Positions 1-64,000 of a stretch of DNA of 64,000 nt are shown in pieces. The notes under the pieces are model-generated. The model did not search any database. It was not told the origin of the DNA and saw nothing but the letters and a program-made list of their open reading frames with translations. Every line of letters starts with the position of its first letter. Position 1 is the stretch's first letter. This DNA comes from Candidatus Thorarchaeota archaeon (lineage in GTDB: Archaea; Asgardarchaeota; Thorarchaeia; Thorarchaeales; Thorarchaeaceae): the NCBI GenBank assembly GCA_011364985.1, contig RDOC01000001.1:279124-343123 (forward strand), given 5' to 3'. A program made the translations under genes and the position numbers.

Positions 1-1
1 G

Positions 2-3000
2 CGCATCTTACTTGAAACGCCAATAGAAGACTCTGAAACAATCGAGGTTCCATTAAGTCTAGTCTTAGTTCTCGTGCCCATCATCATCGTAGTATTGGCC
101 TCTACTATAGTAAGCAACTTCCCGTTCATAGCCGTCCCCTACAATGACCAGTGGGTTATTTTCGGGGCCACTCTGAGAATGATGGACAGCACGGTCGCGT
201 ATAGTTTTCCGTACTACTGGCCTCAGCTGCATTATTCCACAGTACTTGGTATTAGCAGAATCAATGCTATGAATACCTACATGTTCCTGCCATTCTTCTC
301 TATCCTAACACCTTTCTGTTTCTATTATTTTGCCAGAGCTTTTGTTGACAGCAGAATCGCAGTGCTTTCCACTCTTGTTTATACTCTTTTCAGTGGATTA
401 GGATGGATTGCAATTATTGGCTTGACTACCATACAATATTCAGACCTCGCGTTTCTAGGTGATGAGATGGGACTGCATCCAATGGTCAGGCCGTTATTTT
501 TTATATATCCCAAGATCTTCTCATCTGCCTGCATCTTCATTGCGATGTATCTAGCCTTTAGAAAGAATAGGGGAAATGGTAATTGGAAAACCCCTTTGTT
601 GATTGGAACTCTAATCGCCATATCATACCTATGGCATTTACTTGAGGCGCTGTTGCTCATCTATATGCTAGTCCCATTAGCGATTATTATCTATCGCGAG
701 AGAGATTCGGTTAGGCTGCTAACCACAGGCTCCGCATTTGGCATGGTTCTAATTGCCATATTCGGGACGATGAACTCTGACATATGGAGCTCTAATTTTC
801 CGAGGCTATTTCCGGTCTACCTATCACCCTTGGTCATAGTCGCCATATCAGCAATCATCATTTCATTTGTTGTGCTATTGCTGAGAAGTAGAGTGTCGTT
901 TGATTTAGGAAGATATCAAAGAATCACAGACATGGCATCCTCAAGAAGACTTGCAGGAGTAGTGTCTGGAGTACTACTGATGATTAGTGCCGTTCTGGTT
1001 ATTCAAGGACTCGCAGACCTCTATCAGAGTATATCTGACTTGTATGCGATGCGACTGAATTTGTATCCTGTGAAATTGGGCATATCACTCTTCCTTTTCG
1101 TTGCTGCGATTGGGATCGCTCATGAAGAATCAAGGCCCATGACGATTGCAATAACTTTCGTTGCAATCATCTTCTTGGTGGGGCATACTTATGGATACAT
1201 TCTTTCGCTCACAGCGAGCGAGGGAAATACGATTCTTTTCCACGACCTTTCGATTCCAATTCTGCCGGAATGGAGATTCGTTAGGCAGTATTGGCATTGG
1301 ATCGCCCTAGCAGCAGGTATTGCTATTCATCGTATCATCTCTCTCGGACGAATTAAAATGCCTAGAATAAGGCCCCAGCTCCCCAAGATTGCATCAATCA
1401 CAATCATACTTTGTATTTCGCTAGTTGGAGTATGGGATACGGTCTTGGTCACAGACTATGTGATGAGGGATACATACGCTAGTATCAGCCAAGAGGAACT
1501 AGGAGGGATATCTTTCTTGAATAACCTGCCGTCAATTGGAACTTGCCTAGCTCCGGGACTATCGATATCAAATCCACGAATAGTGACAAGGTTCACCAAG
1601 TTAATCCTTGATTCCTACAATAATGACGTATTCTCTTCGACTACTCCCGAAGAGCTTGCGTTGTTGGCATCCATTCTATATAGGGAGTCGATTGGAATGG
1701 TCCCTGTGTACTATTTCGAATTGGACAGGCTACGTAACACATTGGACTACCATGCTGAGGAGTATTTCTATCAATACATAGTGTCATTTCTTCAATTTAT
1801 GTATCAGGATGAATTCTCTAGGGTGGGAAGTGTCCCGACATTTTTCCCACCTGACGATTCACCGAGGATCTTACTGCTTGTCCCTAGTCTTCATGACAGT
1901 AGCTACTCTGAGTATTCGGATGCATTCTACACGCATTTCTTGCCTGCAAATATGCTCATGTTCTCGGGCACATCCTACGATGTTCGAACCGAATCGGATC
2001 TCAGGATTGATGAACAGACGAGTTTTATCATCTCAAGCAATCTGTCTCTAGCCTCTGAACCGTACATCGTGTCATGGATTAACAACGGCAATACCTTCAT
2101 TTTGCTAAACACAACTATGCCTTATGCTTCCTCAATTCGATTGGGAGCTGCTGACGAATTGGTGGCAGCTGGTTCGGAAGTCAATTGCACTTCTGTGGAG
2201 GTGGACTACTCACTAGAGGTATCTCCGGATTGGAGTATCTTGGCGTGGTACTACAACAAGGATGTTCCAGTATCACCTCTTGCCACCTCGAAGAAATCTG
2301 GTGCTGGGGAGATATGGACACTAAAGATGTGGCCATTTACAAACCTATTGAATCCTATGTTCGGGCAGGATGTGCCATGGCTGGTCGCGAATGCACTGAC
2401 AAAAATCCCTTTTCTTCTAAGCTTACCTAGATTTCATGATGTAAGTGAGCAAATCGAACTTGAAATAGTATATAGCCCTCTGAATTGCGTGGGCAATATT
2501 TCCATTGAGAGCACAAGTCTTGTTCTTCGGAATTGTCCAATAACCAGTTTTGTCTTAGATTATCAAAATGGCACTCTATTTGAACATCCTCTTGAATTGG
2601 CCACAGTAATCAGGAATTTGGCCCTACGAGGAACCTATAGCATTTCAATCTCTACTAGTTCATGTAGATTATCGACCAATCATTATACTTGGTATAGTAC
2701 GTTGTCTTCATCTGATGCTATTCATGTTGAAATTGACTTGAGTGCCGGATCACTAGCCAGATTTGACCTAATAAGCAGCGCACAAACAAATTCGATTGAA
2801 ATTGGCGAGGGGATGATTCATTTTGTCTTGGACTCGCCTAACAGACAAGTGGCATTGAACTTGAAATCTGCAGTGTTTTCGGTGGAGGGACAAGTCAGCT
2901 ACTTTGATAGGAATTTGCAGCGAAGAAGTGCTAGTGGGTTGATTGAATTTCAGATACTTGGCAGTGGATCTAGTATTATTTGTAGCGAATGGAGTGTTGA

Positions 3001-3016
3001 GCACCCAAGTCCATAG
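2..3016 (+). CDS. Large GT-C-like membrane protein, 5' end outside window
   Basis: The frame is open to the left edge of the window, so the gene is truncated at its 5' end; the first in-window start candidate (GTG at 74) is probably internal. About 1004 residues are visible. Roughly the first 480 are rich in hydrophobic segments, and the rest forms a hydrophilic, Ser/Thr-rich domain with several N-x-S/T sequons, which is expected outside the membrane. This layout resembles GT-C glycosyltransferases that use polyprenyl-phosphate sugars, but I see no diagnostic motif and no STT3-type WWDYG. Its start relative to the membrane domain cannot be judged. It converges on the epimerase gene after it with a 5-base gap. 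Function is inferred from topology and the glycan-gene context only. Confidence 0.7.
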   Translation, partial: RILLETPIEDSETIEVPLSLVLVLVPIIIVVLASTIVSNFPFIAVPYNDQWVIFGATLRMMDSTVAYSFPYYWPQLHYSTVLGISRINAMNTYMFLPFFSILTPFCFYYFARAFVDSRIAVLSTLVYTLFSGLGWIAIIGLTTIQYSDLAFLGDEMGLHPMVRPLFFIYPKIFSSACIFIAMYLAFRKNRGNGNWKTPLLIGTLIAISYLWHLLEALLLIYMLVPLAIIIYRERDSVRLLTTGSAFGMVLIAIFGTMNSDIWSSNFPRLFPVYLSPLVIVAISAIIISFVVLLLRSRVSFDLGRYQRITDMASSRRLAGVVSGVLLMISAVLVIQGLADLYQSISDLYAMRLNLYPVKLGISLFLFVAAIGIAHEESRPMTIAITFVAIIFLVGHTYGYILSLTASEGNTILFHDLSIPILPEWRFVRQYWHWIALAAGIAIHRIISLGRIKMPRIRPQLPKIASITIILCISLVGVWDTVLVTDYVMRDTYASISQEELGGISFLNNLPSIGTCLAPGLSISNPRIVTRFTKLILDSYNNDVFSSTTPEELALLASILYRESIGMVPVYYFELDRLRNTLDYHAEEYFYQYIVSFLQFMYQDEFSRVGSVPTFFPPDDSPRILLLVPSLHDSSYSEYSDAFYTHFLPANMLMFSGTSYDVRTESDLRIDEQTSFIISSNLSLASEPYIVSWINNGNTFILLNTTMPYASSIRLGAADELVAAGSEVNCTSVEVDYSLEVSPDWSILAWYYNKDVPVSPLATSKKSGAGEIWTLKMWPFTNLLNPMFGQDVPWLVANALTKIPFLLSLPRFHDVSEQIELEIVYSPLNCVGNISIESTSLVLRNCPITSFVLDYQNGTLFEHPLELATVIRNLALRGTYSISISTSSCRLSTNHYTWYSTLSSSDAIHVEIDLSAGSLARFDLISSAQTNSIEIGEGMIHFVLDSPNRQVALNLKSAVFSVEGQVSYFDRNLQRRSASGLIEFQILGSGSSIICSEWSVEHPSP

Positions 3017-3021
3017 TAGTG

Positions 3022-4068
3022 CTACCATAACCCAGCACTTGGACCCAGTGATTCAACAACATTCTCTCTATTGGTTTCAAGCCAGTTGTAGACCGTTACT
3101 AGACCTTCTTTGAAATCCTTCTTCGGATTGTACCCAAGAATCCTTTTCGCTTTCTCAATCGAAGCTAACCTGCGATTTGATCTGTCCCAATCTCTCTTTG
3201 GTTTTTGTATCCATCCGCCCTTACTACCCGTTATCTCAATGACCAAGTCCGCAAGACTCCTGACTGAGGTTTCTGTGCCCGATGCTAAGTTCATTGCCTC
3301 ACCAACGGCACCATCTATGACGCCCATTCGAAGAATACCATCCACGATATCATCGACATAGGCAAAATCACGAGTTTCTTCGCCCTTGCCCATTACTGGT
3401 AATGGTCTGTCGTGCATAGCAAGCCACATGAATACTGGAATTACGTTCCGATACTGACCTGGAACCTCGCCAGGCCCATAGACATTGAAGAAGCGTCCAA
3501 TTACTGTGGGCAGACCAAATATTTCATGATAGTGATTGCAGTATAGTTCTCCAAGTAGTTTGTGAATCTGGTATGGAGTGTCGAGAGTTAGAGATACTGT
3601 GCCCTCCTTGAATGGAATCTCAGCATGACTCCCGTAGACAGAACATCCCGAGCCTGCAAATATGACGCGTTTAGGTTCCATGAGCCGTGAATATTCGAGG
3701 ACTCTTAAAAGACCTAGACCATTCACCATCAGGTCGGTCTCAGGATGGTCGATGCTGTTCTGATTGGCAAAGTGTGCAGCCAGATGGATAACGAAATCTG
3801 GATTTTCATAGAATACCTGCTTCAGCTTTTGTTCGTCCAGCACGCTTCCCTCAATCACTTGCAAGAGAGGGTGTTTTGGCAGATTCCAAGGAAATGATGC
3901 TGAGAAATCATCAAGGACGGTGATCTTGGCAGGGTCCACAGAAAGCAGTGTTCGCACCAAATTACTTCCGATACATCCTGCTCCCCCAGTGATCAGAATC
4001 TTCTTGTCATTGTAATGAGAAAGAACCTGGCCGCTGTCCAAACTATTACTCTCCAATCCGATAAGCAA
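3022..4068 (-). CDS. NAD-dependent sugar epimerase/dehydratase (extended SDR)
   Basis: A 348-residue extended short-chain dehydrogenase/reductase. It has the Rossmann glycine motif GGAGCIG near residues 28-34, a catalytic YQIHK (Y-x3-K) and an upstream Ser in a GSGCSVYG stretch. Such enzymes convert nucleotide sugars (4-epimerases, 4,6-dehydratases, reductases); the exact substrate cannot be read from the sequence. It is the second gene of a pair: its start overlaps the 3' end of the other SDR gene (4046-4975) by 23 bases, so the two are probably co-transcribed and may act in sequence on one sugar nucleotide. The N-terminal 20 residues before the Rossmann strand may be an overcalled extension. 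Confidence 0.88.
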   Translation of the reverse strand: MLIGLESNSLDSGQVLSHYNDKKILITGGAGCIGSNLVRTLLSVDPAKITVLDDFSASFPWNLPKHPLLQVIEGSVLDEQKLKQVFYENPDFVIHLAAHFANQNSIDHPETDLMVNGLGLLRVLEYSRLMEPKRVIFAGSGCSVYGSHAEIPFKEGTVSLTLDTPYQIHKLLGELYCNHYHEIFGLPTVIGRFFNVYGPGEVPGQYRNVIPVFMWLAMHDRPLPVMGKGEETRDFAYVDDIVDGILRMGVIDGAVGEAMNLASGTETSVRSLADLVIEITGSKGGWIQKPKRDWDRSNRRLASIEKAKRILGYNPKKDFKEGLVTVYNWLETNRENVVESLGPSAGLW

Positions 4069-4975
4069 GTTTGAACCAGTCTACCGTCCTTTTTATACCT
4101 TCATCCAATGTAATGGTCATCTTGTGGCCAAGGTCAGCCTTTGCCTTTGATGAGTCTGCTATCTTGAATCTGGTAGTAAAGGGTTCTTCTTCTTTGAAAG
4201 TGATTTTTGACGGGTCGGCTCCTGTGTGTTTCACGACAATATCGGATAGCTCTTCGATGGAGTATTGTTTTTCGCTTCCGAGATTGTACACTTCACCGGG
4301 CTTGAAATCGTCAATGATGTTTGCCAGAGATCGGCAGATGTCTTCCACGTATTCGAAGGTTCTCTTGTGCCCCTTGTGAACGGTATAGGGAAGACCATGG
4401 AGAGCACGGTAGATGAAAACGGGGACAACTCCTCTGAAGGGGCTATAGTGTTCATGTGGTCCATATACGTTGAAGAGACGTACCCGGACGGATTCAGTGC
4501 CATCCATCTTACTGGAGTTCAGGATTTGGAGCTCATTGACCCATTTTGACAGAGCATAGTCGTTCATCTGTTTGATGGGGATCCTCTCCATGACATCTTC
4601 AGCCATGACCCCGTCATAATCCCCGTAGACCTCAGCACTGCCAAAGAAGATTAACTTGAAGCCGTATTCCTTTTGCGCCGTCAAAATGTTTTTTGTCCCT
4701 ACTGCATTGGTATTCCAAAGGTTCTCATAATGTGCCTCCCCGTTCCACCGGCCATATTCGGCTGCGGCGTGGTAGACATAGTCAAACTCCTTTCCTTCGA
4801 ATATTCTCTGAATCTGTCTGTAAGATGCTACATCACATCGAAGAAATCGGAGATCTTTCGATTGGAGGATGTCCGCGGACCAAGCATCATACCCTCTCTT
4901 TTGGAGCTCCGAAACAAGATTTACACCAATGAACCCTTGCCCACCAGTCACCAACACTAGAGTCAAAACCGTCAA
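4046..4975 (-). CDS. NAD-dependent sugar epimerase/dehydratase (extended SDR)
   Basis: A 309-residue extended SDR with GGQGFIG at residues 11-17, a catalytic YALSK and a GSAEVYGD segment carrying the active-site Ser region. It is a paralogue of the gene that follows it (3022-4068), and the tandem order implies two successive nucleotide-sugar modifications. It is transcribed away from the large membrane protein at 5213, with about 237 bases between them holding the divergent promoters. UDP-glucose 4-epimerase-like or dTDP/GDP-sugar dehydratase-like activities are both possible. Confidence 0.88.
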   Translation of the reverse strand: MTVLTLVLVTGGQGFIGVNLVSELQKRGYDAWSADILQSKDLRFLRCDVASYRQIQRIFEGKEFDYVYHAAAEYGRWNGEAHYENLWNTNAVGTKNILTAQKEYGFKLIFFGSAEVYGDYDGVMAEDVMERIPIKQMNDYALSKWVNELQILNSSKMDGTESVRVRLFNVYGPHEHYSPFRGVVPVFIYRALHGLPYTVHKGHKRTFEYVEDICRSLANIIDDFKPGEVYNLGSEKQYSIEELSDIVVKHTGADPSKITFKEEEPFTTRFKIADSSKAKADLGHKMTITLDEGIKRTVDWFKLAYRIGE

Positions 4976-5212
4976 CCGCCTTTGCTTTCTCCCAGTCGGA
5001 TTTGTCCCTCCAAATCGTCCTTAAAAGACTAGTGGAGCACTAAGGCACTTTGCTGCTTCATCTGAATCTCCATTACGATTAAAAATGGTCCACACCTTTC
5101 AAAGAACAGGGTATGAAATGTACCCCATATCGACATTAAGTTCTGTGGATCTCAGATGGATATAGGCGCCATCCTAATATTGTGTTCTTGAACATCCACT
5201 AGGTGTGATATA
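4976..5212. promoter_or_regulatory. Divergent intergenic region with a short palindrome
   Basis: This is the only space from which both the SDR pair (minus strand) and the 1308-residue membrane protein (plus strand) can be transcribed. A/T-rich stretches such as ATTAAAAAT near 5078-5086 could be TATA elements. A short dyad, TGTTC-TT-GAACA, lies at 5183-5194, 19 bases before the ATG at 5213. An AGGTG Shine-Dalgarno-like sequence near 5201 precedes that ATG. No gene is seen. Confidence 0.4.
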
Positions 5213-8200
5213 ATGGGAGATTGGTATGAAGCAATTGGCTATCAGCAGAGAAGAAGTGAGAAACTAGCAAGACATCTATTGAATGCAATTATGGCAGCAA
5301 TATTCCCGTTTCTGATAGTTATCCTTCTTCCTTATGCAATCCCCTTCAGATTCGGATTTGCCGTCATTGTTTCAGTCATTGCAGGACTGACTGCAATCAT
5401 CATCACAGACACTGAAACCATTATTGTCTATTCTAATACGATAAAGAGAAGTCAACTAATGTTTGTTATGCTCTATACAGGGCTAATCCTCATTACTGCA
5501 TTGTCATTGGGAACCCCTTTCGAACCGGTTGTTCTGGCATCCAGAGATCTGACTCGCTATTTGCCCAGTTTCCTAGTAACGGTATTGCTTACATCGTTCA
5601 TGCCAGGATATGCAATTGTTGTATCTGTTATGGAAGATGCAACAGACACCACAGAGAGATTGGTGTATTCAATTCTAAGTAGCTTCTTGGTTACAGGATG
5701 CATCGGATTCATCTCGTGGAATTTGAGTGCTATGGCACTCTCCAAGCCGATTCTTGTCGCAACGAATCTTCTAATTCTGGCAGTATACGTGATCTACAAC
5801 ATAATCAGTGAAAGGCCCGATTCGATTTCATCGGAGCGTTCCAAGACTAAAATGAGCATAATGAATGCAATTGTGCTTGTTGTGCTATCTCTATTCTTGT
5901 ATTTGACATATTTCACTGTGCACAATATATTCGAATCATCACTCCCAATTGTAGGGGATGAGTTCGATCATGTTGCGTATATTGCAAAGCTTCTTTCTAA
6001 TTCAGTCACATGGCAAGAAGATAAGCTGGGGATACTCACAACACCGTCATACCCGTACCTTTTCCATCTGTTCATGGCCGTCTGTGTGACTATATCTGGA
6101 ATCGCTGTTGCAGATTATCTCCTGCTCAGTGCCTTGATACTACTACCCTTACCAATGTTGGCATTCTATGTCATGAGTAAGACAGTAACTGGAAATTCCA
6201 AGCAGTCCATTGTTGCTACTGTACTCTTCCAAGTTACTTCCGACTTCGGTTGGCTCATTGCCATTTCTTCATACTCAGGCACCAATGACCTTCAGACAAT
6301 CCTAAGTGTATCAAATGATACCTGTAGCATTATCTTTTCTCTGTGGCTGCCGATTATTGTTGCACCCTATCTGATAGATCTAGCCGCGTTCTTGTTGATT
6401 ATGGGACTGATGTTCAACAAGAATGCAGACTCAGGGAAACTAGTGACAATCTCGACTATTCTTCTTATTATTAGCATACTTAGCCATATGGAGAAAGCAT
6501 TAATCATAGCGGGACTCACTGGTATCCTTTCACTGATTGGAGTCATAACAAGTAAACGGGGCATTAGGACAAAAGAGATAGGAGCTGCCCTAGTTCTCGC
6601 CTCGATAGTTGTTATTGTCATCGATCTAGTGGCCCTCAGAAGGCTGTTCACAGCATATTACATAGCCACCTTGGTTGTTTGTATTGTTGCAGGGGAGTTG
6701 GCCTATCTCGTAAGCGACAGGCATTTCAATTCCAAATCCATTCAAAATTGGCTGACTTACAATTATAAACCAACAGCAATCGTTGCGACTTTGCTTTTTG
6801 TGGGAACTGCATATTTGGAGTTCATCTTTGGTAAGACTCCAGGTGCACATTGCTCCTGGATTCCCCTCTTTCTTATTCCACTTAAGCTAGGTATTGTCGG
6901 AGTACTAGCCGGTATTTGGCTCCTAAAATTGGACTTTCGCAACGCCAGAAAACACGGAGTTCTACTTGTGCTGGTGTCCTGTGTAATTCTGGGGGAGATA
7001 GGTCTATATCACGCGGGCATACCATTTGCATTGATCGTAGGCTCCATTTTGGATGAGTTCAGATACGTCAGAGATGTTGTATGGCCGATTTTTTCATTAG
7101 CTGGGTCTGTGGCACTCTTCGTGCTAGTGGAAAGAATACAGAGGTTCCGCGCTCCATCCTTTATGAGAAAGATAACCAAAGGATTGGTTCCAAGTCTGGT
7201 CATTGGATTGCTCCTTGCCTCAAGTATACCATCCCATCTACTGAAGATTCAGTACAATGCTGCTAATAGCGGGATAAATCAAAACATTGAGCCGGTTGTA
7301 GAATTCATGGATACACTGAATATCACAGATGGAGGCACAGTTTATGCCCCCGCAAATCTGGCAAGAAGTGTCGCTGCAGTCACCGGAGCAATTGTATATT
7401 CTCCATCAACGTCAGTTTATGGTCCATTGCTTTCCGACGGGTCAGACATATACACAACACTGTGGCTTTTAAATTACCTCAACGTGCAATACATGATTCT
7501 CGACAAGCCAAATTCGATAGTGGGAATTGGACCTGTTGCAGAGATGTCACCTATCCTGTATAGCGATAGTGCATATCGGGTCTGCCAAGTACTCACACAG
7601 TCAGGCCCCACATTGACATCAAGTACCGCTCTTGTTGATGACCATGTCGTAGAACGCTTTGGAGAGGAAATTGGATTCGGCATGAAGCCAAGTTGGCAAG
7701 AATCATTTTCGAATGTTTCGAACTGGGTGGCAGCTCCCATGACGTTCACTAATGTCTTAGAGTACTCGTTGACGACAAATGAGGACGGGGAAGCTCAGCT
7801 GATGGCATCTGGAGTGGCAGGAAGCAAAACGGTCATGCTATATCAGATGCTCTTTGATGCTGGACTACAAGTGGAGAAGGGAACGTATATTGGTGTTAGG
7901 TTCAAAACTTCGCCCGGTGCAAAATTACTTGTTCAGATTCTTTACAACGATAGGACAATGAGCAATGCGCGCCTTGGAAGCACACCGTATCTGCAGTCAG
8001 AAGACTGGATATCATTAACCACATATCTTGATAATGTTGGGGCTAACGTAACAGGGCTAAGAATCGGTCTTACCAACATATACAATGAAGATGTATCCGA
8101 GTTGAATGGGAGTATTGACTATCTAGTGATTAATAGAGAGGATTCTAATCGTGCTGATGCGGCCATACTTCTTTCCATGACGAATCTCAATTTCACGACT

Positions 8201-9139
8201 ATATCAAGTTGGGATTCCATCCTTGAAGCTCAGCCTTCAGTAATCATAGCATCAGAGGATTCAACTTACGGGAATCTGACTAGCTTCTTCGCACGCATCA
8301 ATGAAGACTCAAGAGTGATTCTTCTCGGAAATCTAAATGAAAGCAGTAGCATCCAAGACTATATCGACATCACAAACCTCAACTGCTCAACAGTAGCTGA
8401 TTCCCTTGTTGCATCTGATGAAACATGGAATATTCCTTCTATGCGAGTTGATTGCATATCAATATCAGGCGGACTGGTGCTTAGTACATATGCTGGAAAT
8501 CAGAACCTGCCCTTTCATGTAAGATTATTTGTCAACGACACAAGGCAAATAGACTATCTGAATGTGTGGCCTCTTATCGAAGCTATAAGGGGAACAGGTA
8601 ATGAAGACGCTTTGGGAGAAGCACAGCTGGCATTGACCGAATACCTCCAGATTCAGTTGATGCTTCCAAGTTGCTCATATATTGAACGAAAATTCTATTT
8701 GAAGAACTCAGGATTTGTTAGATATGCTGGTACTCTTGAAATAGAAACAACAGGATTGATTCTGCCGCATATCTTACAGAATGAATCCTTAGGAAGCTTA
8801 ACTAACGCCAGCATTTTGGTGGTTGAAGGGGAAGCGAGATTTGAGCCCGCACAATTTGGCTACTTGATCATCTCTATATCCGGCAGAATTCAGGTTTATG
8901 GCAATGCTGGTATTCTGAATGATCTTGAGGTGGAAGAGTGGAGTGCAATTGCTAGGATTGTAAGAATTTCAGCCAATGCCTCAGTTCATTTCAGCTCCTT
9001 CACATCATCTTTCCCATATGCTTTCGAGATATATTCATCTGAATATGTATTAGAAGGCCTCAGTAATCTGTCGTATTTGCCTATGTCTCAAGGCGTCCTG
9101 CTCATCTATGCAAACGACCCGACAGTATTTGGTTGGTAG
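5213..9139 (+). CDS. Giant GT-C-like membrane protein with large extracytoplasmic domain
   Basis: A 1308-residue protein. Roughly residues 25-680 contain many hydrophobic segments, and the last ~630 residues are hydrophilic, rich in sequons and beta-prone, so probably outside the cell. A GDEFDH acidic motif sits near residue 249 in an early loop; acidic residues at this point are typical of ArnT/PMT-like GT-C enzymes, which transfer sugars from polyprenyl phosphates. The ATG is well placed after an AGGTG ribosome-binding site. The C-terminal half may bind glycan or protein acceptors. It belongs with the five other giant membrane proteins of this locus. Enzyme class is an inference from topology and the acidic motif. 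Confidence 0.72.
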   Translation: MGDWYEAIGYQQRRSEKLARHLLNAIMAAIFPFLIVILLPYAIPFRFGFAVIVSVIAGLTAIIITDTETIIVYSNTIKRSQLMFVMLYTGLILITALSLGTPFEPVVLASRDLTRYLPSFLVTVLLTSFMPGYAIVVSVMEDATDTTERLVYSILSSFLVTGCIGFISWNLSAMALSKPILVATNLLILAVYVIYNIISERPDSISSERSKTKMSIMNAIVLVVLSLFLYLTYFTVHNIFESSLPIVGDEFDHVAYIAKLLSNSVTWQEDKLGILTTPSYPYLFHLFMAVCVTISGIAVADYLLLSALILLPLPMLAFYVMSKTVTGNSKQSIVATVLFQVTSDFGWLIAISSYSGTNDLQTILSVSNDTCSIIFSLWLPIIVAPYLIDLAAFLLIMGLMFNKNADSGKLVTISTILLIISILSHMEKALIIAGLTGILSLIGVITSKRGIRTKEIGAALVLASIVVIVIDLVALRRLFTAYYIATLVVCIVAGELAYLVSDRHFNSKSIQNWLTYNYKPTAIVATLLFVGTAYLEFIFGKTPGAHCSWIPLFLIPLKLGIVGVLAGIWLLKLDFRNARKHGVLLVLVSCVILGEIGLYHAGIPFALIVGSILDEFRYVRDVVWPIFSLAGSVALFVLVERIQRFRAPSFMRKITKGLVPSLVIGLLLASSIPSHLLKIQYNAANSGINQNIEPVVEFMDTLNITDGGTVYAPANLARSVAAVTGAIVYSPSTSVYGPLLSDGSDIYTTLWLLNYLNVQYMILDKPNSIVGIGPVAEMSPILYSDSAYRVCQVLTQSGPTLTSSTALVDDHVVERFGEEIGFGMKPSWQESFSNVSNWVAAPMTFTNVLEYSLTTNEDGEAQLMASGVAGSKTVMLYQMLFDAGLQVEKGTYIGVRFKTSPGAKLLVQILYNDRTMSNARLGSTPYLQSEDWISLTTYLDNVGANVTGLRIGLTNIYNEDVSELNGSIDYLVINREDSNRADAAILLSMTNLNFTTISSWDSILEAQPSVIIASEDSTYGNLTSFFARINEDSRVILLGNLNESSSIQDYIDITNLNCSTVADSLVASDETWNIPSMRVDCISISGGLVLSTYAGNQNLPFHVRLFVNDTRQIDYLNVWPLIEAIRGTGNEDALGEAQLALTEYLQIQLMLPSCSYIERKFYLKNSGFVRYAGTLEIETTGLILPHILQNESLGSLTNASILVVEGEARFEPAQFGYLIISISGRIQVYGNAGILNDLEVEEWSAIARIVRISANASVHFSSFTSSFPYAFEIYSSEYVLEGLSNLSYLPMSQGVLLIYANDPTVFGW

Positions 9140-9424
9140 GATAGATGACCACGAAAAGACAGCGTAATTGTCAATCACGAGTTTCAATCTCAAATTGAGT
9201 AGTTGCAGGTCTTGACTGTCGCATATGTCACATTTGTTAGAAACGTTGAGTCCTGCAGACATGTGCATGATGTCAGGAGGATTGCCAAACTAGATAAGGA
9301 AGGGACTATTCGCCTTTCATGCGATCTACTTCGGCACAGACTGCCGGACAGAAGCTCCCGATAGATAGCATTCGATATATTCTAGAAGAGCGATTAATCT
9401 GTGTTGTGAAGAAGAAACTGAAAA
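9140..9424. other. Intergenic region, no gene seen
   Basis: 285 bases between two plus-strand genes. No convincing ORF, tRNA or repeat was found. AT-rich GATATATT near 9372-9379 may be part of the promoter of the following glycosyltransferase. Confidence 0.4.
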
Positions 9425-10570
9425 GTGATTGACTTGAGCATAAGTATCTGCTTCGTATCAGGACTGCTGCCGCCAATCTCTGTTGGAGGTGTGGAAAGGT
9501 ACGTCCTAAATCTTGTAGAGGAACTCCCGAATACAAAGTACAAATCGCTTATCATTAGTCATCATTATCGTGGATTAGGAAAGCTTGAAAGAAAACACAA
9601 TTGCCGTATCTATCGAGTTGGCTGGAACCCATTGCCATATAGTCAGGTTCGCATAATCGGTTCTATCTCCAGAGAGCTTAGCAACTTAACGTCCCTTCTT
9701 GACAATGTAAAGAATCATTGGTCATTCGATATTGTTCATTCTCAATTTGGTGAGTTCAGTGATGTTGTGTATGGGACAAAGATTTGCAGAGAAAACGAGG
9801 CAAAGCATGTGGTTACCATTCATGGGAGATTCGGTACGCAATTCGAAGATATAAGAATGAATTCCAGAAGACTAGATGTTCTCAGAAAAGCGGATTACCT
9901 AATTACGAATAGGCAGCAAACATTTCAGTACTTGTTGAAAATGGGCTTTGAGAAACTTGCTCTCCTTCGCAATCCTATACCTGTTTCGAAATACAAACGC
10001 CCAGATCAAGAAACACCCCCAAGAGAAAGGAAGAACATCGAACTCCTTTTCTTGGGTCGCCTAAGTCTACGAAAAGGACCATTTTTGGCAATTCAAGGAT
10101 TTGCCTATGCCGCGAAGAAAGACCCCAATCTGAATCTCTGCATGGTTGGTGGTGGTGTGCTTGAAAAGCAACTAAGAGCATTTGCTGAGAAGATGGACTT
10201 GAAAGATAGGGTCCATTTTACGGGACCTCGGCTTGATATCAGACCATTTCTTTGGAAATCGGATGTGTTCCTTGCGACATCTCCGACAGCGAACTCACCG
10301 AGCCTTTCACTTCGAGAAGCTATGGCCGCAGGTATACCTGTTATCGCGACTGATGTAGAAGAAACCGGTACTGTTGTAAGAGATGGGAAAACAGGGCTGC
10401 TAGTAAAACCCAATCCAAGGGCTCTAGGAGAGGCTATTCTTAAACTGACTGGAGATGAAAACATGATGAAACGATATCGAATGGCTGCGGCCAAACAAGC
10501 TGAAATCGAGTTTGATCTCAACGGGTACGTTAGCGCTTTGGACAGAATCTATGATGCAATTATGGAGTAG
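9425..10570 (+). CDS. GT-B glycosyltransferase, family 4 type
   Basis: A 381-residue protein with the two-Rossmann GT-B layout. The N-terminal half begins with a strand followed by a glycine-rich acceptor loop (SVGGVERYV), and the C-terminal half has LFLGRLSLRKGP and the REAMAAGIPVIATD nucleotide-sugar-binding segment with the conserved Glu. It should transfer a sugar from an NDP- or GDP-donor to a lipid-linked glycan on the cytoplasmic face. A GTG start at 9425 is given; TTG at 9434, preceded by GTGAT, is an equally good start. Its stop overlaps the murA start (TAGTG), so the two are co-transcribed. Confidence 0.9.
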   Translation: MIDLSISICFVSGLLPPISVGGVERYVLNLVEELPNTKYKSLIISHHYRGLGKLERKHNCRIYRVGWNPLPYSQVRIIGSISRELSNLTSLLDNVKNHWSFDIVHSQFGEFSDVVYGTKICRENEAKHVVTIHGRFGTQFEDIRMNSRRLDVLRKADYLITNRQQTFQYLLKMGFEKLALLRNPIPVSKYKRPDQETPPRERKNIELLFLGRLSLRKGPFLAIQGFAYAAKKDPNLNLCMVGGGVLEKQLRAFAEKMDLKDRVHFTGPRLDIRPFLWKSDVFLATSPTANSPSLSLREAMAAGIPVIATDVEETGTVVRDGKTGLLVKPNPRALGEAILKLTGDENMMKRYRMAAAKQAEIEFDLNGYVSALDRIYDAIME

Positions 10571-11865
10571 TGAAGTTCCTTATGGTGAAATCTCTGAGAA
10601 TTAGGGGTAAAGAGCCGCTTGATGGAAACGTAATGATTAGCGGCAGTAAGAATGCTGCAATTCCTTGCATTGCAGCAGGAATCCTCACCGATGAACCCAT
10701 AATACTTCATAACGTTCCTGCAATTGAAGACATACATACTCTATGTGAAATTCTTGCAGCCATGAGTGTGAAGGTGTCATATGATGATGAGAGGACTACT
10801 CTGAGGATGCAGTGTATCAACCCTTCTTCCGATATACCTCCTTTGCTTTCCACGAAAATGAGAGGTGCCACTCTTCTTATGGGAACTCTCCTGGCCCGTT
10901 GTGGAGAGGTGATTTTCGAATCCTATGGGGGATGCCCCATTGGGGAAAGACCAATTGACTACCACCTTGATGCATTTAGGAAACTTGGAGCCAAGATAGA
11001 TACGAAAGGAAACCAAATCAGAGTATCTGCGAAGAAACTCAAGGGAACACTCATTGAACTCCCATTTCCAAGTGTCGGTGCTACCGAAAATTCGATACTT
11101 GCAGCATGTTGCGCCAAAGGCATGACCACAATAGTCAACATGGCAGTTGAGCCAGAAGTCATGAATCTTATTGAGATGCTTGGCAAAATGGGAATGCAGT
11201 ACACCTTTGATGTGGCCAAATCACGAATTGATATCGAAGGAAAGACAAATCTTCAAGGCATAAGGCATTCGATAATTCCAGATAGACTTGAGGCGGGAAC
11301 GTATTCTGTTGCAGCGGCAATCACCAAAAGTAGCATAACGATTCATCCTGTTGTAGAAGCTCACATCAGTCAAGTCATTCAGGCGCTAAGGGATGCACGA
11401 GGGACTATTGAACTGGAATCCGGAATGACCATGAGAGCAGATTTCTCCGACATATGCTTAAGTCCATTCAAAATCGAAACCGGACCCTTTCCAGCCTTCC
11501 CTACTGACCTGCAACCACAGTTTACATCGCTAAGCACTCAAGCAGAAGGCAGGACTTCAATCATTGAAACGGTCTTTGAAAATCGATTTGGGCATGTTCC
11601 CGAGTTGCAGAAGATGGGAGCCAAGATCCAGATCTCTCAAAGAGAATTAACAATAGATGGACCTGTGAGTCTCAAAGGTGCACATGTAACGGCAACAGAT
11701 ATCCGGGGAGGAATGGCGCTGATTCTTGCCGCGCTTTGCGCAGAGGGTTCAACTACTGTCAATGGATTTGAAATCATTGAAAGGGGTTACGACTCTCTAG
11801 AGAGCAAATTGAGCAATCTAGGAGCGAATATTGAGGTGATAGAGGACGAGGAACAACATAAGTGA
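10570..11865 (+). CDS. murA: UDP-N-acetylglucosamine 1-carboxyvinyltransferase (MurA) homologue
   Basis: A 431-residue EPSP-synthase-fold enzyme (E. coli MurA has 419 residues). Known MurA joins phosphoenolpyruvate to UDP-GlcNAc, the first committed step of muramic acid synthesis. All key positions can be read: K27 in SGSKNAA, the PEP-binding Cys C122 in GGCPIGERPID, D313 in FPTDLQ, FENRF with HVPEL after it, and R379 in TDIRGG. These match MurA rather than AroA, which lacks the Cys loop. The start is GTG at 10570, overlapping the preceding stop; ATG at 10582 is an alternative. Its 3' end overlaps the FrhB-like gene. A complete MurA is unexpected in an archaeal glycan locus and suggests transfer from bacteria. 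No MurB or Mur ligase is present here. Confidence 0.93.
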   Translation: MKFLMVKSLRIRGKEPLDGNVMISGSKNAAIPCIAAGILTDEPIILHNVPAIEDIHTLCEILAAMSVKVSYDDERTTLRMQCINPSSDIPPLLSTKMRGATLLMGTLLARCGEVIFESYGGCPIGERPIDYHLDAFRKLGAKIDTKGNQIRVSAKKLKGTLIELPFPSVGATENSILAACCAKGMTTIVNMAVEPEVMNLIEMLGKMGMQYTFDVAKSRIDIEGKTNLQGIRHSIIPDRLEAGTYSVAAAITKSSITIHPVVEAHISQVIQALRDARGTIELESGMTMRADFSDICLSPFKIETGPFPAFPTDLQPQFTSLSTQAEGRTSIIETVFENRFGHVPELQKMGAKIQISQRELTIDGPVSLKGAHVTATDIRGGMALILAALCAEGSTTVNGFEIIERGYDSLESKLSNLGANIEVIEDEEQHK

Positions 11866-13141
11866 AGTAGTCCGAGATAATCAATGCGTGGGGTGTGGCG
11901 CCTGCGAATTGGCGTGCCCTCATCAGGCCATAGCAATGGCAGTTGAACATAATCGAGGTGTTTACAACGCGATCGTGGATGAAACAAAATGCGTTTATTG
12001 CGGAGCTTGCATCGACGTTTGCTTTGGTGCAGCAATAGAACATCACGAACCAAAGGAATCTTTGCAGCGTCTTATTCAAAAAGGAAGAGGAATGGAAGTA
12101 GCCCGCTATGGATATGCCACAGATTCAAATCTCAGGTTTCGGGCATCATCGGGAGGGGCAGTTACAGCTCTGCTGACTCACCTGCTCGATGAGGGGCATA
12201 TTGACGCTGCAATTGTCGTGAAACTTGCGAGCACTGATCCAGCTCTTGGAGTTTCATTGATTGCCGAGTCCAAAGAAGCCATTCAAGAAGCAATGGGGTC
12301 GAAGTATTGTCCTGTGAGGATCAGCACTGCCCTAAAGCAGATGAAAACGGGAGCCAAGTATGCATTTGTTGGACTGCCTTGTCAGATATACGCAACTAGG
12401 AAACTTCAGGAGAAGGGAAGACTAAATGGCGAAATCAGTATCTATATTGGATTGTTTTGTGGAGGCACGCTTAGCTATCATGGAACGAGGTATATTCTCA
12501 GACAGAATGATGTTGAATTCAGTAATATACAGGCAATCGGATACAGGGGATTCGGATGGCCTGGACGATTCTATGCAGAAACGAAAGATGATGTTATTTC
12601 TCTCCCATTTGTTACGTATTGGCCAAATATAGCTAGATGGTTCTATCTTGATCGTTGCCTGACATGTCTTAGTGGACTGAACCTAAATGCGGATGTCAGT
12701 TTTGGGGACTTTTTCTCAAGGGAACATATTTCAACTGATCCTCTTGGCACATCTGTTATGTTAGTCATGTCTGGAATTGGAGCTGAAGCTCTATCATCAA
12801 CTGAGAACGCAGGTCATTTGCATCTCAAATACACAAGCATCAAGAAGGTCATTGAATCACAATCATCCATGTTTCTCAAGCATAGGAGATACCCAACAAG
12901 ACTTCTGATATTGAAATTGCTCAGAATGGGAAGACCCTCAAAGGGCCGGTATGAATCAAAACTAGGTTTCAGAATTAGAGACGCTTTGGATGAGCTTCTT
13001 CTTCATTCAGGTCGAGCCCTCGCCTCTAGACCGGGACTATGGCCCTTTTTTGATGTCTTTAAGAGTCTCATGACTGTGTATAGTCGGATTGTGATGATTA
13101 TTGGCAAGATTATTGTGCGAAATTCAAGTCTGAATCTCTAG
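11858..13141 (+). CDS. FrhB-family iron-sulfur flavoprotein oxidoreductase, ATA start
   Basis: A protein of about 427 residues with two N-terminal ferredoxin motifs (C-x2-C-x2-C-x3-CP starting at residue 10, then a second at about residue 43). The F420-hydrogenase/dehydrogenase beta-subunit core follows: ASSGGAVTALL, GLPCQIYA, YRGFGWPG, and RC-x2-C with a later SFGDFF. FrhB proteins bind FAD and pass electrons between F420 or ferredoxin and a partner. The first cluster Cys (codon 11885) lies before the only standard start (GTG 11888). Upstream, the frame offers just ATA at 11858 before a stop at 11840; ATA overlaps the murA stop and follows GAGGACGAGG. A sequencing error or frameshift is possible. 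Close coupling to murA suggests reduction of an enolpyruvyl sugar. Confidence 0.82.
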   Translation: MSEVVRDNQCVGCGACELACPHQAIAMAVEHNRGVYNAIVDETKCVYCGACIDVCFGAAIEHHEPKESLQRLIQKGRGMEVARYGYATDSNLRFRASSGGAVTALLTHLLDEGHIDAAIVVKLASTDPALGVSLIAESKEAIQEAMGSKYCPVRISTALKQMKTGAKYAFVGLPCQIYATRKLQEKGRLNGEISIYIGLFCGGTLSYHGTRYILRQNDVEFSNIQAIGYRGFGWPGRFYAETKDDVISLPFVTYWPNIARWFYLDRCLTCLSGLNLNADVSFGDFFSREHISTDPLGTSVMLVMSGIGAEALSSTENAGHLHLKYTSIKKVIESQSSMFLKHRRYPTRLLILKLLRMGRPSKGRYESKLGFRIRDALDELLLHSGRALASRPGLWPFFDVFKSLMTVYSRIVMIIGKIIVRNSSLNL

Positions 13142-13194
13142 GTAGTCTTGAATAAGGATAGTTCCCTATGCCTTAGGAAATACAGGAAAGCGTT

Positions 13195-14733
13195 TTGCAT
13201 GTAGAAAATACCGCCGAGGTGCAAGGTAGCTTGGATTTGTCCAACGTAATCAAGAGTGCTGTTTTCATATATATAGGAGGATTGGTCACGAATATTCTGG
13301 GTTTCGTATTCTGGCTAGTTGCATCTAGTTACGTACCCCCAGATGTTGTTGGATCGGCTTCGGCCATCATAGCCCTTCAGGCACTTCTCATGACCATAAT
13401 GACCATAGGTCTTCCTACAGGATTGCGTCGCTTCGTTGGAAAAGGCGGCAGTGAAGAAAGATATGATTTGATTTCTGAATACTTCGCAACAAGTATGGGC
13501 GTTAACCTCCTTCTCAATCTGCCTGTTTCACTGATTCTGATAGCTGCACCCGCTCTTCACTATAGTGGTTATGGATTATCTGCAATAGAACTTGCATTTG
13601 TGGGGACTCTTATTCTACTTAGTTTTTGGGCACCAACTCTAGTTTCATTGTTCGATTCATTGTTGAAAACTGAAATCACTGCCCTAGCCCAAGTACTCTC
13701 TTCGATTGTAAAACTTCTTCTCGGGCTAATGATGCTGATTCTCGGTTATGGATTCTTGGGAGTCATGATGGCATTCATAGCGGCATCAATTACAACTGAT
13801 TCAGTATTGCTATACCACGCGCGGAACATGTTCAGAGAATTTGGATATCAACCTAGGTTTGAATCAGACCGTATAAGAGAACTAGTGGAATCTGGACTGC
13901 CTGCATGGATTCCGAATATGTTGACGATAGCAGGACAATCCGTTGCCGTTCTTGTAATCTATGGATTAGTTGGAGAGAGCCAAACGGGCCTCTATTACTT
14001 AGCTTTCGCCATGGCACAAGTTGTATACACGATACCAACAAGCATTCAGAGTCTAATGTACCCAGTTTTGAGTGGTATGAAAAGCGGACGAGAGGATGCC
14101 ATTCGCCGCACTACACGTGTTTCTCTTATAGCCACAGCGCCCATTGCATTAGCTGTCGCATTGTATTCTGAAATTCCATTCTCCGTAATAGGACCAGCAT
14201 ACTCAGATGCAGGTCCTCTTCTGGCAATACTCGTAGTCGGAGCGATGTTCTGGTCAATTTATGTTGGATATTATGGATATCTATATGCAATAAAGGAATA
14301 CAGGCATGTGACTGGATTGGGACTTGTTCTTAATGGAACAAGGCTGGCTTTGTATTTCCTTCTTGCTTCGTTGTTTGGTGCCATGGGAGTCGCCTTTTCC
14401 TTCATCGGGGGAATTCTCGTTGCAATGATCGGCCTTGCGTTTTCCTCAATTAGCATTGGTTACAAACCAGATTGGAAGAAGTACTTCCTAGCAATTATTA
14501 TCCCGAGTACTTCCGTCATACTTGTCTGGCATCTCAGTGTAGAATGGATACTGGGAATTCCATTCATTCTTATTTGGTCATTCATCTTGTATGGAAGACT
14601 GAAGATTATGACGAGGACAGACATCTTTGAGGTGTTCTGCGGTTTGTTCACTCCTGAGAAAGCCTTGAGTATAGCATTGCGTCTTAGGCCAGTATCAAGA
14701 ATAGTGTTTGGAAAACAGAACGTAGATGAATGA
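13195..14733 (+). CDS. Wzx-type polysaccharide flippase (MOP superfamily)
   Basis: A 512-residue protein with about 12-14 hydrophobic segments and the N-terminal layout of O-antigen/polysaccharide exporters. Members flip polyprenyl-linked glycans across the cytoplasmic membrane. The TTG start at 13195 follows an AGGAAAG ribosome-binding site; an ATG 27 bases upstream in the same frame runs straight into a stop. Its place next to murA and the FrhB-like gene suggests that it exports the glycan carrying their product. A second flippase is at 35318-36952. Confidence 0.85.
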   Translation: MHVENTAEVQGSLDLSNVIKSAVFIYIGGLVTNILGFVFWLVASSYVPPDVVGSASAIIALQALLMTIMTIGLPTGLRRFVGKGGSEERYDLISEYFATSMGVNLLLNLPVSLILIAAPALHYSGYGLSAIELAFVGTLILLSFWAPTLVSLFDSLLKTEITALAQVLSSIVKLLLGLMMLILGYGFLGVMMAFIAASITTDSVLLYHARNMFREFGYQPRFESDRIRELVESGLPAWIPNMLTIAGQSVAVLVIYGLVGESQTGLYYLAFAMAQVVYTIPTSIQSLMYPVLSGMKSGREDAIRRTTRVSLIATAPIALAVALYSEIPFSVIGPAYSDAGPLLAILVVGAMFWSIYVGYYGYLYAIKEYRHVTGLGLVLNGTRLALYFLLASLFGAMGVAFSFIGGILVAMIGLAFSSISIGYKPDWKKYFLAIIIPSTSVILVWHLSVEWILGIPFILIWSFILYGRLKIMTRTDIFEVFCGLFTPEKALSIALRLRPVSRIVFGKQNVDE

Positions 14734-14790
14734 AATTAATCCAAATTGAACGAATTGTGAGTATAGTGCAAATCAGTCATCCGTTACAAG

Positions 14791-15921
14791 CTAGGGATTC
14801 AGGATAACAGATGAAATCACCGATTTCCATTTCCTAGCTGTGGTAGCGAAATCGAAATCTTGGCGTACGAACTTCATCGCATGCTCGCTGACAAGTTCCA
14901 GTAATTCCGGATCCTTCAGAAGTGAGCATATTTGGTTGGCCAACCCTCTTGGAGCCGTAGATGTTATTATGAAGCCAGTATGTGCGTCAGCAATGAAATC
15001 ACTTATACTCCCCACCCGAGAAGCAAGAATAGGAGTGCCACAGGCCATAGCCTCAAGAAGGACATTAGGCAATCCTTCAGTTTTGGACGGCACAACTAGA
15101 AGTTTCAATGAGTTGAGAATTGGGGCAATTTGGATATGTGGCACTCTACCTGTGAACGTCACAAATGAATCAATTCCATGATCTAGTACTCGCTGCTTAG
15201 CTTCATCAAACAATGGGCCATCTCCAACGACAATGACTCTAATGGGTTTTCCAGAATCCAGAATCAATGAAATAGCATCAATCAAAGGGATTACGCCTTT
15301 TTCTGAACTCAGGCGTCCGATGAATCCAATCTGGTCAAGCCGTTCAACAATACGACTTGTCCTGAAAAACACGCTGAAATCAACGAAATGCTCATGAGCT
15401 ATGAGAACCTTTTTGCTGTGTCTGTTGAAAGGAGATTCTTTCATCATCTGCTTCGAGTAAAGAATGATCTTCATGCTCAGTCCAAGTACAATGTTCATGA
15501 CTGCCGCAATGATTCGGGTAAACCGATCATTCTTGGATTGAGCTACTTGAACTGCATTGCCCCCAGGCATAAACGCAATTGTATTGCCACTGAGTTTCAA
15601 TGCAATCATTGGCAATAGCAGAGTTTCACCTCCAATTGTAAACAAAAACATGTCAACATGCTTGGCCAACCTCAATGCTCTAATTGTGACTCTCATTTGC
15701 ATTGCCAAGTTGTTTATGATTCTTAGAAGCACATTTGATACGTTTCTGTGTCTAATTGCTGTTGCGTGAAGATTCGGAAACTGACCTAAATTTCCTATAT
15801 CAAGTCCAGGAATTAGTACATGTACTGTGTTTGCAATACTAGAGAGAAGTCTAATGATGTTTGCAATTGGAGTAAGTCCAGGACTTAGTCCGACAACACA
15901 TATCCGGGGTCTCCCTTTCAT
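14791..15921 (-). CDS. GT-B glycosyltransferase, family 4 type
   Basis: A 376-residue glycosyltransferase. The N-terminal Rossmann half carries a glycine/proline acceptor loop, a hydrophobic patch lies near the domain junction, and the C-terminal half contains FIGRLSSEKGV and TEGLPNVLLEAMACGTP, the donor-binding segment with the E-x7-E pattern. It should add a sugar to a lipid-linked glycan. The ATG at 15921 follows AGAGGTAG on the coding strand. It ends 57 bases from the convergent flippase gene. Confidence 0.9.
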   Translation of the reverse strand: MKGRPRICVVGLSPGLTPIANIIRLLSSIANTVHVLIPGLDIGNLGQFPNLHATAIRHRNVSNVLLRIINNLAMQMRVTIRALRLAKHVDMFLFTIGGETLLLPMIALKLSGNTIAFMPGGNAVQVAQSKNDRFTRIIAAVMNIVLGLSMKIILYSKQMMKESPFNRHSKKVLIAHEHFVDFSVFFRTSRIVERLDQIGFIGRLSSEKGVIPLIDAISLILDSGKPIRVIVVGDGPLFDEAKQRVLDHGIDSFVTFTGRVPHIQIAPILNSLKLLVVPSKTEGLPNVLLEAMACGTPILASRVGSISDFIADAHTGFIITSTAPRGLANQICSLLKDPELLELVSEHAMKFVRQDFDFATTARKWKSVISSVILNP

Positions 15922-16423
15922 AGGTCTACCTCTTTTCAGAACACCGTCAAAGGTATGTCTGATGCAGTTTCATTTGCCTTACATATACTTATAGATAGAC
16001 TTGATTCATTCATTTCTTATTCCTCAGTTTGGGGACCTTCTAGACATTCGGTTCTTGTACTCTGAACGCAGTGAAACCAAAACGAATCAAGAATGGCTGT
16101 TGTTACCTTTCTCAATTCAAGAAGCAAGTGTGACTAGTAAGCCCTTTTCATGCGATTGTGTAAAGACCAACTTATTTCAGATTATGCGCCGTCCAGCCAG
16201 TCCATCCAAATATTCACCTCAACTATTCCCGAAGTTAGATTCAGTAATTCATTCTTGTGAATTCTTCTTCGGTTATAGGGAGAAGAAACGGCTGATCTGT
16301 GGGAGCGACCATGAGGACGCCGAGATTCAAAAGAAAGTGGTTTTCTATAATTCATCCACACATACTTTAGAAGATAATACGATGGCTAAACACAGACTCC
16401 ATCCCATGTTATATTCATTAACT
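15922..16423. other. Intergenic region of about 500 bases, no supported gene
   Basis: The longest gene-free stretch in the window, lying between two minus-strand genes. A plus-strand frame from a TTG at 16001 stays open for 143 codons, but it has no ribosome-binding site, family resemblance or credible composition, and it runs into the 3' end of the CapK-like gene. A/T-rich sequence near 15981-15995 (ACATATACTTATAGA) could be the promoter of the glycosyltransferase at 14791-15921. Confidence 0.5.
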
Positions 16424-17851
16424 TCAAGATAACTTAGAGATTATGAACTTCAGCTTCCCTCCCTGACTGGGAATGTCTTCGGTTGCTTCCATTAGAACAG
16501 GAACTTGTTGCTGCGTTTTCTCCAGCAGGATGTTTCTGACTTTTCCTATTGCGCCACGATAGTCTCTATAAGATTTATTGGGAACAAAACGAAGAACGAT
16601 CGAGTAGTCTGCATTTTGAATGAATTGAAACATTTTTACAGCTTCCGGACAAGCATCGAAGATGGTGGTGAGGAAATCGCCACTCAATACGGTACCATTT
16701 GGAAGTCGTATCATATCTGACTCACGCCCTCTAACATGGTCCATAAGTGGAAAAGGAAGACCACATGGACACTGCCCTTCAATTAACCGACCGCGGTCCT
16801 CGTTCAGATATCGGATTATCGGGAATGCATAGTTCTCTAAATCTGTTACAACAATATCTCCGAACTCTCCCTCTGCACATATCTCCCCATTCTTCACGAA
16901 TTCGATATGGCGTATATCAGATTCTATGTGAAGACCAGTATGTTGGTTGCATTCAGCGGCAAGCCAGTAGACTTCTCCGCAACCGTATTGATCATAGACC
17001 GGAGCATTGAAGACTTTTTCAACAAGGTTTCGTTGAACCTCACTTATAGGAGAAGAGGTTAACCATACAGCTTTGGGCGGTGGAAGTTCTATGCAGTGAT
17101 CATCCACGTACTCGGCCAGATGACATATGGCTCCAACGTAACCTTGTAATAGTCGAGGCTTGATGCATTTGTATTTTCTTATGAAACATCGTATGGAACT
17201 CTCTGTCATTGAAGCCGCGTCAAGTAGTACTCTTTTTGTCGGCCACCAGAATGCACAATACGCTAGGTCTTGAAATCTGGATTGGCGAACATCCCTGAAA
17301 ACAAAAGCACCGTCATCCCAGGGTGCCAAATCCCATCTTGCCAAGAGCCTCCATCCAATTGCATGCAAAGGAACTCTTCTGTCGTGATATACTCTGAGTG
17401 GTATGCCGGTAGATCCACCAGTAGTCGACACTTGGAAATATCGCTTGTCCACTTCCATAGCCATGATATCGGCCAAGTTCTCTCGAATATCGTTCTTCGT
17501 GAGGAAAGGTATTTTCAGGAAATCATCAGGCGTTTTTACGTCATCTGGAATTATGCCTGCAGCCTTGAATTTCCTTCTATAGAAAGGGACTGATTTGTAT
17601 GCATAACGGAGCAGTTTCTTTCGCTTTCGCCAGTTCAATTCTGCTAGTTCTCTTGAACTAAGACATTGGTTTCTTATCAGGCGTTCATAGTACGCTGAGG
17701 AGTTGGTGTTCAGAAGAAAGAATTTTGAGTAGAAGTACGAACTCGTGAGTGAACGAAACAATCGATACTTGGCTCCTTTTAGGTCTTGATTCCATTCTAA
17801 TGAGCAATATAAATGATAATAGCACTGCTGCAAACAGAGGCATGTTTTCAA
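16424..17851 (-). CDS. CapK/PaaK-type adenylate-forming enzyme
   Basis: A 475-residue member of the phenylacetate-CoA ligase/CapK branch of the ANL superfamily. It has the AMP-binding loop STTGGSTGIPL, the YGCGEV motif, and an RYLNEDRGRL region before a shorter C-terminal domain. CapK-like proteins occur in capsule and surface-polysaccharide loci and probably activate a carboxylic acid to attach it to a sugar; the substrate is unknown. The first ~50 residues, rich in Cys and Tyr, look unlike the family, so the true start may be internal. It is separated from its neighbours by more than 200 bases on each side. Confidence 0.82.
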   Translation of the reverse strand: MKTCLCLQQCYYHLYCSLEWNQDLKGAKYRLFRSLTSSYFYSKFFLLNTNSSAYYERLIRNQCLSSRELAELNWRKRKKLLRYAYKSVPFYRRKFKAAGIIPDDVKTPDDFLKIPFLTKNDIRENLADIMAMEVDKRYFQVSTTGGSTGIPLRVYHDRRVPLHAIGWRLLARWDLAPWDDGAFVFRDVRQSRFQDLAYCAFWWPTKRVLLDAASMTESSIRCFIRKYKCIKPRLLQGYVGAICHLAEYVDDHCIELPPPKAVWLTSSPISEVQRNLVEKVFNAPVYDQYGCGEVYWLAAECNQHTGLHIESDIRHIEFVKNGEICAEGEFGDIVVTDLENYAFPIIRYLNEDRGRLIEGQCPCGLPFPLMDHVRGRESDMIRLPNGTVLSGDFLTTIFDACPEAVKMFQFIQNADYSIVLRFVPNKSYRDYRGAIGKVRNILLEKTQQQVPVLMEATEDIPSQGGKLKFIISKLS

Positions 17852-18072
17852 GAAACAATATCCAAGTAATGACTCATTTCATAGCTGCCAGCATCATCAA
17901 TTGCCATTTCCGAACCAGTTCAAGGAGGACCGTGATATACCAATAGTAGGACAAGGCGAACATACAAGATGCCATTATCACAGTATTAGGTGGAGTAATA
18001 CTAAACCCAAACTATGGTGCGATGTTGTGGACTAGGGAATCCCACATTGGATTTCGGAATATTCCAAGAACC

Positions 18073-19260
18073 TCACTTGTGAGATTCTGTTTTCGACAAA
18101 GTTGAGTAGAGATGCTCCAGACGGTCCACAGTCTTTTCGATGGTCAATTCATCGGCAAGATATTTATTAGCTTTATCTCCCATGAGCTTTGAATCTTTAG
18201 GATTTTCAAGTAACCATTCTATTGCTCTAGCGAGTTGAAGAACATCGCCACTTCTGACAAGGAAACCAGTGTCACCGTGGCGAACAAGATCAGGAATACC
18301 TCCCACATCTGTTGCTAGTACTGGTTTTGAACAAGCAAAAGCTTCCAGAATCACATTTGGAAATGTCTCATACCTTGAAGGCAGAATCACAATGTCAGAG
18401 TCAACGTATGCAGATATCTTCTTATTTCCAAAAAGAGGCCCCGTGAAACGCACGTAATTCGCAAGTCCCAGTTTTGTTGAAAGGGATTTCAAATACCCTA
18501 AGTGACCTCCATCTGGACCCACAACAATCAGGTTAACATTCTTTTGTGAGCGCAGGATGCTTTGTAGGGATCGAAGCAGGCGGTCAATTCCTTTGATGCT
18601 GTGTACCCTACCTACAAAGAGGAGTAGGCGTGTGTCATCACTAATATTGTACGCGTATCTGAATGTCCCAGGCTCCGGAGTATCTTTGAATTCAGACAAG
18701 TCAATGCCATTTGGAATAACACTGATCTTCTCATCTGGAATGCCAAGTTTTCGACCGGTTTTCATTTCGAATTGACTAAGTGCAATTAGTGCCGAAGCAT
18801 CATGAAGCAGATTCATACCGAAGAGGGTATCATAGATACTCTTAGCTCTCTGCCAACGCACCATGCGCGGTAACGAACCACGGGGTTGAATGCAATAAGG
18901 AATTCCAGTCTTCCTTAACCAATGATGTGCCACAACATTGTGAAAAGTACGAAATTCATGGAGATGAGCAACATCGAAATCCTTGAACAAGTTCCTTCCA
19001 TCTATTGCTAGTTGAGGAGAAATGAGGAACAATCGAGTGCGATGCAAGCCAATATTCCTGTAATAACGAATCTCCATTTCGTCTGTTATTGTGACAAAAT
19101 CACAATCTAACCTATCCTTCAGATTCTTGGCATCGCTTGTGGCGATCACAACATCATGACCTCTTCTCGCAAGTTCCTTGGAAACCAGATAGGCTGCACG
19201 GGGAGCCCCACCAAAAGCTGTGGCGGGAGGAAAATACGATACTACTTCTAGAATCCGCAT
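18073..19260 (-). CDS. GT-B glycosyltransferase, family 4 type
   Basis: A 395-residue enzyme that starts directly with the first Rossmann strand (MRILEVVSYFPP), followed by a glycine-rich acceptor loop (FGGAPRAAY). The C-terminal half has LFVGRVHSIKGID and YETFPNVILEAFACSKPVLATDVGG, the donor-nucleotide segment. It is predicted to extend a polyprenyl-linked glycan in the cytoplasm. It is transcribed away from the DUF362 gene (19388). Confidence 0.91.
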   Translation of the reverse strand: MRILEVVSYFPPATAFGGAPRAAYLVSKELARRGHDVVIATSDAKNLKDRLDCDFVTITDEMEIRYYRNIGLHRTRLFLISPQLAIDGRNLFKDFDVAHLHEFRTFHNVVAHHWLRKTGIPYCIQPRGSLPRMVRWQRAKSIYDTLFGMNLLHDASALIALSQFEMKTGRKLGIPDEKISVIPNGIDLSEFKDTPEPGTFRYAYNISDDTRLLLFVGRVHSIKGIDRLLRSLQSILRSQKNVNLIVVGPDGGHLGYLKSLSTKLGLANYVRFTGPLFGNKKISAYVDSDIVILPSRYETFPNVILEAFACSKPVLATDVGGIPDLVRHGDTGFLVRSGDVLQLARAIEWLLENPKDSKLMGDKANKYLADELTIEKTVDRLEHLYSTLSKTESHK

Positions 19261-19387
19261 GACTCTTGTTACATCCTGTTTTCAGACAGCTGTGCAATTT
19301 CCTATGAAGAAGTAATTCATCATTTCTGACTGCCCTTTGTATCTTGAGATTCAATGGGGAGTATTGACAGCTGCATGTACTCTGCCT

Positions 19388-20443
19388 ATGTATGAAGATT
19401 TAAAGAGAAGGTTTGACATCGAAAAGGTCAGCAGAATCATGGGTGTGGGCAGGGTAAAGGAATTCAGTGTTTACATAGAGAACTCAAAGCCGCTAAACCA
19501 GAAACTCAACGATGGTTTAGGTCACATACAATGGAGACAAATTATCAGAACTGATGACCACGTATTTCTGAAACCAAACTTCACTTTTCCATCATACCGT
19601 TATGGTGTGACGACATCTCCGTGTCTTCTTGAAGCTCTATTAGGAATTCTGAAGAATCGAGCTTCAGAAATAACAATAATAGAATCAAATGGTGGAAACA
19701 ATGTCTTCACAGCTGACGAAGCCTTCAGAGGACATGGCATTCCAAAGCTGTGCAAAGAATTCGGAATAGACGCTGTAAACCTATCAGACTGTCCTTCTAC
19801 AAAGGCTAAGGATAAGATTGGTTCAAGAACGGTAGAAGTGAGCGTACCCAGATTTCTGCCGAATGAAGTGGATTGTTTTGTATGTGTGCCCGTTCTGAAG
19901 GTACATGCAATGACCTTGGTTTCGCTGGGAATCAAGAACCTGTGGGGGTGTCATCCAAATCCCATGAGATGCCTCTATCACGAGGATATCGACAAGAAAC
20001 TTGCGCTTCTCACCAAGCTCTGGAATCCGCGAATCTGCATTATAGACGGGACCTATGCACTAGACGGACATGGACCAATGTTTGGCCAACCTGTTGAAAT
20101 GAATCTGCTGATTGTTGGGAACAATGTTGTAGCAAGCGATAGCGTCGGAGCGAGTGTGATGGGCTTCGATCCCCATCACATCAAGCACATAAGAGTGGCG
20201 TCGGAGGAGAAACTCGGTCCTATCGATTTAAGGTCGATTAGAGTAAACACAGATTGGAGAAGGTTCTGCAGGGTTTTCTCGTTCAAGAGAACGCCGCTTG
20301 ATTATTTATCTTTGGTACCATTTCACAGCGAACTTCTTGCAAAGATTATTTTCAACTCACCATTCACTTCCGGGATTCGAAGAATGGTAGACATAATCAG
20401 GACTTCTGACGAAAAGGAAGACCTAAGAGGGTACGTAAATTAA
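19388..20443 (+). CDS. DUF362 family protein
   Basis: A protein of about 351 residues. Family features are an N-terminal KPNF with the following SPCLLEAL, an IIESNGG strand, PVLKVHAMT, SLGIKNLWG, IIDGTYALDGHGP, and ASDSVGASVMGFDP. DUF362 proteins are widespread in anaerobes and often carry ferredoxin domains; this one has none. Its biochemical role is unknown. ATG at 19388 is chosen; a TTG at 19337 would add 17 residues that do not look conserved. It sits among glycosyltransferases, so a part in glycan modification is possible but unproven. Confidence 0.8.
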   Translation: MYEDLKRRFDIEKVSRIMGVGRVKEFSVYIENSKPLNQKLNDGLGHIQWRQIIRTDDHVFLKPNFTFPSYRYGVTTSPCLLEALLGILKNRASEITIIESNGGNNVFTADEAFRGHGIPKLCKEFGIDAVNLSDCPSTKAKDKIGSRTVEVSVPRFLPNEVDCFVCVPVLKVHAMTLVSLGIKNLWGCHPNPMRCLYHEDIDKKLALLTKLWNPRICIIDGTYALDGHGPMFGQPVEMNLLIVGNNVVASDSVGASVMGFDPHHIKHIRVASEEKLGPIDLRSIRVNTDWRRFCRVFSFKRTPLDYLSLVPFHSELLAKIIFNSPFTSGIRRMVDIIRTSDEKEDLRGYVN

Positions 20444-20519
20444 GTAGTAGCTGATCGAATTCTCCTTTTCCATAAAAAGGACTCTAGTTCGAAGACTCTA
20501 ATTGGCGTTCTCTTGAACG
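20280..20519. repeat. 16-bp inverted repeat flanking the end of the DUF362 gene
   Basis: CGTTCAAGAGAACGCC at 20280-20295 has an exact reverse-complement copy at 20504-20519. The unit is itself partly palindromic (GTTC-AAGA-GAAC), so each copy could form a small hairpin. One copy is inside the coding sequence and the other beyond its stop. Confidence 0.6.
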
Positions 20520-20520
20520 C
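20463..20520. terminator. Two tandem hairpins between convergent genes
   Basis: Between the DUF362 stop (20443) and the convergent glycosyltransferase stop (20615) are two perfect stem-loops. TCCTTTT-CCATA-AAAAGGA lies at 20463-20481 and GCGTTC-TCTT-GAACGC at 20505-20520. The first includes a T-run, as expected of an archaeal termination signal. This assignment is inferred from position and symmetry. Confidence 0.45.
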
Positions 20521-20614
20521 ATTCTAGTAGGTGAACATCATAAATGAGTACTGGATTCCGCTCCAACACCAAAATGTCGTTTACTAGGTTTAGCATAGCA
20601 GACAATATGCTCCT

Positions 20615-21835
20615 CTACCGGTATCTTCTCGTAACATTACCCAAGACATTCTTCAGTTCTTCTCCTATTCGCTCAATACTGAGGTTGCGCTCTACAAAAG
20701 ACCTACCGCTCTTGCCCAGAGATGAAACAATGCTTGGATTCTCACTAAGTAATAACACTGATTCTGCAAGAGCAATGTAATCGCCGGGCTTGATTACAAT
20801 GCCAGAGTTTGTTTTGGATACATATATGCCAGGCTGTCCGCTAGAACAGCAAAGAATTGGTTTTCCCATGGCTTGATACTCATAGATCTTGGAGGAGATT
20901 CCTAGCTCAATCGAGCCGTATCCAGACAAGGGTAGGAGTAGAACGTCTGCATCTTTCATTGCTTCGACGACTTCGACTCTCGACACGATCTTCTCAATGA
21001 CCTTCACGTTTGGCAGTCCAAATTCGGATTGCATCCGATTCAGCTGGCTGGCCATCTCACCCCCACCTTGAAGAATGATTTCGATCCCGTCATGCTTGGA
21101 AAGCTCTTGCGCGGCGTCAAAGACTTGGCGAAAATCATAAGCTGGAGAGAAAGCCCCAATATACAGAACCCTGAATCTACTAAGGGGCCGCTTCTGATGG
21201 TCTGTAGATACTTGAAATGATTCCATATTCACGCCTGCCTTGATAACATGAATTGCATTAGATGCTATGCCATACTTGGAAACAACAGCTTTCACATAAC
21301 CGGGACTAATCGGAGTCACTAAGCTGGCAAATCGGTATGCTATCTTTGCCAGAATCTCCCCAGCTCTTCCGATAAGGGATCTCTTGCTTATTCCCAAGTC
21401 GTAGAGAGCTTCGGGCCACAGGTCATCAACATTCATGGCGATAGGACACTTCTTAACCTTTGAAATCATTATTCCTGGAAACATTGCAGTGATATTCGGA
21501 TTTGCAGCCCAAATGACATCGACTTTACCTAAAAAGGGAATAGATAGCATTGATGACAGGATGAATGAAATGAAGAGCACCATACGCTTCGCATACCCCT
21601 CTGATGCCAATGGTGGCACATAAGTCCGGATTAGCCTGAGACCATTGGTGGCTTCAAGAACGAATGCCTTCCTTCGATAGCCCTGCGGAATGTTTCCAGA
21701 AGGATAATGAGGGAAGGCAGATACGACTGTCACATCGCAACCAGCTTTTCGCAGGCCCAATGAAGCATTGAAAGCACGTGTGGCACCTCCGCCCATGTCG
21801 GGAGGAAAGTATTGAGCGATGACTAGCACCCTCAT
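20615..21835 (-). CDS. GT-B glycosyltransferase, WbuB-like family 4
   Basis: A 406-residue enzyme with an N-terminal acceptor domain (QYFPPDMGGGATRA), VLYIGAFSPAYDF at the start of the donor domain, and LGISSKIYEYQAMGKPIL as the donor-binding segment. The last resembles WbuB/fucosaminyltransferase-like members rather than the usual E-x7-E form. It probably adds an amino- or deoxy-sugar. Its ATG overlaps, as ATGA, the stop of a short upstream frame (21832-22086) whose reality is uncertain, and it lies downstream of the glycosyltransferase at 22016-23149. Confidence 0.88.
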   Translation of the reverse strand: MRVLVIAQYFPPDMGGGATRAFNASLGLRKAGCDVTVVSAFPHYPSGNIPQGYRRKAFVLEATNGLRLIRTYVPPLASEGYAKRMVLFISFILSSMLSIPFLGKVDVIWAANPNITAMFPGIMISKVKKCPIAMNVDDLWPEALYDLGISKRSLIGRAGEILAKIAYRFASLVTPISPGYVKAVVSKYGIASNAIHVIKAGVNMESFQVSTDHQKRPLSRFRVLYIGAFSPAYDFRQVFDAAQELSKHDGIEIILQGGGEMASQLNRMQSEFGLPNVKVIEKIVSRVEVVEAMKDADVLLLPLSGYGSIELGISSKIYEYQAMGKPILCCSSGQPGIYVSKTNSGIVIKPGDYIALAESVLLLSENPSIVSSLGKSGRSFVERNLSIERIGEELKNVLGNVTRRYR

Positions 21836-22044
21836 ATTCTGATCACTCCCATTGGACCAATGTAAGGCAAAGATTCGTGATATGGCGCCATTGTTTTTAT
21901 CTTCTTTTTAGGCAAGTTCATGATATCCGAGAAAACTCCTATCATTGCTCTGAGCGAAACGCAATGATAACAGCCTACACTTAAGCTATCCGTATCCACT
22001 GCTAACACGAGCAGGTCATTGTCCAAGAGAGAAATATAAGTCAT
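21832..22044 (-). CDS. Possible small protein, ATGA-coupled to the next gene
   Basis: A short frame lies between two glycosyltransferase genes on the same strand. Its stop overlaps the start of the downstream gene as ATGA, an arrangement common in real operons. A longer version (to 22086) would overlap the upstream gene by 71 bases; ATG at 22044 gives 70 residues and still overlaps by 29. No family is recognised and the composition is not convincing. It may be a decayed gene end or noncoding. Confidence 0.2.
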   Translation of the reverse strand: MTYISLLDNDLLVLAVDTDSLSVGCYHCVSLRAMIGVFSDIMNLPKKKIKTMAPYHESLPYIGPMGVIRI

Positions 22045-23149
22045 TGATGACGGAGGCAATACGTTCAAGACTAAACTCCTTCTCAATCATTTTTCTGGCG
22101 TTTTTGGCAATCTTCTGCGACAATTCTTCATTTTCAAACAGGCTAAAGACGGCGCTTCTGAAACTATCCACTGAGTTCTCAAAAAGGAGTCCATTATGAT
22201 TGTGCTGAACGAATGTAGGAATGTCACCCACCCGTGTGGATATCACTGGAGTTCCTGATGCCATTGCCTCCAGTACCACCGTTGGCATTCCCTCCCAGAA
22301 AGAGGGGAGAACCAACGCATCTGCAGACTTTAGAATTTCAGGAATTTCAGAGTGCTTCCGTTGGCCAAGAAGATCAATCTCAATGGGGTGGCCATTCTTC
22401 TGCAATTCATTTCTAAGCCTAGCAAGCGATGGATAAAGAGATCCTTGGCCAACAAATCTAATTCTAAAACTCTGACCATCCCAATTCCTCTTCTCACGAA
22501 TCCACTGAATGAGAGACCCAACACCCTTCCATCTCTCTAGGTCACCAACATAAAGTAGGGTCTTCTTAGATGCTGCATCCCGTAATGAGAACGAGAATTG
22601 GTCTGTATCAACAACATTCGGAACATAGCAGAGCTTGCAGGTAGGAACATTGTACACAGAAGAGATGGTTTCTAGATCTGTCTTGGACACAGATGCAATC
22701 AGGTCACTCTTGTCAATGGTGAATTGGCCCAAGGAGTGGTCATAGATTTGTTTGACCCATCGTCTTCTTAGAGAGGTTCGATAGGGAGGGTTTCCGACCC
22801 CACCATGTAGTTGAAGCAAAGCCTTTCCTCTCTTCAGGAGTCTTGCCAGTACTGCTTGATTGGATGTGAAATACAGGTATGAATGAATATGAAACACGTC
22901 TGCATCTGACTTACAAAGCTGGCTTAGCATTAAGTTCAGGGGATTGATATTCCAAATAACTGCTGGAGAATAGAACCTGTGATATGTGACACCATTCTTC
23001 TTCGAAACACCGACGCGGCTCAGGTGTCTCGTAGTCGTATACACATGAACGTCGTGCTCCTTCGACTGCATCGTTGATATATTATGGACATATCTCTCAG
23101 ACCCACCCAAGTGTTCTCCGACAAAGGGACAGATATGTGCAAGCCTCAA
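22016..23149 (-). CDS. GT-B glycosyltransferase, family 4 type
   Basis: A 377-residue enzyme starting at the first Rossmann strand (MRLAHICPF) with a GGSERYV acceptor loop. The C-terminal half has LLYVGDLERWKGV and FWEGMPTVVLEAMASGTPVISTRVGD with the conserved E-x7-E. It is predicted to transfer a sugar from a nucleotide donor to a lipid-linked glycan on the cytoplasmic side. It is the first gene of a minus-strand pair with the WbuB-like gene at 20615-21835. Confidence 0.91.
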   Translation of the reverse strand: MRLAHICPFVGEHLGGSERYVHNISTMQSKEHDVHVYTTTRHLSRVGVSKKNGVTYHRFYSPAVIWNINPLNLMLSQLCKSDADVFHIHSYLYFTSNQAVLARLLKRGKALLQLHGGVGNPPYRTSLRRRWVKQIYDHSLGQFTIDKSDLIASVSKTDLETISSVYNVPTCKLCYVPNVVDTDQFSFSLRDAASKKTLLYVGDLERWKGVGSLIQWIREKRNWDGQSFRIRFVGQGSLYPSLARLRNELQKNGHPIEIDLLGQRKHSEIPEILKSADALVLPSFWEGMPTVVLEAMASGTPVISTRVGDIPTFVQHNHNGLLFENSVDSFRSAVFSLFENEELSQKIAKNARKMIEKEFSLERIASVINDLYFSLGQ

Positions 23150-23416
23150 CTAGTATTCTCCATGTGCTAACTTCATTAACCGCGCATTACCAGTGCTAAC
23201 AGCTTTGTGCAATCATCTCCGAAGGTACAATTAAGTCTTGTTGGAAGCACTCCGTTTTTGCAGACAATACATCAGGAAGTTGGGTTTAGCGGCAAGCTAA
23301 TACGCTTGAATGCTTTTGAAGCTTGAATCATTAGGAAATGATAAGTGTGGGATTTGGCGTCTGCATATTCCAACCTAGAAGATACTCAGCCGAGCTGGAT
23401 GAGAGGCGATGCATAA

Positions 23417-25972
23417 TTGGAGAATGAACAAGGAATGGTATCAATCGCGTCGGATGCTCTGGTCAGGTTCCATAATCCAGTGAAGCTCATTCTTCTGTTT
23501 CTTGTTTCATTTCTTGTGTATTTCACCATGAGAGATTCTTCTTGGCCTCTAGCTCAAATGCTGTTAGGAATTCCAGCTGGACTTGTTTCCATTCTTCTCC
23601 TGCCAGGTATAGTTGCGTCAAGAATACTGATTCCTTTGAAATACCAAAACCTTGGAACATCTGTGTTCCTTGGGCTGGTAATTCAGATGCTCCTTATGCA
23701 ACTACGATTTTTGTTGAGCTTCTTCTATTTCGCTACTCCCCCAATAAAGATCTGGGTTTTTGGAGGCAATTTATTTCTTCTAGTGCTGGGTGCGACTGTT
23801 CTCCAGTTGAAGAATGATTATGGCTGCTTGAAGACACCCATCAGATTCAACTATGGATGGCAATTTGCTATTCTTCTGGCAGTTTCACTAATCCTGAGGT
23901 TTGTTCTGCTGAGCCAGGTCCAAGGATCAATTTCACCAGACTCCGCACTTTATGCCGATTTTGCACGGCAGTTGGTCAATGGAAAATACGATTCGCTTGT
24001 CCTCAATGATTCTGCAGTAGTCGAATTGAGAGAAGGATTTGACTACATGGCGCATCATGCGTTCACTTATGTCTTTGCCCTGTCATATCTCCTCATCGAA
24101 CCATCAACATCAGGGCCCATATTCATATTGGTCGTCATTGGAGTGTCGGTTCTGTTTCCAATATTTGAGATCGGCAAGGACTTATTCGGCGAGAGAGCGG
24201 CACTCTGGATTTGCGGATTGGTTTCTGTTCATCCTCTTTTTGTTTTTCATTCAGTTGTAGGATATGGTCCAGAAATCACAAGTCTGCTGTATGTATTGTA
24301 TGCAGTCCTCTTATTGAGGGATGAGAGGAGCACAATTCTGAGCTTGGTCATGGCTGGAGTCCTAGTGGGTCTTGTGGATGTGACGTGGTACGCGAATTTC
24401 TACATTATATGCTTCATGCTACCTGTTGCGGCTATTCTCCAGCATTTCTGGTCAGGAAAACAGAACATGAGATTCGTATTGCTTCTTCCAATTGTCCTGA
24501 TAGCGAGATTGTACTATCTCAATGCGCCTATCTTCATGTTGTTGTGGGCGGCAATCTTTAGTCTAATCCTTCTTGGAAGAGGTACTCTGGATTGGGAGAT
24601 TCAGAAACCAGTTTCCTTCTATGCAGCTCTTCTTATCATGACAGTTGTATTCCGTTTTCCTTTGCAGATTGTTTCAGAATCGATTCCTAGCGGCATACGT
24701 AATCTCGAAGCGCCATCCTTTCTATCTGCACTGCTGGTCACAGACTGGACTGGAAAGATGTTACAATTCATGTTCTTTCTTACTTGGCATTTGGGTCCAG
24801 TCATACTAATCATCCTTATTTCAACACTCATTGCAACTAGGAATAAGAATACAATTGGTCTTTCAATACTGGGTATGGTAGTCGCCTTCGGAACATTCGT
24901 TGTTCTAGGGACAATACCAGAGAGTCTTAAGATCATCTACTTCTACTCTGATTCTAGGTTCTTCATTCTGGCTGTGCTGCTATTCATATTTGCAGCCGGG
25001 GAGTTCTTCCGTAGACTATCTGCAACGCATCAAATCCATATACCTCGTATTGGCCAACTTCGAAGAGGAACTGTAGCAGTTCTGACTTTGTCGGCCATTG
25101 TCATTGGTTTCATTCCAGCATATCAGATGTATCCATCAGGACTTAGTTTAATCCACATGGAAGATAGATACGGATGGGATGGGTTTCAGGCAATTGTAGA
25201 AGACCTTGGAGATGAGGACTCCATATTCCTTGCAAATAGGGTAAGAGAGTTCTCATGGCTTACAGGAAGAAAGTGCGTCTTTCTGGCGTTCACTGACACT
25301 GCCCTACCCAATTCAAATGCCACTTCAGAGATCATGTCGTTGACGGGAGAATTCTCTGTTGATTTTTTGATTATAGATATGTATACCACAACAAGATGGC
25401 AGACGTTAATCTTTCTCCTACATCAATCAATGGAGATCGGAGATTCGGTCTTACTCAACGGCTCAATAATCCCTGAATGTGTTGGGGAAGGAACCTTCGG
25501 ACCTGTCCAGTCATTGACTCTTGTTGTGCAAAATGAACCAAATGATGCGGGTAGATTCTCAAGAATCTTCAAAGTTGATGAGAGCTATTTCTCATTGAAT
25601 CAATCAATATCGGTAGTGGATCCAGGCTGGGAGGCTTCGGACAACGGAGAAATTCTGAACCAATCCGATAATGCACAAGTGATCATCGGAGCTGAAGCTT
25701 CACAAACGATTATTCACCGTGATGTTAGTCTCAATCTCTTGCCAGAAACAGGATTCATTCTATTCAGTATAGATGAGATAGACGCAAATGTGACATCAAT
25801 TGAAATGCTTTCAGACAATAATAGCTTAATTGGCCATGGCGAACGAATCGCCGAGGGACTCTTCATATGCTACCACGGAGAGGAACTCATCAATGACATT
25901 CGGATAACTGTTGAGGGCGAAGCTGGAGAATCTGTTGTGATTGAGTCAATCTCATTCTGGACTGACGACTAG
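23417..25972 (+). CDS. GT-C-like membrane glycosyltransferase
   Basis: An 851-residue protein with hydrophobic segments over residues ~25-565 and an extracytoplasmic C-terminal domain of about 290 residues. A SPDSALYADFARQL loop near residue 175 carries Asp residues in the first large outer loop, as in GT39/ArnT-type enzymes that use polyprenyl-phosphate sugars. A TTG start at 23417 and an ATG at 23435 are both possible. It precedes the SDR gene at 26198 on the same strand. The donor and acceptor are unknown. Confidence 0.75.
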   Translation: MENEQGMVSIASDALVRFHNPVKLILLFLVSFLVYFTMRDSSWPLAQMLLGIPAGLVSILLLPGIVASRILIPLKYQNLGTSVFLGLVIQMLLMQLRFLLSFFYFATPPIKIWVFGGNLFLLVLGATVLQLKNDYGCLKTPIRFNYGWQFAILLAVSLILRFVLLSQVQGSISPDSALYADFARQLVNGKYDSLVLNDSAVVELREGFDYMAHHAFTYVFALSYLLIEPSTSGPIFILVVIGVSVLFPIFEIGKDLFGERAALWICGLVSVHPLFVFHSVVGYGPEITSLLYVLYAVLLLRDERSTILSLVMAGVLVGLVDVTWYANFYIICFMLPVAAILQHFWSGKQNMRFVLLLPIVLIARLYYLNAPIFMLLWAAIFSLILLGRGTLDWEIQKPVSFYAALLIMTVVFRFPLQIVSESIPSGIRNLEAPSFLSALLVTDWTGKMLQFMFFLTWHLGPVILIILISTLIATRNKNTIGLSILGMVVAFGTFVVLGTIPESLKIIYFYSDSRFFILAVLLFIFAAGEFFRRLSATHQIHIPRIGQLRRGTVAVLTLSAIVIGFIPAYQMYPSGLSLIHMEDRYGWDGFQAIVEDLGDEDSIFLANRVREFSWLTGRKCVFLAFTDTALPNSNATSEIMSLTGEFSVDFLIIDMYTTTRWQTLIFLLHQSMEIGDSVLLNGSIIPECVGEGTFGPVQSLTLVVQNEPNDAGRFSRIFKVDESYFSLNQSISVVDPGWEASDNGEILNQSDNAQVIIGAEASQTIIHRDVSLNLLPETGFILFSIDEIDANVTSIEMLSDNNSLIGHGERIAEGLFICYHGEELINDIRITVEGEAGESVVIESISFWTDD

Positions 25973-26197
25973 GGAACACTCATGTTGCTCTCACAAAGAT
26001 TCCTAAACATGGAAGATGGCCCTGAGGGATTTTAAGTGGTAATTCGGCATTATTGTCTTCGTTGTCCTCTGTACCATCTAATTGGGTCAATTCTAATGTG
26101 TGATAAGAGAGATTAAAAGGAAAATGAAGTGCGACGCAAAGGAGTACAAGTGCAATCAGTTTTTGACACCACATAGGAAGCACATACCAATAGGAGT

Positions 26198-27166
26198 ATG
26201 GACAACTTGAAGGAGCTTAATGGCGCAAGAACCCTTGTGACCGGGGGTGCTGGGTTTATCGGATCACATATTGTGGATGGCCTGATTGAACAGGATGCAG
26301 AAGTCATTGTCTTGGACGACATGAGTAATGGAGATCTGAAGAATATAGCAAGGTGGGAAGACAATAAGCGACTCAAACTCATCAAGGGCGACATTCGAAA
26401 TCAGGAGACTGTGAGGAATGCGATTCGAGATGTTGAGTATCTTTTTCATCAAGCCGCAAGGGTGAGTGTGCCCTACTCGGTGAGGAACCCTCACCTTGTG
26501 CTAGAGGTCAATGTCATGGGAACAACAGTACTCCTAGAAGAGAGCCGCAAAGCTGACGTGGAGAAGATAGTGGTGGCCTCGTCCTCATCGGTATATGGAG
26601 ATACTCCTACATTGCCAAAAGTGGAAACCATGTGTACAAACCCCATCTCTCCGTACGGCGTTTCCAAACTCGCACAAGAGCAACTTGGAAAAGCATTTCA
26701 TGAAACATACAACATGAATATTACATCTTTGAGATACTTCAATGTCTATGGCCCAAGGCAAAGAGGAGGGAGCTATGCAGGAGTCATTTCTATATTCTTC
26801 AAAAAGGCATTTGAGAATCAGGCCCTCCCCATTTTTGGGGATGGAACGAGTACTAGAGACTTCACCTATGTGGAAGACGTGGTTCAGGCCAATCTCCTTG
26901 CGGCTGCCAAGCCCGTCTCGAAAGGCAGAATATACAATGTCGCAAGAGGCGAACAAACCTCTATCGATGGATTGACCGATGAGATAATCAGGTTGAGCTC
27001 TTCAAAGTCCAAGAAGGAATACCTTGCATCTAGACCAGGAGACATTCATGACAGTCTTGCAGACTTAACACTAATTTGCAGAGAGTTGGGATACGACCCG
27101 AAATATGGCATATCCGAGGGACTAAGAAAGACCTTCAACTGGATTAGCAATGAATTACAGCTCTAG
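26198..27166 (+). CDS. UDP-glucose 4-epimerase-like SDR
   Basis: A 322-residue extended SDR with GGAGFIG near residues 18-24, the catalytic YGVSK, ASSSSVYGD, RYFNVYGPRQ and a later FGDGTSTRDFTYVEDV. This motif set is typical of archaeal UDP-glucose/UDP-N-acetylglucosamine 4-epimerases, which interconvert gluco and galacto nucleotide sugars with tightly bound NAD. The ATG follows an AGGAG ribosome-binding site at 26192. It probably supplies a galacto-configured donor to the surrounding glycosyltransferases. Confidence 0.9.
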   Translation: MDNLKELNGARTLVTGGAGFIGSHIVDGLIEQDAEVIVLDDMSNGDLKNIARWEDNKRLKLIKGDIRNQETVRNAIRDVEYLFHQAARVSVPYSVRNPHLVLEVNVMGTTVLLEESRKADVEKIVVASSSSVYGDTPTLPKVETMCTNPISPYGVSKLAQEQLGKAFHETYNMNITSLRYFNVYGPRQRGGSYAGVISIFFKKAFENQALPIFGDGTSTRDFTYVEDVVQANLLAAAKPVSKGRIYNVARGEQTSIDGLTDEIIRLSSSKSKKEYLASRPGDIHDSLADLTLICRELGYDPKYGISEGLRKTFNWISNELQL

Positions 27167-27263
27167 TAGCTGAGCAGTGTGTGTGGCACACTCGAAATGA
27201 GGTTTTCAACCTCAGAAAGACATTTCTTTGGAAGCTGGGCAGGAAAGGAAGGCCAAATGAGGA

Positions 27264-28295
27264 TTGACGTTGCGCGATCTGCTATTCCTATCTCACAACA
27301 TTCGACATCCGCGCTGTGAGTATCTTGTGCGCAGCCTTTGTGATGGCTTCAATGTCGTCGCACCCCGTTTCTCAATGGCTCAAAGCAACAGACTTTCTCT
27401 GAGCTCGCGGTCAGCCTCAAATATGTTCAATCTCGGTCTTTCAGCCATGGTACGTAAGATACCAATGCATCTTGATGGCATCGATGTGTTCATTACACCT
27501 TTCATGCGAAATGCTACTTTCGTCCATGACTATCACGTCCCGCTTGTCCCGGAATTGATTTGGCTTGGATACTTGCCAGTTGCAGCTATTGCCCGAGCAC
27601 TCCTTCCTGACAGTATCAGACAAGCAAAGGCCATTATCTCACCAAATTGGCGAATGCTCTCACATGCCTCTGAATACGCAAGGTTGCCTGACTTCTATGT
27701 CGTTCCTAACTATCCTCTAAAGAGATTTTACATTGATATCTCTATCGAGAAGGCGAGGCTCGAGCTGGATCTGCCGCAGGACAAGCAGATCGTCCTCTTT
27801 GTTGGGGGAGGAAGGCTGAGAGAGATCTATGGCATCGACCTGCTGATTGATGCTTGGAGAGAGGTGCATAGGCAGAAGCCAGACGCACGCCTCTATATAC
27901 TGGGACCCAAACACAAAGTCGGGCTAACAGCAAGCGAATTCAAAGACCTTGCAAAGAAAGAGCTCATTTTTCCAGGGACTATCCCGCACAAGGAGATTCC
28001 AATCTGGATCGCCTCCGCCGACTTGTGCGTGTCGCAGCGTACGCGAGGCTTTCCTGTTGAGTTCTACAACATCTATGACAGCTTGAAACTGTCTGAGTAC
28101 GCGCTGTTTGAGAAACCAATTGTGGCTGCCGGATACTCACCAGGAAAGGACTATATCTCAACTGATACGAGAACTGAGCTGTATGCAAGAGGCATCGTGG
28201 AAGGGCTGAATGGTGGTGCTCCAAAGCCGATTCCGCATTATTGGGAGGAGAATATTCCAACCCTAAAGAAGGCATATGAAGCTCTACAGAGTTAG
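27264..28295 (+). CDS. GT-B glycosyltransferase, divergent
   Basis: A 343-residue glycosyltransferase. The N-terminal half is short and lacks the usual GG acceptor loop, while the C-terminal half has VLFVGGGRLREIYGIDLL and a donor region around SLKLSEYALFEKPIVAAG. It resembles family-4 enzymes with an abbreviated acceptor domain. The TTG start at 27264 follows an ATGAGGA ribosome-binding site; the nearby ATG at 27257 is in another frame. It is transcribed with the epimerase before it and ends four bases from the convergent GT2 gene. Confidence 0.8.
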   Translation: MTLRDLLFLSHNIRHPRCEYLVRSLCDGFNVVAPRFSMAQSNRLSLSSRSASNMFNLGLSAMVRKIPMHLDGIDVFITPFMRNATFVHDYHVPLVPELIWLGYLPVAAIARALLPDSIRQAKAIISPNWRMLSHASEYARLPDFYVVPNYPLKRFYIDISIEKARLELDLPQDKQIVLFVGGGRLREIYGIDLLIDAWREVHRQKPDARLYILGPKHKVGLTASEFKDLAKKELIFPGTIPHKEIPIWIASADLCVSQRTRGFPVEFYNIYDSLKLSEYALFEKPIVAAGYSPGKDYISTDTRTELYARGIVEGLNGGAPKPIPHYWEENIPTLKKAYEALQS

Positions 28296-28299
28296 AGGC

Positions 28300-29010
28300 C
28301 TAGTTGGCCAAGAGAAGTCGAAGATACGCCCTAATTGTTCTAGGTACATTCATCTTACTGGCTCCACGCTTCAGGCCGTAGTCTAGACAAATTGGATATT
28401 CGAATGGCCTTGCTCCGACACTCTGCAATCGGAGAAGTACCAAGACCGCCGAGGTGAACTCGCGAGTATTGATGAAGTTCCCGCCAAACTTCTCAATCGC
28501 CTTTTTCAACACGGCATAGCGAATGCATCTGAATCCAGATGTGTTGTCGCGCACCTTACTCCCTTTCATCCTGATGAGCATGTTGATTCCCCAGCTGAGA
28601 GTACGTCGAGAGAGAGGAAGATTGAGTTGTTCTCCGCCAGCAACATATCTTGAAGCAACGACAATGTCATAGCCCGAATTCAGTATCTTAAGCATGGGAA
28701 CGATAAGTTGCGGATCATGGGTCAAGTCTGAGTCCATGGTCACAACGGCAGAATCCTCTTTGCCCTCCCTAGCAATGTGAATAAGGCCAGTACGAAGGGC
28801 GCCCCCAAGTCCTTTATTCACGTCATGGTCTATGACAGTAATGGGCATTTCTTTGGCGAATTCTCTGGCGATTTCGCCTGTTCTATCAGAGGAGCCATCA
28901 TTTACGAGGACTATCTCGTATTCAATGGGCACTTGAGCTATTGCCTTGAGCAGATCAGGCAAGTTCTCCTCTTCATTGTAGGCAGGAAGCATATAGTATA
29001 CAAGTGTCAT
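28300..29010 (-). CDS. GT2 polyprenyl-phosphate sugar synthase (DPM-like)
   Basis: A 236-residue GT-A enzyme with PAYNEEENL at the N terminus, VNDGSSDRTG for nucleotide binding and MDSDLTHDP as the DxD metal site. There is no membrane domain, as in short dolichol-phosphate mannose/glucose synthases. Such enzymes load a sugar from a nucleotide onto a polyprenyl phosphate, which GT-C enzymes then use outside the membrane. It is followed upstream on the same strand by two giant membrane proteins of the GT-C type (29120 and 31379), which makes it a likely donor supplier for them. Confidence 0.88.
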   Translation of the reverse strand: MTLVYYMLPAYNEEENLPDLLKAIAQVPIEYEIVLVNDGSSDRTGEIAREFAKEMPITVIDHDVNKGLGGALRTGLIHIAREGKEDSAVVTMDSDLTHDPQLIVPMLKILNSGYDIVVASRYVAGGEQLNLPLSRRTLSWGINMLIRMKGSKVRDNTSGFRCIRYAVLKKAIEKFGGNFINTREFTSAVLVLLRLQSVGARPFEYPICLDYGLKRGASKMNVPRTIRAYLRLLLAN

Positions 29011-29119
29011 TGGGATAATCCCCCAAATAGATCAGGAGAATTACTGGGTTCTTTGGAGGGCCTTATGCAAATCTCGCTACGTAATAAATTCCTCTTAAGA
29101 ATGGAACTACACATACAGA

Positions 29120-31375
29120 TCACATCTCGGAAACCTTCATTTTGAACACAAGGTATTGGCCTTCGCTGTATACTAGGATTAAAAAGGGACTTGATTCGAA
29201 CTTGGAATAGCCATGCGGAAATAGGTTGAATTCAGTAGGAGTAAATAAGACCAGACTCACCTCATATTCAAGGAATAGGTCCATTACCTCATCCATTGCA
29301 GTGGCATTATACATGGCAAAGTAGGCTTGATAGCGTGGATCAGAGGCGTTCGCTACTCTGTAGCCAGAATACAGTATCTGGCGCCCGATAATGGCGCTCA
29401 GCTCCCAGTTCTCAGGTGCACATAACACTACCTCATCTGGTTCGGAATTCTCATAGATCCATCTTAGCATTGACCGTTCCTCGAGTGTGACCTTGGGGAC
29501 CGTGCCGTAGAAGTTCTCATTGAACTCACCCAGATTGTACTGATAGAACCAAGAGGTTTGAAGACTGCCTAACAGCAGAAGGGACAAAATGAATATCATT
29601 TTTCCTGCGGCTATCGCTTTTGGTGCATGCCTCACAATGCTCTCTTTCTGTAACTTCATTCTCTGGTCGGATTGCTTCAGATTGCGCCACCAATTCTGTG
29701 AACCAAATGACCGTTCAAGTAGCTGTAAAGCATCATTTTTATTTGAACTCCAATAAGACACGCCCAGAGCAAAAGCCAGCAGAACCGATGTCTGCAGGTT
29801 GAATAGTGGGAAGTAGTCTGTGGGCATGTAGCCAATTCCCGAGTCTCGAGCCATGGAGAATAAGATGGTCGATAACAGAGTGAATTCAAGCCATACTATG
29901 GATAGCCACTTTCCCGGGCTGTCAGGAAGAGAGTGAAGAGCAATGTAGCCAATCAGGCCAAGAAAAACAAAGGGTCCCAAATAGGTTCCTAGCCCGTTAA
30001 GGATTGCAGTGCCAGTGAATCGGGGTGTTATCACGACAAGGCTCGACACCACACTACGAATGAGGAATAATCCAACTACTCCGATGAAGATCAGAGCTTT
30101 GTACAATAGTAGGCGTTGGCACATCCTGCTTCTGGAAATGGGCCTGAGAAGAACTATGCCAACGAAGAAGATACCAACGCTCACTAGGGGAAAGAAGCCA
30201 AGCCCGATATGGAAGAAGGGTAGCTCTACTATGCTGACAGCGATGGCAATGGTAGCACCGCCTTTCCAATTCGTCACTCTAAAGAGTAAAGCAATGATAA
30301 AGACAAAGAAGAGAAGAGGAAGGAGATGATGAAAACTTGCTAGGAATGATTCATAGCCAAGGCCAGGGACAAAGAAATCTGCAGGAACTCCGTCTGGCCG
30401 ATCCCAAGGAAAAGAAACGCCCCTATTAATTTCGTTTGTCACTGTATAATTGAGGCCATCGTCATACACCCCAAGGAAGCGGAAGAGAGGAGCAAGATCC
30501 ATAGTGACTCCGAGGCCTAGTGTGGAAATGACCATGATCCATCCTGGTATTTTCTCAGAAATGCTACGAACTGCATAGTAGATTACAGGAACAACAGCAG
30601 AATGCATTACCATCTTGACGACAATAATGAAGATGTCGCCATAACCCTGCAAGTTCATGGTTGCCATTAATATGGCGGTATAGCCAAGAGAGAGAGTTAG
30701 AGCGATTGGGTTCTCAGAGAGGGTGGAACCAAAGAAAGTGAGATTGGGGGGCGGGTAGACTCCTGTTGCAATTGACTGAATGATAGTGAGGTTATTGGTC
30801 AGGTCTCCAAACATGAAAAAAGTATCAGAAAATGAGCCATAGTACATGTGAAATGAATATGCCAAATCGAGAACACCAAGAGAGAGCCAGAGAAGAACTA
30901 CAATCCATGCAGATACTGCCGGAAAACCTCTCTCCTTGTCCCCACCAGCTTTTCCTTCGAGTGTTTCAGAAGATTCATCATGACGAAGATAACTTCCAAT
31001 GCACGTCAGAAGTACTGTGATTATGAAGACCATTACTAGGAAATTGACCTGTCCAAACAGAAAGGGGCCAATATAGGCGAGAGGCGCCAAGAGAAGAGCA
31101 CTGAACATGAAGGACTCCGTGAATCCTGTCAAGAGATGGTCAGGTAAACGAGGGTTCCAGTGAGGATTCCCTAGAAGGATGGTCCTGACAAGTGCGCCGC
31201 ACATGAGAACAAGTAGCAATCCAGATGCGACTGAAAAGTACATGCCAAGAAATGAGAATATGAAAAGGAGGAAGGCAAGAGCAACCTTCCGCAATGCAGT
31301 TACCTGCATATATGTCAGTCTCGATCGCAGGCCAGCACACTTTGGATCAAAGATTGAATCGCCCATTATACTCAT
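29120..31375 (-). CDS. GT-C-like membrane protein
   Basis: A 751-residue protein with about 12 or more hydrophobic segments between residues ~25 and ~615, and a C-terminal domain of about 120 residues containing VLCAPENWELS, likely outside the membrane. Acidic residues in an early outer loop (SFSDTFFMFGD) fit a GT-C fold. The ATG follows a GGTGA ribosome-binding site and lies three bases after the stop of the upstream giant membrane protein, so the two are co-transcribed and probably translated together. Confidence 0.72.
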   Translation of the reverse strand: MSIMGDSIFDPKCAGLRSRLTYMQVTALRKVALAFLLFIFSFLGMYFSVASGLLLVLMCGALVRTILLGNPHWNPRLPDHLLTGFTESFMFSALLLAPLAYIGPFLFGQVNFLVMVFIITVLLTCIGSYLRHDESSETLEGKAGGDKERGFPAVSAWIVVLLWLSLGVLDLAYSFHMYYGSFSDTFFMFGDLTNNLTIIQSIATGVYPPPNLTFFGSTLSENPIALTLSLGYTAILMATMNLQGYGDIFIIVVKMVMHSAVVPVIYYAVRSISEKIPGWIMVISTLGLGVTMDLAPLFRFLGVYDDGLNYTVTNEINRGVSFPWDRPDGVPADFFVPGLGYESFLASFHHLLPLLFFVFIIALLFRVTNWKGGATIAIAVSIVELPFFHIGLGFFPLVSVGIFFVGIVLLRPISRSRMCQRLLLYKALIFIGVVGLFLIRSVVSSLVVITPRFTGTAILNGLGTYLGPFVFLGLIGYIALHSLPDSPGKWLSIVWLEFTLLSTILFSMARDSGIGYMPTDYFPLFNLQTSVLLAFALGVSYWSSNKNDALQLLERSFGSQNWWRNLKQSDQRMKLQKESIVRHAPKAIAAGKMIFILSLLLLGSLQTSWFYQYNLGEFNENFYGTVPKVTLEERSMLRWIYENSEPDEVVLCAPENWELSAIIGRQILYSGYRVANASDPRYQAYFAMYNATAMDEVMDLFLEYEVSLVLFTPTEFNLFPHGYSKFESSPFLILVYSEGQYLVFKMKVSEM

Positions 31376-31378
31376 CCC

Positions 31379-34015
31379 CTATGTCACCAGCTCTATTCGG
31401 TCAATCTCCAACTGCAATGTCGCTGTGTCATCTAAGATGGGATCATACACCGTGACTTTTATTTCATTGTAGCTTTCGAGAGAGAAGATTCCTGCTGTCG
31501 AGAAATTCAAGGCAATAGAGAACGAGATTCCAGTTTCTACATTTGGTGATATCCGAACCTCTTCACAAGCAGTCGAATTGCACAGCGAAATAGTGATTCT
31601 TGGGAGTATCTCGTAGGTGCCATTCATGGTCATATGAAACAGGAAGATTGCTTCATCTATCGTATAGGCTCGTGTCAAATTCAGGGAGAGCTGTGAGTAT
31701 TCAGTTCCAGTCAGGTTTGCGGGGTACGTGAAGGTGCCCGATATAGAATCGGATTCAATTGTCAGATTACCTGCAGTGCTATTCCCAGACACACTCACAC
31801 CACTCGCCAAGAGACTATCACCTGCTAAGCCATCATGCAGAACTCGATTAACGTAGAGATCAATTGTTGGAATACCTCTTTCTGACAGGCTATGAGCAAG
31901 ACGGAACGCACCAGAGTTCATCAAGAGAGAAACCCATTGAGGCGAATCTGGAAAGAGCTCGAACCATCCTTCCGAGAGAACAAAGACATCAACGGGAAGA
32001 GACATGATGAGAGCCAGAGATGCAAGAGAACTCTCTTGACTGGCTAGATATGAGGGGGGGATTATGATTCTTCTGCTAGGTATATAATAGTTTAGAACAT
32101 GAGGTGCTCTGACAGTCATTAGATACCCTAGATCCGGATATGTGCCGATCAGCATGCTAGCTTCCATCAGACTATAGGTGGGCTCAAAGTAGTTGGGACC
32201 ATCATATACAAGATGCAACGAGTTTTGATACATTCCTGTATAGCTTACTTGAGGCATTACAAGTGTGATGTTGATACTAATCGCGATGACAATGAAGTAT
32301 CGCTTCAGGTCCTTTCGACTCAATCTTGTGCGGATGAGTCTAATCGAATCGATGAGCTTTGTCAGAACTACTGCTGAAATCAGAAGAAATGACCATAGAC
32401 AGTAGACCATATGATGCTGAAGAAGCCTCGTTTCCATTACATAGAAGGGAATGTGTGCAAGAAAAATGGCAACTGGCAGGTCTCTTGTCATATGGTCATT
32501 GTATCTCTTTGAAACCCAAGGAGTGAGAAACACTAATCCCAACACAAGCAGTGGAGTTTGGAATATCAGAAAGAAAGCAAAGAAGCCCATGTTGTGAAGG
32601 ACCAGCAGTCCCTCACTAGCAACCCAGTTGGTCTGTGAGTATCCCAGCAGCTTACTAATCGGATTTGTCCATCTTAGAGGATAGCTGATGAAATAGAAGC
32701 AGAGAGAGATGATGCTCAGTAGACCAAGCGAGATAAATCCTCTGGAGAAGTATTCAGTATTCCACTCCTTCTTGTTCGTATTGATGAGAAGTACCAGAAA
32801 TAGGCCAAATATGAAGGGGAAAAGGATCAAGATTGATTTGAACATCGAGGAAATCCCAAGGAATATTGCTGACAGAACAAGGTTGATGCTACCGTTATTT
32901 GAGGCACGAATCAGGAAATAGAGTGCTAGAGCCATCATGGCACTCAGGGGAATCTCTTGATAGAGCGAACGGGAGTACTCCAGCAGGATGGGATTTGTAA
33001 TGATGAATAGAACAGCAATGTAGAACGACTTTCTGTCTCGAATCAATGCTTGAGCGATTAGACCTACCGCTCCGGCGAGAATTATGAAGAAGAATCGAAC
33101 CGTCACGCGGTAGATAGCAAACACACCAATTCCAGTTACATAGGAGAGAAATCCGACAAGAAGGGACAGGCCTATGTTCTTTGACGAACCATGAATCATG
33201 GCCCAAGCAGTATAGGAGAAGTCGCCATCGACGAGATTGGAACGCACCATCTCTGCAAAATCGAGATAGCCCCAAGCCACATAGTTCCAAATCTCTGAGA
33301 ATTGGCCTTCTGGGCCAGAAAGGCCCATGCCGACAGAGTCATTGTGCACGTATCCAGTATCTGTGACGCTAAGAAAGATGAATATCACGACCAGAAACAC
33401 AACGGCTACAATGAGATGGGATTGCTTGGGCAGGAGCGTACTCAACTTGCTTCCAGAGCCCTCAATATCCTCCTTGGAGTTGGCTTTCTGCTCTCTCAGC
33501 CTAAGAAGGTCAAAGGGTATTATTTGTAGTATTAGTAGAAACCCAGCCGCAATCAGAAGTAGACCAATTGGAAAGAACTGTACGTAGGGATAGGAGCAAG
33601 TCTCCAGCCAGTAGGTGGTCGTAATTTCTTCGTTGTAAGAGTCCACATATATCCAGAAGGAATAGTTGGAGAATCCATCCACGAAGAATGTGAGTCGAGG
33701 CTCATGCATCCATGCAGTCATGGCTATTGTACGATTGACATACCGAATGCTGAGAATGCCCGTTCCATTTGACATCTCCACACGGATTCCGAGAATCTGG
33801 TCGACTTCGAGATACTGTCTGCTAATTAGGACGGTAGTATTCTCTTGGATATTTGTGATTGTGATTGAGTCATGTGAGTATTCACTGACTGTCGTCTGGG
33901 AAATTCCAATGAATACGGAACCAAATGCAACGAGTGAAACGATAAGAAGAACGCGGCCAACTTTGATGTGACTAGGAAGAATCTGATTCAAACTTCGTCG
34001 CTTCAAAGATATCAC
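31379..34015 (-). CDS. Large GT-C-like membrane protein
   Basis: An 878-residue protein. One hydrophobic segment near the N terminus is followed by an outer beta-rich domain (residues ~45-145), then multiple hydrophobic segments to ~560, then a ~300-residue outer C-terminal domain with sequons. A VHNDSVGMGL loop near residue 225 carries Asp as in GT-C glycosyltransferases. It lies 23 bases downstream of a GT4 gene and three bases upstream of another GT-C-like gene, all in one minus-strand operon. Donor and acceptor are unknown. Confidence 0.72.
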   Translation of the reverse strand: MISLKRRSLNQILPSHIKVGRVLLIVSLVAFGSVFIGISQTTVSEYSHDSITITNIQENTTVLISRQYLEVDQILGIRVEMSNGTGILSIRYVNRTIAMTAWMHEPRLTFFVDGFSNYSFWIYVDSYNEEITTTYWLETCSYPYVQFFPIGLLLIAAGFLLILQIIPFDLLRLREQKANSKEDIEGSGSKLSTLLPKQSHLIVAVVFLVVIFIFLSVTDTGYVHNDSVGMGLSGPEGQFSEIWNYVAWGYLDFAEMVRSNLVDGDFSYTAWAMIHGSSKNIGLSLLVGFLSYVTGIGVFAIYRVTVRFFFIILAGAVGLIAQALIRDRKSFYIAVLFIITNPILLEYSRSLYQEIPLSAMMALALYFLIRASNNGSINLVLSAIFLGISSMFKSILILFPFIFGLFLVLLINTNKKEWNTEYFSRGFISLGLLSIISLCFYFISYPLRWTNPISKLLGYSQTNWVASEGLLVLHNMGFFAFFLIFQTPLLVLGLVFLTPWVSKRYNDHMTRDLPVAIFLAHIPFYVMETRLLQHHMVYCLWSFLLISAVVLTKLIDSIRLIRTRLSRKDLKRYFIVIAISINITLVMPQVSYTGMYQNSLHLVYDGPNYFEPTYSLMEASMLIGTYPDLGYLMTVRAPHVLNYYIPSRRIIIPPSYLASQESSLASLALIMSLPVDVFVLSEGWFELFPDSPQWVSLLMNSGAFRLAHSLSERGIPTIDLYVNRVLHDGLAGDSLLASGVSVSGNSTAGNLTIESDSISGTFTYPANLTGTEYSQLSLNLTRAYTIDEAIFLFHMTMNGTYEILPRITISLCNSTACEEVRISPNVETGISFSIALNFSTAGIFSLESYNEIKVTVYDPILDDTATLQLEIDRIELVT

Positions 34016-34038
34016 TCCATCATACCAATTGACCGCAG

Positions 34039-35211
34039 CTATCCAACTTCAGCTGTCCTCTTCATCATCACAGATAACTTATGCGCGACTATATTCCAGT
34101 CGTATTCCTTTACGCAAACATTCCTAGCTCTATGACCCATAGACGCAAACTCATCTGGATTGTCTCTGCATAGTCTGAAGAGCCGAGAGATGCCATTCGC
34201 CAGTGAATGTGGGTCTTCTGGCGGCACTATAAGTCCGAAATCGTTCCGAACAAATGTACGAGGGCCGGGTATGTCTGTCACCAAAACGGGCGTACCCGAA
34301 GCCATGGCTTCCATGGCCACCAAGCCAAACGTTTCTCTACGCGAGGGCATCAGACAAAGGCTCGCTGACCTGTAATGCTGAAGCAATTCTTCATCCGAAA
34401 CGTAACCCAGGTAGGTAACATTGCTTCGGGATTCTGTGAATTTCTCGACCATCTGACCCATGGGTCCTGTGCCGCAGATCTTGTAAACAATCTGGGAGGC
34501 GATCTCAGGTTCAGACGCCTCAAGTTCTTCTATTGCACCAAGGATGATGTCAATCCCCTTTTGATAGTCGAGTCGGCCCACAAAGAACACGGTGAATTCG
34601 CTCAAGTCCTTCTGGACTAGGGGAGTAAATCTCTTGGTGTCAACACCATTGGGAATCATGTGAACATTCCGGAGACCCCATGACCGGTAGATTGTGGAGT
34701 CTTCATTGTTCAACACATGGTATGCATCAAATACCCGAAGCAGGCGTTTCGTGACCAGACGGATGTAGAGATTGTGTAAGTAGCCCTCTTGAAAGATTGT
34801 GGAATGCTGTGAACTTATCACACGTGCTTTTCCAGACAGGTTCTTTGCGATCCAGACAGTCAAGTCTTGTAGAGCGTAGGCATTCATGAAATACGTTACG
34901 TCATGACTTTGCATAAGACGTGTTAGCTCTTTCAGCGCCTTAGTTTTCAGAGCAGGCAGATTCATTCGGTGGAAAATCTTCATTGATGGTATCTCTTTGT
35001 AAGTGATTCCATCTTTACGCAATTGCTTGACAAACCATGGAGTTGTACTTTTGCAATAGCTTCTAGCCACGAAATCAGAAGCGACAACGGTTGGCCGTAC
35101 GCCACTACGAAGGAGTCTTGGAGCCACCTCTATGAGCCACCGATCCCCTCCAGCGCCCATCGTGAGACTAAGGGGGCTGTACATCAAGAGACTCAATTCT
35201 TCGTCAGTCAT
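34039..35211 (-). CDS. GT-B glycosyltransferase, family 4 type
   Basis: A 390-residue enzyme. The N-terminal domain contains SLTMGAGGDRWL as the acceptor loop; the C-terminal domain has VFFVGRLDYQKGID and RETFGLVAMEAMASGTPVLVTDI, the donor-binding segment with E-x7-E. It is predicted to add a hexose to a lipid-linked glycan. It is part of the minus-strand operon with the flippase upstream (35318-36952) and the GT-C-like genes downstream. Confidence 0.91.
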   Translation of the reverse strand: MTDEELSLLMYSPLSLTMGAGGDRWLIEVAPRLLRSGVRPTVVASDFVARSYCKSTTPWFVKQLRKDGITYKEIPSMKIFHRMNLPALKTKALKELTRLMQSHDVTYFMNAYALQDLTVWIAKNLSGKARVISSQHSTIFQEGYLHNLYIRLVTKRLLRVFDAYHVLNNEDSTIYRSWGLRNVHMIPNGVDTKRFTPLVQKDLSEFTVFFVGRLDYQKGIDIILGAIEELEASEPEIASQIVYKICGTGPMGQMVEKFTESRSNVTYLGYVSDEELLQHYRSASLCLMPSRRETFGLVAMEAMASGTPVLVTDIPGPRTFVRNDFGLIVPPEDPHSLANGISRLFRLCRDNPDEFASMGHRARNVCVKEYDWNIVAHKLSVMMKRTAEVG

Positions 35212-35317
35212 CGCTGAACACCCCGTTTCATAGGCTAGCTTCCGGCATATGCGTCCTTACCAGAATCACCTTGGGACTACACTAGACTTGGCCTCCAGTG
35301 CTAACTTAAGAGCGTTT

Positions 35318-36952
35318 TCAAGACAGCTGATTTGGGTGGTATTCTGGGCTCTTGAAGTAAATCCTCTCAACACGAGATACCAGCCCATGCAAGGAAGATG
35401 GAAGAACTGCCCTTGCAAGCTGGAAATCGATGTCTTTCATCTCCCGAAATAGAAATAGGAAGATGCTGTACGCAAAGATTGAAACTAGAAGCCATAAGCC
35501 CAGTTCGATTATTCCTGAGGGCGATGCGATAAAGACAATGAGACCTGCTAGAGCGGAGGCCGTTCCGACCTTGCCAAGAGATATAACGGTTCGACCCAAG
35601 CCGCGAAGACCCCTTTGCTTCAGCCGAGCCCACGAAGCAATAAAGAGTAATGTAATGTATGTACATCGTACCAACACAGAACCAAGAAGACCAAACAGAG
35701 ACGTTAGATACCAGCAGCCAACAATCTCAAAGGCGATAATGAAGACTCCAACGATGATGAAGAACCTTGCTTCACCCATCGACCTAAGTGCGGTGTGAAT
35801 GGCATAGACAACTCCCCAAAGGGTGTACACCAAGACAAGAAGAGAGAAGGAGAGAACAGCATCAGGGAAATCAGCGTAGGGAAGTCCAAAAAGGACTTCA
35901 AGAACAGTGAAGGAGTTCAGAGCAATTATTACCGCCACTGGAAGTAGGAGGATAATGATATAGCGAACCAGCGCAACAACGACACCTCCCATCGCACTTC
36001 CTGAATCATCCTTCTCTTCAAGTTTCAGACGTATTCTTGTAAGGACAGGATAGATTGAGGATGCAATCGTAAGTGACACCAGACTAAACATGTAGAGGAT
36101 TCTGAGAAAGACATCGAACACACCAAGAGCTGTGAGCCCCATGAGGTTCAGAAGGATAAGGCGATCAGTACTCTGAATCGCAACATCAATGGTCTGGAAT
36201 GCCAGGTTGGGCAACGCGAATGCCAATACTGGCCCCATTTTGATAGCGGTAGAGGAATATTCCAGATTTCTGCTGGCTGCAGTCACAAAGACAAGGACTG
36301 CTACAAGTTCGCCTCCCAACCATCCGAGCATTACTCCTGCCACGCCAAAACCGGCAAGCACAAGGCCAATTGTACCCACGATCCGTGTGGTATCAAAGAC
36401 AATGCGTCCAAGTGTCAGACTGCGAACATAGTATCTTGCCAAGAGGAAGGAATCAAGAAATGTTTCCATTGCTGAGAAGGGGCCAATGATTAGGACCAAA
36501 TGAATTAGGGACTCTGGAACGCCACTGATCCCGAAGAGGAAAGGGGTGAGCAGGAACACAAGAAGTACCAATATCGAGGATGAAATCAAGATTATGGCAG
36601 CCGACCGCTTCAGAAAGTTTCTGACAGCACCTGAGGTGCCCTTGCCCTCCTCTTCAGGCACCACGAGGGGAGCTGCGTGGTTTAAGCCTGCGGCTCCGAG
36701 AAATTGCATAAATCCGTAGATAATCCCAAGGAATCCAATTTGCCCCATCTCTGATTGCAGAAGAAGTCTGGTGAGTATCACAAGATTGAGAACTCGCAGA
36801 ATACCAGTTATTGCTGCTTGAAACATGAATACGGAAGTTCCACGTGCTGCAGTCAAGGCGGTTTCTGTCATGAGTCCGGCATCCTGTTCTGGACCGAGTT
36901 GGCTTGATTGATACTCCGAGTATCGCTGGTTGTTCCGTGGCGTGTATGACAA
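35318..36952 (-). CDS. Wzx-type polysaccharide flippase (MOP superfamily)
   Basis: A 544-residue protein with about 12-14 hydrophobic segments and the N-terminal FMFQAAITGILRVLNL region typical of polysaccharide exporters. It should flip a polyprenyl-linked oligosaccharide to the outer face. The hydrophilic first ~30 residues may be partly overcalled; a Met near residue 28 is an alternative start. It heads the minus-strand operon of GT4, two GT-C-like proteins and a GT2 enzyme. The other flippase in the window (13195-14733) differs in sequence, which argues for two separate export routes. Confidence 0.87.
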   Translation of the reverse strand: MSYTPRNNQRYSEYQSSQLGPEQDAGLMTETALTAARGTSVFMFQAAITGILRVLNLVILTRLLLQSEMGQIGFLGIIYGFMQFLGAAGLNHAAPLVVPEEEGKGTSGAVRNFLKRSAAIILISSSILVLLVFLLTPFLFGISGVPESLIHLVLIIGPFSAMETFLDSFLLARYYVRSLTLGRIVFDTTRIVGTIGLVLAGFGVAGVMLGWLGGELVAVLVFVTAASRNLEYSSTAIKMGPVLAFALPNLAFQTIDVAIQSTDRLILLNLMGLTALGVFDVFLRILYMFSLVSLTIASSIYPVLTRIRLKLEEKDDSGSAMGGVVVALVRYIIILLLPVAVIIALNSFTVLEVLFGLPYADFPDAVLSFSLLVLVYTLWGVVYAIHTALRSMGEARFFIIVGVFIIAFEIVGCWYLTSLFGLLGSVLVRCTYITLLFIASWARLKQRGLRGLGRTVISLGKVGTASALAGLIVFIASPSGIIELGLWLLVSIFAYSIFLFLFREMKDIDFQLARAVLPSSLHGLVSRVERIYFKSPEYHPNQLS

Positions 36953-37023
36953 ATAGAGTTGTCGGATTGCTACTCCGGAAAATCTTTTGAGTGAGATGCA
37001 GCCTAAGCATCTCGGTTCTCACA

Positions 37024-38238
37024 ATGCGTATCGCAATTATCTCCACACTTCCACCACAAGAGACAGGAGAATCGCCGTACGCGGCTCGATTAATAGAGAG
37101 CCTAGTCAAGAATAATGGCGTTCAGATTGTAGCTGTGACAGGAAAGGATGCTGACGCATTAGACAGTCACAGTGGGAGAATTCAGACCCAGAGGATATGG
37201 GACAGTAGGTCCCTATTGTATCCAATAACCTTGGCGAAGTGTATCAAAGAGCAAAGAGTAGATATCGTTCATGTGCAATTTGGACCATATGGAAAGGTCT
37301 ATGGAGGACTCTTCGGGGAGATAATGCTCTTTCTCCTTATCCTCTTGCGTGCTATGGGAATCAAGACGACCATAACCCTTCATAGTACATGGATGCCGGA
37401 GCAAGTATCAGAAAGAGTGAAAGGATATGGTGTGCTTAGCAATCTCCTGCCATTCGCCCAAGCATTCTTTCGCCTCTATATGAGGCTGTTAGATTGGGGA
37501 ACAAGCACAATCCAGCTAAGCACGGTGAGAATGAACTCTGCCCTTCGGACTGCCTTTCGTAGGAACTACGAGTTTATCGATCCAGAGAAGATTCTCGAAA
37601 TACCTCATCCTTGTGCGCAGCTTGGAAAACCACTAGAGCAGAGCATTGCAGCACAAAAGCTTGGTCTTGAGGGAAAGACCGTCGTTCTGATGTTTGGTTT
37701 CATTCGAAGAGGAAAAGGATTTGATATCGCACTTCATGCGATTAGTAAAGTGAGAGAATCGAGGCCAGAGACGCTGCTGCTTATTGCAGGTCGACCACAG
37801 GGATTTGATTCCGAAGAGTATATGCAGGAACTTCGAGGAATATGCCAAGAATTCAACTTATCAGATAATGTACGCTTTGATGCCAGATTCATTCCGGAGG
37901 AGGAGATATCAGACTATTTCGCAGCTAGTTCAATTCTTCTAATCCCATACACCGAAAGTGTCGGAGCCAGCGGACCAATACATAACTATGCAGGCTATGG
38001 TGTACCAATTCTCGCCTCTGATGTGGGATATCATAATCGAGATAGTGTAGGCGGAAACCTCTTTCTATTCAAAGCAGGAAGCGCTGACGACCTTTCAAGG
38101 AAGCTTACCGAGATACTGGACAACTTGGAAGAAACACGGTTGGTGAGCCGGAAACAGGTAGAATACACACGGAAAGAAACTTGGGACCTTGCAGGAGAAA
38201 GAACGCTGTCACATTATAGGAAGACACTGAAGACGTAG
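37024..38238 (+). CDS. GT-B glycosyltransferase, family 4 type
   Basis: A protein of about 404 residues beginning at the first Rossmann strand (MRIAIISTLPP) followed by ETGESPYA. The C-terminal half has VLMFGFIRRGKGFD and GASGPIHNYAGYGVPILASDVGY in the donor-binding position. ATG at 37024 is chosen over GTG at 36991, which would add 11 residues before the first strand. It is transcribed divergently from the flippase operon and ends one base before the convergent GT-C-like gene. Confidence 0.89.
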   Translation: MRIAIISTLPPQETGESPYAARLIESLVKNNGVQIVAVTGKDADALDSHSGRIQTQRIWDSRSLLYPITLAKCIKEQRVDIVHVQFGPYGKVYGGLFGEIMLFLLILLRAMGIKTTITLHSTWMPEQVSERVKGYGVLSNLLPFAQAFFRLYMRLLDWGTSTIQLSTVRMNSALRTAFRRNYEFIDPEKILEIPHPCAQLGKPLEQSIAAQKLGLEGKTVVLMFGFIRRGKGFDIALHAISKVRESRPETLLLIAGRPQGFDSEEYMQELRGICQEFNLSDNVRFDARFIPEEEISDYFAASSILLIPYTESVGASGPIHNYAGYGVPILASDVGYHNRDSVGGNLFLFKAGSADDLSRKLTEILDNLEETRLVSRKQVEYTRKETWDLAGERTLSHYRKTLKT

Positions 38239-38239
38239 G

Positions 38240-40369
38240 CTAGTAGACATCCTCCAAGTTTGTTTTCCAGCTTGGAAGTATTCGTTCAAGCATGAAGATA
38301 GACACAAGACTGGGGACAGCCAGAAGAACGCCGAGAACAATGGTGGCCGGAGTAAACTTGTAGACCTCAGTCGTATAGATGAAATCTATCAGAACGGATA
38401 GATAATGCTCCTGAATATTGTCGATTACAAGAATGAATTTCGTTAATTCCACCGGATGGACTGCCATCCCAGTTCCTTGGAAGCTAAATCGCCATAGAAC
38501 GTAAGTGATGTTCTTTGGAGAGAACTGCCATTCAGCGATGACAGCATCGGATATAATCTGACCCGTTTCGTTTATGCCTTGGAAATAGAGTTCCACATCA
38601 GCATATCGGCCGAATGTCGGATCCCAATCTGATGAAATAAGAAGAACAATCTCTGTATCGATAGTGACATCTATGGTTACATCTCGAGAATAGATCGCTC
38701 TTATTCTACTCAGCTGTTCTAGCGATGTGTCTTCAGTCGCACTAACAGAGAACGCACCGATTCCGTTCTTAGATTCTATCTGGGCAGATACTTGACTTCC
38801 ATTAAGCCCGCTGTCTGTGAAGTCCAGATAAGCATCCCAAGCATCGACGTCAATGAATTCATCATTCCAAGTACGATTCTCTTCATATCCAAGAGAGAGG
38901 AAATTGTCATGTGTGTAGCTTGGATAGAGTAATAACATGCAGGCAAGAATAAGGCAGACAACTCTTCTATCATCAAGGAAGAGCAGTGGTATAAGAGGCC
39001 ACAGAAGATACCATCCATAGAACACCTGCTTTGAGAGAGTAATGAGAAGTAGCATTGTCACGGACGCAACCAAACCAAGGGATGCAATGGACACCTTTCG
39101 GTCGGATGCAAAGCGCCATCGTTTCCAGGCAGTGATCATGAGCAGGAGAGCAATGGACGAGGCGGCTACGCCACGGGAGAGGGCAATGTTTGTAGGATAT
39201 CTCCAGAATACTCCAAGTGCTGGCGGAATGAAGGGATAGACAATGGCAAGAAAAGACATGAACACGAAGAGAAAGCCGATGCAGAAAGTGAGGACGTTAT
39301 AGGTTAGCGTCGTAGGCAAAGATACAGCTCCGGTCGAACGACCGATAAAGAAGCCGAGCAGCAAAAGCACTGCAATTCCAATCATCGAGATAGTGACTAA
39401 ATGGATAGGACCAAGCTCGAAGATGAATCCAATCATGGCATCAAAGAAACCAGTCTGCAAACCCGGCATAGCAGTTCCTGGAAAAAGAAGATCGCCTCGC
39501 AGCCATACTGGAATTGAGAATGGGATGAATGTCAAAAAGAATATAGCTGTCGTACCAAGCATGAACTCGACCTTCTTCCGATTGCCCGCTATGGATAGAA
39601 GAAGTATAGGAAGAATGAATACGGGATAGATTTTCGTAGCAATGCTTAGCCCAAATGGTATTGTTCCGAGAAGTGCACGATTTTCAAACAAGCAACACAA
39701 AGCAATCAAAAGGAACAGGTTGGCCAGAGGTTCAAAATGCCCGTTCAGTCCGGATTCTATCACCGAAAAAGGCAGAAAGGCGTAGAAGAAAGGAGCAATC
39801 TGCAGTGTGTGATTTGCAGGATGGCTCTGCTTCATCCACCAGAGAGTTGTAACGATTAAGACATCAAGCGCTATTGCTAGTATTCTATACGAGTCAACAG
39901 TGGGAGCTATAAGCATGATTCCGTAGATGAAATACCCGAAAACGGGGGGGTATGGAAAATAGAAGTCCGCATAAGGCATATCACCCCAAGACATGAAATC
40001 CCCAAAGTCCAGATACCAGAGGGCATCAAGCGAAATGAGTACTTCCGAACCGAGGAACACAGTTCGAGGTATCACTGTGAGTACTATCAATATCACTAGG
40101 GATTTTCGCGACCATAGAATTACTCCGTGTAGGGAGCTGTCCTTCTCTAGCAGATAAAGAATCAGGCCCATCGTTAGAATATACAGGGCAGCCCAGACAA
40201 AGATTACTATGAAGAAAGGCATCATGGAGTCGCATACAATGCGCATAGATATCGAAGGTATGAGATTCAGTGCGAGAAGCAAAAGGAGAATTGAAACACC
40301 TCTTAGGTCAGAAGGAGAACCTCTAATTGAATTGTCGATCTCAGGCTTAAAGACATCTTCTATCTCCAA
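38240..40369 (-). CDS. GT-C mannosyltransferase-like membrane protein
   Basis: A 709-residue protein with hydrophobic segments to about residue 490, an outer domain (~495-675), and a final membrane segment close to the C terminus. The DFYFPYPPVFGYF loop, GHFEPLANLF and ATKIYPVF are reminiscent of PIG-M/GT87-type mannosyltransferases. They suggest a polyprenyl-phosphate-mannose-dependent enzyme acting outside the cell. The DPM-like gene at 40508-41206 lies just upstream on the same strand and could supply its donor. Confidence 0.77.
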   Translation of the reverse strand: MEIEDVFKPEIDNSIRGSPSDLRGVSILLLLLALNLIPSISMRIVCDSMMPFFIVIFVWAALYILTMGLILYLLEKDSSLHGVILWSRKSLVILIVLTVIPRTVFLGSEVLISLDALWYLDFGDFMSWGDMPYADFYFPYPPVFGYFIYGIMLIAPTVDSYRILAIALDVLIVTTLWWMKQSHPANHTLQIAPFFYAFLPFSVIESGLNGHFEPLANLFLLIALCCLFENRALLGTIPFGLSIATKIYPVFILPILLLSIAGNRKKVEFMLGTTAIFFLTFIPFSIPVWLRGDLLFPGTAMPGLQTGFFDAMIGFIFELGPIHLVTISMIGIAVLLLLGFFIGRSTGAVSLPTTLTYNVLTFCIGFLFVFMSFLAIVYPFIPPALGVFWRYPTNIALSRGVAASSIALLLMITAWKRWRFASDRKVSIASLGLVASVTMLLLITLSKQVFYGWYLLWPLIPLLFLDDRRVVCLILACMLLLYPSYTHDNFLSLGYEENRTWNDEFIDVDAWDAYLDFTDSGLNGSQVSAQIESKNGIGAFSVSATEDTSLEQLSRIRAIYSRDVTIDVTIDTEIVLLISSDWDPTFGRYADVELYFQGINETGQIISDAVIAEWQFSPKNITYVLWRFSFQGTGMAVHPVELTKFILVIDNIQEHYLSVLIDFIYTTEVYKFTPATIVLGVLLAVPSLVSIFMLERILPSWKTNLEDVY

Positions 40370-40507
40370 GAGACTCGCCTCATTGTTGTTAGGATATGAA
40401 CACGTTCAAGATAGCAAATTATCTGCTTTTCGCAAAATGTATACATATCAGTCTATTGTAGAAAGCCTCGGGCATTGTCCTAAAAGGTAATGGTGCTTCA
40501 TCTATGG

Positions 40508-41206
40508 TCAAGCGCTCTTCCAATTCAACAGTCCTGAGAGGAAAGCTCTTCCCACCATTGCCAGATAGAATAGCATGAGCTGAATACTCATCTTACTCTC
40601 TCCACGCCTTCGATTCTCAAAGTTGATTGGAATCTCTGCATAGCGAAGAGAGCAATTTCCAATGATTACCTCCAGAACAAACTTAGAACCAGGATTCTTA
40701 ATGCTCTCAATGAGAATGTCACTCGATCTCACTGCCACAAAACCACTCATCGGGTCTTTGACTGGCATTCTGAACAGCGCTTTTGCAATTGCAGTTGCAC
40801 CTTTACTCATGACAACTCGATAAGCTGGCCAGCCTTTCACACCACCGCCAAGAATGTACCTTGATCCGATTACAACATCATAGCCCTCGTCGAGCTTTTC
40901 GAACAAGAGTGGGAGGTATTTTGGATGGTGAGAGAAATCAGCATCCATCACTGCAACATGGCCCTTGTTTGCCCTAACTGCGCCTTGCTGCACTGCGCTC
41001 GAAATCCCTAATTTGTGGCCTCTTTCCAGCAGATGAACATCATACTGCTCACTTAGTCGTTCTACAACATCAATAGTGCCATCAGTACTATTATCATCAA
41101 CAACAAGAACAGAGGTATTATCTTCTCCAATGTAGCGAAAAATCAAGGGTATGAGGCGTCCAACATTTGCCGCTTCGTTTACTGTTGGGATAATGATAGT
41201 TCTCAT
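40508..41206 (-). CDS. GT2 dolichol-phosphate mannose synthase-like protein
   Basis: A 232-residue GT-A enzyme with IPTVNEAANV, VDDNSTDGT, MDADFSHHP (DxD metal site), SRYILGGGV and DPMSGFVAVR, all characteristic of DPM1-type enzymes. These move mannose or glucose from GDP/UDP onto dolichol phosphate at the cytoplasmic face. A weakly hydrophobic tail (residues ~205-225) may associate with the membrane. It is in line with the nucleotidyltransferase upstream (41308) and the GT-C protein downstream (38240), forming a plausible donor-synthesis-to-transfer unit. Confidence 0.9.
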   Translation of the reverse strand: MRTIIIPTVNEAANVGRLIPLIFRYIGEDNTSVLVVDDNSTDGTIDVVERLSEQYDVHLLERGHKLGISSAVQQGAVRANKGHVAVMDADFSHHPKYLPLLFEKLDEGYDVVIGSRYILGGGVKGWPAYRVVMSKGATAIAKALFRMPVKDPMSGFVAVRSSDILIESIKNPGSKFVLEVIIGNCSLRYAEIPINFENRRRGESKMSIQLMLFYLAMVGRAFLSGLLNWKSA

Positions 41207-41307
41207 AGGGATAGTAGCACCGCAGTTGACTTTCCCATGCTCATAGGCAACTCCACCAATGGAAACCTTTGCATTAAGAAGGTTCCGAGTATGTTAAGCA
41301 GAAAGGA

Positions 41308-42171
41308 TCAATGTCCAGAAGCGAATTCCAGAGCGGCTTGGGCGGCTTCGATTCCTTTCAAATCATTAACAGGAATCCAAGTTTCTGAAGGAATGTTGAT
41401 AGCAAAGAGCTTCTTTTCCTTAGCTAGAGTCGGGCATACAACTGCTTCAAAGGATGACTCTCGTTCCAATGATACGAGACGACGGAAGTACTCATATGAA
41501 TCTGGATGAAAGATTGTAATGCCCGTATGAGCTGGAATAGCTATGGGAGGATACTTTGTCACATCCAGAACACGACCATCACGAATTATCATACCCGAGT
41601 ATTGCAAAGGAGTTTCGGGAACCACCACGAATGTGCAGACACAGCCATTCTTTACTCCCTTCAAATGGCCCTCAAGAAAGACCTCACCATAAGGCCGACC
41701 CATTCCTACTATCATGTCATCAGGATTATGCACAATCGCAGTAAATGAATCATCTAAGGCGCCATTGTTCAGAGCGTGAAGTATAGCTCCCGCATTGCCG
41801 ACTTTTCTTCCGTCAGGATCGCGGGAGTGCCTGATTCTTACACCCCATCTTGACCCATCCCCAAGATGTGCTTCAACCATCTCAGCAAGAAAGCCTGTGA
41901 GAACCACAAAATCCTTGATACCAATTGAGGCGTAGTCAGAGATTGTTCTCTCAATCATGCTTTGCTTTCCATCAATACTGATCATCACCTTGTTAATGCC
42001 ATCACTGTGTGTTTCGGCACGTATACGAGTACCTTTTCCACCAGCAGGCAGTACAACAACGGTCTTCATTTTGGCATTCTCAATCTCTGTCTGAGAAACC
42101 TTGGTGGTTTTGTCCTCGGTGTTTACTCTTGAACGAATTTCAGCCATAATGGATTCTAGGGTATCGGACAT
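41308..42171 (-). CDS. Sugar nucleotidyltransferase
   Basis: A 287-residue NTP-transferase-fold protein with LPAGGKGTRIR (G-x-G-T-R nucleotide loop) at about residue 39 and VHNPDDMIVG in the metal-binding position. It should activate a sugar-1-phosphate to an NDP-sugar. There is no C-terminal left-handed beta-helix, unlike GlmU. The first ~34 residues precede the Rossmann strand, so the Met at MKTVVV may be the true start. It lies in a minus-strand run with DPM-like and GT-C genes. Confidence 0.85.
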   Translation of the reverse strand: MSDTLESIMAEIRSRVNTEDKTTKVSQTEIENAKMKTVVVLPAGGKGTRIRAETHSDGINKVMISIDGKQSMIERTISDYASIGIKDFVVLTGFLAEMVEAHLGDGSRWGVRIRHSRDPDGRKVGNAGAILHALNNGALDDSFTAIVHNPDDMIVGMGRPYGEVFLEGHLKGVKNGCVCTFVVVPETPLQYSGMIIRDGRVLDVTKYPPIAIPAHTGITIFHPDSYEYFRRLVSLERESSFEAVVCPTLAKEKKLFAINIPSETWIPVNDLKGIEAAQAALEFASGH

Positions 42172-42229
42172 TGGTAATCATGTTTCCAATTCGAAGAAGA
42201 CAGAAAAGAGTTACGAAAACAAGATTGCA

Positions 42230-42463
42230 TCATTGTTCCATCGTTCGTGCTATTTCAGCCATTTCTTCAAAGAGTGCAAGAGTTTTCTTGGCTTCTTCAG
42301 GCTTCATTTTTTCGATTGCATATCCAGTATGAACAATCACATACTCTCCCACTTTCAACTCCGGAAGCAACGTCACACAGACCTTTTTCCGGACTCCGCC
42401 AAAATCGACTTCCGCGAAGTCTCCGTTGACTACTTCAACAAGACCTGGCACCGCAAGACACAT
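42230..42463 (-). CDS. hypC: Hydrogenase maturation chaperone HypC/HybG
   Basis: A 77-residue protein starting MCLAVPG, the invariant HypC N terminus whose Cys2 binds the Fe(CN)2CO precursor and the hydrogenase large subunit. VTLLPELKVGEYVIVHTGYAIEKM matches the OB-fold core, and the short helical tail is typical. An ATG four codons upstream (42475) would bury the essential Cys, so 42463 is preferred, although the TATA-like element at 42495-42507 would place a transcript start close to 42475. No other hyp gene or hydrogenase subunit is in the window. Confidence 0.95.
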   Translation of the reverse strand: MCLAVPGLVEVVNGDFAEVDFGGVRKKVCVTLLPELKVGEYVIVHTGYAIEKMKPEEAKKTLALFEEMAEIARTMEQ

Positions 42464-42494
42464 GATTGTCCACATTGAGTGGGAGTAGTCTGTT

Positions 42495-42507
42495 CTTTAT
42501 AATCTTA
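42495..42507 (-). promoter_or_regulatory. TATA-like box for hypC
   Basis: CTTTATAATCTTA on the plus strand reads TAAGATTATAAAG on the hypC strand. Its centre is about 25 bases before ATG 42475 and 37 before ATG 42463, a normal archaeal spacing for a short or absent leader. Confidence 0.45.
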
Positions 42508-42640
42508 TGACATAACCAAGTACAAACAATGATTTGACATAGCAAAAGTTAACAATGTGAGAGAGAATATTATACGGGGAGGCAAGACTAGGTTAGCGAG
42601 TCAGCCATACCCTCTATTGGGCTGGTTGGAGGAGTTTCGA

Positions 42641-43204
42641 ATGAACAGGGCCGCTGTGTTTATCGATATTGGGTATCTTGGAAAGGTTCTGAAATACTGC
42701 TTCGGTGAACCACGCATAGACTTTGAGAGGTTCTCGGACCTTCTCTGCGAAGACCGTGAACGACTAAGAACCTACGTCTATGACTGTACGCCCTTTCAGG
42801 ATGATCCGCCAACAGAAGAGGAGATGCGAAGAGCAGCAAACCATGAACGATTCGTAAATAGCCTTGCGAGACTTAATAGATTTGAAATTCGGCTTGGGAG
42901 AACTGCAAGGAACCTGCAAACAGGAGAGTTCTATCAGAAGCGAATTGAGGTACTGTTGACTGTGGACTTAATGCGAATGGCTTGGAGTCGTCAGATAGAA
43001 ACTGCCATACTTGTTACTGGAGAGAATGATTATGTTCCTGCAATTGAGTCTGCCAAGGACGCAGGACTTCTCATCGTTATTTGGTACAGGGACTGCTTCG
43101 ATCCCCAAGGAAGACCAATGACAAGAACTAGTGATGAGATACTTGGCATCTGTGACGAATGCGTTCCAATTGGTGAGGAACACATTGCCAAGTCTAAGTT
43201 TTAG
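42641..43204 (+). CDS. NYN-domain (PIN-like) protein
   Basis: A protein of about 187 residues. AVFIDIGYL near the start, then conserved acidic residues (TVDLMRMA, TGENDYVPAIESAKDAG), match the NYN/LabA-DUF88 branch of the PIN-like fold, whose clustered Asp residues bind metal for RNA cleavage. It acts in the cytoplasm and is likely a ribonuclease of unknown target. The ATG at 42641 follows GGAGG; an earlier in-frame start at 42557 would add an unconserved leader. It is divergent from hypC. Confidence 0.85.
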   Translation: MNRAAVFIDIGYLGKVLKYCFGEPRIDFERFSDLLCEDRERLRTYVYDCTPFQDDPPTEEEMRRAANHERFVNSLARLNRFEIRLGRTARNLQTGEFYQKRIEVLLTVDLMRMAWSRQIETAILVTGENDYVPAIESAKDAGLLIVIWYRDCFDPQGRPMTRTSDEILGICDECVPIGEEHIAKSKF

Positions 43205-43207
43205 ATG

Positions 43208-44311
43208 TTAGCTGACTGGTGAATAATAGATGCCTAGCTCCTCAGCCTTCGCAAAGGCGTGCCGCATTTCCTCTCTGTTTACTCCACGAGCAATATCTCT
43301 GAATCTGTCCGGTTCTCGGCGTACTCGATGTTCAGGACGATATTGACCCATTATGTTTACCATGCAGTCGGGCATGTTCTCTGATATCCACTCTAAGATG
43401 GGAATAGTGCAACAATCGACATGATTTGGCATAACGAGGTGCCGGACGATCATCTCACTGTATTCGTAGGCATGCAAATGATTACGAGAAACAATATTGA
43501 AGTAGTCTTTGACGCCCGAGAGTCTAAGTGCACATTCATCATTTCCATACTTGAAATCTGGCAGCCAGACATCGAAGATGTCAACCAGAAGATTCATGGT
43601 TTCCGCTGAGCAGTAGAGATTCGAATTCCAGAGCTGCGTGACATTCGCGGATTGATACTTCATAGAACCAAGAATTGTGTGAGTATTCGGAATCGGATCC
43701 CCTCCAACATAATTGATGTTCAAAGCCCCCTCTTTGTACAACGCGTCTGACACGGCAGCAAGTTCCTCCTCGCTAATAGGATGACCGGAATTGGGATTCG
43801 TAGATATGTCTTCGTTCTGGCAAAATACACATCCAAAACAGCATGAAGCAAAGAAGATGGTTCCACTTGGGATGAGAGGCGCCTCTTCTCCGGTATGAAG
43901 AAAGGCAGATGAAACGTGGGATGTTCTACCAAGACGACACCATCCTTTCTCATCTCGCGTTCGATCTACGCCACATCTGCGTTCGCAGAAGTGACAATGC
44001 TGAAGGATCCTATTGGCGATTTCCGTTTTCAAATCAAGAAAGCTGGTTATCGGGCGATGTTCTTCTGTGATTCTTTCCTTGCCGCTATCCACAGCATCAA
44101 CATATTCAGTGTGAGCCGCTGAAAGGTCTTGATGCGATTTCCAGAGGGCGTCCAAGGAGTCCTTCAGATCTCCTGTAAATGCTATATCCTTGGATAGAAG
44201 ATACTTCGCCCATCGTTCTTGGTCTATAATCCCGCGATATCTTCTTAGTCTACGCACTGTTTCAGTATCTTTCCAGACTCTAACAGCATCGGGTCTAAAT
44301 GTGCGCCACAT
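43208..44311 (-). CDS. PflX-like radical SAM protein
   Basis: A 367-residue protein. An N-terminal Cys cluster (HCHFCERRCGV and WCRLG) precedes the radical SAM motif C-x3-C-x2-C (CCFGCVFC), followed by the glycine-containing NYVGGDP strand. This matches the pyruvate-formate-lyase-activating-enzyme-like PflX group (COG1313). These bind a [4Fe-4S] cluster and S-adenosylmethionine and are thought to activate a glycyl-radical or other partner. No glycyl-radical enzyme is in the window, so the partner is elsewhere. It converges on the NYN gene with a three-base gap. Confidence 0.87.
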   Translation of the reverse strand: MWRTFRPDAVRVWKDTETVRRLRRYRGIIDQERWAKYLLSKDIAFTGDLKDSLDALWKSHQDLSAAHTEYVDAVDSGKERITEEHRPITSFLDLKTEIANRILQHCHFCERRCGVDRTRDEKGWCRLGRTSHVSSAFLHTGEEAPLIPSGTIFFASCCFGCVFCQNEDISTNPNSGHPISEEELAAVSDALYKEGALNINYVGGDPIPNTHTILGSMKYQSANVTQLWNSNLYCSAETMNLLVDIFDVWLPDFKYGNDECALRLSGVKDYFNIVSRNHLHAYEYSEMIVRHLVMPNHVDCCTIPILEWISENMPDCMVNIMGQYRPEHRVRREPDRFRDIARGVNREEMRHAFAKAEELGIYYSPVS

Positions 44312-44364
44312 GACTCAAATTGGGAAGCTGCATCATATGATAAAAGGGCTACGAAGATTGTGTT

Positions 44365-45330
44365 TCATATTAAGCTTGCACGTAGTCCTTCTGCACTGAG
44401 TTGACTTACAAAGCGAATCGATTGAACAAGAACCTGAATGCGTCTTCCAAGTGCTTTTGGAGTGAGGTTATTCCGACTCTGAATTAGGTCCATACTGGCC
44501 AAGAGATCAGTCTGTATAGGGGGCTCAGTGATGAAGAGTGATCTGCCACCTAGAAGACTTTTCGTGAAATGCCAGTGTTTGTACTTCTTTGCCTTGTCTG
44601 CCACCTTGTCGGGGTAGCTAAAGTCATCCAAGCTAGTCCAATTCAGCCCCACGACAACATCGGCATTTATGGAAGGAATACTGAATTCAGTTGCTTCAAC
44701 AAGGCTGCCATTATTCTCCTCAGCCAGCTGCTCAGCATTCCTGATAATACGCCGCATTAAAGAGAATTCTGGGGGTGACGCAACCACCATTTCTGCACCC
44801 AATTTGGCACCTAGTGTGAGAAGGCTGTGAGCTAGATTCTGATGCGTGAAGCGAGATCCATATCCCCAAGAGATTGCAATCCTCCGCCCTTCAATATTCC
44901 CTAGCTCGCCCCAGATTGTTGAGAGTAAGCCAAGTGCTGGTTGAGGCGCATAGATGTCATCCATCATACTGACCAAGGGTACTTGAATTGTATTGGATAG
45001 TGTTTCTGAGAGAGAGCGCCCATATCCAAAGGTCTCCTCATCGATAAAGCCTGTCACGAGAGTGTCAATATATGGGCTCACCATCTGGGCCTTGGCAACT
45101 ATGTCTTCAGTTGACATGGTGAAAACAGAATCTAAGCTGAATCCAACATGCCTATAGCCAAATCGAGCACCGGCAAGATTCAGAATCTCTAGTTCGCCTG
45201 CTGGAATTCCTCGAAGTAATGAACCAATGACAAACGGTCTTGCGTCTTGGTCCAAGGTTCCTTTGGAACGATCCAGTCTAAGAGACGATTCAATTATATT
45301 TTCGAGTTCCTTTCGCGAGAGGCTGTCCAC
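44365..45330 (-). CDS. Carbamoyltransferase-fold protein lacking ligand motifs
   Basis: A protein of about 321 residues. The second half resembles the ornithine/aspartate carbamoyltransferase domain: VPLVSMMDDIYAPQPALGLLSTI aligns with the segment holding HPxQ, followed by IEGRRIAISWGYGSR and LGAEMVVASP. The usual carbamoyl-phosphate loop (STRTR) is not recognisable in the N-terminal half. HPCQ is replaced by APQP, and HCLP by an ITEPP stretch. It may be a catalytically changed or inactive member. GTG at 45330 follows AAGGAGGGTC; ATG at 45363 lies further upstream. It is divergent from the nucleotide-sugar dehydrogenase. Confidence 0.6.
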   Translation of the reverse strand: MDSLSRKELENIIESSLRLDRSKGTLDQDARPFVIGSLLRGIPAGELEILNLAGARFGYRHVGFSLDSVFTMSTEDIVAKAQMVSPYIDTLVTGFIDEETFGYGRSLSETLSNTIQVPLVSMMDDIYAPQPALGLLSTIWGELGNIEGRRIAISWGYGSRFTHQNLAHSLLTLGAKLGAEMVVASPPEFSLMRRIIRNAEQLAEENNGSLVEATEFSIPSINADVVVGLNWTSLDDFSYPDKVADKAKKYKHWHFTKSLLGGRSLFITEPPIQTDLLASMDLIQSRNNLTPKALGRRIQVLVQSIRFVSQLSAEGLRASLI

Positions 45331-45440
45331 AAATGACCCTCCTTGGAATCGATTACTATGCAATAGTACAATCGCAGATGCTAGGCAATGCTTAAGACCA
45401 TATTGAATGCTTCAGGCATTAACAGCAGGAGGTACAAGTA

Positions 45441-46742
45441 CTGACCGCCTATGCGAAGCTCCTGAAGAGGATTCGAGACAAGACAGCTGTTATTGGTGTC
45501 ATAGGCCTTGGGTATATTGGCCTGCCAACAGCTCTATTCTATAGACGAGCAGGCTTTACGATTTATGGAATTGATACCAACAAGGAGCTAGTTGACGAAT
45601 TGAAAGAAGGCAAGATTCGCATGAAAGAGGAGGGGCTTGAGAAGATTGCAGAGAAGTATCTCTCGGAGATAAAAGTAGGGACTTCCTACGAGGGAATTAG
45701 CGAAATCGATGTCTTTGTTTTATGTCTACCAAGCCCGATAGATGAGGAGGGGAAGCCCGTCGTTCGATACTTAGAGAATTCGGTGCGAGATATCGCGAAT
45801 CGGGTAAAGAAGGAATGCTTGTTACTCGTGGAGAGTACGGTCCCAGTCGGGACAACTGAGAAACTGGCAGAGATCTTTAGGGATGTCAATGGAAAGAAGC
45901 TAGATCATGATTTCTGGTTTGCTCACTGTCCGGAACGAGTTCTCCCAGGCAAGGTTGTGGAAGAGATGAATTCCAATCATAGACTGGCTGGTGGTGTTAC
46001 GAATGCATCTACGGAGTTGGCAGTTGCTTTTCTCAACACAGTATTCCATGCGGAGCTTATTCATGCGACAAGGTCTCGTATATCTGAAACGGCGAAACTT
46101 GCGGAGAACGCCTTTAGAGATGCTAACATAGCATATGCGAATGAGCTTGCTAAGTTTTGCACGGTCCTTGAGATCGATGTTACGGAAGTCATCCAACTTG
46201 CGAACCTTCATCCACGAGTCGATATATTGAATCCAGGGCTGGGTGTAGGCGGCTATTGCCTTCCAAAAGACGGATGGATCCTGGTGGAATCGGTACGACC
46301 ATTTGGTGAAGAAGGAATACTGATTCCGGCTGCTCGTCAGGTAAATGACAGCATGCCGGCACATGTATCCAAAAGGATTCGAGAGACAGTTCTAGATATG
46401 TCATTGCGTCCAACAATCGGAATTCTCGGACTCAGCTTCAAGCCGGACGTATCTGACACCAGAAATAGCCCTGCGCTGGACCTGATTAAACTCCTAGGCT
46501 TCACTGGAATGGAGGTTGTCGTGTACGACCCCATGGTTTTTGAGAAACATGGAGACAAGAAAGTAGAATCACTGGAGGAGGTTCTTGCTTCTTGCGATGT
46601 ACTTGTGCTCGGAGCAGCGCATCAGATTCTGAAGAAGGAACTCCAGAATAAAGATCTTTCTCAGAAGGTCTTTGTTGACCCACATGGTACGATGATTGAT
46701 ATTGCAACCCAGGTAAGGAAGTATATTGGTCTCAGTGTCTAG
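45441..46742 (+). CDS. UDP-sugar 6-dehydrogenase (UDP-ManNAc dehydrogenase-like), CTG start
   Basis: A protein of about 433 residues of the UDP-glucose/GDP-mannose dehydrogenase family, which oxidises a nucleotide sugar twice with NAD to the uronic acid. The Rossmann loop VIGLGYIGLP, the central helix region (ETAKLAENAFRDAN), catalytic C273 in GGYCLPKD and the C-terminal domain (LGLSFKPDVSDTRNSPA) are all present. The NAD-binding loop lies before the first standard start (TTG 45600). Upstream of 45600 the frame has no ATG, GTG or TTG back to a stop at 45420, but CTG at 45441 sits seven bases after a strong AGGAGGT, so CTG is proposed. It probably provides a uronic-acid donor for the glycan genes. 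Confidence 0.87.
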   Translation: MTAYAKLLKRIRDKTAVIGVIGLGYIGLPTALFYRRAGFTIYGIDTNKELVDELKEGKIRMKEEGLEKIAEKYLSEIKVGTSYEGISEIDVFVLCLPSPIDEEGKPVVRYLENSVRDIANRVKKECLLLVESTVPVGTTEKLAEIFRDVNGKKLDHDFWFAHCPERVLPGKVVEEMNSNHRLAGGVTNASTELAVAFLNTVFHAELIHATRSRISETAKLAENAFRDANIAYANELAKFCTVLEIDVTEVIQLANLHPRVDILNPGLGVGGYCLPKDGWILVESVRPFGEEGILIPAARQVNDSMPAHVSKRIRETVLDMSLRPTIGILGLSFKPDVSDTRNSPALDLIKLLGFTGMEVVVYDPMVFEKHGDKKVESLEEVLASCDVLVLGAAHQILKKELQNKDLSQKVFVDPHGTMIDIATQVRKYIGLSV

Positions 46743-46766
46743 GTCTTGGCAGGAACAGGCGAGTAT

Positions 46767-46778
46767 CCAAATACTTAA
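46767..46778 (+). promoter_or_regulatory. TATA-like box
   Basis: CCAAATACTTAA is centred about 35 bases before ATG 46808, consistent with an archaeal promoter and a very short leader. Confidence 0.4.
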
Positions 46779-46807
46779 CCGTCATAGTCTATCCGAAGAA
46801 AGCTAAG

Positions 46808-47575
46808 ATGAAGAAGCTTTTAGTCACTCTGACCCCTGCCGAAGGCAAACGTCTCATTGCCAAGGGCCTATTAGCAACCAAGCAGGTGAAACACGCTTTA
46901 AAGAGCGGTTATCTCTGTGTGACTCTTGGAAGTACATCATCCTATCTTGTGGAAGAGATTCTAGGAGAGTATGACAAGACGAGGCATCTTGCAGGACTTG
47001 TTGTTCCTAAAGGCCCTGCAGTCACCGATGGAAAAATGCGAATGACTGATGCAATATTCCATAAGGGTCTACTTCTTGAAGGGAAGAAGGTTATTGATGT
47101 CTTGGATGAGCTTGGGCCTAAGGATGTCATAATTAAGAGCGCAAATGCATTGGGTTCTGACTACATTCCAATTGTACTGCTAGCGAGCAATACTGCCGGA
47201 ACAATAGGAACATTCCTTGGGGCTGCTGCTGCACGAAACATTACTGTTATCATGCCAGTGGGTCTGGAGAAATCCATACCTGCAAGCTATAATGACTTCA
47301 ACGCGGAGTTCGGAATGAACGATTGGGATTATGCAATAGGAACCCCAGTTGGAGCAATATCTATTCCCAATACGATTGCCTTTACCGAGATTGAGGCTCT
47401 GGATGTGCTATTCGATGTGTTCACCATTCCCATCGCTGCAGGAGGGCTGAATGGTGCAGAAGGTGCTGTCACCTTCTATGTAAGCGGCGACGACAAGAAC
47501 ATCAAAGATACCCACGATTTCCTTCTTACAATCAAGGGAGAACCATTATTTCCCCATGTTAAGCATGTCAAGTGA
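46808..47575 (+). CDS. Conserved-looking protein of unknown function
   Basis: A 255-residue soluble protein. I do not recognise its family with confidence. Visible features are LCVTLGSTSSYLVEEIL near residue 37, a GKKVIDVLDELGPKDVIIKSANAL segment, and glycine-rich NTAGTIGTFLGAAAARNITVIMPVGLEKS, which together suggest an alpha/beta Rossmann-like ligand-binding fold. It has no membrane segment or signal peptide. A TATA-like element lies 30-40 bases upstream, so it may start a transcript that continues into the ABC transporter genes 18 bases downstream. Confidence 0.75.
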   Translation: MKKLLVTLTPAEGKRLIAKGLLATKQVKHALKSGYLCVTLGSTSSYLVEEILGEYDKTRHLAGLVVPKGPAVTDGKMRMTDAIFHKGLLLEGKKVIDVLDELGPKDVIIKSANALGSDYIPIVLLASNTAGTIGTFLGAAAARNITVIMPVGLEKSIPASYNDFNAEFGMNDWDYAIGTPVGAISIPNTIAFTEIEALDVLFDVFTIPIAAGGLNGAEGAVTFYVSGDDKNIKDTHDFLLTIKGEPLFPHVKHVK

Positions 47576-47593
47576 AAGGAGAGTCTCTCACCA

Positions 47594-48355
47594 GTGTCTG
47601 AAACCGTGATTCGAACCGAACACCTCAGCAAGACCTTCGAAAAAGGAAAGGCACAGGAGGTACGTGCCCTCAAGAGCGTGAGTCTTGACATCCAGAAGGG
47701 CGAGGTCTTTGGATTACTGGGGCCTAACGGAGCAGGAAAGACAACTCTCATTCGTATTCTTGTTGGTCTCCTGACGCCTACCTCTGGAAGGGCGTGGGTA
47801 CTTGACAGGGACGTGGTTGAGGATATTGATTACATCCGCCCGAGAGTTGCCCTACTACCTCAGGAAGCAGGTATCTATGAGCGGCTTACTGCTCGTGAAA
47901 ATCTCATCTACTACGGTGGCCTCTATGGAATTCCGGATGATGCCCTGCAGGAACGAACCGACAGGCTCTTGGACATAGTTGGTCTTAGAGAGAAGGAAGA
48001 CTATCAGGTGAGGGGATTTAGTGGAGGCATGAAGAGAAAGGTGCTTGTAGCCCGTGCCCTAATCATTGAACCACAAATAGTCTTTATGGATGAGCCAACC
48101 ACAGGAATTGATACGATTGGTGCTCGTGTTGTTCGAAACATGCTCAAAAAGATAAGCTCGGAACACAAGCAGACGGTCATTCTCACAACACATGACCTCC
48201 ATGAAGTAGAGGAGTTATGCAATAGGGTCGGAATCCTGAACGATGGGAATCTTGCTGCAGTGGGGAAGCCTAGCGCACTCGAAGAAGAATTCAAGGCGGC
48301 AAACCTAGAAGAGGTCTTTACCGGCTTAGTCACAGGAGAGGGTGTATATGATTAG
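47594..48355 (+). CDS. ABC-2 type transporter ATP-binding protein
   Basis: A 253-residue ATPase with Walker A GPNGAGKTT, signature FSGGMKRK, Walker B IVFMDEPTTGID and the switch His (TTHDLHEVEEL). It powers the membrane protein encoded next, whose start overlaps the end of this gene by 14 bases (or 8 if ATG 48348 is used). The type is that of DrrA/CcmA-like exporters for lipids, drugs or polysaccharides; the substrate cannot be inferred. Confidence 0.93.
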   Translation: MSETVIRTEHLSKTFEKGKAQEVRALKSVSLDIQKGEVFGLLGPNGAGKTTLIRILVGLLTPTSGRAWVLDRDVVEDIDYIRPRVALLPQEAGIYERLTARENLIYYGGLYGIPDDALQERTDRLLDIVGLREKEDYQVRGFSGGMKRKVLVARALIIEPQIVFMDEPTTGIDTIGARVVRNMLKKISSEHKQTVILTTHDLHEVEELCNRVGILNDGNLAAVGKPSALEEEFKAANLEEVFTGLVTGEGVYD

Positions 48356-49565
48356 TGGATCTCGACAGCATAGACTGGACCCAAAGATGGTTTGGTTGCT
48401 AAGAAAGGAGATTAAATCGGTTCTTAGATCTAGATGGCTACTTGTGGGATTCATTATTAGTCCGTTATTTGCATGGATGTTCCAAGGAGCCTTCCTAGGT
48501 TTCGTCTATGCACAAGCCTCTGTGGAGCCAGAACGCATCTATATCACAAACGAGGATGCAGGAATATGGGGAGATTATGTCTATGGAAATCTTTCGGAAT
48601 CAATGGACACACTTCTAATCTCAGAGCTTGTTGATGTCACATATGAAGAAGGAGTGGAGATGACTGACAACATCACTGTGTCAGTCTGGATTTATATTCC
48701 AGCGTATTTCACCGAGAAGCTGTTATCAAATACTACTTCTCATATAAGTCCTCTAAACATCACATATAATGCTGCTAGTTTCAGAGCTTCATCTGCTGCA
48801 ACTAGACTCACTAATTACATATCTGGCATTGTGAATAGTCTCCTTATTGAAAGACTGGTGAATATCCAGCGAAATTCTGTTGCACCTCAGGCGAATTACG
48901 GTCACCAGCTCGCCATATTCTTGGTCATGCTGACCTCGGTTCTAGCTCCCAGTCCATATGTAGGTCAGTCTTTTGCTGGAGAGAGAGAGCGACATACCCT
49001 AGAAGCGCTCTTGGTTGTGCCGATGAGCCGTTTGAGGATTCTTTTCACAAAACTCGTGGCAGGACTCCTATTGACTCTCATATACTCAGTATTCACTGTG
49101 GTGGGAATTGTCACGTACAATCTCTTGGTCATACTAAGAGCCCAAGGTGCAATTGGAGGGGAGGCGGCCATTGCATACTATAGCGTTGATTTAGCATCTG
49201 TTCCCCTAATCGTGTTTTGCCAGCTCCTAGTTCTGCTGACCGCAATTTCAATCGGCGTTGTTATCTCATGTATCGCCAAGGATCAAGCTTCAGCCGAATC
49301 AATCAACAATTTAGTACTCCTTGTGCCAACAATGGTAATTGGTATCTTGGGATTCACAGGAAGCATCCTCCAATATGGAGGCCTCTTTGGACTCGCGGTG
49401 CTGGCAATTCCATTCAGCCATGCTGTGATATTCCTAAATGGCGTACTTGTGGGAAATGCGACAGCAGCCAGTCTGGTGGTTAATGTAGTCTATATGTTAG
49501 TCTTCACCATCGTCTTTCTAATCATTGGTGCCAAACTCTTTGAGCGTGAAGCTATAATCGTTTAG
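48342..49565 (+). CDS. ABC-2 type transporter permease
   Basis: A 407-residue membrane protein. One hydrophobic segment near the N terminus (residues ~30-50) is followed by an outer domain of about 130 residues with sequons, then five or so hydrophobic segments in the C-terminal half, the usual ABC2_membrane_3 architecture. It contains QSFAGERERHTLEALLVVP, the family's coupling-helix region. It works with the ATPase encoded immediately upstream. An ATG at 48348 is an alternative start. Confidence 0.88.
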   Translation: MYMISGSRQHRLDPKMVWLLRKEIKSVLRSRWLLVGFIISPLFAWMFQGAFLGFVYAQASVEPERIYITNEDAGIWGDYVYGNLSESMDTLLISELVDVTYEEGVEMTDNITVSVWIYIPAYFTEKLLSNTTSHISPLNITYNAASFRASSAATRLTNYISGIVNSLLIERLVNIQRNSVAPQANYGHQLAIFLVMLTSVLAPSPYVGQSFAGERERHTLEALLVVPMSRLRILFTKLVAGLLLTLIYSVFTVVGIVTYNLLVILRAQGAIGGEAAIAYYSVDLASVPLIVFCQLLVLLTAISIGVVISCIAKDQASAESINNLVLLVPTMVIGILGFTGSILQYGGLFGLAVLAIPFSHAVIFLNGVLVGNATAASLVVNVVYMLVFTIVFLIIGAKLFEREAIIV

Positions 49566-49579
49566 ACCGTGGATTCTGC

Positions 49580-50977
49580 CTATTGAACAGGCCACTTGGG
49601 CTGAATATCAACTCCAGATCTCTCCAGAAGAGCACGACTATGTTCAATAGCATTGTCTATGACTTGGTCTTCATTAAGAGTCAGGAGTTTCTTTCCATTC
49701 ATTAGAAGACGACCATTCACAATAACCGTATCAACGGCGTGACCAATACCGGCATAAACAAGGTTCGACACAGGATTCGAATTCGGAGTTAGACCAATCT
49801 CTCTCATGTTGACAAGAATGATGTCTGCCAGTTTTCCAGTCTCCAGAGATCCTACCATATTGTCAAGTCCCATGGCAACTGCACCACCAAGAGTGGCCAT
49901 CTCAATGGCAGTTTCTGCAGGTACCACAAGAGGATTCGAAACCTTTGCCTTGTGAATAAGAGCTGCTAAGCGCATTTCACGGATCATATCGTAGGTATTG
50001 TTGCTTGGACCTCCATCACATGCAATCGAAACAGGAACTCCTGCTTCTAGCATGTCAGGAATTCTAGCAAAGCCAGATGCCAGCTTCAAGTTGCTTGATG
50101 GGCAGTGAGCAATGTTTGCGCGGTACTTCGCTAATCGTGTCAAGTCATTATCGTCGAGGTGAATTCCATGGGCAAAGACCATTCTTGGAGTTAGTAGACC
50201 CATTTCTTCAGCAAATTCTGTGAGAGTCTGATTGAAGTTGTCACGAACATAGCGAACATCATCCACTATCTCGCCTAGATGCATAGTCATATGCGTTTCC
50301 TTCTCCTCAGAGAGTTGGACCACCTCTTTGAATAAGTCAGGAGAGACTGCACCTAGCGAACGTAACCCATACCAGACTTCAAGACGACCATCTGCTTTTC
50401 CATGCCATTTGTTGTACATACGATCTGTTTCGTCAAGACAAGCGTCATGGTCTTCAATCATTCCTGGATACATTATGTCTGAACTATCAGCATAGCCAGT
50501 GGAATCCATTATTATCTTTGAGAGAGCTGCCCTCATCCCAACTTGTTCGACCGCCTTGGCAATCTTATCAAACCCATATCTTGAGTGTATCATGCATTCG
50601 ATAAAAGAGGTTGTCCCTGTTCGTATCATCTCCGCCATGCATAGCTCAGCGGAAACCTTCCCGTCATCACCCTCAAAGTTGCCCTGAAGAACCCACACGT
50701 ATTTCTTGAGCCAGTCAACAAGAGAAACGTCGTCAGCACACCCGCGAATTAGGGCTTGTGCTAGATGTACATGTGTATCCACAAGACCCGGCATGACAAT
50801 CATTCCTCTGGCATCAAGAACTAGTTCTGCATTCCTGCTACTGAGAGCATCACTCTTTCCAACCTCTGCAATCCACTTGTTCTTGATGTAGACGGACCCA
50901 TTTTGGAAGATTCGCCTTTTGGAATCCAGAGTGATTACATAGCCATTCTTGATAAGGATTGATTCAGGAGAGACCAT
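49580..50977 (-). CDS. Amidohydrolase, MTA/SAH deaminase-like
   Basis: A protein of about 465 residues with a metal-dependent hydrolase TIM barrel: VDTHVHLAQA (first His pair), MHLGE (third metal ligand), FAHGIHLDD and CDGGPSNN (Asp ligand), then MGLDNMVGSLETGKLADI. This order is typical of 5-methylthioadenosine/S-adenosylhomocysteine deaminases and related cytosine/guanine deaminases. ATG at 50977 is chosen; a longer frame to 51079 would overlap the kinase gene and has no matching sequence. It may recycle methylation by-products or serve nucleobase salvage. Confidence 0.87.
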   Translation of the reverse strand: MVSPESILIKNGYVITLDSKRRIFQNGSVYIKNKWIAEVGKSDALSSRNAELVLDARGMIVMPGLVDTHVHLAQALIRGCADDVSLVDWLKKYVWVLQGNFEGDDGKVSAELCMAEMIRTGTTSFIECMIHSRYGFDKIAKAVEQVGMRAALSKIIMDSTGYADSSDIMYPGMIEDHDACLDETDRMYNKWHGKADGRLEVWYGLRSLGAVSPDLFKEVVQLSEEKETHMTMHLGEIVDDVRYVRDNFNQTLTEFAEEMGLLTPRMVFAHGIHLDDNDLTRLAKYRANIAHCPSSNLKLASGFARIPDMLEAGVPVSIACDGGPSNNTYDMIREMRLAALIHKAKVSNPLVVPAETAIEMATLGGAVAMGLDNMVGSLETGKLADIILVNMREIGLTPNSNPVSNLVYAGIGHAVDTVIVNGRLLMNGKKLLTLNEDQVIDNAIEHSRALLERSGVDIQPKWPVQ

Positions 50978-51041
50978 GTTCAATGCCTCTATCTCTCCAA
51001 GAGAGATGTATCTATGACATAATGATTGTGGTAGCAGGATT

Positions 51042-52859
51042 CTAGGCAGCAGGGTCTTTTGATGCGCATCGGAATTCAATACTTACCTTAAGCCCCGTTT
51101 CGGGTTTTCCTTCTATCCGATCCTGAACCTTCAGTTTAGCACCGTACTTCTCGGCCAGGCGCCGAACCAAGTGTAGTCCAACTCCACCAAAACGACGACC
51201 AGCATCGAATAATCTCTCCTTCTTGCCGCTATTCAGCCCAAGACCATCGTCAGCAAATGCTAGCAGAAACGTGTCTCCAAAGTCATGGCCTGCAATCCAG
51301 AGAGTCTTAATGTCCTTTGGGTTATGCCTCACACCGTTCTCCATTATGTTCCATATAAGCTGAGAAAGAGCGCTGTCAGCATAAACAAACACGCTCTCAG
51401 GGATGCGGTAGATCTCCATGTTCACCTCATATTGCTTGACGATATCCTTAATCTCATGCTGAAGTACTGGAACCAAATCAACTGGACTGAGAGGCTCACT
51501 CTTGGCTTCCTCAGCCTTTCGAACCTTTGATATGAGCTCGATGCTCCGAACTGCACCATCCAATACATACTGCCTTGCCTTTTGAATTTCTTCGGGCTCA
51601 CAGTTTTCATGAATCAAGTCACCACCGGCAAGTATTAGCTGCAATTGATTTCCAATATCATGAAGCAATAGGTCAAGAAGAAACCGTGCTTCGTTTTCCG
51701 CCGCCTTGAGGGCAGAAACATCACTAAAGATGCCAAAACTCCCAATATATTGTCCATCAGGTCCAAATACTGGAGCCGCAGAAACCACTGTAGGAACTAG
51801 TCTTCCTGACTTTGTCACTAGTTTCGCTTCATAATGTTCAATTCCACCAGCCTTTCGAGCGGCAAGTCTGCCATCCTGTTCCTCATCGCTAATTCCCTGT
51901 ACAATCATGTGACTCGGAACGCCAATCAATTCTTGTTCGTCATATTCCAGCATGTCGCATAATGCCTGGTTGGCGTAGACAAGACGACCGTCTTCATCAT
52001 CAAGTCCAAGACCAGCGGTCATTGTTTCAACAAGGGTTCTCCAACGTCGTTCGCTCTCCTCCAGCTGATGACGACGAGCTCTTTCTTCGGTGATGTCCAT
52101 TAGCTGTGCAACTGATTTCGCAGACCCATCTTCTGTCGCAAGCATGCTAGCGTACATTGCCATTTCCCGAGTGGATCCATTGGGGAGCACAATCTTGAAT
52201 TCATAGCTTGGAGGCACTTTTTCTCCAGTCTGCCTTTGTCTGTACCGTTCTGTAACGATTTCAACACTTTCAGGGTGAAGAAATCGACGAAAGTCTTGTC
52301 CAAGTAGCTCAGAACGTCTTCGCCCAACAATACTGCACAGCTTGTCATTAACATATTCGATACAAAACTGATCGTCAATAATCATAATTCCAGTAAACCC
52401 AGAGTGCTCAATGGTGTATTCGAGAAGGTTCCTTCTATCGCGTAGCTTGTCCTCAACAGCGGTTCTTCTTGAGAGATCAACCATGTACACTAAGAAACCC
52501 TCAAGATTTCCATTAGACATAATTCGTTCAGTATAGACCTGTACAGGAATCTGGACGTTATCCTTCCGGACAATTCTTAAGCTAATAGAAGTTGGATTTT
52601 GTTCTTTTGTTAGCTGGTTCAGGCCTTCGCGAACCAGATCCACCTGCTCTGGCGCAACAAGGTCATAGACAGGAACCTCTCTTTCAAGATCATTATCGTC
52701 TAGCTGAAGCATGTCTAATGCTTTGCGATTTGCATATTCAAGAGCGAAGTCGACTCCGACCTCAAGTACGGCCAATGGCATATTCTCAGCAACTTCACGA
52801 AATCTCGATCGGGCTCGCTTCATTTGGATTCCCAAATCTGTCTGTGTTGTCAGGGGCAT
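51042..52859 (-). CDS. Soluble multi-PAS sensor histidine kinase
   Basis: A 605-residue kinase. Three PAS domains occupy roughly residues 15-125, 140-260 and 265-385. A dimerisation/phosphoacceptor region follows with the candidate His in LLHDIGNQLQ, and then an ATPase domain with N box (NIMENGVRHN), D/G box (FADDGLGL) and a G2 region (GGVGLHLVRRL). No membrane segment is seen, so it senses an internal signal such as redox state or a small ligand. No response regulator gene is adjacent. It is divergent from the ferredoxin/oxidoreductase block at 53084. Confidence 0.92.
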   Translation of the reverse strand: MPLTTQTDLGIQMKRARSRFREVAENMPLAVLEVGVDFALEYANRKALDMLQLDDNDLEREVPVYDLVAPEQVDLVREGLNQLTKEQNPTSISLRIVRKDNVQIPVQVYTERIMSNGNLEGFLVYMVDLSRRTAVEDKLRDRRNLLEYTIEHSGFTGIMIIDDQFCIEYVNDKLCSIVGRRRSELLGQDFRRFLHPESVEIVTERYRQRQTGEKVPPSYEFKIVLPNGSTREMAMYASMLATEDGSAKSVAQLMDITEERARRHQLEESERRWRTLVETMTAGLGLDDEDGRLVYANQALCDMLEYDEQELIGVPSHMIVQGISDEEQDGRLAARKAGGIEHYEAKLVTKSGRLVPTVVSAAPVFGPDGQYIGSFGIFSDVSALKAAENEARFLLDLLLHDIGNQLQLILAGGDLIHENCEPEEIQKARQYVLDGAVRSIELISKVRKAEEAKSEPLSPVDLVPVLQHEIKDIVKQYEVNMEIYRIPESVFVYADSALSQLIWNIMENGVRHNPKDIKTLWIAGHDFGDTFLLAFADDGLGLNSGKKERLFDAGRRFGGVGLHLVRRLAEKYGAKLKVQDRIEGKPETGLKVSIEFRCASKDPAA

Positions 52860-53043
52860 TTCTTTATATTATAGCTTAATAAGGGTTCATAGGAGAGAGG
52901 GGGACTTCAGATCGCCCGGCACGAGCGTCTAAGGAATCCCATGATGGGTTCTCTTCTATATCCAAGTATTCTCATCATCCAATTTGTAGAGAAACCGTAG
53001 ACTGCCTTCTTTCAAGAATATACATGATGGCAACGACTTATAG

Positions 53044-53053
53044 CCTTAAATAG
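53044..53053 (+). promoter_or_regulatory. TATA-like box of the first oxidoreductase module
   Basis: CCTTAAATAG is centred about 34 bases before ATG 53084. It fits an archaeal promoter for the ferredoxin-oxidoreductase operon. GGAG lies directly before that ATG. Confidence 0.45.
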
Positions 53054-53083
53054 ATTCGATAAGAAGGCTAAAGGCTCACGGAG

Positions 53084-53587
53084 ATGTTCAAGGATTTGAC
53101 GAAGATTCTTGCTATTGATGTAGAGAAATGCACAGGATGCAGAAACTGCGAGTTGGCATGTTCAATTCACCACACTGGCACCTTCAATCCTAGAAGAGCG
53201 AGAATTCAAGTCATAAAAGAAGAAAGAAAAGATTTGGTTGTTCCCATTGTATGCCTTCAGTGTGAATCTCCCCTCTGTGAGAAGGCCTGCCCGAACGGAG
53301 CAATTCAAAGAAATGAATTTGGGACACTCTACGTCAATAATGAGGTGTGCATTGGATGTCAAAATTGTGTGGCAGCCTGTATTTATGGAGGCATAGAGAT
53401 TGACCCTTACACAAGGAAGGCAATCAAGTGCGATCTTTGTGGGGGCGATCCTGCCTGTATAAAGGCCTGCGATTATGGAGCAATCACCTTTGTTGAGTCC
53501 AGTCCAAAGGGACGGCTGCAGAGAGCAAAGGGCGTTGAAGTGCTCTCTCAAATCTTCGAAGCAAGCTTCGCGGAGGCTGAAGAATGA
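53084..53587 (+). CDS. Four-cluster ferredoxin-like subunit of aldehyde oxidoreductase
   Basis: A 167-residue polyferredoxin with four Cys sets: CTGCRNCELAC, CLQCESPLCEKACP, CIGCQNCVAAC and CDLCGGDPACIKAC, giving four [4Fe-4S] sites arranged as in DmsB/HycB-type electron-transfer subunits. The stop overlaps the start of the oxidoreductase gene as ATGA, implying tight co-translation and a complex. The arrangement resembles AorA-AorB of Aromatoleum aldehyde oxidoreductase, where the small subunit passes electrons to and from the tungsten enzyme. It is paralogous to the gene at 60809-61300. Confidence 0.93.
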   Translation: MFKDLTKILAIDVEKCTGCRNCELACSIHHTGTFNPRRARIQVIKEERKDLVVPIVCLQCESPLCEKACPNGAIQRNEFGTLYVNNEVCIGCQNCVAACIYGGIEIDPYTRKAIKCDLCGGDPACIKACDYGAITFVESSPKGRLQRAKGVEVLSQIFEASFAEAEE

Positions 53588-55512
53588 CTTTTCCATACAA
53601 GGGATATGCCGGACAATATCTAGACATCGACTTATCCAAGGGTAAAGTTTTGAAGCGAAAGATGGAAGAGGAATGGGCAAGACTGTACCTTGGAGGCACT
53701 GGAGTTGCGGCCAAGATTTTATGGGACCGGACAGGTCCCAAGACGAACCCCTTCTCTCCACAGAACATTGTAGTTGTGGGAACGGGACCCTTGACAGGAG
53801 TGATGTTCTCGCCATCTGGAAGATTCATGTTTGCCTCCAAATCGCCGCTCACTGGAGTGTGGGCAGAAAGCCACGCCGGTGGGTTCTTTGGGCCCGAGAT
53901 GAAATATGCAGGTGTTGACTTCATTATATTCAATGGCCGGTCTCCAAAGCCAGTCTACCTTTTTCTTAGGGACGGAAAGGCGGAGTTGCTAGATGCAAGT
54001 GCCCTTTGGGGAAGAGAAACTGCTGAGACCACAGATATGATTCGAGAACAGCACAAAAATCCCGAAATAGAAACTGCTGTTATTGGTCCAGCAGGTGAGA
54101 ATCAAGTCCTCTATTCATGCATAATTGTCGACTACTATCGGGCTGCGGGGCGCACAGGAATTGGCGCTGTCTTAGGATCAAAGAATGTCAAGGGAATTGC
54201 AGCCTCTGGATCTCTTGGTCTTGAGGCCTATGACATGGAGAAGTACCTCGCCGCGAATGAGGGGGAGATGGAAAAGCTGAATGACCCGCTCTGGAAGGAG
54301 TCACTTTCCTCACTCAGAAGATACGGAACAACGGACTTGGTTGCTATAATCAACGAAATTGGCCGCTTGCCAACCAAGAATCATTGGACTGGCTTTTACG
54401 AAGACGCTGATGACATTGGACCCGAGGCAATAGCAACGAAATTTCGAATTGCACAGGAAGCCTGTCATGGATGCGCCATCGGCTGTAAGTATATCTACAA
54501 GATAATGGACGGACCTTTTGTAGGAGGACCAGCGGGAGGACCAGAGTACGAAACCCTCATGGCATTTGGATCCAACTGCATGAACAACGATCTGGCTTCC
54601 ATCATTCACCTAGGAACAAAATGTGACCTCCTCGGACTTGATACAATATCATGTGGAAAGAGCATAAGCTTTGCAATGGACCTCTGGGAACAGGGGATTC
54701 TTACCGAGAAAGATACAGGCGGTCTTGACCTGTCTTGGGGAAATGTAGACTCAATGGTTCAACTTGTGGAGATGATTGCAAAACGAGAGGGCCTCGGTAG
54801 GCTCCTTAGTAAGGGAGTACGCAAGGCAGCAGAGAAGATTGGGGGCGATGCCTGGAAATATGCAGTCCATGTCAAGGGCCTTGAAGCTTCTGGACAAGAC
54901 CCAAGGGCGCATCAGTCGGTTGGTCTTACCTATGCAACTAATGTGCGCGGAGCTGACCATCTCAGGAGCTTATCAAGTCTAGAAGAACTTGGTTATCCTG
55001 AAATTGTCACTCAACGATTCGGAGAGGAAAAGACCGAAGCAATCTTGGACATAATGTCGCCAAGACACAAGGGCGAGCTTGTCTGGGACATGGAAGACCT
55101 CTATGCAATCGTCGATAGTGCTGTGATTTGCAAGTATGGGACAATGTGGCCGCCAGTATTCTACTTTGATACCTTTAGTAATGTCATCACGCCTCTGACG
55201 GGTATGAAGGAATGGTCGGACCCGAAGTATGTACGAAGGACAGCAGAAAGAATAAGCCATCTACGCAGGGCATTCAATCACAGACTTGGGATTACACGAA
55301 AGGAGGAGACTCTGCCAAAGAGACTTCTCCAAGACCCAATGCCAACAGGCCCATCAAAGGGCGGACTTCCGGATTTGGCTGAGATGCTTGACGAGTACTA
55401 TGACTTCAGAGGCTGCGATAGAGAAACAGGTTATCCAAGGAAGGAGAAGCTTCTAGAGCTTGGATTGGACTATGTAGCAAAAGATCTTGAGCAACGGAAA
55501 ATGCTTAGATGA
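53584..55512 (+). CDS. Tungsten aldehyde:ferredoxin oxidoreductase (first copy)
   Basis: A 642-residue member of the AOR family, which carries a tungsto-bispterin and one [4Fe-4S] cluster and oxidises aldehydes to acids, or the reverse with low-potential ferredoxin. ESHAGGFFGPE in the N-terminal domain, C294-x2-C297-x3-C301 and the distal C516 (CKYGT) as cluster ligands, PEYET and ADHLRS are all present. The ligand set is complete. The start is ATG in an ATGA overlap with the polyferredoxin gene. The physiological aldehyde is unknown. Confidence 0.94.
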   Translation: MTFPYKGYAGQYLDIDLSKGKVLKRKMEEEWARLYLGGTGVAAKILWDRTGPKTNPFSPQNIVVVGTGPLTGVMFSPSGRFMFASKSPLTGVWAESHAGGFFGPEMKYAGVDFIIFNGRSPKPVYLFLRDGKAELLDASALWGRETAETTDMIREQHKNPEIETAVIGPAGENQVLYSCIIVDYYRAAGRTGIGAVLGSKNVKGIAASGSLGLEAYDMEKYLAANEGEMEKLNDPLWKESLSSLRRYGTTDLVAIINEIGRLPTKNHWTGFYEDADDIGPEAIATKFRIAQEACHGCAIGCKYIYKIMDGPFVGGPAGGPEYETLMAFGSNCMNNDLASIIHLGTKCDLLGLDTISCGKSISFAMDLWEQGILTEKDTGGLDLSWGNVDSMVQLVEMIAKREGLGRLLSKGVRKAAEKIGGDAWKYAVHVKGLEASGQDPRAHQSVGLTYATNVRGADHLRSLSSLEELGYPEIVTQRFGEEKTEAILDIMSPRHKGELVWDMEDLYAIVDSAVICKYGTMWPPVFYFDTFSNVITPLTGMKEWSDPKYVRRTAERISHLRRAFNHRLGITRKEETLPKRLLQDPMPTGPSKGGLPDLAEMLDEYYDFRGCDRETGYPRKEKLLELGLDYVAKDLEQRKMLR

Positions 55513-55760
55513 TGAGAACGCTCTGGTCAAAAGGTCCAAGAATAGTCACTTAAAATGGGCACTACGACTAAGGACAGCATTGGCTTTGGTCCAAGTGCGT
55601 TCGCCTGCGATAGCTCAAGGGAAGAGCATGAAGAGAGAGTTTGCTAGATTACAGGAGCCACATGGTCAGACTAAGCTCGCAGAAACCAGCTTACTTGTAG
55701 AGCTAATATGTCCAAAAGTCTCAAGCAACTCTTATGTTGATGCGCGGCTTACAGCAAGGC
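55513..55760. other. Intergenic gap, no supported gene
   Basis: About 250 bases between the oxidoreductase and the PreA-like gene. An out-of-phase frame runs through it from inside the oxidoreductase gene but shows no family resemblance. AGCTAATATG near 55711-55720 could be part of a promoter. Confidence 0.35.
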
Positions 55761-56855
55761 ATGGCAGACCTAAAGGTAGAGATTGCTGGACTTAAATTCA
55801 GGAACCCTGTTCTTACGGCAGCTGGTCCTACGTCCCGAAATGGCATGACGCTGTTGAATGCTGCTGCTGGCGGCGTAGGTGGTCTTGTCGCAAAGACTGT
55901 AAGTGTCACACGGGCTGATGTTCCCAAACCAAATATGTCTGCATTTGGTAGCGGAAGAGTAGAATCGAAACGAGGTATTCTAAATGCTGAACTCTGGAGT
56001 GAGATTTCAATTGAGCAATGGCTCGAGAAGGAGTATGCCATTGCCCTCAGTTCGGGCTTGCCACTTATAGCTAGTGTGGGTTACACTCCAGACGAGGTGT
56101 CTGCAATTGCGCCCAGAATTGTTGAGAAAGGAGTCCATGGAATAGAGTTCAGTACACACTATGTAGGAGAACATGCAGAGATAGCAAAGGCACTTCGTGA
56201 ATCTGTTGATGTGCCGATTTTTGCCAAGATTAGCCCAAAAGCGGATGTGGCATCTGTGGCAAAGGCTGTGGAACCATTCATTGACGGTATCGTGGCCATT
56301 AATACGTACGGGCCTTGTCTCAGGATTGATATTGAAACAGGCAAGCCATTTCTCGGTAGTGAATACGGAGAAGGCTGGATGAGTGGCAGTGCGATCAAAC
56401 CCATCGCCTTAAGATGCGTTGTGGAGATTGCTCGGACCATCAACAAACCTGTCATTGGAGTCGGTGGAGTGACAACGGGAAAGGATGCTATCGAATTCTT
56501 CATGGCTGGGGCGTCAGCAGTTGAAGTTTGCACGGCGGCAATTCTTGAAGGGAATACTGTCTATGGGAAAATTGCGAAAGAGATCAATGAGTGGATGGAT
56601 ATGCACGAATACAAATCAATTGAAGACCTTCGCGGATTAGCTCTTCCACATCTTGCCAAAGGAGTATCCCTTAGACCACCTCCAAAGGTCGATCTTGATG
56701 CATGTACTCGCTGCGGTCTATGTGAGAAATCGTGTGTATATCATGCCATCACGGTGAACAAGGCAGAGGATTTCTTTGAGATTAACAGCGAAACCTGCGA
56801 GGGATGCGGCATGTGTGTTTCAGTCTGCCCCTATAACGCGCTATCTATTGAATAG
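55761..56855 (+). CDS. PreA/dihydroorotate dehydrogenase-like Fe-S flavoprotein
   Basis: A protein of about 364 residues. An FMN-binding TIM barrel of the dihydroorotate/dihydropyrimidine dehydrogenase class (MADLKVEIAGLKFRNPV, INTYGP, SGSAIKPIALR, GVGGVTTGKDAIEF) is followed by a C-terminal ferredoxin domain with CTRCGLCEKSC and CEGCGMCVSVCP. PreA-type enzymes reduce pyrimidine rings. The catalytic NxSCP loop of the family is replaced here by an EFSTHYVG stretch, so the substrate is probably different. ATG at 55761 matches the family N terminus; ATG at 55734 would add nine residues. It lies inside the two-module oxidoreductase block. Confidence 0.88.
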   Translation: MADLKVEIAGLKFRNPVLTAAGPTSRNGMTLLNAAAGGVGGLVAKTVSVTRADVPKPNMSAFGSGRVESKRGILNAELWSEISIEQWLEKEYAIALSSGLPLIASVGYTPDEVSAIAPRIVEKGVHGIEFSTHYVGEHAEIAKALRESVDVPIFAKISPKADVASVAKAVEPFIDGIVAINTYGPCLRIDIETGKPFLGSEYGEGWMSGSAIKPIALRCVVEIARTINKPVIGVGGVTTGKDAIEFFMAGASAVEVCTAAILEGNTVYGKIAKEINEWMDMHEYKSIEDLRGLALPHLAKGVSLRPPPKVDLDACTRCGLCEKSCVYHAITVNKAEDFFEINSETCEGCGMCVSVCPYNALSIE

Positions 56856-56867
56856 CTCAGCTTGAGA

Positions 56868-58061
56868 TTAGAGAAACACAAATGGATCGATTCCCTTTGT
56901 GAGGTGTGTGGCTTTGCCTGTCGTGACGGCATAGTCATCCTCTATTCGAACCCCGCCAAATCCCTCGAAATAGACCCCTGGTTCTATTGTAATGACATGA
57001 CCCACTTCAAAATGGCCGTCACGGTCATAGGTACTAGGCTGTTCATGCACCTCTAGTCCAATGCCGTGCCCAAGACCATGGGTCATCCCGTCCTTTGTTT
57101 CAGGGTCTAGGCGTCTGGATTTGTACCCATGCTTCCGAAGTGTATTGTAGCAAGCCATGTTTATTTCATCTATCTGCACGCCTGCAGTAAGTGCATCAAC
57201 AGAAGCCATATGGGCCTCATAGACTGCCTCGAACATATCTCTAAGCTTCTTTGATACTGTGCTCTTGACTATAGTTCTTGTCACATCAGCAATGTATCGT
57301 TCCCGCTTTAGTCTGGGAAAGACGTCAATAATGATTGGCACCTCGGCCTTCAGTTTGTCTTCTGGATTGCCCAGATAGTGCCAGTCGAACCCCTTCTCAC
57401 CTACTGCAACAATGCAGTCTTCTGCAGACTCAGCACCTTGGTCAATTAGGAAATGATCAAGTGAGAGCTTGATGGCGCCGACAGTGACAGGCGTCCCATT
57501 GTGCATTAAGGTCTTGTTTGGACCAACATCAGTTTCCTTGACGAATTCAATGACCTGAGAGATGGCACCCATTGTCGCATCACCAGCTTTCTTGATGAGT
57601 TCAAGTTCTCGTTTGGACTTCGTTGCACGACCTTCAAGAAACAGATCTGATACTGCTTTCACATCATAGCCAAGCTTTTGAAGTCCGATGACAAGATATG
57701 CGGGCAGAGCGTTGGATATTCCAATGGTCTTGCCATCAAAAATCTCACCAAGAATCTTCCCCCAAAACCGTTCAGGATTATCTGTTAATCTCTTTCCCGA
57801 TGTGATGAGTTCCATATACAAGTCCGTTGCATCGTATGTATTCTCGACTATGCTTTCGTTCTTTAGCCGGTCTAATGTGTTTAGTCCTGTAATGCCGATT
57901 AAATTCTCGTCCTTTTGTTGGAAGACTCCTATATCATCAGGTGACCTAAATCGTGTCAGCCAGTAAATGTCCGGTACTTCAAAGGCACTGCCATATGCAA
58001 ATATGGCATCCACTTCATATTTTTGCATTAGTCTGTCCAGGTCCTTAAGCAAGGAAATCAC
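56868..58061 (-). CDS. M24 family peptidase / creatinase-fold protein
   Basis: A 397-residue pita-bread-fold protein. An N-terminal creatinase-like domain (residues ~1-150) precedes the catalytic domain with metal ligands DVFPR, IADVTR, GHGIGLEVHE, IEPGVYFEG and GVRIEDDY. This is the five-ligand set of Xaa-Pro aminopeptidases/dipeptidases. Creatinases share the fold but lack the metal set, so a metallopeptidase is favoured. It probably cleaves Xaa-Pro peptides, though a role on another amide is possible given the neighbours. It converges on the PreA-like gene with a 12-base gap. Confidence 0.9.
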   Translation of the reverse strand: MISLLKDLDRLMQKYEVDAIFAYGSAFEVPDIYWLTRFRSPDDIGVFQQKDENLIGITGLNTLDRLKNESIVENTYDATDLYMELITSGKRLTDNPERFWGKILGEIFDGKTIGISNALPAYLVIGLQKLGYDVKAVSDLFLEGRATKSKRELELIKKAGDATMGAISQVIEFVKETDVGPNKTLMHNGTPVTVGAIKLSLDHFLIDQGAESAEDCIVAVGEKGFDWHYLGNPEDKLKAEVPIIIDVFPRLKRERYIADVTRTIVKSTVSKKLRDMFEAVYEAHMASVDALTAGVQIDEINMACYNTLRKHGYKSRRLDPETKDGMTHGLGHGIGLEVHEQPSTYDRDGHFEVGHVITIEPGVYFEGFGGVRIEDDYAVTTGKATHLTKGIDPFVFL

Positions 58062-58110
58062 CCATTGGATGGCCTATCATGTATTGAATAAGCCTTTCGA
58101 ATACTCCTCG

Positions 58111-58995
58111 CTATAGATATACCTTCATTCGATCCTCCACCTGTTTCCGACTCGGCATGCCTATTGGACCGTGAGTCTGCGCATTAAATGAAGAACACGT
58201 TGCTCCAAAGAGGCCAGCTCTCTTCACATCACCGGTCCTTATGTACTCAAGAAGGAACCCCATAGCATACACATCTCCACTTCCGGTGGAATCCGCAGAT
58301 TCAGAACCAAGAACAAGTGGTATATCCATCTGAGTGTTCCGAGTGTAGACAGTAGATCCTTTACGGCTTCGGGTCACTAGGACAATTCGGGGACCAAGTT
58401 CCAGTATCTCTGTTACAGCTGAAAGCTCGGATTGTGCATCAAAAGCTGCACTTAGTTCTAATTCGTTGAATTTCACAACATCCACCAGAGAAAGAATTCG
58501 TGACGGATTCTTCCATTCCTTCTCCACCACGCAGCCATCAACAATATCTCTCAGATAGCCTTGCGCATCAAGTGAAACTAGGGGGCCACCCATGCGTGCC
58601 TTGCTATAACAACCATCATCAATGTCAGCAGCAGTCAAAGGAGAAAAATGATATATGCTGGCTCCAAGATGCTGAGGGAGAATATCCTCAGGGACAACAG
58701 GCTCGGCAATTGCCTCCACACACTGGCTTCTACCCTCAAAATCATATTCGTTGATGAAGCGTGTGCTCTTCATACCCTTTACATGTAACCCTGAAAGGTC
58801 CAACCCTGAATTCTGAAGTATCTCCAGGTAGACGTCTTCGAAATCACTGCCAATACAGCTCACAATGCCCGCCCCCATTGCTCCCACTGCTGGCGCAATC
58901 ATTGCATATGCAGGGCCGCCTCCTAATGTTTCTATTCTTGCTTCAGGCGTTACAATACAATCCCTACTCAGATGACCAATGACGACTAATTCCAC
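58111..58995 (-). CDS. PfkB-family carbohydrate/nucleoside kinase
   Basis: A 294-residue ribokinase-fold protein. The GGGPAYAM N-terminal signature, KFNELEL in the centre and DSTGSGDVYAMGFL near residue 240 (equivalent of DTxGAGD, with the catalytic Asp) are present. It should phosphorylate a sugar or nucleoside with ATP. The exact substrate is unclear; nucleoside or pseudouridine kinases are candidates given the pyrimidine-type genes nearby. It is divergent from the MoaD-like gene. Confidence 0.87.
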   Translation of the reverse strand: MELVVIGHLSRDCIVTPEARIETLGGGPAYAMIAPAVGAMGAGIVSCIGSDFEDVYLEILQNSGLDLSGLHVKGMKSTRFINEYDFEGRSQCVEAIAEPVVPEDILPQHLGASIYHFSPLTAADIDDGCYSKARMGGPLVSLDAQGYLRDIVDGCVVEKEWKNPSRILSLVDVVKFNELELSAAFDAQSELSAVTEILELGPRIVLVTRSRKGSTVYTRNTQMDIPLVLGSESADSTGSGDVYAMGFLLEYIRTGDVKRAGLFGATCSSFNAQTHGPIGMPSRKQVEDRMKVYL

Positions 58996-59109
58996 AGAAA
59001 CGACACTCCTTGGGACCTATCAGGCGGGATGCATGAAGGTGTACTCACCTATAACTTCTATCATTCGATTTCAGGTGCGGTTAGCAACGGTTAAAACAAG
59101 CATTCCACA

Positions 59110-59415
59110 TTGTTTGAAGTTGAGTGGTCAAATTTGGTTACCGTCACGGTGAAGTTCTTCGCAACGGTCCGTGAAGCTCTAGGCACCAGAAGTGTGCAAG
59201 TCGATGCGAGTACTGTCAGAGAAGTACTCGATAGACTCATAGAGCGGTTTGGCAAGGACTTCTCGGAAACGGTTATCGACCAAGAAACAGGCGACCTGAA
59301 GCGCTTCTTCTCTTGTATGGTGAATGGAAGAAGGATTGAGCTCCTTGATAGATACGATACCAAGCTAAAGGAGGGAGATTCGATGGCTCTCTTCCCCCCC
59401 GTCGGAGGAGGCTAG
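59110..59415 (+). CDS. MoaD/ThiS-type sulfur carrier protein
   Basis: A beta-grasp ubiquitin-like protein of 101 residues (93 if TTG 59134 is used). VKFFATVREALG, MVNGRRIELL and a free C-terminal GGG (PPVGGG) are the marks of MoaD/ThiS carriers, whose terminal Gly accepts sulfur as a thiocarboxylate. MoaD supplies the dithiolene sulfur of molybdopterin, also the basis of the tungsten cofactor. The gene lies between two AOR-family genes, so a dedicated role in tungstopterin synthesis is likely. A GGTTAAAACA TATA-like stretch lies about 20 bases before the TTG at 59110. Confidence 0.88.
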   Translation: MFEVEWSNLVTVTVKFFATVREALGTRSVQVDASTVREVLDRLIERFGKDFSETVIDQETGDLKRFFSCMVNGRRIELLDRYDTKLKEGDSMALFPPVGGG

Positions 59416-59446
59416 CCTGTAGTGCAGAACTAGGAGAGATGAAATC

Positions 59447-60805
59447 ATGTTGGATCTGGTTGTAAAAAATGCACGACTTCTGCTTGAGTCGGGATTGATA
59501 AGAGGAGGAATAGGCGTTAAGGATGGGAAGATTGGAGTAATAGCAAGAGACGAGCATCTACCTGATGCCAACATCATCATCGATGCAAACTCCAACATAC
59601 TAATGCCAGGGCTAATTGACGGCCATGCTCACATTCATGATCCTGCAATGCTGGACCATGAAGATTTCACAACCGGAACTCGCGCCGCAGCCGCAGGAGG
59701 AATCACAACAGTCATCGACATGCCGCTCACAAGTCAAGTCGACACTCCAATACTTGTGGATGAGAAGATATCGCAAGGGGAGTCGATTGCTATTGTCGAC
59801 TTCTCGTTCTATGCTGGGATGATTAATTCGGACAATGTGCCCGCAATTCCACTACTTATTGACAAGGGCATTGCAGCGTTCAAGGCCTTTACTTGTGAAC
59901 CATATTATGCAAATAACGGAGTGATTCTTCGTGCTTTGAGCGAGGTATCGGAGCAGGGAGGCCATCTCACTGTACATGCAGAAGACCAAGGCATCATAGA
60001 CGAGTTTGCCAAGGACTTCCAAGACGAGTGGGATGCCCCCGTCAGTCACGCTCTTTCCCGGCCCTTCATAGCAGAGCAATATGCAGTGAAGCAGATGATT
60101 GATATGGCCGAGCGAACAGGAGGACATCTGCATATAGCTCATGTCACAACTGCGGACGGCGTAAGAGAGATTGAGAAGGGAAAACTTAGGGGAGTAATGG
60201 TGACCACTGAAGTCTGCCCGCACCATCTTTTGTTTAACAGCGATGAGATGAATCGGCTGGGACCAAAGAGCAAGATGAACCCGCCACTCAGAAGCAAACG
60301 AGATGTTTCTGCATTATGGTCTGCACTGCTCCGAGGGATAATCGACCTTGCCGTCACTGATCATGCACCCTCACCTCTTCAGGAGAAAGAGGTAGGACGG
60401 GAGGACATTCGAAAGGCATGGTCGGGAGTAGACGGTCTACAGATGCTCCTTAGAATTCTGCTCTCAGAGGGCGTAAACAAGGGGAGAATAACATTTGAGA
60501 AACTTCTTCGGGTGGCATCGCTTAATCCGGCAAAACTATTCGGCCTCTATCCAAGAAAGGGAGCACTTCTGGTTGGCTCAGATGCGGATTTCGTTGTCAT
60601 TGACCCTGCTCTTGAAGAGACTATTGGCGAAGAAATGATGTTCTCCAAATGTGACTGGACTCTCTACGACGGAATGAAGGTAACAGGAACTCCACTCATG
60701 ACCTTTGTAAGAGGCGTGCAGGTGTACGGAGATAATCGGATGCATGTGAAGCCGGGGCATGGTCAATTTCAACCAATGAGTGGATACTCCCCAATAGGAG
60801 TGTAA
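59447..60805 (+). CDS. Allantoinase/dihydropyrimidinase-type cyclic amidohydrolase
   Basis: A 452-residue amidohydrolase. IDGHAHIHDP (first His pair, near residue 57), carbamylation-type Lys in AAFKAFTCEP (near residue 146), HAED (~176), HIAHVTT (~229) and TDHAPS (~303) give the binuclear metal site of dihydroorotase, allantoinase and hydantoinase. GTRAAAAGGITTVIDMPL is particularly close to allantoinase. Such enzymes open cyclic ureides by hydrolysis. It follows the MoaD gene by 31 bases and precedes the second ferredoxin-oxidoreductase module by three bases, so it is co-transcribed with both. Confidence 0.9.
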   Translation: MLDLVVKNARLLLESGLIRGGIGVKDGKIGVIARDEHLPDANIIIDANSNILMPGLIDGHAHIHDPAMLDHEDFTTGTRAAAAGGITTVIDMPLTSQVDTPILVDEKISQGESIAIVDFSFYAGMINSDNVPAIPLLIDKGIAAFKAFTCEPYYANNGVILRALSEVSEQGGHLTVHAEDQGIIDEFAKDFQDEWDAPVSHALSRPFIAEQYAVKQMIDMAERTGGHLHIAHVTTADGVREIEKGKLRGVMVTTEVCPHHLLFNSDEMNRLGPKSKMNPPLRSKRDVSALWSALLRGIIDLAVTDHAPSPLQEKEVGREDIRKAWSGVDGLQMLLRILLSEGVNKGRITFEKLLRVASLNPAKLFGLYPRKGALLVGSDADFVVIDPALEETIGEEMMFSKCDWTLYDGMKVTGTPLMTFVRGVQVYGDNRMHVKPGHGQFQPMSGYSPIGV

Positions 60806-60808
60806 TGC

Positions 60809-61300
60809 ATGACGGAACTCAAGTTTGTGTATGGTGACCCTCAGATATGCTCAGGATGCATGATTTGTGTTAACGTTTGTAGTATGTACTACTCTAAAGT
60901 TATTGGACCAGAATGGTCCAGAGTGCGAGTTGTGAGAGTTGAACCCGGACTGGATTTTCCCTTATTCTGCAGAAATTGCGAAGATGCTCCGTGCATTAGT
61001 GCATGCCCAGAAGGGGCGCTTAGTAGAACATCGAAAGGCGTTGTTATTGTAAACGATGGAAAATGTACCGGTCACGGCGAGTGTGTAAAGGCTTGTCCCT
61101 ATAATGCGATAAGGATCAACCGAGACACAGGAAAGGCAATCAAGTGCATTCATTGTGGTCAATGTGTAGAGAGATGTCCAGCAGATGCCATATGGATCAC
61201 TACAGAAGCAGAGCTCTCCGAGAAAGATGCAGACGGAAGAATGGCAAGATTGTATGAAGACCATAAGGAGGAGCTCTATGGAAGGGAGAAATCAGCATGA
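60809..61300 (+). CDS. Polyferredoxin-like subunit, third cluster C-x2-H-x2-C
   Basis: A 163-residue relative of the ferredoxin at 53084. Cluster sets 1, 2 and 4 are intact (CSGCMICVNVC, CRNCEDAPCISACP, CIHCGQCVERCP). The third reads C86-x2-H89-x2-C92-x3-C96, with His where the first copy has Cys. The cluster may be His-ligated or a [3Fe-4S]. Its stop overlaps the start of the second oxidoreductase as ATGA, so the two proteins probably form a complex. It is preceded by three bases after the amidohydrolase stop. Confidence 0.93.
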   Translation: MTELKFVYGDPQICSGCMICVNVCSMYYSKVIGPEWSRVRVVRVEPGLDFPLFCRNCEDAPCISACPEGALSRTSKGVVIVNDGKCTGHGECVKACPYNAIRINRDTGKAIKCIHCGQCVERCPADAIWITTEAELSEKDADGRMARLYEDHKEELYGREKSA

Positions 61301-63177
61301 TAAGAGGAATTGGAGGACAGATTCTTTGGGTTGATCTCACAAAAGGACGAATAGACAAGAAACCAGTCGACGAGGACTTGGTCGAGAAGTACTTGCTCGG
61401 GGCAGGATTTCTTTCTAGAATGCTCTTTGATATGATTCCCCTTGGTATTGACCCCTTCTCTCCAAAAAACGTTCTTGGCATTGCCACCGGTCTATTAACT
61501 GCATCAATGTTCCCGCAGTCATCTCGACACGTTGTGGCTGGACTCTCCCCACTGACAGAGATCTGGGGAGAAAGCCATGCGGCGGGGTTTTGGGGACCGG
61601 AATTGAAACTAGCAGGATATGATGCCATCATGTTCTTGGGTGCATCAAAGGACCCTGTATACTTGAATATTGAAAATGACAAGGTAGACCTTCTTGATGC
61701 ATCTCACATTTGGGGAGCTGATGTCTTCGAAACAGATGACTGGCTTAGAGAGAAGCATGGGAAGAGGACACGTACACTTGGTATCGGGCAGGCCGGAGAG
61801 AACCTTGTGCGATTTGCCGCCATTATGAACGACCGTGACAGGGCTTCAGCGCGCGCGGGCCTAGGAGCAGTGATGGGCTCCAAGAATGTCAAAGCAGTTG
61901 CAGTACGCGGCACTGGGAAAATAGAGGTTGCAGATTCAAAGAACTACCTTAAGCAGATGGACATATTCTTTGACCGAATGCTTGCAAACCCCTTCACGAA
62001 AGAGAGGGTCAAATACGGTACAACAAACCTTCTAGAACTGATGAACCACATTGGGCGCTTGCCGACCTACAATATGAAACAAGGAGTCTTTGAGAAATAC
62101 GAAAAGATCAGCGGAGAAACAATCACGCAGCACTACTTGGTGAAGCCTCGCGCTGACTGGAACTGCTTGCAGAGATGCGGCAGGTACACTAGAGTAAAGA
62201 CAGGCCCCTACAAGTATATTGGAGGATCTCCCGAATTTGAGTCTCAATCATCGTTGGGATCAAGATGTGGGAATGCCAACATAGAGTCGATACTGTATAC
62301 GCACCACCTTGCCAATATGTATGGGATGGATACCATTTCTCTGGGCGCAACAATCTCATGGGCGATGGAGGCATGGGACGAGGGGCTTCTAACAGGCGAG
62401 GATACGGGAGGAATAGACCTCTCTTGGGGCAACCACGAAACCATTGTGAAGTTGACAGAGATGATTGCACTCCGGGAAGGCTTCGGAAACATCTTGGCTG
62501 AAGGGAGTGAAAGAGCTGCTGCAAGAATTGGACGCGGGACTGAGGAGTTCGTAATGACTGTCAAGAAACAGGAGATTGCAGGACAGGAGCCAAGAGCACA
62601 AAAGTCGATGGGGCTCGCAGCTGTCACTGCAGCCCGAGGAGCAGATCATCTGTATGCATTCCCTGTTCTCGATGAAGCAGGATTTGATGTGGAAATCAAG
62701 AAGAGGTTTGGCAACGAATACTTACCTGAGATAGCAGACCGTCTAAATCCCAAATTCAAGGGGGTAATGGTAAAAGAATGTGAGGATTATATGGTCGTGA
62801 TTGAAAGCCTAGGTCTATGCAAATACGGGACACAAATTCCTCCCGAATTCTATTATGAAGATGTGGCGGCCGCACTAAGAGTTCACAACGGGTTGAATTT
62901 GTCCAAACAGGACCTGAAGACTATTGGAGAAAGGATTGTTAATCTGAATCGACTCTTCAATGTTGCACGAGGAGTGACAAGGAAGGACGACTCGCTTCCG
63001 GACAGACTGACCAAAGAGCCGTCCCCTGTTGGCCCTCCTAAAGGGCAGGTGGTAGAGTTGGACGATATGCTCAGCGAGTACTACGAGCATAGGGGTTGGG
63101 ATGTTGAAACTGGTATTCCTCTTCCAGAAACCCTCAAGTGCTTGGGTCTCGAGAAGGACTGGAAGGAACTCCTTTAG
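61297..63177 (+). CDS. AOR-family tungsten oxidoreductase (second copy), altered cluster ligand
   Basis: A 626-residue AOR-family protein with GESHAAGFWGPE, SPEFES, DTISLG, ADHLYA and a CKYGT distal Cys (C508). In the proximal cluster motif the first Cys (C294 of the first copy) is Asp here: D287-x2-C290-x3-C294. The [4Fe-4S] cluster may have an Asp ligand or be a changed type. The aldehyde or acid substrate may differ from that of the first copy. ATG is in an ATGA overlap with its ferredoxin gene. Confidence 0.92.
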   Translation: MIRGIGGQILWVDLTKGRIDKKPVDEDLVEKYLLGAGFLSRMLFDMIPLGIDPFSPKNVLGIATGLLTASMFPQSSRHVVAGLSPLTEIWGESHAAGFWGPELKLAGYDAIMFLGASKDPVYLNIENDKVDLLDASHIWGADVFETDDWLREKHGKRTRTLGIGQAGENLVRFAAIMNDRDRASARAGLGAVMGSKNVKAVAVRGTGKIEVADSKNYLKQMDIFFDRMLANPFTKERVKYGTTNLLELMNHIGRLPTYNMKQGVFEKYEKISGETITQHYLVKPRADWNCLQRCGRYTRVKTGPYKYIGGSPEFESQSSLGSRCGNANIESILYTHHLANMYGMDTISLGATISWAMEAWDEGLLTGEDTGGIDLSWGNHETIVKLTEMIALREGFGNILAEGSERAAARIGRGTEEFVMTVKKQEIAGQEPRAQKSMGLAAVTAARGADHLYAFPVLDEAGFDVEIKKRFGNEYLPEIADRLNPKFKGVMVKECEDYMVVIESLGLCKYGTQIPPEFYYEDVAAALRVHNGLNLSKQDLKTIGERIVNLNRLFNVARGVTRKDDSLPDRLTKEPSPVGPPKGQVVELDDMLSEYYEHRGWDVETGIPLPETLKCLGLEKDWKELL

Positions 63178-63183
63178 GAAAGA

Positions 63184-63705
63184 ATGAAAGGTGGAATCTT
63201 AATGGTATTGCACAAGTTTCAGCAGAAGATGGACATAACGGTATACGACCACTATAGAGCAGTGGTTGCAGAACTGGTGTCACTTATCCGTGAATTGGAG
63301 AACAGCATTGGCAAGGAGATGACTCACCAAATCATCTCGAAGTGGGCAGAGACCAATGCAATTGCAAACATCAAGAATGTGATGGCAGCTGAAGACACTG
63401 CCATCAATTCCTTCGAAGATGTGAAGTTACTCCTTAGAAAATGGATTACGCACCTAGACGAGAGCATGGAAACTGTCAGTATTACAGAAGAAACCTCACG
63501 CAAATCAGTCTGTATCGTTACCGAATGCATGTATGGAAAGATCTTCAACGATTTGGATGCAGCAGACCTAGGATACCTTCTGCACTGCAAGCATGACTTC
63601 GCGGCTACTCCTGGAATTCATCAAAATCTGAGATTGAAGCGGGACAAAACCGTAATGCAAGGTCACGACTGCTGCGATTTTGAATACTACTGGAAGGAAG
63701 AATAG
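63184..63705 (+). CDS. L-2-amino-thiazoline-4-carboxylate hydrolase-family protein
   Basis: A 173-residue soluble protein. The C-terminal half shows the family pattern: ECMYGKIFNDLDAADLGYLL, CKHDFA, then KTVMQGHDCCDF close to the end. The characterised member opens the thiazoline ring in bacterial L-cysteine synthesis, but most family members are uncharacterised. It follows the second oxidoreductase by six bases and is preceded by AGGAA, so it is probably part of that operon. ATG at 63202, after AGGTGG, is an alternative start. The true substrate is unknown. Confidence 0.7.
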   Translation: MKGGILMVLHKFQQKMDITVYDHYRAVVAELVSLIRELENSIGKEMTHQIISKWAETNAIANIKNVMAAEDTAINSFEDVKLLLRKWITHLDESMETVSITEETSRKSVCIVTECMYGKIFNDLDAADLGYLLHCKHDFAATPGIHQNLRLKRDKTVMQGHDCCDFEYYWKEE

Positions 63706-63712
63706 CGGGAAA

Positions 63713-63967
63713 CTAGACCCATTCACCAGTTCTGCCATGCCTTGCTCTCATAGGTTCTATACTAAAATCGATATTCTCTGTCTCACAGAAATTTAGAATA
63801 CGAATCATGAGTTTGTAGTCCATCTCGTACACAAGCTGTCCGGTTGCAGCTGAGCATTGAACTTCTATTGTGTTGTCTTCCTCCGACAGAATCTCTGCAG
63901 TGAACTCGCTTCCTAGTACTTCCTTGCCAAGACCTAGTACGGCATTTCGTATCTCGGCCGCACCCAT
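63713..63967 (-). CDS. Small protein of unknown function
   Basis: An 84-residue frame on the minus strand, ending seven bases from the convergent thiazoline-hydrolase-family gene. It has a credible ATG and balanced composition with alternating helix and strand, but no recognised domain, Cys motif or membrane segment. The region upstream of the start is cut off by the window end. Confidence 0.5.
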   Translation of the reverse strand: MGAAEIRNAVLGLGKEVLGSEFTAEILSEEDNTIEVQCSAATGQLVYEMDYKLMIRILNFCETENIDFSIEPMRARHGRTGEWV

Positions 63968-64000
63968 TGAAAGTTGATAACCATAGCGTGGTCTGAAGGT

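Follow-up and report, generated by a model that had tools for sequence, protein, structure and literature searches.

A gene for a predicted MurA directly precedes a gene for an FrhB-like Fe-S flavoprotein in a surface-polysaccharide cluster of a thorarchaeal genome, and our comparisons suggest that the two proteins probably form a lactyl sugar for a surface glycan. The genes were found in a 64-kb stretch of DNA (the window), part of a 471 kb contig in an assembly of 1.70 Mb (74.4% complete, 1.6% contaminated). The partial host genome also encodes nine Ras-family GTPases (best match, 7e-52); these, the 2–4.7 Mb genomes of the phylum, and the scarcity of MurA there fit an Asgard archaeon.

The original prediction had described a glycosyltransferase before the pair and a flippase after it, and both are present. 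The features discussed below are as follows; percentages are identities to the syntenic counterparts in G222, a genome of the same family.

9425..10570, plus strand: GT4 glycosyltransferase (PF00534/PF13439)
10570..11865, plus strand: MurA, predicted UDP-GlcNAc enolpyruvyl transferase (TIGR01072; 58 PDB chains; active-site motifs)
11833..11839, plus strand: GAGGTGA, possible ribosome-binding site for the frhB-like gene, within murA (sequence, by eye)
11843..13141 (open frame), plus strand: putative FrhB-like Fe-S flavoprotein of the polysaccharide-cluster subfamily (PF04422, PF04432, Fer4; alignment; tree)
13195..14733, plus strand: Wzx-type flippase (PF01943; 38%, to the flippase after FrhB)
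14791..15921, minus strand: glycosyltransferase (46%)
18073..19260, minus strand: glycosyltransferase (42%)
19337..20443, plus strand: DUF362 protein (59%)
20615..21835, minus strand: glycosyltransferase (54%)
22016..23149, minus strand: 377-aa cluster protein (55%)
26198..27166, plus strand: nucleotide-sugar epimerase/dehydratase (59%)

MurA Is Full Length and Most Likely of Bacterial Origin

The start of murA overlaps the stop of the glycosyltransferase gene by one base. The encoded 431-aa protein scores 462 bits against TIGR01072 (cut-off 392.7) over its full length (residues 7–422) and 79 bits against the aroA profile (cut-off 287). It matched 58 PDB chains, the top one being a bacterial MurA (E = 3e-96). 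All active-site motifs are kept: the Cys (GGCPIGERPID), which is the target of fosfomycin, the Lys (SGSKNAA), the Asp (FPTDLQ), and the Arg (ATDIRGG). This MurA is the sole match to the EPSP-synthase family in the host genome. Of 228 genomes of the phylum, the host genome alone encodes MurA, and the closest relatives retrieved come from Clostridia and Bacilli (identity up to 45%); a bacterium is thus the most likely source of the host murA. No FrhB gene lies beside these closest bacterial MurAs (L003–L014, a set of 12).

The Downstream Gene Encodes an FrhB-Family Protein with an Unusual Start

The protein encoded after murA carries two 4Fe-4S motifs together with FrhB_FdhB_N and FrhB_FdhB_C domains (PF04422 and PF04432 both above cut-off), and 12 of the 12 cysteines that are invariant in its subfamily are kept; its profile matches in PDB are 8riu_B, 7npa_A, and 3zfs_C. 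By these matches it is a member of the FrhB_FdhB domain family, in agreement with the earlier description of an Fe-S flavoprotein of the F420-hydrogenase beta family. The FrhB_N and FrhB_C domains are shared with FrhB, FpoF, and the N-terminal part of F420-dependent sulfite reductase. The window protein, however, falls far under the cut-off of the frhB equivalog TIGR03289 (50.2 bits versus 331.5), and the window cluster contains no hydrogenase partner gene. A role as a hydrogenase or F420-dehydrogenase subunit was rejected on the TIGR03289 score.

The two genes had been described as overlapping. This holds for the reading frames, the FrhB-like frame opening at 11843 and murA ending at 11865, but the first canonical start codon, GTG at 11888, lies 22 bp past murA. 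The GTG comes straight after the codon for Cys15, a residue invariant in 13 homologues, and the frame upstream of it contains no ATG, GTG, or TTG. Because initiation at GTG 11888 would drop Cys15, we conclude from the alignment that translation must start upstream, at a non-canonical codon between 11843 and 11885, or else that the start was misread in the assembly. An ACG at 11846 stands 6 nt downstream of the GAGGTGA motif.

The Usual Partner of the FrhB Subfamily Is PF04230

We collected FrhB matches from the phylum (E < 1e-20) and ran profile searches on three bacterial samples (349, 347, and 392 genomes), one set of 12, and plasmids; the flanks of FrhB genes were checked for the polysaccharide pyruvyl transferase PF04230 by local profile scans. 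When 10 of the PF04230 partners were sampled and re-checked with Pfam, all 10 were confirmed.

Relatives were detected in 16 of 228 phylum genomes. Twelve genomes besides the host carry the polysaccharide type, and in all 12 it is linked to PF04230, as a fusion (5) or as an adjacent gene (7); the fusions of the two proteins occur in both orders. The other phylum matches do not lie beside PF04230. A tree of 79 FrhB sequences contained one supported clade of 30 genes, none of them linked to PF04230, which we call metabolic on the basis of its neighbor genes. It includes the best-scoring Bacillota matches, found beside MmgE/PrpD, succinate dehydrogenase, or TRAP genes. Outside this clade, and leaving the window aside, 42 of 48 genes are PF04230-linked (27 adjacent, 9 fused, 6 within 7 kb), and for six the retrieved flanks contain no PF04230. 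The 49th non-metabolic member is the window protein, beside MurA. It groups with PF04230-linked proteins of two genomes of its own family, G183 and G222 (support 95/93), and by this position in the tree it belongs to the PF04230-linked subfamily.

The module extends well into bacteria. In the Bacilli sample, all 10 FrhB genes were PF04230-linked, 7 of them as direct neighbors or fusions and 3 at no more than 2.5 kb. A Klebsiella aerogenes plasmid carries the order wzx-FrhB-PF04230-GT-GT, an FrhB-PF04230 module is also found on a Parabacteroides plasmid, and Sinorhizobium meliloti pSymB has an isolated overlapping FrhB-PF04230 pair (L114, L115, and L116, respectively). The Klebsiella pair had no DNA matches in E. 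coli genomes, and phages yielded one weak FrhB match. The usual partner of the subfamily is thus PF04230, not MurA. Adjacent murA and frhB-like genes had been expected to recur; the MurA-FrhB pair was seen only here, with no second instance among the ~1,300 genomes searched for FrhB and the 103 plasmids with matches, but the transferase-FrhB module does recur, with PF04230 in the place of MurA. The proposal that the FrhB-like protein is a low-potential reductase stays plausible, and its subfamily is tied to PEP-dependent sugar transferases.

MurA Occupies the PF04230 Slot of a Syntenic Cluster

In G222 the gene order is PF04230-FrhB-flippase-DUF362-GT-GT-GT-epimerase-another cluster protein. 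Window counterparts of the G222 cluster proteins show 31–59% identity, and the slot taken by PF04230 in G222 is that of MurA in the window. A large membrane protein is encoded upstream in both clusters, with undetectable similarity between the two. PF04230 is absent from the 74%-complete host genome, and a sensitive local scan found no remnant of it in the window. MurA and PF04230 are unrelated families that both use PEP. Judged by gene order, MurA has replaced PF04230 at the G222-orthologous slot, so that two unrelated PEP-dependent transferases are found beside the same reductase. This exchange, together with the fusions in both orders, suggests the pyruvyl-derived group as the target of the reductase.

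Klebsiella Capsules Provide Indirect Support

The O-lactyl substituent ("Olac") occurs among Klebsiella capsules in K22, K37, and K66 only, and pyruvate is listed for K8 (PMC6856556, Table 1 for the former). The K22 capsule contains 4-O-[(S)-1-carboxyethyl]-glucuronic acid, according to the title of a reference in PMC3857182. A survey of 78 Klebsiella capsule loci (PMC4616057) gives 46 types without pyruvate, four of which (K8, K22, K37, and K66) carry pyruvyltransferase genes, and counts a single gene for a coenzyme F420 hydrogenase and two for nitroreductases among the loci. On these figures, three of the four pyruvate-free pyruvyltransferase types are the three lactyl types (chance P = 2.6e-4), which indicates that pyruvyltransferase genes accompany lactyl ethers. 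The lactyl group of K66 is presumably an ether as well. It is an attractive guess that the F420 hydrogenase gene belongs to K66 and the nitroreductase genes to the near-identical K22 and K37. The correlation supports, independently and indirectly, a lactyl ether as the likely product.

Proposed Pathway and Alternatives

For the MurA-FrhB pair, the following substrates, reductive step, electron donor, and final glycan are our inference. MurA would move enolpyruvate from PEP onto O-3 of UDP-GlcNAc or a similar sugar. Ferredoxin or reduced F420 would supply low-potential electrons to the FrhB-like flavoprotein, which would convert the resulting enolpyruvyl ether into its lactyl (1-carboxyethyl) counterpart by reduction and so yield a muramic-acid-like acidic sugar. 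The glycosyltransferases would incorporate this sugar into a surface glycan for export by the flippase. The ancestral module would be the widespread PF04230 with the same FrhB-like reductase, making lactyl ethers on capsular and exopolysaccharides, and a MurA of bacterial origin would have displaced PF04230 in the host lineage.

One member of the FrhB family, BciB, is a ferredoxin-driven FAD/Fe-S protein whose reaction is the reduction of a vinyl group (PMC4836224), which makes it chemically reasonable that an enolpyruvyl C=C bond could be reduced to give a lactyl ether. By its description this 8-vinyl reductase resembles the window protein in family and in the predicted reduction of a C=C bond, but its substrate is a tetrapyrrole. 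Several points count against the proposal. The usual substrates of PF04230 enzymes are lipid-linked or polymeric sugars and that of MurA is a nucleotide sugar; the swap would thus have required the reductase to tolerate a new carrier. Some PF04230-FrhB pairs may produce pyruvate ketals, and the MurA-FrhB pair is known from a single instance.

An unlikely but serious alternative is that the acidic group is the work of the PEP transferase alone, MurA here and PF04230 elsewhere, and that the FrhB-like protein carries out a separate redox reaction elsewhere on that glycan, perhaps at a sugar ring or some other substituent; MurA would then just be one more source of an acidic sugar. PF04230 enzymes alone do yield pyruvate ketals in many bacteria (PMC6801904), and the six non-metabolic FrhB genes without a detected PF04230 would fit. 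The fusions in both orders and the transferase swap, however, point to the PEP-delivered group as the substrate of the reductase, and the Klebsiella correlation also speaks against a separate step.

That murA is a recent, functionally unlinked insertion into the cluster, the true partner of FrhB having been lost or lying in the quarter of the genome that the assembly lacks, seems to us improbable. The restriction of MurA to one genome of the phylum and the 74% completeness of the assembly would allow it. Against it, MurA sits exactly in the PF04230 slot, its frame overlaps both neighboring frames, and the protein has kept its full length and its active-site residues.

We find it scarcely credible that the locus is an assembly chimera or bacterial contamination: the rest of the phylum lacks MurA, but positions 44–64 kb of the window align with three genomes of the same genus (66–71% DNA identity), the contig measures 471 kb, and FrhB, the flippase, three glycosyltransferases, DUF362, and the epimerase are syntenic with G222. 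Contamination was rejected on the same-genus DNA matches and the synteny, by which the contig is genuine.

A role of the pair in making UDP-MurNAc for a real peptidoglycan-like wall, which the score of MurA as a bona fide family member might suggest, is extremely improbable, and was rejected, as the 74%-complete host genome has no match to MurB (PF02873, MurB_C; the profile matches 10 of 14 controls) or to the Mur ligase middle domain (PF08245). The expectation of a genome without MurB is thus borne out in the assembly at hand, and the idea of a MurA-MurB replacement survives in part: MurB is missing and a plausible reductase is at hand, but with no Mur ligases in the genome and a surface-polysaccharide cluster around the genes, the pair would not stand in for MurA-MurB in peptidoglycan synthesis.

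Relation to Known Systems and Implications

The proposed MurA-FrhB pathway resembles UDP-MurNAc synthesis by MurA-MurB in its MurA member and in the predicted order of enolpyruvyl transfer and flavin-dependent reduction to a lactyl ether. It differs in its reductase, an unrelated FrhB-type Fe-S protein, and in its surface-polysaccharide context with neither MurB nor Mur ligases. With the PF04230-FrhB pairs and fusions it shares the FrhB subfamily, the slot, and the neighboring flippase, glycosyltransferases, and DUF362; the difference lies in the PEP transferase, here a MurA of the EPSP-synthase family (PF00275). NikO, which transfers enolpyruvate to UMP, is likewise a MurA-like enzyme outside peptidoglycan synthesis, and the window MurA matches PDB entry 4fqd, which we take to be NikO. 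Its acceptor and pathway are different, and we know of no FrhB partner for it.

Lactyl (1-carboxyethyl) ether sugars are found in many capsules and O-antigens. The literature that we searched contained no assignment of their synthesis beyond MurA-MurB and no explanation for FrhB-like genes in polysaccharide clusters, and the Klebsiella survey (PMC4616057) was the only paper found to join an F420 hydrogenase with a pyruvyl transferase. In our estimation the chances are about even that the FrhB-like proteins of polysaccharide clusters form a widespread family that has no relation to MurB and reduces enolpyruvyl sugars, so making the lactyl ethers of bacterial and archaeal surface glycans together with PF04230, or here with a MurA recruited by an archaeon without peptidoglycan. 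With one PEP-using transferase swapped for an unrelated one next to a constant reductase, the locus offers a natural experiment on the substrate of that reductase, and it renders both lactyl-ether synthesis and the role of FrhB testable. If the proposal is true, MurA would be at work in a probable Asgard archaeon that has no peptidoglycan pathway.

Start of the FrhB-like gene and other genes of the cluster

Within positions 11840-11888 of the window sequence, no ATG, GTG, or TTG is found 5′ of the codon for the first cluster Cys, an invariant residue, of the FrhB-like gene; ACG, ATA, and similar codons, preceded by GAGGTGA, are the sole start options there. The gene either starts at a non-canonical codon coupled to murA or carries a consensus error. 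In-frame TGA or TAA codons were observed in FrhB-like genes of bacterial genomes (loci L048, L071, L177, and L178), which represent broken genes, frameshifts, or recoding.

Other genes of the window polysaccharide cluster include:

5213-9139 (+), 1308-aa membrane protein, no Pfam matches
16424-17851 (-), PaaK-like adenylate-forming protein
23417-25972 (+), 851-aa protein, no Pfam matches

A Pfam search with the PaaK-like protein likewise returned no matches, and its NCBIfam matches were only partial, to CoA-ligase and F390-synthetase-related models. No counterpart was found in the syntenic cluster of G222, a genome of the same family.

FrhB-like and MurA proteins at comparison loci

Fourteen Bacillota loci (L082-L086, L089-L094, and L096-L098) encode FrhB proteins of ~400 aa that form a separate clade and resemble the polysaccharide profile more closely than do many proteins of the polysaccharide type itself. 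Their neighbors, assigned by eye, are MmgE/PrpD-like, succinate dehydrogenase/fumarate reductase-like, TRAP-like, or UbiD-like genes.

FrhB-like genes paired with PF04230 (polysaccharide pyruvyl transferase) were also seen on plasmids. Sinorhizobium meliloti pSymB carries an isolated overlapping PF04230-FrhB pair (L116, 5893-8368) with no evident polysaccharide cluster around it, and FrhB matches of this kind are present on numerous plasmids from S. meliloti and S. medicae. The 13-kb Klebsiella aerogenes plasmid p35_D contains a fragment of a capsule or O-antigen cluster (L114, 341-6268), comprising a flippase, an FrhB-like protein, PF04230, and two glycosyltransferases.

In the MurA proteins of L007 and L014, the fosfomycin-target Cys is replaced by Asp (GGDDLGARPID), as in the naturally resistant form of the enzyme.
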